27,225 nt of DNA from IMG/VR virus record IMGVR_UViG_3300010399_000730, positions 1 through 27,225 of that record; one strand, 5' to 3'. Positions 1 to 27,225 of the stretch are shown one piece after another. Both the position numbers and the translations under genes were made by a program. Each line of letters opens with the position of its first letter. The stretch's first letter is position 1. This DNA is from a virus. Below the pieces are notes generated by a model that made no database searches, had not been told where the DNA came from, and saw only the letters and a program-made list of their open reading frames with translations.

Positions 1-324
1 CTAACGGCCGGCCGGCGTTTTTGCCGAAATGAGCAATGCGGGGTAAACTGGTTGGGATGATTTACTGTTAAACGGCGCCGTTTTGCCAAATTTGATCTCA
101 TCCACTTCGCGTTGAAGCAGCACCATTTGATCTTCGAGCAGCTTGATGCGCATGTTGTAAATGCGTTCCTCCGTTTTTTGCGTGGTGCTGATGTCGCGGA
201 TATCACTGCGCAGGCCAAAGTAAGTTGTCATCACCGACGCGACCATACTGGCAGTACCCATGATGGTAACCGCCAGGTTCCTTATCGTGATTCCTTTTAA
301 TTCACGGTGTTCAATCGCGGTCAT
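1..324 (-). CDS. Small membrane protein with coiled coil, possible lysis-module protein
   Basis: A 107-residue protein whose stop codon is the first three bases of the window. One hydrophobic segment lies at about residues 15-38, followed by a charged heptad-like stretch at about 50-78 that should form a coiled coil, then a Ser/Pro-rich tail. A single membrane span plus a coiled coil is common in small accessory lysis or holin-like proteins at the end of phage late operons. It is the last virion-strand gene visible, 86 nt after another small hydrophobic protein and downstream of the tail fibre genes, where lysis genes usually sit. No catalytic motif is present. The lysis role is inferred from position and topology only; it could be any small membrane protein. 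Confidence 0.6.
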   Translation of the reverse strand: MTAIEHRELKGITIRNLAVTIMGTASMVASVMTTYFGLRSDIRDISTTQKTEERIYNMRIKLLEDQMVLLQREVDEIKFGKTAPFNSKSSQPVYPALLISAKTPAGR

Positions 325-410
325 GTATCTGTCTGTTAATTAGTTACTTGGTTGGTTAACGTAAAAAGGTTTGGGAGAAGCGCCTAAATGACCGCAGAAC
401 GGTTTAACTA

Positions 411-629
411 TTAGGCAGGTGTGATCATTTTGGCCGGGGTAAAAAAGTTTTTGCCCAGATAGGACAAGCCCGCTGCAGCGGCAACGCCGCCAATTGTTTT
501 CCAATCGAACGAAAAGGAACCGGCGCGGATGGCGCTTTCAATAGCAGTGATCGCCGCGCCGCCGGCTGAAACCAGCAAGCCCTTGCCGAGGTCGGCCAGG
601 TTTAAGGAGAATAGGGGTGAAGTTTTCAT
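411..629 (-). CDS. Small hydrophobic protein, putative holin-like
   Basis: A 72-residue protein rich in Ala and Gly, with two weakly hydrophobic helices at about residues 12-36 and 44-62 separated by a short polar turn. This two-helix layout fits a small holin-like protein, and the gene lies next to another small membrane protein after the tail fibre genes. There is no signature that proves a holin. The 5' end of the gene faces the divergent acyltransferase gene, with only 44 nt between the two starts, so both must share or overlap their regulatory DNA. No endolysin is visible here; it could lie left of the window. Confidence 0.6.
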   Translation of the reverse strand: MKTSPLFSLNLADLGKGLLVSAGGAAITAIESAIRAGSFSFDWKTIGGVAAAAGLSYLGKNFFTPAKMITPA

Positions 630-673
630 ATGTATTAGTTTGATTTTAATTAAGAGTTTATATCTTCATACCC

Positions 674-1678
674 GTGAAAAAAGAGGGTAAAATATTTTCT
701 ATTCAATATTTGCGAGGATTAGCCGCCTTAGGCGTGGTTTTTTGCCACTATGGTTCGAGCCTAACCGATTATCCAAAGATTTCTTCATTTTTCAATTTTG
801 GCCAAACAGGTGTCGATGTTTTCTTTCTCATAAGCGGATTCATAATTGTATATTCTTTAGTTAAATCCGGTTATCACACTAATCAATTCTTTAGATTCCT
901 GTTGAAGCGATCCATCAGAATTGATCCGTCGTACATCATTACTATTTTATTAACTATCATTTTTTTTAGTGCATTATCCTTTTCAAAAGGAGAGCATGTC
1001 GTTTTCATTCCGGGCCAGCTTGTTGCCCACATTTTTTATTTTGTGCCGTTCACTGGTTATCCGTTTTACGATCATGTATTTTGGACCTTATGCGTTGAAT
1101 TTCAATTTTATTTGATCATAGGGCTGTTGTACTTTTTATCCGATCAGAGAATTTATAAAACGGCATTTCTAGTAGTTTTCACGTTAAGTTGCCTTTTCCC
1201 ACTCTCAAAATCATATTATTTGGTATTCACCTATGCTCCCATCTTCGCCCTTGGTATCTCATTAGTACAGTTTTACCGAGACAAGCATTGGAAAAATATA
1301 ATCCTACCGTTACTGATAGCTTGCTTTATCGGTTACCGGTTCGGACTTTCAATATTTGTTTTGCTTGTAGTCAGTAGTTTCATAGTCTTGTATTTTAAAA
1401 TGTCCGTAAAACCGCTGATCTTCCTTGGCGACATTTCTTATTCACTTTACCTCATTCATAGCCTGGTCATAATATTGTTCGTTGGCTTCGGAAAAAGGTG
1501 CCATTTTGATTTTGATCATTATCAGTTATTTTGGCTTTTGCTCGAAGTTTCCATAGCTATACTGTTTGCTTATTTATTTTATATTCTCATTGAAAAGCCT
1601 TCGTTGACTATCTCCAAGCGTGTTTTTTATAATAAGAAATGGCCCTCTTTAAGGGTTGGTCAAAGCAAATCCATTTGA
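674..1678 (+). CDS. OafA/YrhL-type acyltransferase (acyltransferase family 3), phage cargo
   Basis: A 334-residue integral membrane protein starting at GTG; there is no alternative ATG near the N-terminus. It has the marks of acyltransferase family 3: 'QYLRGLAAL' at 11-19, His25 in the first helix, 'GVDVFFLISGF' at about 46-56, 'RIDPSY' at 82-87, 'FWTLCVEFQFY' in a later loop, and many hydrophobic segments. Family members transfer acetyl or other acyl groups to O-antigen, exopolysaccharide or other envelope glycans. It runs opposite to the virion genes, and its 3' end overlaps the end of the 609-residue tail-tip candidate by 30 nt. Phage-borne members are known for serotype conversion, which changes the receptor and blocks superinfection; that role here is an inference. 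The AT-rich composition differs from the flanking virion genes. Confidence 0.88.
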   Translation: MKKEGKIFSIQYLRGLAALGVVFCHYGSSLTDYPKISSFFNFGQTGVDVFFLISGFIIVYSLVKSGYHTNQFFRFLLKRSIRIDPSYIITILLTIIFFSALSFSKGEHVVFIPGQLVAHIFYFVPFTGYPFYDHVFWTLCVEFQFYLIIGLLYFLSDQRIYKTAFLVVFTLSCLFPLSKSYYLVFTYAPIFALGISLVQFYRDKHWKNIILPLLIACFIGYRFGLSIFVLLVVSSFIVLYFKMSVKPLIFLGDISYSLYLIHSLVIILFVGFGKRCHFDFDHYQLFWLLLEVSIAILFAYLFYILIEKPSLTISKRVFYNKKWPSLRVGQSKSI

Positions 1679-3478
1679 ATTTAAAGTTGCTGGCGATGTC
1701 AATGTATAGGTGTTTTTGACCGATACATTGCCCAAGAGTGTTTTAGTACCTGAACCCGATAATGTCAGATTGTAATATCCTGGCGATGTAGGATCAGATA
1801 GAATCTGAATGTTTTGGTTGCCCGATGATTGATAGTTGACAGTGTTCACAGTCTGGTTGCAGTATAGCTTTCCGGTCTGCATTGGCTCTTGTGCATTAGA
1901 ATATGCCAAAACACTCTTGTTTACAAAAATGCTGGTGCTGTCTACTCCGTTGATTGAACCGGTTGTAGTAATACCGCCCAAAGTTGTACTTAGTCCCGTA
2001 TTTGTAAATATGACACCGGAGCCTACAAGTATATCCCACGAAACCGTCGGGGCGACGTTTCCTCCAATCCATACACCCATTGTAAGAGATGAATTGATGT
2101 TTACTGTAGTGCCGAAATTAAGCCCGGCGCGTACATCCCCGGAGACGTTGCCTGTTAAATTAACTGTCGGGTTTCCAGCGCTCAAATCTATCTTTCCGGT
2201 GCTACCTGCGCATGACATTGCAGCGAAAGTAACAGTCCCACTTCCAGATTTTAATATTGTGCCGCTGTATGTCGTAGTTCCAGACACGCTGAAATTATAG
2301 GTAGATAATTGAAGTGTACCACTATTTATACTAAGGGTGTTGCTTACTGTTGTGTTAGCGCTCAAAGTTGCCGTCGCATTATTATCGACTATAAGTTGAT
2401 AATAGGATAAGAACGGCAACGTCATCGTCGCATAAACCCAAATAGAAGTAATGCCACTAAAGTTGTAATTGAAAACACCGGTTGGCATAGCTGTGTTGGC
2501 GGTTCCATAGCAATAGCCGGTGGTTATATTTAAGATGCTGGTACCGTCAGCTCCGGTAATATAGCCGTTGTTTCTCCACGGCGCCGAGCCATTAACAGTA
2601 ACTGTTTTACCGGAAGCGATGACAAAAGCATTACTTCCGATCGCCCCTGGTGCATTGCCGCTGTTAGCGAGAGTAATGTTACAATTTGCTAAGAAGTTGA
2701 AAGTACCAGTACCGAAATTAACCCCATATCTCACATCTCCGGCAATATTACCGGTCCAGTTAACCGTTGGATTTCCTGTAAATGAAACAATACCGTTGAC
2801 ATTGAAGTTCGTTGTGGAAGCATTTGTGACACTGACGGTGCCGGAGCCGATTTTGCTCAACGTCCCGGATAAGGAAATATCCCCCAAAGTAGCATTGTAA
2901 GTTAACAACTCAAGAATGCCTGAGTTGACAGTTAATAGGTTATTCACAATTAAATTAGCAATACAGTATTTTGCTCCATTTCCCGTTGTCAATTTATAAT
3001 ATGTAACGGGGCATAGAAACTGATCCATTGCGCCACTGTATAATACGGTCGATTGAGTACCTGCCGAAAAATTGGCGATTATGTTGGCGTAACCTTGTAA
3101 TTCCAATGTAATCAAACTCGCCGTAGTGCTAAAATCGATTATTCCATCGCAGCGTAAATCACCGATTATTTGTAGGTAGTTGTTAGTCAGACTACTTGTT
3201 GTACTGGTCAATTTACCATTTGGACCTATATAAAGATGTTTGATGGTTCTATTGAAAATATATCCCGTACCAGTGTTTGAATTAGAATAATTGACAGCAT
3301 GATTTATATAAACGGTATCACCGACTTGAGGAATAGTCACATTCTTTCTATCAATAGCATTCGATACCCATGTATTAGGATTATTCCATTCACCATCAGC
3401 CACAGAATACCACACATTTGCCCTTCGCGCCATGAACAATGCAAAGGGCGCTGATGAAACAACCGAGACTTCGTACAT
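1649..3478 (-). CDS. Large beta-rich repeat protein, candidate tail tip or receptor-binding protein
   Basis: A 609-residue protein rich in Thr, Ser, Asn and Gly, typical of beta-helical or beta-sandwich surface proteins. The N-terminal part (about 22-60) has a 'W..V.DGEWNNPNTW' pattern seen in Bacteroidota surface proteins. Two long internal repeats follow, starting at the YYKL/YYQL motifs (160 and 359), with matching 'GNPTVNxTGN' blocks at 235 and 435 and 'D(G/S)TSI' at 311 and 513. A partial third copy starts at YYNL (568). No signal peptide is convincing, so it is probably a virion protein. It is the last of three consecutive fibre-like genes, and it lies beside the acyltransferase that may alter the host receptor. 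The exact role is inferred. Confidence 0.75.
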   Translation of the reverse strand: MYEVSVVSSAPFALFMARRANVWYSVADGEWNNPNTWVSNAIDRKNVTIPQVGDTVYINHAVNYSNSNTGTGYIFNRTIKHLYIGPNGKLTSTTSSLTNNYLQIIGDLRCDGIIDFSTTASLITLELQGYANIIANFSAGTQSTVLYSGAMDQFLCPVTYYKLTTGNGAKYCIANLIVNNLLTVNSGILELLTYNATLGDISLSGTLSKIGSGTVSVTNASTTNFNVNGIVSFTGNPTVNWTGNIAGDVRYGVNFGTGTFNFLANCNITLANSGNAPGAIGSNAFVIASGKTVTVNGSAPWRNNGYITGADGTSILNITTGYCYGTANTAMPTGVFNYNFSGITSIWVYATMTLPFLSYYQLIVDNNATATLSANTTVSNTLSINSGTLQLSTYNFSVSGTTTYSGTILKSGSGTVTFAAMSCAGSTGKIDLSAGNPTVNLTGNVSGDVRAGLNFGTTVNINSSLTMGVWIGGNVAPTVSWDILVGSGVIFTNTGLSTTLGGITTTGSINGVDSTSIFVNKSVLAYSNAQEPMQTGKLYCNQTVNTVNYQSSGNQNIQILSDPTSPGYYNLTLSGSGTKTLLGNVSVKNTYTLTSPATLNSNGFALTNP

Positions 3479-3534
3479 AATTTTTCGCGTATTTGTTTAT
3501 TTTTTAATGGTGCTCAAGAGATCACTTCGTTTAA

Positions 3535-3957
3535 TTAAAAATTTCTTTGTTTAGCCATTACATAAACTGCGGCGGAAGTAAGCGCGGTGTTTGCTACGGA
3601 GATAGCTACGCCGCTTTCCAGGGTCATAACGCGGTTGCCGGCCAGGTCAAGGTCGAACAACTGGGGCGCCAGCGCGGCCAGCGAGCCAGCAGAGGTTGTA
3701 CCATTATTGCCGGCGTTGCCGGCTACCTGCACCTGCACTATTTTGTTTTGCGCAGTAGAGGTTGACCCCACATACACATCAAAGTTTACTGCGGAACTAC
3801 CCAGGTTGCGGAAGATGAGGTCGGTTATCACGCTGGCGTTGGTGCTGCCGGTTGTTACCTGGGTAACGGTATTAGCGGCCGTTCCGGATGCGATATTAAC
3901 CGCAGGATAGCTTTGCGTTAAAGTGGCAAATGAGGTGGTATTTGATGAACTGGTCAT
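3535..3957 (-). CDS. Small virion-like beta protein of the fibre cluster
   Basis: A 140-residue acidic protein with many Val, Thr, Ser and Ala residues in alternating beta-strand patterns and no signal peptide or membrane span. It lies between a collagen-containing fibre protein and the large repeat protein, in the same direction, with 56 nt to the next gene, so it is probably a minor fibre, tip or decoration component. The central part ('SVITDLIFRNLGSSAVNFDVYVGS', described here only by its ends at about 42 and 65) looks like a small jelly-roll or Ig-like strand pattern. I do not recognise a named family. The upstream spacer carries heptamer repeats. Confidence 0.6.
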   Translation of the reverse strand: MTSSSNTTSFATLTQSYPAVNIASGTAANTVTQVTTGSTNASVITDLIFRNLGSSAVNFDVYVGSTSTAQNKIVQVQVAGNAGNNGTTSAGSLAALAPQLFDLDLAGNRVMTLESGVAISVANTALTSAAVYVMAKQRNF

Positions 3958-4041
3958 AGTTTTGAGTTAGTGATTTAGTGAGTTATTGAGTTGTGATTTT
4001 TCCTTTCACCTTTCACCTTTCACCTTTTTCCTTTCGCCTTT
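3958..4041. repeat. Heptamer repeat spacer
   Basis: The 84-nt gap between two fibre genes holds three perfect tandem copies of CTTTCAC at 4003-4023, followed by degenerate copies, and next to it a run of related GAGTTATTGAGTT-type words (about 3962-3995). The second word type recurs in the spacer at 23168-23259. It looks like a Bacteroidota simple-sequence intergenic repeat rather than a coding region. Confidence 0.7.
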
Positions 4042-5382
4042 TTATAGCGTTGTTTGGTAAAAGTTGTATGAAAGAGCGGTAGAACCACCCGATGGAGGGT
4101 TGATCCAGCCGGCATCGTAGCTGGTATTGGAGTTTTTGGCCAGCACCTGGCCGGTTGTTCCGCCGGAAGGGAGCACTTTGCCGGTTATGGAGGTGATCTG
4201 CGCCTGCAGCTTGCCGAAAGCGGATAGAATGCTATCGGTTGCGGTAATGGCCGACACTGTGCCAAAGCTGATACCGGTTAATACGGCCGCCAAAACCCGG
4301 GCCAGGGTAAAATAAAGGTTGGTGGTTCCTTCGGGCACCGCATCGGTGCTGCCGGGTGAGGCAACCAACTGGATATAAGTGGAGCCGCTCCAGCGGTATT
4401 CGTAATTGGTATCCTGTGCAATGTAGATGATGTTGGTTGTGCCGGTGCCGGGAAATGCTGCGAGGTTAGCAAACTCCTGCACTTCATCAACATAAGCGGG
4501 CAGCTGGGCCGAAGGCACTCTGCCGCTGCTATCCAGGCTGGGGTAGCCATTTGGTTGTGCCTTGTTGGCGGCATTTTCGGGCGTAAAGCCAAGCGAATTT
4601 TGTTTCGCGGCAAGTGCCGATGCCAGGTTCGCATTATCGGCTGGCAAGCCTGTTAGGTTAGCGAAAGAGTTATCCTGCCAGATGGTATTATAGTCGGTAT
4701 TATCAAATTTAGCCAACACCTGGCCGGTGGTACCGGCGCCGGGGACGCCGATACCTAATAATGATAAGCCAGTACCCCAAACACCGCCGGTTTTAGGGCC
4801 AAAAAGCATATAGCTGGAGGTATTGATGTAAAAATTACCGTTAACCCCGGTGGAAGTGTTGGAGGGATTCGTAGTACCGAAAAGGATAGTGTTGCCGTTG
4901 GTCCCGTTTGTGCCATTGGTACCCGGGGTGCCCTGCGGCCCCTGGGGCCCGGTCGCCATTGAAAATACCTGCGACCAGGCCCCTGCAGTTTTTTGATAAA
5001 AGATGCCCGTATGGGTATCGATATAGCTGTCTGAATTTTTGCCGATGGAGGTTCCCGGAACTCCCGATCCATAGAGCATAGCGCCGTCGGCGCCGTTGGC
5101 TGCTGAGATGGTGTATACGACCGCCCAGGTGCCGGAAACTTTTTGCGCGAATGAACCGGCTGATGTGTTTACAAAAACATCGCCGTTATTGCCCGTGGTG
5201 TTTTGCGGCAGCGTTGTACCGAACGAGATTTTGGCCCCTGTGGTAAGGTTAGCCTCCAAAAACTGAAGCAGCAGGGTAAATGTGTATTGATAGTCGGTAC
5301 CGCTATCAACCAATACCGAGACATCCGACGCGTTGATGGCGGTGGCTACCGGAAGTTCGCTTATTTTTTTATCAGTTGGCAT
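4042..5382 (-). CDS. Tail fibre protein with collagen-like segment
   Basis: A 446-residue protein. The N-terminus 'KISELPVATAINASDVSVLV' is typical of Bacteroidota phage fibre proteins. Three copies of a short module around 'NGDVFVNTSAGSF..K..GTW' begin near residues 64, 114 and 179. A collagen-like stretch, GPQGPQGTPGTNGTNGTNG, covers 145-163 and probably forms a trimeric stalk. Two copies of the fibre motif 'GGTTGQVLAKNSNTxYDxxW' occur near 216 and 407, and 'NLTGLPADNANLASALAAK' (about 242-260) is another common fibre motif. It most likely forms a trimeric side or tip fibre that contacts the host. It is the first gene of the fibre group after the connector gene. Confidence 0.85.
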   Translation of the reverse strand: MPTDKKISELPVATAINASDVSVLVDSGTDYQYTFTLLLQFLEANLTTGAKISFGTTLPQNTTGNNGDVFVNTSAGSFAQKVSGTWAVVYTISAANGADGAMLYGSGVPGTSIGKNSDSYIDTHTGIFYQKTAGAWSQVFSMATGPQGPQGTPGTNGTNGTNGNTILFGTTNPSNTSTGVNGNFYINTSSYMLFGPKTGGVWGTGLSLLGIGVPGAGTTGQVLAKFDNTDYNTIWQDNSFANLTGLPADNANLASALAAKQNSLGFTPENAANKAQPNGYPSLDSSGRVPSAQLPAYVDEVQEFANLAAFPGTGTTNIIYIAQDTNYEYRWSGSTYIQLVASPGSTDAVPEGTTNLYFTLARVLAAVLTGISFGTVSAITATDSILSAFGKLQAQITSITGKVLPSGGTTGQVLAKNSNTSYDAGWINPPSGGSTALSYNFYQTTL

Positions 5383-5494
5383 TAACTAGGATTTTTCGCT
5401 TTTTTTAATTTGTTTTTTATTGGCGCTCAAGAAGGCTCCGCCGTTTTTAAGATTTGATTGATTTTAAGATTATGGCGGACGGCAAACTACCTGA

Positions 5495-6127
5495 TCAATT
5501 CATGAACTCGGTGATGGGCAGGTAGACATCGGCTCTAGTAGGATCATAGCCGGATGAAAAGTTGAAATTTGTCCGGTCGATGCTTCGGATGCGGGGGCCG
5601 GATTGTCGGCTGCTTTTGTTTTTGCCGTTGTATTGCCATAGCGGGAAGTCGGCTTTGTTATCCCACAAAAACTTCTCCACTTCATTAGCGTGGGCGTTGG
5701 CTACGCTGCGTTGCTGTTGTACCAGCTTTACAATATCTTTAGGTGCGACCGCGTCGGCGTTGTCATGATGTTTTAAAACAGGGCCGGTGGCGGTGTAATG
5801 CACGGCATCTGCTTCTATAAACCTGGCGAAAGTAAAATAGACCAGGGTAGGCAACAGCCCCTCGTACAAAACAATGTGGCCGTATTTGTCCAGGTATTCG
5901 CTGCCATTTAAAAGATCTTTGTAAGGTTGCGGGGCTGAGTCCTGCAGGGTGCCATCGGAGTTGAAGTACTGCATAAAATCGTAGAATAGCGCATGGCCCA
6001 GGAAAGGCTTCAAGTCGAGGTCCTGCGCTTTTTTGATAAAAACATTCAGGCGCTCAGGTTTGATGTTTACGGAGATGTCCTCGTAATTCTGGAAGGTGGA
6101 GGGGTTGATGAGATATATGGCGTTCAT
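5495..6127 (-). CDS. DUF6712-like head-tail connector or neck protein
   Basis: A 210-residue protein. The N-terminal half (about 10-75) has the pattern 'INIKPERLNVFIKKAQDLDLKPFLG', and a following helical 'Y.DLLNGSEY' and 'YFTFARFIE' region recalls the phage proteins grouped as DUF6712, which occur next to head genes in Bacteroidota phages and prophages. The mainly helical shape and the place just after the portal gene suggest a head-completion (gp6-like) connector role. This is from memory of family appearance, not a search. The C-terminal 50 residues are basic and Tyr/Ser-rich. It is separated from the portal gene by a 151-nt repeat-bearing spacer. Confidence 0.7.
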   Translation of the reverse strand: MNAIYLINPSTFQNYEDISVNIKPERLNVFIKKAQDLDLKPFLGHALFYDFMQYFNSDGTLQDSAPQPYKDLLNGSEYLDKYGHIVLYEGLLPTLVYFTFARFIEADAVHYTATGPVLKHHDNADAVAPKDIVKLVQQQRSVANAHANEVEKFLWDNKADFPLWQYNGKNKSSRQSGPRIRSIDRTNFNFSSGYDPTRADVYLPITEFMN

Positions 6128-6278
6128 GGGGGGGTGATTAAGTTGGATTGAGTTGATTAAGTTGGATTGAGTTGATTAAGTTGGATTGAGTTGATTAAGT
6201 TGGATTAAGTTGAGTAGGTTAGTTTTATTTAAGTTGAATGTTATAACTCAATCAACTTAATCCAACCTAACCAACCAA
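6128..6278. repeat. 19-bp tandem repeat with inverted partner
   Basis: The spacer between the portal-like and connector genes contains three full copies and one partial copy of the 19-mer GATTAAGTTGGATTGAGTT (6136-6208). The segment GTTGGATTAAGTTGA at 6199-6213 is perfectly complemented at 6252-6266, giving a possible 15-bp stem with a 38-nt loop. No open reading frame is supported. It could be an RNA hairpin affecting readthrough between head genes, or just repeat expansion. Confidence 0.85.
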
Positions 6279-7568
6279 TTAACTAACAAGGCACATCGCC
6301 TCTGCCTCTGCTTGTTTAAAGCCGTAGGCATAAACTAAGGTGGCTACTTTGTTTTCGGCGGGGATTGCGGCAAGGAGTAATTGGTTGATGCTGGCGCCGG
6401 CTTTTATGCCTGCTATATCGTCGGCGATGGTGGCGGGCACCTGCAGGATATTCCAGTTACCGGCCGGGTTGATCTTCGTGTAGAAATGGCTGAAGATCTC
6501 AGCGAAGGTTTCGGAAAGTTCGAGCCTGTCGGGCGCGGTATTGTCGTTAAACTCGCGGATCGCTTCTTTTTTTTCGCTGCCATTGCTCAGGCCTGAAGAG
6601 TTTTCCGGGTTGATCAGTTCTTTCGGAACAGAAAAGCCTTTAATAATGCGCGCCTCCACCGATTTTTCTGTCGTCTCAAACAACTTATCGTTATTCTGGA
6701 TAGAATAGGGCTTAAATTCAGGCTTTGAGTTTTCGTCCTCATACTCAATCACGATGATCTTTTGTGCACTTTTTGCGCCCTGGAACGATCCAAGATCTTT
6801 TTCAAGCTGTGATGGGACATTTGTGTAGGGCAGGTCGGCGCCTTCAGGTTGGCTGTTATCAGCCTCTTCGCGCCTGGACTGCATAAAAAGCATCGTCGAA
6901 GGCAGGAAGCCGGTGGTGACTTCCCGGTTGTTGAATATCTTGATACCTGCTTCGGTTTCAAAGTCTTCCCAAACACTGTCGGCTTCTATCAGCGGGTAAT
7001 CATCAACCTCCGGGTTAAAATAAAATAGCTGCCCTTTATATTTATCCCAGCCGCCGGCCGCCAGTACTTGTTTTTTGATGGATTGAGGGTTTGGGTCGTA
7101 TCCGTCCAGGAAGGTGATCTTGCTGCGCATGATATTTTTCCAGGTTTTGCGGCCCCAATCTGAATATAACGCGAATTTCCCGGCAGTTGTCGCGTCGTCG
7201 GTATCGCCCATGCGAATATCCTCAAACTTGACATAACTTACGGATGCGACCTTATAATTGGCGTTATAGTTTACATGTATGCCAAATCCGGTGAACAAAG
7301 CTTTATCGGTAGCAATGGCCTTTAACAATTTAGCCAGCGTTAGCCCTTTAGCGTTAACCACGTGTTTGCCCAGGCCGGGCAATTCAAAACCGTTGCCGGC
7401 GATGAATTTTGCCCGTTTGTTCCAGCAATCCTTAGCGGTGGGCGAGGCGGCAACTAACTCGAGCATCCGCTGTGGGTAGGCATTGTCGACGTCGTAATTG
7501 AGTATGCCAAAAGTTTGATTGGGCCTTACAAAAATCCTTCGCTCAATTTGTGGTAAATAGGTCTTCAT
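6279..7568 (-). CDS. Putative phage portal protein
   Basis: A 429-residue protein with the layout of a siphovirus portal. The N-terminal region contains 'DVDNAYPQRMLELVAASPTA' (about 26-45) then 'WNKRAKFIAGNGF', a pattern seen at the start of portal-like proteins, where early helices choose a membrane-free ring subunit. A central alpha/beta part follows, with 'RIIKGFSVPKELINPENSSGLSNGS' (ends at about 312 and 336), which matches the portal core motif for picking a valid subunit fold. The length suits a portal dodecamer subunit. It overlaps the preceding 112-residue gene by 26 nt, so they are translationally coupled. It lies downstream of the capsid gene, which is unusual. Assignment is by pattern memory and the lack of another portal candidate. 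Confidence 0.7.
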   Translation of the reverse strand: MKTYLPQIERRIFVRPNQTFGILNYDVDNAYPQRMLELVAASPTAKDCWNKRAKFIAGNGFELPGLGKHVVNAKGLTLAKLLKAIATDKALFTGFGIHVNYNANYKVASVSYVKFEDIRMGDTDDATTAGKFALYSDWGRKTWKNIMRSKITFLDGYDPNPQSIKKQVLAAGGWDKYKGQLFYFNPEVDDYPLIEADSVWEDFETEAGIKIFNNREVTTGFLPSTMLFMQSRREEADNSQPEGADLPYTNVPSQLEKDLGSFQGAKSAQKIIVIEYEDENSKPEFKPYSIQNNDKLFETTEKSVEARIIKGFSVPKELINPENSSGLSNGSEKKEAIREFNDNTAPDRLELSETFAEIFSHFYTKINPAGNWNILQVPATIADDIAGIKAGASINQLLLAAIPAENKVATLVYAYGFKQAEAEAMCLVS

Positions 7569-7881
7569 GGGTTTGTTGTAATGTTTGAATGTTGGAAGGG
7601 TGTAAAGTTGTTTGCCCCGGGTATGGCAGATGGGTCCCGTCTGTTGTTACCGACGAATCATGTTGCAATGTTTTAGAGTGATCGGGCTGAACAGTTTCAT
7701 TTTCGGTTAACGTTGCAACATTACAACCTTCCAGCTTTTCAACAAATAACTCAGCGATATACGGATACTTTTCCAGGTACCACTCGACTTCTTCGTCACT
7801 CAGGTTTTCATTGGTATGAATGGCCGGCGAACGCGGGGCAAACTGGTGGCAGCCGGGTTTTAGTTTATATTTCTTGTTCAT
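7543..7881 (-). CDS. Small conserved phage protein upstream of portal gene
   Basis: A 112-residue protein with a basic N-terminus 'KYKLKPGCHQFAPRSPAIHTN' (its first residues about 4-24) and an acidic 'LSDEEVEWYLEKYPYIAELF' helix at about 28-47. The second half is low in structure, rich in Thr, Gln and His. I associate this N-terminal pattern with small proteins near head genes in Bacteroidota prophages, without a known function. Its end overlaps the start of the portal-like gene by 26 nt, so the two are coupled. A head-assembly role is only inferred from its place. Confidence 0.65.
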   Translation of the reverse strand: MNKKYKLKPGCHQFAPRSPAIHTNENLSDEEVEWYLEKYPYIAELFVEKLEGCNVATLTENETVQPDHSKTLQHDSSVTTDGTHLPYPGQTTLHPSNIQTLQQTHEDLFTTN

Positions 7882-7970
7882 AATGCATCGTTCAAGGTTG
7901 ATGGATCATAGTTCATGGTATGTTTAGTTCATGATCAATGTGCTATCAACCATGAACTATGAACCATTTG
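7882..7970. repeat. 12-nt perfect inverted repeat in spacer
   Basis: CATAGTTCATGG at 7907-7918 and its exact complement at 7950-7961 could form a 12-bp stem with a 31-nt loop. Related GTTGAT and ATCAAC words lie next to both arms. On the minus strand the hairpin falls between the tube-like gene and the small portal-upstream gene. No U-run follows, so a simple terminator is unlikely. Confidence 0.75.
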
Positions 7971-8558
7971 CTAGCTTGCTACCAAGGCTTCAATTGCGGC
8001 AATAGTGCTGCTATAAGTAGCCGGGCCGCTGGTTGGCGGGATGGATACCGCACGCGGTGGATATGGCTCGCGCAATTTATCCGGGTTGGTTAGTTTGAGC
8101 TTGTAGCCACCATCAACGGTTTCGTCGGCTGCGCTGCGTTCGGCATCGGTAAGGATGAGGCCGTTTACGGCACCGAAAAGTTCAATAGCGGAATCGCTGG
8201 AGCTGAAGTTGTTGACGGTGATGGCGCATACACGGCCATACCCCATAGCCATCAGCTGTGCTTTGACATCGACAGAAAAACCGGCGATGTTAAAATCGAT
8301 CTCCTCGGTATACCGGGGGCCGACGGACGTTTTGGCGAGCTTGGACGATGTGTTAAAACTGTTGTTGGTGCCGTCGAATTTATAAATATGGGCACCGGTT
8401 GCAGCAGTTAAACCGGTTACGATAAGTGGGTTGGTGGTATCGTAAGTGAGGGTGATATCGCCTTGGTTGAAGATGTAGATCACATCCTCGATGCCGGCGG
8501 TTACAGGGGCATCAGTACCTAAACTGAAGCCTGCGTTTATTTTATTGTAAATGGACAT
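7971..8558 (-). CDS. Putative tail tube or head decoration protein
   Basis: A 195-residue protein if translation starts at the ATG at 8558 (MSIYNKINAGF). An open frame extends further upstream, but that part reads through a GC-rich intergenic repeat and is not likely to be translated. The protein is rich in beta strands, with 'RYTEEIDFNIAGFSVDVKAQLMAM' (ends at about 84 and 107) and a loop rich in Gly and Asn; this general look fits phage tail tube proteins or beta-rich head decoration proteins. It lies directly after the major capsid gene. I cannot tell the two roles apart from sequence alone; a tube protein would otherwise be missing from the visible gene set, which favours that reading slightly. 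Confidence 0.7.
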   Translation of the reverse strand: MSIYNKINAGFSLGTDAPVTAGIEDVIYIFNQGDITLTYDTTNPLIVTGLTAATGAHIYKFDGTNNSFNTSSKLAKTSVGPRYTEEIDFNIAGFSVDVKAQLMAMGYGRVCAITVNNFSSSDSAIELFGAVNGLILTDAERSAADETVDGGYKLKLTNPDKLREPYPPRAVSIPPTSGPATYSSTIAAIEALVAS

Positions 8559-8666
8559 GGGAATTAATTTGACCCCCTGGCCCCCTAAAGGGGGTGAAGG
8601 AAGTATGGTTTGAAATTTGATTAATAGGGAGAACAATTTACACCCCCTTTTGGGGGGCTTGGGGGT
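8559..8666. repeat. Pair of inverted GC-rich intergenic elements
   Basis: Two copies of a short element lie in inverted orientation: one at 8571-8603 containing CCCCCTAAAGGGGG, and one at 8641-8670 containing CCCCCTTTTGGGGGG, the latter running into the capsid gene stop codon. Each can fold into its own hairpin, and the two can pair with each other across about 40 nt. I associate such elements with dispersed intergenic repeats of Sphingobacteriaceae genomes; this was not checked by search. They may also act as a terminator or RNA-stability element after the capsid gene. Confidence 0.75.
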
Positions 8667-9875
8667 TTAAGCTGACAGGTAAAAAAGCTCGTTGGCAAAC
8701 TTGAAGTTTACGGCGGCTTTCATGCGGGCTTTCATGCGGACAACGTTGTCGTTGGTGTAAGGCTTCATGTAAACCGTAGAGAGTTCGGAAGCATCGCCCA
8801 GCAGGTCCACGCCCAGGAACAGGTTTGACGAACGGGCACCAAGGATGGTGTTTGCCTGCCAGTGGTTCATGATCTGCAGCGGCAAACCCAGGTAGTCCAT
8901 CTTTTTTACATCTGTAAACGCGTTGATCACGTTCAGTGCTTTGTTGGCCTGTGCCTGGGCATAAGCGTAGCCGATATGCAGCGGGATTTGCAGGTTGAAA
9001 TCGTCCTGGATGCGATCGGCCGGGTCGAGCTGTGAATAAACGCTGCCTAAAACGGATAGCACATTGCTCACATTGATGTAGCTTATGGTAGCTGCTGTGG
9101 CTGTGCCGCTGAACGAGGCAGCCAGGCGGCTGTTGATCTCGTTGTAGTTGCGCACCAGTTTAAAGGAGGTTGCATTTACCACCTGGATAAAGTACGATTG
9201 TCCCTGGATAGGAATGCCCGGAGAACCGTTGGTAATATCCTTGCTAGTGCCGGTTACTGCGGTTACGGTCACCACGTCGCCATCGGCCAAAGTTGAAGTG
9301 TCGCTAACTGTCACCACCCCGGTGATATCAATTGCGGTGGCAGCCATTGAAGTCGCCGGTTTTGCCAGGTTTACTTTGTAGACGCCTGACGCAGTGGCAA
9401 TGCTGGGTAACAGCCCGGTAAAGCCAGCTGTAAACGTTGCTTCCTTGGTGGATCCCTTGCCCAGCCAATACAGGCGTTCGTTGGCGATCTGGATTTTGGT
9501 TAGATAACGCTGCACCATAAAGTCGGACAGGTCGACAACGCCTTCATAATCCAGGAACGCACCGGGTTTTAAGCTTTGCGCCTCCCACGACTGGATCAGC
9601 TTGTCCCATTGTTCTTGTTTCATAAATTCGTAAACCACGGGGTCAAGGTAGCTTTCGGTTTGCAATGCGGTTGTACCCTGGTCGTGGAAAGTGCCTGAAG
9701 GGTCCTGCAAAACCACGTCGTCATCCACATCAAGGATGATCTTGCGCGATTTGACGTCATTAATAACGGTCAGTAGTCCACGCTTAACGGAATCGGCTTC
9801 CAAAAGCGTGCTGGCCATAAACCCGGCCAGCGCTTCGCCGGCATAGGTGTTGTTTGTAAAGGTGAATTGAGCCAT
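8667..9875 (-). CDS. Major capsid protein (HK97-like) with inserted beta domain
   Basis: A 402-residue protein lying directly after the protease/scaffold gene, the normal place for the major capsid protein. The first 160 residues include an N-terminal arm and 'SDFMVQRYLTKIQIANERLYWLGKG' (ends about 117-141), the spine-helix-like region of HK97-type shells. The C-terminal part from about 276 ('SVYSQLDPADR', then 'KMDYLGLPLQIM' and 'AAVNFKFANELFY' near the end) resembles the A domain and final strand. Between about 184 and 266 sits a Thr/Val-rich insertion ('VVTVSDTSTLADGDVVTVTAV', 187-207) that looks like an Ig-like or related beta domain exposed on the shell. The function rests on gene order and these patterns. 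Confidence 0.82.
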   Translation of the reverse strand: MAQFTFTNNTYAGEALAGFMASTLLEADSVKRGLLTVINDVKSRKIILDVDDDVVLQDPSGTFHDQGTTALQTESYLDPVVYEFMKQEQWDKLIQSWEAQSLKPGAFLDYEGVVDLSDFMVQRYLTKIQIANERLYWLGKGSTKEATFTAGFTGLLPSIATASGVYKVNLAKPATSMAATAIDITGVVTVSDTSTLADGDVVTVTAVTGTSKDITNGSPGIPIQGQSYFIQVVNATSFKLVRNYNEINSRLAASFSGTATAATISYINVSNVLSVLGSVYSQLDPADRIQDDFNLQIPLHIGYAYAQAQANKALNVINAFTDVKKMDYLGLPLQIMNHWQANTILGARSSNLFLGVDLLGDASELSTVYMKPYTNDNVVRMKARMKAAVNFKFANELFYLSA

Positions 9876-9983
9876 TTTTAGTTTTTTGGTTTAATTATTT
9901 GATTGGTTTAGTGGCAGTGGGGAGTTGCCGTAGCAGTCAGGGTTTAGAAAAAAATTACTGCAACTGCTACTTTCTACTGCCAC
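9876..9983. repeat. Inverted repeat spacer between protease and capsid genes
   Basis: AGTGGCAGT at 9910-9918 and its exact complement at 9976-9984 flank imperfectly paired words (GTTGCC, GTAGCAGT, CTGCTAC). Together they can form a long interrupted hairpin just after the protease stop codon. It could set the ratio of protease/scaffold to capsid transcripts, or be a repeat with no role. No promoter matching TTG-N19-TAnnTTTG was seen in this gap. Confidence 0.7.
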
Positions 9984-11192
9984 TTATTTGGAAACCGCTT
10001 TCCTCACTGCATTTTGGGCCAGCGGTGTTTGCGGGGCGAAGAAGGGAATCGGTTCAGATTTTGCTTTGCTGCTCCGTTTGGAACCTCCGGGGGTGAAATC
10101 TGATTTGATCTCGTTTTTTACTTCTTCGCGGGTTTTCTCCAGGCGCAGGCTCGCTGCCTCAAGTGCTTCCCGCGCTTCAGCCAACAGTGCGTTTTGTGCA
10201 TGCAGTTTTGCTTTGATGTGCTGCAGGCGACTTTGTACGTCTATCGGCTTTTTTGATTTTAATTTGTCCGAAGGCATGGCGTCGTCGTCATCGTAAGCGT
10301 CCTGGTCGGCATCGGGTTCAGCATCCGGGTCAGCGGGCGTCACTTTTTGCACTTTACCGCTTTGAACCGCAATCTTGCTTCCGCCGGCTGTGGTGTAACA
10401 ATCGCTGGCCGCCGGGATGCTCATGTCTTCGTCGTTGTAAACTTCGGTGCCTTCGTCCAGCTCGCCGGCATGGTGCAGGATGCCCTTGTCGGTAATCGTT
10501 TGTTTGTTCACTACCTTCTTAAAGAAGTTCATGATCTTATCCAAAACCGACGTGGTTCTTTCGATAAGTTCTTTGTTTTCAGTGTTCATGTTGCTTTTAT
10601 TGGTTAAGATTTTGTTGATATAGCGTTTGTAAAATACCGGGGCGCTGCTGACATAATTTTGTATGATGGCTTTGTTGGTGATGTCGGAAGTGTAATCTTC
10701 CACCTGGTCGATAAAGCCCAGGTCAAGCGCCTGGTCGGCGGATAACCAGGTGACGGAGTTGATCAAACTGTTAACGGTAACGCCGTCCAACCCGGTTTTA
10801 TCCATATAAATTTGCGCCAGGCGCGCCTGCACGGTGTTCAGCATCTGCACGTCTTTCAGCAGTTCGTCGGCATTGCCGCCGGTGCCAACCATCGGTTTGT
10901 GGATCATCAGCAAAGCATATTTGCTCATTACCACACTTTTACCGCCCATGGCCACTATCGAGGCCGCTGAAGCAGCGAGAGCATCAATATAGGTAGTGAC
11001 ATTGCCCGGGTATTTCTTTAGCAGATCGTAAATTGCAATGGCGTCAAAGGCACTACCGCCAACAGAGCTGATGTGTACTTCCACATCCTGGCCGGCTGCG
11101 GCCTCCAGTTGTAATTGAACACAGGATGATGATAAGCTGCCGGAGCCAATGCAATCCGTGTCGGTGTCGTATAGATATATTTTGTAGCTCAT
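9984..11192 (-). CDS. ClpP-like prohead protease fused to scaffold-like C-terminal half
   Basis: A 402-residue protein. Residues 1-185 are a ClpP/S14-type serine protease: Gly-rich 'ISSVGGSAFDAIAIYDLL' at 41-58, the probable nucleophile Ser75 in 'ALAAS', and the probable His98 in 'LLMIHKP'. The third catalytic residue is unclear, since the segment before 'TWLSADQA' reads LINSV with no acid. Residues after about 200 are different: acidic linkers ('DPDAEPDADQDAYDDDD' near 284-300), a long coiled-coil region at about 315-360, and a basic tail, the usual build of a scaffold. An internal Met at residue 202 (start codon at 10587-10589) would give a separate 201-residue scaffold, as in phages with nested protease/scaffold genes. 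It precedes the capsid gene and should direct and mature the prohead. Confidence 0.85.
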   Translation of the reverse strand: MSYKIYLYDTDTDCIGSGSLSSSCVQLQLEAAAGQDVEVHISSVGGSAFDAIAIYDLLKKYPGNVTTYIDALAASAASIVAMGGKSVVMSKYALLMIHKPMVGTGGNADELLKDVQMLNTVQARLAQIYMDKTGLDGVTVNSLINSVTWLSADQALDLGFIDQVEDYTSDITNKAIIQNYVSSAPVFYKRYINKILTNKSNMNTENKELIERTTSVLDKIMNFFKKVVNKQTITDKGILHHAGELDEGTEVYNDEDMSIPAASDCYTTAGGSKIAVQSGKVQKVTPADPDAEPDADQDAYDDDDAMPSDKLKSKKPIDVQSRLQHIKAKLHAQNALLAEAREALEAASLRLEKTREEVKNEIKSDFTPGGSKRSSKAKSEPIPFFAPQTPLAQNAVRKAVSK

Positions 11193-11697
11193 TTTTTGGA
11201 TTTGAGATGTTATATATGAGATTTGAGACTTTTAAAATAAAGTCCGACGAATTTGTGCCTGGAAATTGGGTTTGGAAACCCTTTTGTGATCCCGGAAGAC
11301 TTATTAATACAAATATCCGGAGAAGTTTTTAAAGTGGTGGTGACAGTGTTTTGTCAGTAATGTTTTTTATGCTGATTGGCATATTTTAATGTTGATGACG
11401 CTGCACATAACAAAGGTCGGAAGAAGTTTTTAAGATGATGGTGACAGTGTTTTGTCAGTACCTTTTTTGTGATTTCGCCGATTTGCGTTTGATTTCACCG
11501 ATTTCAATCCGACCTGGGCCGCTATAACAAAGGTCGGGAGAAGTTTTTAAAACGATGGTGACAGTGTTTTGTTAGTACCGTTTTTTGTGATTCCACCGAT
11601 TTTCATTTGATTCCACCGATTTAAATCCGAACCGGGCTGTTATAACAAAGGTCGGGAGAATAATTGGAGGTAATGGTGACAGTGTTTTGTCAGTACC
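11193..11697. repeat. About 117-bp tandem repeat array in a 505-nt gap
   Basis: This gene-free gap between signal peptidase and protease genes carries four copies of a module. They cover 11311-11360, 11407-11461, 11524-11578 and 11642-11696 and share GGTCGGGAGAAGTTTTTAA (varied) followed by GTGACAGTGTTTTGTCAGTA. The TGACA/TGTCA arms start at 11341, 11442, 11559 and 11677, so the spacing is 101, 117 and 118 nt. Between copies 2-3 and 3-4 lie paired words of the type TGATTYCRCCGATTT. The protease-proximal part also has GATTTGAGA twice, at 11199-11207 and 11220-11228. No coding sequence is supported. Confidence 0.9.
11369..11384. promoter_or_regulatory. Copy of a 16-nt palindromic motif, candidate operator
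   Basis: ATGCTGATTGGCATAT here matches ATGCCGATTGGCATAT at 26364-26379 at 15 of 16 positions. Both have ATGC/GCAT arms, and both lie upstream of a late gene: the protease here and the small terminase there. A shared phage regulator site is one explanation. Here it lies 176 nt upstream of the protease start. Confidence 0.4.
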
Positions 11698-12795
11698 TCA
11701 ATCAATGGATCGGAATACCCTGTTCCACCTTACTTTGTGAAAGATATCTTTCGTAGAATCGGTACTAAAAAAGTTGATGACGGCCTTGCCGATAATATGG
11801 TCTTCAGGAACATAACCCCAAAAGCGGCAGTCGAGGGAATCATGCCGGTTATCGCCCATCATCCAGTAATAATTCATTTTAAAAGTGTAACTATCTGCTT
11901 TTTTTCCATTTATAAGGATGTCATTCCCCGAGCCTTCAACTTTATTATGTTCGTAAACTTCGATGGCCCGGCGGTACAGGGCAAGCGTAGAATCATTCAG
12001 TTTTACGGTCCAACCCTTTTTGGGCATTTGGATGGGGCCAAAATTGTCGATGTTCCATTTAAAATGCGGGTCGTGGGGGAACATCGCAGTATCCGCAACA
12101 CCCGCAGGCTGAATGTAAGGAGTAACACTTTTAACGTTGGAAAATGATTTTAATGTTGCCACGCTTTGCGCCGGCATAACTACCTCGGCCGTATTGGGCC
12201 CAAGTGGCTGACGGATTTCCATATGCAGATCCTCGAGTGCCTGGGGATTGATATCGGTACCATCAGTAACCACTGCGTATGATGTTTGGGCTTTTGGCGC
12301 GTTCCATGACGCTTTTCCGTTTATATACACCTGGCTGTTAACGATAGTAAGCACATCGCCCGGTGTGGCCTGGCAGCGTTTGATAAGTGTAGTGCGCTGG
12401 TCGACAGGCACATCAAGGTCGGCGTCCGCAGGTTTATTAAACACTACCACATCGTATTTTTTAACGCTGGTGAACCCGGGAAGCCGGAAATAGGGCAGCT
12501 GAATGGCATCCCAGTAAGTTTTTACGCCAAACATAGTTGGCTCTGTAAACGGGATGGATAGTAGAGTGATGGGCATCCGAGGGCCATAGCTGCATTTACT
12601 TACAAAAAGGTAGTCCCCGGTTAGCTCAGTGCCTTCCATTGAACCGGAGGGAATAGCGTAGGCAGAAAACAATAAGCCACGGATAATTGTAGCCGCAACT
12701 ACTGCAAATATGATGGCATCAATCCATTCGCGCGTTTTACTTTTTTTAACTTTTGGCTTATTTGATTTCTTTTTACTGAGGAATTTCCAGTTCAT
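11698..12795 (-). CDS. lepB: Signal peptidase I
   Basis: A 365-residue membrane-bound type I signal peptidase (serine/lysine dyad), which removes signal peptides from exported proteins on the outer face of the inner membrane. After a Lys-rich N-terminus, one membrane span lies at about 24-46. The nucleophile is Ser52 in 'IPSGSMEGTEL', the general base Lys139 in 'TTLIKRCQATPGD', and the last conserved box is 'GDNRHDSLDCRFWG' at about 314-327, where Cys replaces the more usual Ser. The long segment between the Lys box and the last box is normal for Bacteroidota enzymes. Finding it on the virion strand between tape measure and protease genes is unusual. Its start codon is partly inside a perfect hairpin, and it is followed by the tandem repeat array. 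It may be host-derived cargo. Confidence 0.93.
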   Translation of the reverse strand: MNWKFLSKKKSNKPKVKKSKTREWIDAIIFAVVAATIIRGLLFSAYAIPSGSMEGTELTGDYLFVSKCSYGPRMPITLLSIPFTEPTMFGVKTYWDAIQLPYFRLPGFTSVKKYDVVVFNKPADADLDVPVDQRTTLIKRCQATPGDVLTIVNSQVYINGKASWNAPKAQTSYAVVTDGTDINPQALEDLHMEIRQPLGPNTAEVVMPAQSVATLKSFSNVKSVTPYIQPAGVADTAMFPHDPHFKWNIDNFGPIQMPKKGWTVKLNDSTLALYRRAIEVYEHNKVEGSGNDILINGKKADSYTFKMNYYWMMGDNRHDSLDCRFWGYVPEDHIIGKAVINFFSTDSTKDIFHKVRWNRVFRSID

Positions 12796-12814
12796 GATAA
12801 ACGGAGTTTATCAT
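12794..12814. promoter_or_regulatory. Perfect palindrome overlapping the lepB start codon
   Basis: Nine-base arms ATGATAAAC and GTTTATCAT flank a 3-nt loop. In the minus-strand mRNA the hairpin ends within the AUG of the signal peptidase gene, so it could hide the start from ribosomes, or serve as a protein-binding site. Confidence 0.6.
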
Positions 12815-12848
12815 TAGACAGGCCAGGCGGCAATTTGTTACACATTGT

Positions 12849-13085
12849 TTAATTATTCCCGGCAAAACTATTCAGCGCCCGCCAAATAGTGCGTTCATCT
12901 TTGCCAAACTTGATTTCAGCTTCAAGTACTGCCTGGTTTTTACTGATGCCCCGCGTTTTCGTTTGCGCCTGCACCCAAAGGTAAATTTCGCGGTATGTAA
13001 ACAGCTTTGCTGTAATAAAGCCGGCTTTGTACAAAGCCGAAAAGACGCCATCGTCAAACAGCGTGTTTGCGAGTTGGATGTTCAT
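12849..13085 (-). CDS. Small helix-turn-helix-like protein
   Basis: A 78-residue protein, probably all helical. The second half, 'GISKNQAVLEAEIKFGKDERTIWRALNSF' (described by its ends, about 46 and 74), looks like a helix-turn-helix: a 'K.QAVLEAEIKFG' helix, a turn at 'GKDE', then a recognition-like 'RTIWRALN' helix. Such proteins may bind DNA, but several small Bacteroidota proteins of unknown role share this look. It lies between the tape measure gene and lepB on the same strand, with 53 nt to the lepB start, so the two may be co-transcribed. No named family is claimed. Confidence 0.6.
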   Translation of the reverse strand: MNIQLANTLFDDGVFSALYKAGFITAKLFTYREIYLWVQAQTKTRGISKNQAVLEAEIKFGKDERTIWRALNSFAGNN

Positions 13086-13177
13086 TGTTTAATTGTAAAA
13101 ATTATAATGGTTGTAATATGTTTGAAAGGTTGGTACCGCCCGCCGTTGAAAGGTACACAGAATCAACAAAATGCTGT

Positions 13178-15928
13178 CTACAGGTTGACCCTGTTGATAG
13201 TTTGTGCCAGTATATTTTGCTGGTTATTGATATCCTTTACATCGACATATACCGGGGGGAAATTATTGATCATTTGGTAAGCGATGGAGTTGGCCAGGTT
13301 TTTTTGGTCGTGAACCGGTTGGTTGTAGTAACGGTTGGCATCGCCGCCATCGGTAAAAATACCGCCTACTGCGTAACCCCGCCCCGGATTTGCTATGGAA
13401 AAATCCCGGCCGCCGAAGCCGACATTAATGGCGCTCACCAGGTTTCGCGCCCATGGGATACGCATTGCCTCTGATACCACAACCCCCTCGCCTGAACGGA
13501 GCCAGGCATTGGTGTTATCGGTTTTGCTGTAGCCTGGCAGTACGCCTCCACGGCCGTCTGAACTGTAATGTAAGCCGCCCGAAGCATAGGCAGGCGGTTT
13601 CTGCGCGGCTATTTTGGCGATCTCTACAGCAGTCTCAGCAATAATTACCGGGACTACAAAAGGCGAAAGTACACCGGATTGTGCCGTCGCCTTGGTAATG
13701 GCCAATGCGCCGTTGATAACAGCCTGTGCAATGGAGGCTTCCTGTTCCTGCTTAAATGCTTTGGCTTTTACCTGTGCCTCCTGTTGTTTAAACTTTTGTT
13801 CGATGGCCAGCTTTTGCGCTGAGGTTAAGCTGCTGTTGTTGAGCTCTGCTTGCTTATCTTGCTCCATCGACGCGATTTTGGCGTCGCTGGACTGTTTTAT
13901 TCCATTGCTGACAATTGAAAAGGCTTGGTCTGCCAGCTCTTTTGCATCCTTTAGCTCTTCATCTTTTAATTGCCGCCGCCTTTGTTTGTCTGCCTGGTCT
14001 TTTTTCTTGTCATATGCAGTTTTAACATCGTCCAATTCCTGTTGCAGATTTTTTTGAATCTCGGATAATGCGATTGCATTTCCTTTCGCCGCCGTAATTT
14101 CAAATTGATATTTGTCGTTGATCTCCTTTTTTTGTGCCTCAAACTTTGCTTGCGGATCGTCAGCATTATCCACTGCGCGTTTATCGTTTGTAAGCAATTG
14201 TTCATTCTTTTTCCTGGCGGCATCATCAGCTTCCTTATCATCAATGGCTTTTATTGCTGCAGTCGTTTGTTTCGTTATTTCGAGCCGCTTTGCATAGCTC
14301 AGCCACCATGCGGTCTCTTCATCTCCCAACTTTTTTTTAAGGACGGGCAGGTCATGGGATGATGCTGTTTTAATTTCAGCCTGCAGCTTTCTCTGGCGAC
14401 CTAATATATCCGCGTTGGCTTTGTCCAACTCCTGTAGTTTTTCGGCTTGCTGTTGTAAAACCTCCGCCTTTTCCTTGTCGGCGCCGTCCCTCATATTTTT
14501 GATCCGAAGTTCCGCTAATTCGTTCAAGGCTTGTTGGGTACGCTCTTTATCTTGCTCATTGTATTTGTTTGTTATAGCCTCAAGGTTGGCGTGGTTCTCA
14601 TTTAAAAGCTGGTTTTTTGAAGCGTCGAATTGTTTTTGGGTTATCTGTTTGTTTTTTAAAAACTCAGTTAGCTTTTTAAGTTCATCCTGGTAACGGTTGT
14701 TTTCGGCAAGCACCTCGCTGCCATAGGCGCTGTAGGTGGATTGCGGTTGACGCCGTAGCGAATCCGCCCTGATCCGGTCAGCTTCGCCGGCAAATGCTTT
14801 TTGCTGCTGCAAGGTTGACTTGTTTAGATCAATCAAATCATTATTGTCCTTCGCTACAATACCTAAAACCCTCGCACCATTGTTTTTTGTGTCCTCGGCA
14901 ACCATTGCGGTTAGTGCATCGTTCTGTTTTTTTAAAAGTGTTGAATTATGTTTTAAATCTGAAATAGCATTTTTAGCCGCTTTAACCTGTTCCTCAGCGC
15001 TTTGTTTATATCCATAAAGTTCATCAGCCTTTGAGTCGAATCCCTGTACACCATCGCCTCCTTTTTTGTTTTGTAAATATGTACTAAGCTGTTTTTGCGC
15101 TTCAACAAGCTGATCATTTAATTTTTTTAATTTTTCCGTTTGTTGCTCAATGGTTTTGTCGTTTGAAAACTGCCTGAGCATATTTTTTGTAATCGTTTCC
15201 TGCGCGGACTTTGCACGGGAATTTCCCATGATGGCCTCGGTTAATTTATCATATTCTTTTGTTGCTTTACCTTGCAGAATAGCATCCGTAGTTAAGTTTC
15301 CGAAATAGTCGGGAAATTCCGATTGCAATTCGGCAACAATTTTTCTTTGCTCCTTTTGGGATGCATTACGTTTTTGGGAGGCGTCGTAAAGCATTTTTAG
15401 ACGAATTAACTCTTGCTGGGCGTCATCTTTTCCTTGTGCCCTCACCTGGTTTACCGCATCCATAATAGCCTTATTATCCTTCAGTGCGCTATTTAGTGAT
15501 GAGACGGCCTGGTTAGCTTTAAATAAACCACCTACCCAATCAATTATTTGAGGTAGAAAAGTAACTATTATGGCAAGCCCGCCACTAAGGGAGAGCTTAA
15601 GTGCGTCAAATGACTCTGTGAAAATTTTGATTATGCCGTCCCAGGTTCCAAATGAACCAGCTAAATCGTTAACAGTATCTTTAACTTTATCGCCACTCGA
15701 TTTAAGCTTTTCATTTTGCGAATTCAGCTTGTCGATCGTTTCGTTTAGTTTAGACATATCTTTGCCCAAAGATCCGATATTACCCGACAAGCCTGCCAAT
15801 GGATTTGATAAGCCGTTAATTGAATTACGCAAACTATCAAAAGCAGCTTTATACTGGTTTATTTGCGCCTGGCCATCGGTGCCAACTTCTATGTCAATCA
15901 GGATTTTTTTATTGAAATCATCTGCCAT
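13178..15928 (-). CDS. Tail tape measure protein
   Basis: A 916-residue protein with the usual tape measure build. The N-terminus (1-90) is helical and rich in Ser/Asn. A hydrophobic segment lies at about 111-136. A very long coiled-coil region rich in Lys, Gln, Glu and Ala covers about 150-730. A second hydrophobic zone is at about 734-774, and it is followed by the Gly-rich 'ASGGLHYSSDGRGGVLPGYS' (782-801) and 'WLRSGEGVVV', which fit the C-terminal motif of tape measure proteins ('ASGG...LR.GE.V'). It sets tail length and crosses the host envelope during DNA entry. At about 1.5 angstrom per residue the tail would be near 137 nm. The gene has its own promoter candidate at 16194-16224, since plus-strand genes separate it from the tail genes upstream. 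Confidence 0.9.
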   Translation of the reverse strand: MADDFNKKILIDIEVGTDGQAQINQYKAAFDSLRNSINGLSNPLAGLSGNIGSLGKDMSKLNETIDKLNSQNEKLKSSGDKVKDTVNDLAGSFGTWDGIIKIFTESFDALKLSLSGGLAIIVTFLPQIIDWVGGLFKANQAVSSLNSALKDNKAIMDAVNQVRAQGKDDAQQELIRLKMLYDASQKRNASQKEQRKIVAELQSEFPDYFGNLTTDAILQGKATKEYDKLTEAIMGNSRAKSAQETITKNMLRQFSNDKTIEQQTEKLKKLNDQLVEAQKQLSTYLQNKKGGDGVQGFDSKADELYGYKQSAEEQVKAAKNAISDLKHNSTLLKKQNDALTAMVAEDTKNNGARVLGIVAKDNNDLIDLNKSTLQQQKAFAGEADRIRADSLRRQPQSTYSAYGSEVLAENNRYQDELKKLTEFLKNKQITQKQFDASKNQLLNENHANLEAITNKYNEQDKERTQQALNELAELRIKNMRDGADKEKAEVLQQQAEKLQELDKANADILGRQRKLQAEIKTASSHDLPVLKKKLGDEETAWWLSYAKRLEITKQTTAAIKAIDDKEADDAARKKNEQLLTNDKRAVDNADDPQAKFEAQKKEINDKYQFEITAAKGNAIALSEIQKNLQQELDDVKTAYDKKKDQADKQRRRQLKDEELKDAKELADQAFSIVSNGIKQSSDAKIASMEQDKQAELNNSSLTSAQKLAIEQKFKQQEAQVKAKAFKQEQEASIAQAVINGALAITKATAQSGVLSPFVVPVIIAETAVEIAKIAAQKPPAYASGGLHYSSDGRGGVLPGYSKTDNTNAWLRSGEGVVVSEAMRIPWARNLVSAINVGFGGRDFSIANPGRGYAVGGIFTDGGDANRYYNQPVHDQKNLANSIAYQMINNFPPVYVDVKDINNQQNILAQTINRVNL

Positions 15929-15977
15929 TTTATACTATATTAAATTGTAAGTTTAGTTTTCATTCAAATTAACCACC

Positions 15978-16130
15978 ATGAATATTTTAAGAGTAGAAGA
16001 ATTTACCAGGCAGTCCTACAAAGAATTAGCGGGGTTTGTAAACAAAAATCAAATCAAAAGGGAGAACATTGTCAGTATTGTTAGCCCAATGCAAGGCGTG
16101 GTCCTTTTATATTATTATGCTGAGAAGTAA
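15978..16130 (+). CDS. Possible 50-residue protein in the spacer upstream of the tape measure gene
   Basis: An ATG-started frame of 50 codons ending in TAA, encoding 'MNILRVEEFTRQSYKELAGF' then a basic middle and the C-terminus 'IVSIVSPMQGVVLLYYYAEK'. The mix of a helical, charged N-terminal half and a strand-rich end looks protein-like and recalls small Bacteroidota proteins ending in an 'ENIVSI...LLYY' pattern. It is divergent from the tape measure gene (49 nt between the starts) and lies antisense to the leader made from the promoter at 16194-16224. No plus-strand promoter of its own was found. It could be a real small gene or an accidental open frame. Confidence 0.45.
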   Translation: MNILRVEEFTRQSYKELAGFVNKNQIKRENIVSIVSPMQGVVLLYYYAEK

Positions 16131-16193
16131 CCCGTCCTTTACCGCCTTGTCGCACGCCTTTAATCATTTGCAGTTGTAGGATAACGGCAAATG

Positions 16194-16224
16194 CAAATAT
16201 ACAAAATTATGTTTAAAATTCCAA
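16194..16224 (-). promoter_or_regulatory. Bacteroidota-type promoter reading toward the tape measure gene
   Basis: On the minus strand: TTG (16224-16222), 20 nt, then TATATTTG (16201-16194), a perfect match to the TAnnTTTG -7 element. Transcription would start near 16187, giving a leader of about 260 nt before the tape measure start codon. It fits the need for a new promoter where plus-strand cargo interrupts the late operon. Confidence 0.6.
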
Positions 16225-16333
16225 ATGGCATAATTATATATTTAAGCATAGCTGAATTTTCATCGCCCTCATGCTTCGCTACATTTAGTTTTGACGCGTT
16301 TTTTTAAACGAGGCAAAATTATTGCTAAAAATT

Positions 16334-16363
16334 TTGGCATTTTAAAATTTAATTATATTTTTA
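16334..16363 (+). promoter_or_regulatory. Bacteroidota-type promoter for the lipoprotein pair
   Basis: TTG at 16334-16336, 19 nt, then TATTTTTA at 16356-16363 (one mismatch to TAnnTTTG). Transcription would start near 16370, about 34 nt upstream of the lipoprotein ATG at 16404. This is the consensus spacing for the main Bacteroidota sigma factor. Confidence 0.65.
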
Positions 16364-16403
16364 ACTGCTCATAAATTTTATCAACTCTCACCAAAACAAT
16401 AAA

Positions 16404-17069
16404 ATGAAAAAAGTTATCTTTCTCCTTTCACTTATCGCATTCGTCGGCTGTAAACCATCCGTCAAACAAAATTCAAATGGCGCTGATTCGGGAAGTACGG
16501 TCAACAGCAATGGAAAACCCATAGATACTTTGCAGTCCATTATTAACGCAAATATTAACCGTCAGCCTATTGTTGATACCACTTTTCTTGGATTCGCGTT
16601 TAGCATGACCGAAAAACAGGCGTTGGAGCATTACATTCAGTTGGTAAAAGATAAGCGCCTTGTGAAAGATGCCGATGGAAAACTGTTTGAGGCGCCGCTA
16701 ACCTTTAGCATGATAAAAGCTAAAGCAACGATAGGGCCGGAGTTTCACGATGGTAAAATGTATAAGCTCACCCTAATGATAACACCCGCTGATGATGCCG
16801 CAACGGCTGAAACTGTATTTTTCCAGGCGGCGACGGCCTATATGAAAAAGTACGATGGTGGCGGTTTTACTTTATACAGTGAGGCCGATCCGGCGGACCC
16901 GGCGGTAAAACGTTTTCATTGGATAAAGAACAATCTTCACATTTATTTATATAAAGGCAATGCGGAAACCTTTGTAAGTTATACCAATATGCCGGTTGGG
17001 CAACTGGTGTATAAGAGCAAGAAAAACGCGGCGGATAGTTCAAAGGCCCAAACCAGCAAGGATATTTAG
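16404..17069 (+). CDS. Predicted lipoprotein of unknown function, phage cargo
   Basis: A 221-residue protein with a signal peptide ending in a lipobox: basic 'MKK', hydrophobic 'VIFLLSLIAF', then 'VGC' with the lipidated Cys16. A Ser/Asn/Gly-rich linker (17-40) leads to a globular part at about 55-205 with 'FLGFAFSMTEKQALEHYIQLV' (ends 61 and 81), a helix after a short strand, and later beta strands. The C-terminus is polar. I recognise no named family. It has its own promoter and is followed after 100 nt by the TPR lipoprotein, in the same direction, so they probably form a pair. The two are placed between the 703-residue tail gene and the tape measure gene, against the virion direction. Confidence 0.85.
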   Translation: MKKVIFLLSLIAFVGCKPSVKQNSNGADSGSTVNSNGKPIDTLQSIINANINRQPIVDTTFLGFAFSMTEKQALEHYIQLVKDKRLVKDADGKLFEAPLTFSMIKAKATIGPEFHDGKMYKLTLMITPADDAATAETVFFQAATAYMKKYDGGGFTLYSEADPADPAVKRFHWIKNNLHIYLYKGNAETFVSYTNMPVGQLVYKSKKNAADSSKAQTSKDI

Positions 17070-17169
17070 TTGAAGATGGTTTACAGATTATCCAGGAATA
17101 ACCTGAAGAAGCGAGCGCCGGATATTTACAATTTAAAAATTAAACACTACAAATCCAAGTTTTATTAAA

Positions 17170-17817
17170 ATGAGAAAGATACTTCCAATTTTCTTAATAG
17201 CATTGTCAGCGTTATCCTGCGAGAACCGCGATGCTTCAAAATACTATGATGACGCCAAAACAAAGGTTGACAGCCTTAACCCAGGCGACAGTGCCGGAAC
17301 CGACAGAACCGCGAAGTTAAAAGAAGCTTTGCAGGACCTGGACAAAGCTGTAGCAAGCGATCCCGACTATGTAAAAGCATACCTGAAGAGGGCTTATGTA
17401 AAGCGAGCTCTTGGCGATAACCAGGGTGGTTTGGCAGATGCCGAAAAAGTAGTTGAGCTGGACCCCAAAAATGCTGAAGGCTACTCATTTATGGCCGAAA
17501 CCAAATCTATGTTGAACGACTACGCCGGCGCGGTAAAGGCATGGAGTAAAACGATTGAAATTTACCCTAAAAAAGGCTTTTTATATGGTTATCGCGCCGG
17601 CCAGGAAGCATCATCCGGCGATAAAACCGGTGCGTTAAAAGACTATGACCAGGCATTAGCATTAGCAGGAAACGATTTGGAAAAAAAACATTTTTATTAT
17701 GACCGCGGAATGCTTAAGCTGAACGTGAACGACAAAACAGGCTGTGCAGATCTGGCAAAATCGGCAGAATTGGGTTATGAACTGGCTAAAAAAGCTCTTG
17801 CAGATAGTTGTAAATAA
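17170..17817 (+). CDS. TPR-repeat lipoprotein, phage cargo
   Basis: A 215-residue protein with a lipoprotein signal peptide ('MRKILPIFLIALSALSC', Cys17). About four tetratricopeptide-like helix pairs follow at 67-100, 101-134, 135-168 and 174-205, with 'AYLKRAYVKRALGD', 'AEGYSFMAETKSMLND' and 'YDRGMLKLNVND' as examples. The last repeat ends in 'GCADLAKSAELGYELAKKAL', a frequent ending of Bacteroidota TPR/Sel1-like proteins. TPR folds bind partner proteins; the partner here is unknown and might be the neighbouring lipoprotein. No separate promoter was seen, so it is probably co-transcribed with the gene upstream. It ends 3 nt before the end of the convergent tail gene. Confidence 0.9.
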   Translation: MRKILPIFLIALSALSCENRDASKYYDDAKTKVDSLNPGDSAGTDRTAKLKEALQDLDKAVASDPDYVKAYLKRAYVKRALGDNQGGLADAEKVVELDPKNAEGYSFMAETKSMLNDYAGAVKAWSKTIEIYPKKGFLYGYRAGQEASSGDKTGALKDYDQALALAGNDLEKKHFYYDRGMLKLNVNDKTGCADLAKSAELGYELAKKALADSCK

Positions 17818-17820
17818 TAG

Positions 17821-19932
17821 TTATCCCAATTTCACCAATTCTACTTTCGTTGGCTGCCCTTTTCGCCAGGAATCGATCTTATTAATATAATAATAGGCAC
17901 TATCCTGTGCGATGTAAATCGGGATCATCAGGTCAAGCTCGAGAATATCGCGGGGTGTAAGCAGTAGATATCGTAGTACCTTTTTAGTTTGCGTGAGTAT
18001 TTTCTCCAGCTCGGGATAATATTTTAAGCGTAAGGCTTCAAACATAAGGCTGCCCTGGCCGTAGGCCGGATCGAGCACCGGCGCATCGGGTTTATAAAAA
18101 TACGGGGTGCTGATCACGTCATTGATCACCCGGGTATTGCCATTCCCGTCTGTAAACGTTACGTCCTGGTTGTTGAGGGCCAGTTTTTGATCGATGAGTA
18201 TCCTGGGAGTTACCCCAACGCTAAAGTCATTGCTGCCGCTTGTAATATCGATCATGTTGATCTGCGCGACCGTGCCCCCGGTGTATGGGCGATTGAAAGT
18301 TGGCCCAAAGGGGCTTGTAAAAAGTGTCGCGTTAGCTGGAAGTGTTTGGTCGTTGATCCTGATTTGCGACCACCCAAATTTTAATGGTAAAATATTGGGG
18401 TCGGTTTGGTATTGCATGTAATTCACCTGCGCATAGTTACCCAGTTGAAAGCTGACCTGCTTGCCCTGGTCAAGGCATTTATTGCTCCAGTCCCTTGCGA
18501 CGGGGATGTTATTTACAATATCCTTAAACGAATTAAAGGCAATAGTTTTGCTGGTGTTGTCCGTTTGGCAAATGATGCCGAATCGCTGCAGGGTGTCCTT
18601 CAAAAGATCTTTCTGGCTGATATCAGGGAATATCCTTTCACATTGCACGGTTTGCCCATATTGTACGGTTTGATTTTGACTTTTAATGATAAAAGTGGCG
18701 CCAGGGTAAATCCGGGCGAAACTGGGGTTATACCCATGCCACTCCAGCGCAACATACACGCCTCCGTTTTTAGGCAAAGTGGTTTGAAAAGAGATAACGG
18801 TGTTGTAAAGATCGATATGTGCAATGATGCCACCCCCATCTCCGCGTTCCCGCGTCCAGCCATTAGGATCGGATCCGGGGGGATTCCCTGCTTTTTTTTC
18901 GCCATGTCCGGCGAATGAAAAATCGTACCAGGTTAAAGCCACATCCTTATCAGCAGGATATCCCGGACTGCGGTAATAAAGGTTCATTCTCAAAATGGTG
19001 GGATTGCTGCCCGGAGATTCCTTGCCCTGCAAATAAACATGCGGAAAAGTTACGGTGATGCTAACGTCGTTAATATCATTAGCGGTGAATAAATTGTTAC
19101 CGGTGAATTGGTGCGACAGATCAGCATAAACCGTGCCCCATGTAAGCGTTGTTCCGGGATTAGCCGAATTCGGGTGATTCAGATCGAGCTGTGTTTGACT
19201 GGCAACGCTCAAGCCTTTATTGTCAACTTGATTTTGAAAGTCTGTGCCGTGCTCAAAACTACTGTTGGAAAACTGGGCGATCATTAACGGATAAAGCGGG
19301 TCGCCGAATAGTGAACCGGTGCCCTTATATCCCGAGGAGTGTAACAGCAACCCGATAGCCGTTTTGATAAAAAAGCCCGGCCGCAGGTCGTGCACATCAA
19401 TGGGGTCGGCAAAATTATCGCTTAAATTGCCATAGTCGATCACCGGATATATCCAGCCATCAGTTTTGGTTTGGGAATCGGCGGCATTATCCAGGTTCCA
19501 AAGATGATCAAAGGGTTTCCAAACCAGGTTTTGGCCGTAGTTGCTCCAAACGCTGGTGCTGTCGCCCATATCATACAATTTCCCGTCAATGGCATCAAAA
19601 AAATCAACATTGCCTGAAAGAATAGTAATACTTGCAGTGTCATGATCAATATTGTTCAGCTCACCTATCCCGTATGGCACTATTTCCAAACCATCCTGGA
19701 TAATTTTTGCCTGGTATTGCTGGTAAGGCAGGTTTGTGGCCAAAGCCACATCGTCTGGGAACCCCAATATCTGCCGGTTGCGCTGGGTTAACGGCAGCTT
19801 AAACTGGTTGCTGGTGTTTCCCTGCTGATTTTGCACCTCGGCCAGGTTGTTGATCTGGAAAGTTAAGGCAATTGGGGTGTCATCGCTGAGGTCGACAAGC
19901 TGGTCATTAATATATAGCTTGAGTTGGTCCAT
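17821..19932 (-). CDS. Large tail or baseplate-like protein (703 aa)
   Basis: A 703-residue soluble protein without signal peptide. The N-terminus 'LKLYINDQLVDLSDDTPIAL' (4-23) and then 'NQQGNTSNQFKLPLTQRNRQ' (about 35-54) recur, as far as I remember, in large structural proteins of Bacteroidota prophages near the tape measure gene. The body has many beta strands, and the C-terminal part holds 'RYLLLTPRDILELDLMIPIY' and 'YYINKIDSWRKGQPTKVELV', resembling a tail-tip or baseplate hub-like fold. It starts 32 nt after the 707-residue gene, so the two form one transcription unit and probably one substructure. Its downstream neighbours are now plus-strand cargo genes. The role is inferred from size, place and pattern. 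Confidence 0.75.
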   Translation of the reverse strand: MDQLKLYINDQLVDLSDDTPIALTFQINNLAEVQNQQGNTSNQFKLPLTQRNRQILGFPDDVALATNLPYQQYQAKIIQDGLEIVPYGIGELNNIDHDTASITILSGNVDFFDAIDGKLYDMGDSTSVWSNYGQNLVWKPFDHLWNLDNAADSQTKTDGWIYPVIDYGNLSDNFADPIDVHDLRPGFFIKTAIGLLLHSSGYKGTGSLFGDPLYPLMIAQFSNSSFEHGTDFQNQVDNKGLSVASQTQLDLNHPNSANPGTTLTWGTVYADLSHQFTGNNLFTANDINDVSITVTFPHVYLQGKESPGSNPTILRMNLYYRSPGYPADKDVALTWYDFSFAGHGEKKAGNPPGSDPNGWTRERGDGGGIIAHIDLYNTVISFQTTLPKNGGVYVALEWHGYNPSFARIYPGATFIIKSQNQTVQYGQTVQCERIFPDISQKDLLKDTLQRFGIICQTDNTSKTIAFNSFKDIVNNIPVARDWSNKCLDQGKQVSFQLGNYAQVNYMQYQTDPNILPLKFGWSQIRINDQTLPANATLFTSPFGPTFNRPYTGGTVAQINMIDITSGSNDFSVGVTPRILIDQKLALNNQDVTFTDGNGNTRVINDVISTPYFYKPDAPVLDPAYGQGSLMFEALRLKYYPELEKILTQTKKVLRYLLLTPRDILELDLMIPIYIAQDSAYYYINKIDSWRKGQPTKVELVKLG

Positions 19933-19964
19933 TTTTATTTTGGTTTTTAAGCGTTACTGAAATA

Positions 19965-22088
19965 CTATTGCCCTTGAATATTGATGGATGGCATATTAAA
20001 GGTCACGCTGAACGGCGCCTGACCGTTGAGGGTTTCATACTCGCTGAAGGTCGCCGTATTTAACACCACGGTTTGCCATTTTACCGGATTTTTATCCACC
20101 AGCATTTGTACTTTAGGAGAGTATTTGATGGACTGGAGCCCCTTAATGTCGGCAACCGACAGGTCCTCGGCCATTACTTTCATCTTTTGCCCGGCGCTTT
20201 TGCCGATCACCTCCTCGATGCCGTCCTGGTTTGCCCAATCAAACACATAGTTTTTTATGATCACCGCATTTTGCACGTCGAGCGAAACCTCCTGGTTGTA
20301 AACAAAGCGGTAATAATTCCACGACCCTGTTAAACCGATCCATCGCAGATATACAGATTGTTCGTCGACTGCGTCATCAATTCTGACTGTCTGACTTTGC
20401 GTTACCTGGTGCGGCGTACCATCGCTATCGTTGTACATTAATGCAAGGGTGAAAAAATAAATATCGCTGTCAAAAGCTTCATTGATCAGCAGGCGGTTCA
20501 AGCCAAGTTGAGCGGGTATTGGTGTGTTTACGGACGACTGGCTGGCAATAATAAATTTGCTGCCATCCTGGTTGAGCAGCCAGGAGCCGCCTTCATTCAA
20601 CAGGTAGCTATTTTGCGATCCACCTGGTAACGCGTTCCGGTTTATATCGAGTAAAGTAAGCTGGCAATAAAGCTGCAGGCCTGCCAGGTTCTCGCTATAA
20701 ATAAAACCAATATCAAAAGGATAGCCGTTTGAATACGCCGGCTCCGCAAAATCGGTTATCCATTTTGCGCGCTGGCTGCTATCAGTTACCGATTGAAATG
20801 GTACATAGGCGGCCAGGTTACCCCTGTAGGCATCGCCAAGCTGTTTTGCGGCATACAATACATAATAGGGATCGGTAACCGGTATATAAGTCAGCGTTTC
20901 GGCGCCGCTTAACTTACCATCCCAATACTCAGCATAAGCGATTTGGTAACTAGCGCTTAGACCATTGTCGCGATAATTGATTTGGGTGAAATCGCTGTTG
21001 TCCTTTGCACGTAACAGGCTTTGCAAAAAATTGCTGATGTCAGCTTTTACCAGGCCGGTATTGTCGGGTCGGTTTGCCGAGATGATGGTATTTTGCTGCC
21101 CCGAGACCGGATCCTGGTAAGTGATCTGTGTGCGTACCTGGTAGTACGGCCTTAACAGGTTAATGTTGATAAAGCCGGTAGCATTTGTGGTGAAAGGTGT
21201 GCTGATAACCAGGCTGCCATTGGTTTGCACAGAATTTACCTGGTATACACCCACATACGGGCCTGCATTTATATATATATTTACGGGCGTAACGTTGGTT
21301 AAAACGATATTAAGCAGGGCGGCGTTGCTGATCGCGCTATTATTTGCCGAGATGGCATTTGCGATGACGGTAGTATTGGTGTTAATTGCAACAGCAGCGT
21401 TTCCGCTCAAAGTATCCAGCGTGATGCCGGTAATTTCAAAATCCTTTCGCTGGTAGGTAAATACAACGGGGTTAAAAGCAGCATTCCATCGGGATATGTT
21501 GCCGCCGGTTAGTGCAACCGATGGGTCGCCTACCAATAAGTTGGTTATAATGGGTACAATGATGGCGTTATACTCCATACAACCATTGGCGTCGGTTACG
21601 TAGATGCTTTTTGTACCTCCGGTAAGCCCCGTGAATGTAGGCGACGATTGAAAAGTGACGTCGTCAAGGCTGTATTGAACAGGGCCGTAACTTGAGCTTG
21701 CATGTACTGTTATCTGCCCATCCGCCGCGCCGGGTGCCGATTCAGCCTGATCTACCGTAATAAAATTGATGGCTAAATCGCAAAGGTTCACCGGCGGTGG
21801 CGGGGGAGGGGTCTCGCTGATGCCTGTTATATTCCAGGAACTATAATGAAAGTCGCCGGGGTCCGAGTCACTTATGGTCCCACTGTAGATCGGGGCGCTT
21901 TGGCCGGAAATTACAGCGCTGCCATTGACGATACTGCCGTCGACGTTTTGAATATAGGTAACGACAACGTTGTTGCCATTCGTGGGCTGCAAGGTTGTTG
22001 AGTCATAAAGTGTGATAAATATCTGACCGCTGCGTTTGGTGCCGGTAAGATAGGTGTGCGAGTAGTCTACTTGAGCTATCAATGCCAT
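19965..22088 (-). CDS. Large tail protein with SprB-like repeat (707 aa)
   Basis: A 707-residue protein, with no signal peptide. Residues 1-90 form a beta-rich N-terminal part. A proline linker (PPPPPP, 94-99) leads to a domain at about 103-175 with 'DGQITVHASSSYGPVQYSLD' (123-142) and 'LTGGTKSIYVTDANGC' (155-170), which matches the SprB-type repeat of Bacteroidota adhesins and gliding-motility surface proteins. The rest (180-707) is a long beta-rich region ending in 'YSPKVQMLVDKNPVKW' and 'PFSVTFNMPSINIQGQ'. It is followed by the 703-residue tail gene and is most likely a tail-tip or baseplate protein. The SprB-like part might touch the host surface. Confidence 0.75.
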   Translation of the reverse strand: MALIAQVDYSHTYLTGTKRSGQIFITLYDSTTLQPTNGNNVVVTYIQNVDGSIVNGSAVISGQSAPIYSGTISDSDPGDFHYSSWNITGISETPPPPPPVNLCDLAINFITVDQAESAPGAADGQITVHASSSYGPVQYSLDDVTFQSSPTFTGLTGGTKSIYVTDANGCMEYNAIIVPIITNLLVGDPSVALTGGNISRWNAAFNPVVFTYQRKDFEITGITLDTLSGNAAVAINTNTTVIANAISANNSAISNAALLNIVLTNVTPVNIYINAGPYVGVYQVNSVQTNGSLVISTPFTTNATGFININLLRPYYQVRTQITYQDPVSGQQNTIISANRPDNTGLVKADISNFLQSLLRAKDNSDFTQINYRDNGLSASYQIAYAEYWDGKLSGAETLTYIPVTDPYYVLYAAKQLGDAYRGNLAAYVPFQSVTDSSQRAKWITDFAEPAYSNGYPFDIGFIYSENLAGLQLYCQLTLLDINRNALPGGSQNSYLLNEGGSWLLNQDGSKFIIASQSSVNTPIPAQLGLNRLLINEAFDSDIYFFTLALMYNDSDGTPHQVTQSQTVRIDDAVDEQSVYLRWIGLTGSWNYYRFVYNQEVSLDVQNAVIIKNYVFDWANQDGIEEVIGKSAGQKMKVMAEDLSVADIKGLQSIKYSPKVQMLVDKNPVKWQTVVLNTATFSEYETLNGQAPFSVTFNMPSINIQGQ

Positions 22089-22127
22089 TGTATCGGGTTG
22101 TTTGAGTATGTTTGTTGGATAAGTTGA

Positions 22128-22589
22128 TTAGTTTGGGAATGCCCTCCGGAAATATTGGGCGATCATATCGATCAGTAAGCTGCCGATCTCGTCAGCAATT
22201 GTCTCCAACGCCGGTGTTAGCCGTTGGGCGATATTTGCCTCGTCAAGCGGTTCAGAAAGAATCCCTGGCTTGCCTTTGTAGCCCTTTTTGTCTATCGATT
22301 TTTTGATGGCCCATGCAGCTTTGTCAGGAATACCTTTAACCCGGCACCATGCGTGGATCCTGTCAATCATCGGCGGATTGCCGGCCACAGGGTTTTTGCC
22401 TGTTGGCCCGCGCCCTGTTTCGAGCAGCTGCATATACTCCGGCATTTGCAACCGGAGACCGGCATTTCCTTTGACGATCGTCAGCGACTTGGCGGTTTGT
22501 CCGGTTGAATTACTCCCTGCTGCCTGCAAGGAGTTGATGATGTCCGTGCGGAGGGATTCGAGGAAGGGAATAAGTTGTTCGGTATTCAT
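22128..22589 (-). CDS. HK97 gp10-like neck or tail-completion protein
   Basis: A 153-residue protein. The N-terminal helix is followed by 'STGQTAKSLTIV' (27-38) and 'LRLQMPEYMQLLETGRGPTGKN' (ends about 45 and 66). An 'S...Y..(L/F)E.GRGP' motif is a hallmark of HK97 gp10-like and related neck proteins. The C-terminus is an amphipathic helical tail. These proteins close the head-tail joint. The gene lies 125 nt after the tail-terminator-like gene and 39 nt before the large tail protein gene. It is far from the other head genes, which is odd. Confidence 0.75.
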   Translation of the reverse strand: MNTEQLIPFLESLRTDIINSLQAAGSNSTGQTAKSLTIVKGNAGLRLQMPEYMQLLETGRGPTGKNPVAGNPPMIDRIHAWCRVKGIPDKAAWAIKKSIDKKGYKGKPGILSEPLDEANIAQRLTPALETIADEIGSLLIDMIAQYFRRAFPN

Positions 22590-22714
22590 AGTTGCTGGTG
22601 GTTCTTTGATAGTTCATAGTTCATAGTGTGGAAAGGGGCTTTAGTTTATGGTTATGTAAAAGCCGGAGGCAGCATTGGCGATAAGCACTCCTTACATGAA
22701 CTAATCGCTGACGA

Positions 22715-23167
22715 TTAGCCTGTAAAACTGTCGAAATACATCGTTGCGAGCGTAATGCTGAGATTAACCCCGGTGGTGTTAACATCGAATTTATTATATA
22801 CGGGAAGGCATTTTGCCCGGTCGCCGGCTTTGACGCGGAAATAGCGGCCTTCGCCTTCGCGATAACTCGATGCTTTCACTATAAATTCATTAGCCAGCGA
22901 AAGGGCTTGTGTTACATAGGTTTCGTTTGCTGAGGTATACTGGTCGAAATCTGTCTTAAATAAAAACTCGAGATAAACTGAAAAACTGTTATTTACCGAG
23001 CCATTCACCTGGGGCGATACGCCGATGGGCTGAAGGGGGTACATAAAAACGACGGGAAACACGGCGTCATCAGCCAGTTGATTGAGCTCATTGGCGGTGC
23101 CGTACACAAAAGTCACCGGGGTACTGAGGGTTTGTGTGATCGCTTCGATTTGATTTCGTATAGGCAT
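22715..23167 (-). CDS. Putative tail terminator or tail completion protein
   Basis: A 150-residue protein with an N-terminal helix ('RNQIEAITQTL', 3-13), several beta strands around 'DAVFPVVFMYPLQP' (about 34-47), 'FSVYLEFLFKTDFDQY' and a helix 'TQALSLANEFIVKA', then a C-terminal strand. The alpha-beta-beta order and length fit the tail terminator family (lambda gpU-like and related), whose hexamer stops tail polymerisation. It follows the tail assembly chaperone gene, with a 92-nt spacer rich in octamer repeats. Identification is by fold pattern only. Confidence 0.6.
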   Translation of the reverse strand: MPIRNQIEAITQTLSTPVTFVYGTANELNQLADDAVFPVVFMYPLQPIGVSPQVNGSVNNSFSVYLEFLFKTDFDQYTSANETYVTQALSLANEFIVKASSYREGEGRYFRVKAGDRAKCLPVYNKFDVNTTGVNLSITLATMYFDSFTG

Positions 23168-23259
23168 GGGGATAGTTATTGAGTTATTGAATTATTGAGT
23201 TATGGGTTTTTAGTTTGTGAATTAGTGAATGGGTGTACGGACGTAGTGGCGGGTATTGT
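23168..23259. repeat. Octamer repeat spacer
   Basis: Three tandem octamers, TTATTGAG, TTATTGAA and TTATTGAG, cover 23176-23199, followed by degenerate forms (TTATGGG, GAATTAGTGAAT). The word GAGTTATTGAGTT of this type also occurs at 3980-3995. No gene is present. Confidence 0.75.
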
Positions 23260-23442
23260 TTACCCACGGATTAGGTCGCTGTAGCGTTTTTGGTATTCGG
23301 CCTCTGTTTTATTAAGGAGCAGTTTGGTTAATATGCGTTCATAGGGCATATTTAATATTTCAGACCATTTGCTGATATCACCGCCCGAAAGGGAATTTAA
23401 GGTGTTAACATATTTAAACTTTTCAAAAGCGCTGATTCCCGC
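23260..23442 (-). CDS. Frameshift extension of the tail assembly chaperone
   Basis: This is the -1-frame segment that continues the chaperone gene. It would be joined after the slippery heptamer at 23442-23448 to give a 279-residue fusion (219 residues from the first frame and 60 from this one, 'AGISAFEKFKYVNTLNSLSGG' being its start). The frame could be read as a separate 64-residue protein starting at GTG (23454), but its start lies inside the slippery stretch, so a frameshift product fits better. In lambda, the G/GT fusion binds both the tape measure and the tube protein. The segment is helical and charged, like other GT tails. Confidence 0.65.
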   Translation of the reverse strand, partial: AGISAFEKFKYVNTLNSLSGGDISKWSEILNMPYERILTKLLLNKTEAEYQKRYSDLIRG

Positions 23443-24098
23443 TTTTTTTTCCACCGCTGTCGAAGCCGTTCCAAGCAGTTTGTTTTCGGCTGCGATAAGA
23501 CCGGATAAATCCGAAAAAAATGTTTGGCGATGGGCAGCGCCTCCATGACCCTTAGTTTTTTTATTTCCACGCTAAATTTTTCCGCCTCATATTCATTGTA
23601 TAATTTACCGGTGACGCCGCAATAAAAGTAATGGGCCAATACCTGGCAGCATGCTTTTAACGATGGATTAAAAGTTGACTGCAAATCGCTCTTACCATAT
23701 TTGCGGGTATGTTCATTTATCTCTTCTGCAATTATTTCTCTGGCCGCAAAAAAAGCGCCCACCGGCTCCACGGATAAATTATGCTGGACAGTTACAGTTT
23801 TGGTCCTGCCAGCCAGAGGGAAGGTTAGCCGTTTTGGCACCCGGTCGTTACCATAAAGGCTTTTCAACTGTTTCGATAGCAGTAAAATGACCTCACCGAA
23901 GATATACAGATCGTCCAATTTTTTGACGTTTTGCAATTCAGGTAATGGAACCCCCGACAAAATGCTGATGGCCTCGAGGTCGGTTAACATCGGTTTTTCC
24001 TGCATGTCCATTACTTGTCCCAGTGTGATCTCGTCGATTGTTGAAGGGATAGTGATCACCAGCTTTCCCGCCAGGGTAGTTACTGTTTTTTTAATCAT
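23397..24098 (-). CDS. Tail assembly chaperone-like protein (zero-frame product)
   Basis: A 233-residue protein. The N-terminal strands and 'IDEITLGQVMDMQ' (about 21-33) are followed by 'DLEAISILSGVPLPELQNV' (ends about 40 and 58) and a helical middle, resembling the N-terminal domain of tail assembly chaperones in phages of Bacteroidota. The C-terminus after 'LRQRWKKK' overlaps a second frame by 58 nt and ends with a basic tail. The A8 run supports a -1 shift to a longer form. The gene lies directly after the large terminase gene, separated from its expected partner, the tape measure gene, by four tail genes and the cargo genes. The function is inferred from the pattern and the frameshift layout. 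Confidence 0.7.
   Translation of the reverse strand: MIKKTVTTLAGKLVITIPSTIDEITLGQVMDMQEKPMLTDLEAISILSGVPLPELQNVKKLDDLYIFGEVILLLSKQLKSLYGNDRVPKRLTFPLAGRTKTVTVQHNLSVEPVGAFFAAREIIAEEINEHTRKYGKSDLQSTFNPSLKACCQVLAHYFYCGVTGKLYNEYEAEKFSVEIKKLRVMEALPIAKHFFRIYPVLSQPKTNCLERLRQRWKKKRESALLKSLNMLTP
23442..23448 (-). promoter_or_regulatory. Slippery heptamer for -1 programmed frameshift
   Basis: On the minus strand the codons are TGG AAA AAA AAG CGG in the zero frame, so the heptamer A AAA AAG is in the canonical frame for -1 slippage. The full A run is 8 long (23443-23450). A weak 6-bp pairing of GGGAAT (23435-23440) with 23391-23396 follows, but it lies very close to the slip site. Confidence 0.75.
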
Positions 24099-24153
24099 AC
24101 TTATTGATCATAATGATTTGATTTTTTTTTTCGGTCTGAATTGTTATCGTTCG

Positions 24154-25374
24154 TCATCTTAACAGGTTGAACGATGCGAAATCGAACGTCGGCGCCGGCC
24201 GGACCGGCAGCCGGCTGCTCACCCGGCCGCTTCCACAAATGTTTAGCTTGTGCAGCGCCACATAACGCAGAGGATCTATCAAATGGTTGTAAACATCAAC
24301 TGGCTGATTTATGGCCCGACCTGAATGGTCGGTTCGCCATTTGTAGCGCCCCAGTTCCCTGCGCAGGTTCACGCTCCGGGTAGTTATGTTTATGCGATAA
24401 CGCTTTAATATGTCAATAGAGTTTTTAATGCTGTCGGGCCCTTTTTTTGCGCCGGTAACCCGCCACCCCAGCCGGTTCAATTCTTCTATGGATTTTGGCT
24501 CGGCGCTGTCGGCAATGATCTCCATGTTTTTATTTAAACCCGCCTCTGCCAATCTGGCCGAAATATCGGGGTTGGTTAAATGGGTTTCATATAATAGTTC
24601 ATCTACCCAGATCATGCCATTTTGCTTATAAACCATCACACAGCCCGTTTGATCGTTGGTGAATCCAAAGTCGAGCCCGGCGGCCAGGGGCTTTGCGCCT
24701 GCCGGGATAGCTTCACACAGTTGCCAGTTGGTAAATACCAACCCGCGAACCCTTCCCGTGAGTCCTCTTGCATACACCCGCCATAATTCCACGTCCTCAT
24801 CTTTTAACGATTCTATCTTCTGCCTTTCCTGCGGCGACAAAAATGGATTGTGCCTGTGATCGGAAATGAAGAGGCCTACGCCGGGTTTCCCTACCAGGTG
24901 GTCGTGAACCCAAAAGGATGAATTTGGATTGAAGTCGATAAATATTTTTTTCCGCGTGCGAAGCGCGAGTTCCGAATAGATCTCCCATTTTACGCCGTTC
25001 GCCTCATTTACAAACAAATAATCACGTTTTCCCGATTTGGCATCCTGGGCATCTGCGTAGCTTTTAAACTCGATGATGCTACCGTTATGAAACTCAAATA
25101 CCCGGTCAGTTTTATGATAACTTTCTAATGCAGGCTGAAATATTTCTGACGCTGAACATATTGCCAGCGCATCGCGCAATGCCCCGCCCTTTAGGTTCGG
25201 AATATCCTGCCCGGCAACGGTTATTACCTGTTTTTCACTTTCACAAGCCAGGCAAAACAGTACCTGTAAAACGGCATAGGTTTTTCCCGAATTGGTGCCG
25301 CCCTGGTTGATGACCACATGGGCATCGGTGTTATAATTGTGTTTAAAAAGCCTCGTGGCGGATAACTTATCCAT
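24154..25374 (-). CDS. terL: Terminase large subunit
   Basis: A 406-residue ATPase-nuclease that packages DNA into the prohead. The Walker A motif is 'GGTNSGKT' at 25-32. The Walker B-like strand is 'YLFVNE' at 119-124, with Glu124 as the catalytic base (VNE instead of VDE). The nuclease domain at about 228-380 shows the acidic residues of the RNase H-like fold: Asp235 in 'GLDFGF', Asp289 in 'IIADSAEP', and Asp367 in 'NHLIDPLRY'. The length is normal for the PBSX/SPP1-like group, and the whole frame is intact. The gene is separated from the small subunit gene by a plus-strand lipoprotein gene. No clear promoter was seen in the short 83-nt leader facing it. Confidence 0.95.
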   Translation of the reverse strand: MDKLSATRLFKHNYNTDAHVVINQGGTNSGKTYAVLQVLFCLACESEKQVITVAGQDIPNLKGGALRDALAICSASEIFQPALESYHKTDRVFEFHNGSIIEFKSYADAQDAKSGKRDYLFVNEANGVKWEIYSELALRTRKKIFIDFNPNSSFWVHDHLVGKPGVGLFISDHRHNPFLSPQERQKIESLKDEDVELWRVYARGLTGRVRGLVFTNWQLCEAIPAGAKPLAAGLDFGFTNDQTGCVMVYKQNGMIWVDELLYETHLTNPDISARLAEAGLNKNMEIIADSAEPKSIEELNRLGWRVTGAKKGPDSIKNSIDILKRYRINITTRSVNLRRELGRYKWRTDHSGRAINQPVDVYNHLIDPLRYVALHKLNICGSGRVSSRLPVRPAPTFDFASFNLLR

Positions 25375-25429
25375 GTTACACTTTTACAATAGTTTACGTA
25401 AAGACTTGGAATATTTAAAAAACAAATGT

Positions 25430-25437
25430 TAATTTTA
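25430..25437 (+). promoter_or_regulatory. Weak promoter candidate for the lipocalin-like lipoprotein
   Basis: TAATTTTA here follows TTG (25406-25408) by 21 nt, a near match to the Bacteroidota -33/-7 pattern with one mismatch and slightly long spacing. It lies 20 nt upstream of the ATG at 25458. Confidence 0.3.
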
Positions 25438-25457
25438 AATCGATTAATGCTGCGGTT

Positions 25458-25907
25458 ATGAAATATAGGTTGCTGGTACTTATCTGCCCTGTGATATTTT
25501 CATTGTATTCATGCAAAAAACAGAACCCCGCTCCCACTACAAGCGCGCTGCTTGTAGGAAAATGGTATTTCGCTACGCAGGCTTCCGTATTATATAGAAA
25601 CGACAAAGAAATCGCCACTTTCAACAAAACAAATTTTACCAACGACGATTTTATTGAATATTATAAAGATGGATCAGGGTATTATTCCAAATCTACCTCA
25701 ACAGGTCCCAGCTTGAGTGAGTTTACCTACAGCCTGAGCGGGTCCACAATTACACAATATACAAGTGCGCAGAACAGCGGCGTGCCGGAAACCATTAAAA
25801 ATATTACCTCAACCGGGTTGTCGGTTCATGTCGTTCAATTGGTGCCGGATCCGAATGATCCCACGGTGACGGATACCGAGATAGATGATCTGACCTATAC
25901 TAAATAA
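25458..25907 (+). CDS. Lipocalin-like predicted lipoprotein between terminase genes
   Basis: A 149-residue protein with a lipoprotein signal peptide ending in 'LYSC' (Cys19), a Pro/Thr linker, then 'LLVGKWYFA' (about 31-39), which resembles the 'L.GKW' start of lipocalin-like beta-barrel domains in Bacteroidota lipoproteins. Alternating strands continue to the C-terminus, ending near a polar tail. It probably sits on the outer membrane. The gene lies on the plus strand between the small and large terminase genes and ends 2 nt before the stop of the convergent small terminase. Its function is unknown; protection against other phages is one idea. Confidence 0.85.
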   Translation: MKYRLLVLICPVIFSLYSCKKQNPAPTTSALLVGKWYFATQASVLYRNDKEIATFNKTNFTNDDFIEYYKDGSGYYSKSTSTGPSLSEFTYSLSGSTITQYTSAQNSGVPETIKNITSTGLSVHVVQLVPDPNDPTVTDTEIDDLTYTK

Positions 25908-25909
25908 GA

Positions 25910-26350
25910 TCATGTAACTACGTCTGCTTCGTTTGCGGCTATCGCCGGCCCGGTTTCAGCGTCCATTAATTTGATGTACCTAACCTGATCTTCATTTGCC
26001 CGGCGATCACCTGGCCTCCCATTCGGGCACAAATTTTTAAGGGCAAACAACGCGCCCGAGGGCGACGGGTTGTGAAGCATTTTTTCGTACACCGCAGCTA
26101 CCCTTAAACGGCCCCGGCTCACGATGTGCCCGAACTCGCCGTTTTGTTCATAGTCATCCAGCTCCTGCAGGCTGGTAAGGCCAATATAAAGCGCCAGACC
26201 GGCAACGGTGGCCGGTTCAGGGTCTCTGCTATATTTTTTTTCTTCTTTACCCGATTTTGTTTCAGTACGATATTCACCCTCAATATAATTAAAATAAGCT
26301 TCGATTTTATTGGTTAATTTCCTGGCTGTTTTAAAGAAAGGCGGTAGCAT
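25910..26350 (-). CDS. terS: Terminase small subunit
   Basis: A 146-residue protein with the expected pattern: 'KIEAYFNYIEGEYR' (14-27), 'EPATVAGLALYIGLTS' (about 45-60), 'LDDYEQNGEFGHIVSRGRLRV' (ends about 64 and 84), 'VYEKML' and 'GALFALKNLCPNG'. This is the usual small terminase build of an N-terminal HTH for DNA recognition followed by a helical oligomerisation part. It recognises pac or cos DNA and recruits the large subunit. It is the first gene of the virion-strand cluster and has a good promoter candidate at 26388-26418. The large subunit gene follows after a lipoprotein gene on the other strand. Confidence 0.9.
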   Translation of the reverse strand: MLPPFFKTARKLTNKIEAYFNYIEGEYRTETKSGKEEKKYSRDPEPATVAGLALYIGLTSLQELDDYEQNGEFGHIVSRGRLRVAAVYEKMLHNPSPSGALFALKNLCPNGRPGDRRANEDQVRYIKLMDAETGPAIAANEADVVT

Positions 26351-26363
26351 AAATATGAATTAA

Positions 26364-26379
26364 ATGCCGATTGGCATAT
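26364..26379. promoter_or_regulatory. Palindromic motif in the terminase leader, candidate operator
   Basis: ATGCCGATTGGCATAT has arms ATGCC and GGCAT with a 4-nt centre. It lies between the promoter candidate and the terS start and differs at one base from the motif at 11369-11384. It could be an operator or a small leader hairpin. Confidence 0.5.
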
Positions 26380-26387
26380 ATCAGATG

Positions 26388-26418
26388 TAAAGATACAAAA
26401 AAATCCTGTTAAACGCAA
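26388..26418 (-). promoter_or_regulatory. Promoter candidate heading the late cluster
   Basis: On the minus strand: TTG (26418-26416), 20 nt, then TATCTTTA (26395-26388), one mismatch to TAnnTTTG. The start of transcription would be near 26381, about 30 nt before the terS start codon. The element pair and spacing match the promoter at 16194-16224. Confidence 0.55.
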
Positions 26419-26631
26419 GTTTTTTTTAACAAACAAACCGAAATTTTAATTTTCAATTTATGGTTAAACTTTTATTCGGCATGTTGGTTAAACCCATAAG
26501 GTCATCTAAGATGGGTTAAATTAGGCAGGTAAGTTAAAATTTGTTAAAATGTTAATTGTATAGCACGTTAAGCAACTATTTGTTCACTATCTTCGTTTAT
26601 TATTTAATAAGTTTAGCGTTTGCAGTATCAA
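26396..26631. other. AT-rich intergenic region with GTTAAA repeats
   Basis: This region between the divergent terS and lipoprotein genes has no open frame worth calling. The word GTTAAA recurs: GGTTAAAC at 26462-26469 and 26486-26493, GGTTAAA at 26514-26520, and GTTAAA at 26533-26538 and 26543-26548. No convincing plus-strand promoter was found for the lipoprotein gene. Confidence 0.4.
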
Positions 26632-27225
26632 ATGGGCAACAAAACGTTTACTAACTTTTTATTGGCGGCAGCAATATTCCTTTTGGCAACGGTTTCCGCG
26701 TGCCAAAAAGATCCCGCTGTGAATAGCCCCGGCCCATCCACCACCAGCATAAATGCGGATAGTTCGATTATTTCCTCACCAGGTAATTTCCTGGCCGTTA
26801 CCGGTACGTTAAAAGTAAAATTCAACGATTCGGTTTATACATTTGATGCTTCACGCGATTCCATTGCTTTTATAAATGTTAACGGAGACGACCAGAGTCG
26901 TTATTTTGGCATTACAGCCATTAACAAGGCACATTCCGTAAGCTTTGGCATCAGTTCCGCGGGTTTCGCCTTCAGCAATATTAACCGCAGTATTGCCGGA
27001 AGCCAGTTGCTGTTAAGCGTCGACAGTAAAAAGCCGGTGCTTCAGTTGTCACTAAGCCGAAACCAGCCTGACACGAAGCCCGATCTCGGTAATCTGAACC
27101 TGGTACGGTACAAAGACGGCAATGAACTTGCAAAAGGGACCTTTTATACTTTTATGGCGACGGATGATAAACCCAACTCGCCCTATTATCGTGTTGAAGG
27201 CAGCTTTGACCTAAAGCTTAAATAG
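26632..27225 (+). CDS. Predicted lipoprotein of unknown function
   Basis: A 197-residue protein if started at the ATG at 26632; an upstream TTG at 26620 is a less likely start. The signal peptide is 'MGNKTFTNFLLAAAIFLLAT' followed by a lipobox 'VSAC' (Cys24). A Pro/Ser/Thr-rich linker and a strand-rich region follow ('LKVKFNDSVYTFDASRDSIAF', ends about 62 and 82), ending 'YRVEGSFDLKLK'. This beta-sandwich-like C-terminal part is common in Bacteroidota lipoproteins of unknown role (DUF6252-like in look). The gene is complete and its stop codon is at the window edge. It could be host DNA beside the prophage or cargo. Confidence 0.85.
   Translation: MGNKTFTNFLLAAAIFLLATVSACQKDPAVNSPGPSTTSINADSSIISSPGNFLAVTGTLKVKFNDSVYTFDASRDSIAFINVNGDDQSRYFGITAINKAHSVSFGISSAGFAFSNINRSIAGSQLLLSVDSKKPVLQLSLSRNQPDTKPDLGNLNLVRYKDGNELAKGTFYTFMATDDKPNSPYYRVEGSFDLKLK

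Follow-up and report, generated by a model that had tools for sequence, protein, structure and literature searches.

The window analysed here, the full 27,225 nucleotides of a virus record (IMG/VR IMGVR_UViG_3300010399_000730), appears to represent, in Mucilaginibacter, an old head–tail gene cluster of phage origin that is held at one fixed locus and passed on vertically, and not a mobile prophage. Genes on the strand opposite to the particle genes would have settled in a few joints of this cluster, and most of them have a predicted function in the cell envelope. Lipocalin-like lipoproteins occupy the terS/terL and tail/tail joints, varied lipoproteins the tail/tape-measure joint, and O-acyltransferase or FkbM methyltransferase genes adjoin the tail fibres. 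A fourth lipoprotein gene, LP4, seems to be of a different kind, a lineage gene flanking the cluster. As the genome of the window exists only as a virus record, we infer its host from its relatives.

Pfam and PHROG profile searches of the window proteins placed all packaging, head and tail genes on the minus strand. The small terminase gene terS (25910–26350; PF16677 GP3_package, E = 7.5e-8), which is kept in remnant loci, lies beside the large terminase gene terL (24154–25374; PF17288 and PF04466), whose product matches PDB 2WBN/2WC9 (E = 1.4e-12) and has a nuclease domain resembling that of SPP1. Two tail proteins of about 700 residues are encoded by T707 (19965–22088; PHROG virion structural, conserved across related loci) and T703 (17821–19932), the latter serving as our cluster marker, and a tape measure gene with PHROG tape measure matches lies at 13178–15928. 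The head genes comprise a Clp-type maturation protease (9984–11192; PF00574 and PHROG), a portal protein (6279–7568; PHROG portal, E = 2.6e-75) and a putative major capsid protein (8667–9875), assigned from gene order and conservation, with 78–98% identity across most relatives and a match to PHROG 11320, a PHROG of unknown function. A tail fibre-like gene with PHROG tail matches (4042–5382) and, at the downstream end, the small lysis-region genes hol1 and hol2 (1–629), assigned from their position and their conservation beside phage lysozyme in relatives, are also on the minus strand. A signal peptidase I paralogue (11698–12795; TIGR02227 and PF10502), complete and on the late strand, is an optional member, found inside the cluster in the branch of the window and in some relatives, while most genomes have two to three paralogues. 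The 78-residue protein encoded between the tape measure and protease genes (12849–13085) ranks with the most strongly conserved cluster proteins (about 62–93% identity) and carries no known domain. Pfam and PHROG scans of the window proteins revealed neither an integrase nor a replication gene, no tRNA gene that could serve as an insertion site lies within the window, and a megablast search of 50,697 phage records returned no closely related named phage.

On the plus strand, our analysis confirmed the four lipobox-bearing reading frames reported by the first-pass annotation, together with their placement: those starting at 16404 and 17170 (LP1 and LP2) at the tail-protein/tape-measure joint, that at 25458 (LP3) at the terS/terL joint, and that at 26632 (LP4) just upstream of terS. 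A mechanical lipobox test was passed by these four proteins and by none of the 22 other window proteins. The earlier count of six plus-strand genes, five of them envelope-related, has to be lowered in its total, the credible plus-strand genes being five: LP1–LP4 and an acyltransferase.

Matches to T703 were found in 53 related loci in viral contigs and in 62 named genome records, almost all of Mucilaginibacter. Within this genus, 89 of 150 species carry the gene, nearly always as a single open copy; among 400 genomes drawn from the family, strong matches were confined to the genus, with few sporadic distant relatives elsewhere. Synteny was read in 21 windows of 60 kb, taken from 20 genomes, and the cluster lay between the same neighbours in most of them. 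The left neighbours are an S24-type regulator and a 138-residue protein, joined in the larger branch by an RRM protein and LP4, and the right neighbour is often a BNR protein. The S24-type regulator, present in 134 of the 150 species and single copy in nearly all of these, has a helix-turn-helix and adjoins the cluster in most species; it might control the cluster. In seven of the windows (G001, G002, G010, G041, G057, G065 and G120) the right flank has a tyrosine integrase gene immediately outside the BNR protein, perhaps left over from the original phage. One genome, G128, holds a second, divergent T703 with an LP3-like gene (C1:1345531–1347663; windows L215–L217) some 150 kb from its main cluster, and two loci (L026 and L029) have a relocated tape measure gene, between terL and the gene at 23397.

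Species with missing genes retain traces of the cluster in place. Pieces of terS or terL were found at the same position in 37 of 40 loci from such species, often accompanied by hol1 and the right neighbour, whereas G008, G036 and G131 keep only downstream pieces. Of these 40 reduced loci, 39 lack a T703 match and that of G008 retains the C-terminal part of the gene. terL is found in 124 of the 150 species and is truncated in about 20, counts to be read with the fact that the genomes are drafts and that loci from metagenome bins may be incomplete. About 40% of the species have lost T703, and the capsid gene is broken or missing in some others; the cluster is dispensable, given these losses. 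A tree of seven cluster proteins shared 14 of 25 splits with the rpoB tree (mean 0.3 and maximum 3 in shuffles), with a single strong conflict and a Mantel r of 0.88. The core genes evolve under purifying selection (dN/dS 0.04–0.24), and the base composition (GC) of the cluster equals that of its flanks. The in-place remnants, the congruence with rpoB, the dN/dS values and the base composition together indicate that the cluster was inherited vertically from the ancestor of the genus and was repeatedly lost later. The locus is thus fixed, vertically inherited and maintained by purifying selection. The label of prophage given at first does not hold for a locus that is fixed in the genus, tracks the host tree and leaves remnants where its genes are lost. 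For the same reasons, namely the fixed locus, the tree congruence and the in-place remnants, we rejected both an ordinary prophage and repeated insertion at one attachment site. Of the features by which a temperate prophage is recognised (integrase, attachment sites, variable position), the position proved fixed and no integrase occurs in the window.

Loss has recurred at one exact site in terL. In 15 other species the gene is broken by an internal deletion after the same codon, the end of an N-G-S or N-G-T motif, which corresponds to the boundary of codons 99 and 100 of the window gene (25077–25078); loci L235, L224, L227 and L267 are examples. The synonymous bases at the break codon differ among the broken species, and the right ends of the deletions lie in hol1, the capsid gene, the end of the tape measure gene, f42 or the fibre gene, with an identical terL/capsid junction in three distant species. 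A single ancestral deletion was rejected, as the terL tree intersperses broken with intact copies, the right ends of the deletions differ, and the broken copy of G124 stands beside the intact copy of its close relative G001. Independent breaks at one site call for a site-specific cause, for which a homing-nuclease target, a packaging-initiation cut or another site-specific process are candidates. Other recurrent left ends fall in the 23397 gene (near residue 196), the 22715 gene (residue 27) and T707 (around residue 575).

The four lipoprotein genes differ in their histories. LP4 (26632–27225, listed ORF start 26620; lipobox VSAC|Q) lies at the upstream edge, antisense to terS, and is predicted to be beta-rich, with no convincing structural match for its predicted fold. 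It occurs in 115 of 150 Mucilaginibacter species, nearly always as a single copy with a conserved C-Q-K-D after the lipobox, and in no genome from outside the genus among the 400 drawn from the family. In all 33 remnant loci that have both, LP4 is antisense and within 5 kb upstream of terS/terL, and it is present where the cluster has been reduced to stubs. Its dN/dS is about 0.1. Six cluster-bearing windows lack it (G003, G018, G027, G054, G117 and G145), and it probably joined the locus later. The genus-wide single copy, the fixed placement and the survival where the cluster was deleted mark LP4 as a lineage gene and not as cargo. An origin of LP4 as phage cargo was rejected on its single-copy presence, its restriction to the genus and its outliving of the cluster, so that the suggestion of four cargo genes fails at this fixed core gene of the lineage.

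LP3 (25458–25907; lipobox LYSC|K) is a predicted lipocalin-like lipoprotein at the terS/terL joint. PF13648 (Lipocalin_4) was matched by 6 of 16 members of its family (best E = 1.9e-6), LP3 itself scoring below threshold, and an AlphaFold2 model of LP3 shows a beta-barrel (pLDDT 86) with lipocalin matches at TM scores of about 0.4–0.5. In this predicted fold it resembles the lipocalin-like lipoproteins of Bacteroidota (PF13648; PDB 4GZV, BACOVA_00364), from which its relatives differ by their antisense placement at two fixed joints in a cluster of phage origin. Across 101 clusters, the LP3 family is antisense at exactly these two joints, terS/terL (24 inserts) and T707/T703 (21 inserts), and the family tree places several groups at each, suggesting that a lipocalin-like lipoprotein was probably captured more than once at both. 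LP3 evolves fast. As a resident of the terS/terL joint in many species, it fits the notion of cargo poorly.

The two remaining genes share the T703/tape-measure joint. The family of LP1 (16404–17069; lipobox FVGC|K) is antisense at this joint in 5 of the 101 clusters; LP1 itself occurs in 5 of 150 species and adjoins T703 in the three in which it could be placed (G024, G028 and, in broken form, G069). LP2 (17170–17817; lipobox ALSC|E) has Pfam matches to TPR repeats, and its relatives are antisense at the same joint in three clusters and occupy other joints elsewhere. The LP1, LP3 and LP4 proteins of the window gave no Pfam or NCBIfam match. What remains of the proposal that the lipoprotein genes are sporadic cargo applies to LP1 and LP2, the only two with such a distribution, and not to LP3 or LP4. 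In most clusters, at least one sense-strand gene for a secreted protein or lipoprotein of about 190–220 residues lies at the T703/tape-measure joint (for example L009 10424–11011 and L018 10617–11228); the window has none there and carries LP1 and LP2 instead.

To compare joints, we counted as inserts all genes of at least 100 residues between core genes in 101 non-redundant clusters; gene calling, lipobox test and family assignment were mechanical, and a Pfam check covered a sample of the acyltransferases only. A lipobox was present in 62 of 99 antisense inserts. Among proteins of 100–300 residues, it was found in 61 of 98 antisense inserts (62%) and in 21 of 302 flanking ORFs (7%). Since relatives are not independent, we collapsed the inserts by identity: at 40%, the lipobox remained in 22 of 50 insert clusters compared with 19 of 197 flanking clusters (p = 1.2e-7), and at 25% in 8 of 33 compared with 18 of 172 (p = 0.04), a weak lipoprotein excess. 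At the fibre/lysis joint, where the window carries an acyltransferase-3 membrane protein gene on the plus strand (674–1678; PF01757, E = 5.6e-19), an acyltransferase-3 gene is antisense in 13 of 40 regions and sense in 6, and three further regions have only an FkbM methyltransferase gene, bringing regions with either to 22 of 40. The antisense genes are thus biased towards the envelope and specific to particular joints, and the early idea of an envelope-modification package gains support as a genus-wide pattern, from the lipobox excess and from the acyltransferase and FkbM genes recurring at their joints. The promoter candidates assigned to two of the lipoprotein genes fared less well: no promoter signal for the antisense genes rose above chance for either pattern searched, sigma-70-like (26 sites against 23.1 ± 5.0 in shuffles) or Bacteroidota-type (1 against 1.8 expected).

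This pattern has to be weighed against a main rival that we consider somewhat improbable, in which the cluster is a slowly decaying remnant whose operon joints tolerate inserts, short lipoprotein genes are simply frequent in Bacteroidota, and the antisense genes are either neutral or of use to the host in some unrelated way. Deletion is indeed widespread in the genus, lipocalin-like relatives were matched in 136 of 150 genomes, small variable genes are found in sense orientation too (153 in the 101 clusters, compared with 99 antisense), and some joints hold inserts that are not lipoproteins, as at TMP/CLP (0 of 11). Such a harbour would not readily account for a lipoprotein fraction that exceeds that of the flanks and depends sharply on the joint, with 24 of 25 inserts at terS/terL, 22 of 26 at T707/T703 and low fractions at other joints; after clustering, lipoproteins made up 5 of 5 groups at terS/terL, 9 of 12 at T707/T703, 5 of 11 at T703/TMP and 3 of 22 elsewhere. 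Every insert of at least 100 residues at terS/terL and T707/T703 is antisense, the fibre joint holds its own class of envelope enzyme, and the core genes remain under purifying selection, all of which argues against mere tolerance of inserts.

We favour a domesticated cluster resembling gene transfer agents (GTAs) whose envelope-acting antisense genes have a role in self-exclusion, a proposal that, taken whole, we judge to be an even call. The antisense genes would be transcribed from promoters of their own while the particle genes are silent, and their products would alter or mask the surface bound by the particle's own fibres. A clone would then neither adsorb nor die from its own or related particles, and the surface genes would be kept beside the particle genes because they bear on how cells meet these particles. 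Particle production, the timing of expression and self-exclusion are what we infer here from the genes. An acyltransferase beside exchangeable fibres fits receptor alteration. Phage O-acetyltransferases (PHROG 3333; Acyl_transf_3, PF01757) are likewise membrane acyltransferases carried with phage genes and are usually read as modifying surface receptors. The gene of the window differs in that the fibres it adjoins belong to a fixed element and that FkbM methyltransferases take its place in some species. For the lipoproteins, the analogy is Ltp of Streptococcus phage TP-J34, a superinfection-exclusion lipoprotein that blocks entry (PMC3952083); like LP1–LP4, it is a surface lipoprotein of a phage-derived region encoded apart from the late operon, and by this analogy the cluster lipoproteins might block entry. 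Ltp is encoded in the lysogeny module of a phage that infects Gram-positive bacteria (PMC3952083), whereas the cluster lipoproteins have lipocalin-like or TPR features and occupy late-gene joints. None of the antisense genes of the window matches a known exclusion protein. This counts against the favoured reading, as do the dispensability of the cluster, the integrase on the right flank, the absence of a promoter signal above chance, the fast evolution of LP3 and the weak lipobox excess at 25% identity.

Vertical inheritance with repeated loss is the pattern of GTAs and domesticated prophages (PMC9662315, PMC11841831). As in GTAs, packaging, head and tail genes lie in one cluster that is inherited vertically at a fixed locus under purifying selection and holds no integrase or replication genes. 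The GTAs of Alphaproteobacteria (RcGTA, Rhodogtaviriformidae) share the phage-derived head–tail genes, the lack of integrase and replication genes, the vertical inheritance and the purifying selection. The cluster differs from RcGTA in belonging to another phylum, in the antisense envelope genes in its joints, in its frequent loss and in being known from genes alone; its portal and capsid proteins match no solved structure, no homology to a recognised GTA family having emerged for these two proteins from the PDB sequence set, a narrow test. We therefore use the term GTA-like instead of classing the cluster as a GTA, since it is known from its genes and showed no homology to a named GTA in that search. 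PBSX-type domesticated defective prophages also have a fixed locus and retain packaging and tail genes, a likeness to the cluster by description only. No GTA has been reported in Bacteroidota in the literature searched. A bolder version of the favoured reading, which we think unlikely, is a Bacteroidota GTA fixed in the Mucilaginibacter ancestor, with an opposite-strand self-exclusion set matched to its exchangeable fibres and with the terL N-G-S break marking the start of in-place chromosome packaging.

Two further readings are much less probable. The lipoproteins could serve the life cycle of the particle, for example in release through the envelope or in DNA uptake, and be expressed with it, which would suit their staying inside the cluster and the several related lipoprotein or secreted genes on the sense strand at T703/TMP; we find this very improbable, as members of the LP3, LP1 and LP4 families, in every case where they occur at the cluster, face the other way from the particle genes, and many clusters have no such lipoproteins. 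An ordinary temperate prophage, with its antisense genes acting as morons that exclude other phages, would explain the complete set of packaging, head, tail and lysis genes, yet it is very improbable for an element with one fixed locus, a host-like tree, in-place remnants, a window devoid of integrase and replication genes, and an LP4 that outlives the cluster.

In the favoured reading of a domesticated, GTA-like cluster, the supposed prophage turns into a candidate system for gene transfer, or a candidate domesticated phage, that is conserved across a genus of which many species are in culture. The repeated, site-exact deletions document naturally the places at which the cluster is prone to cutting, and the joint-specific opposite-strand envelope genes give access to the question of how producers might escape the particles they make.
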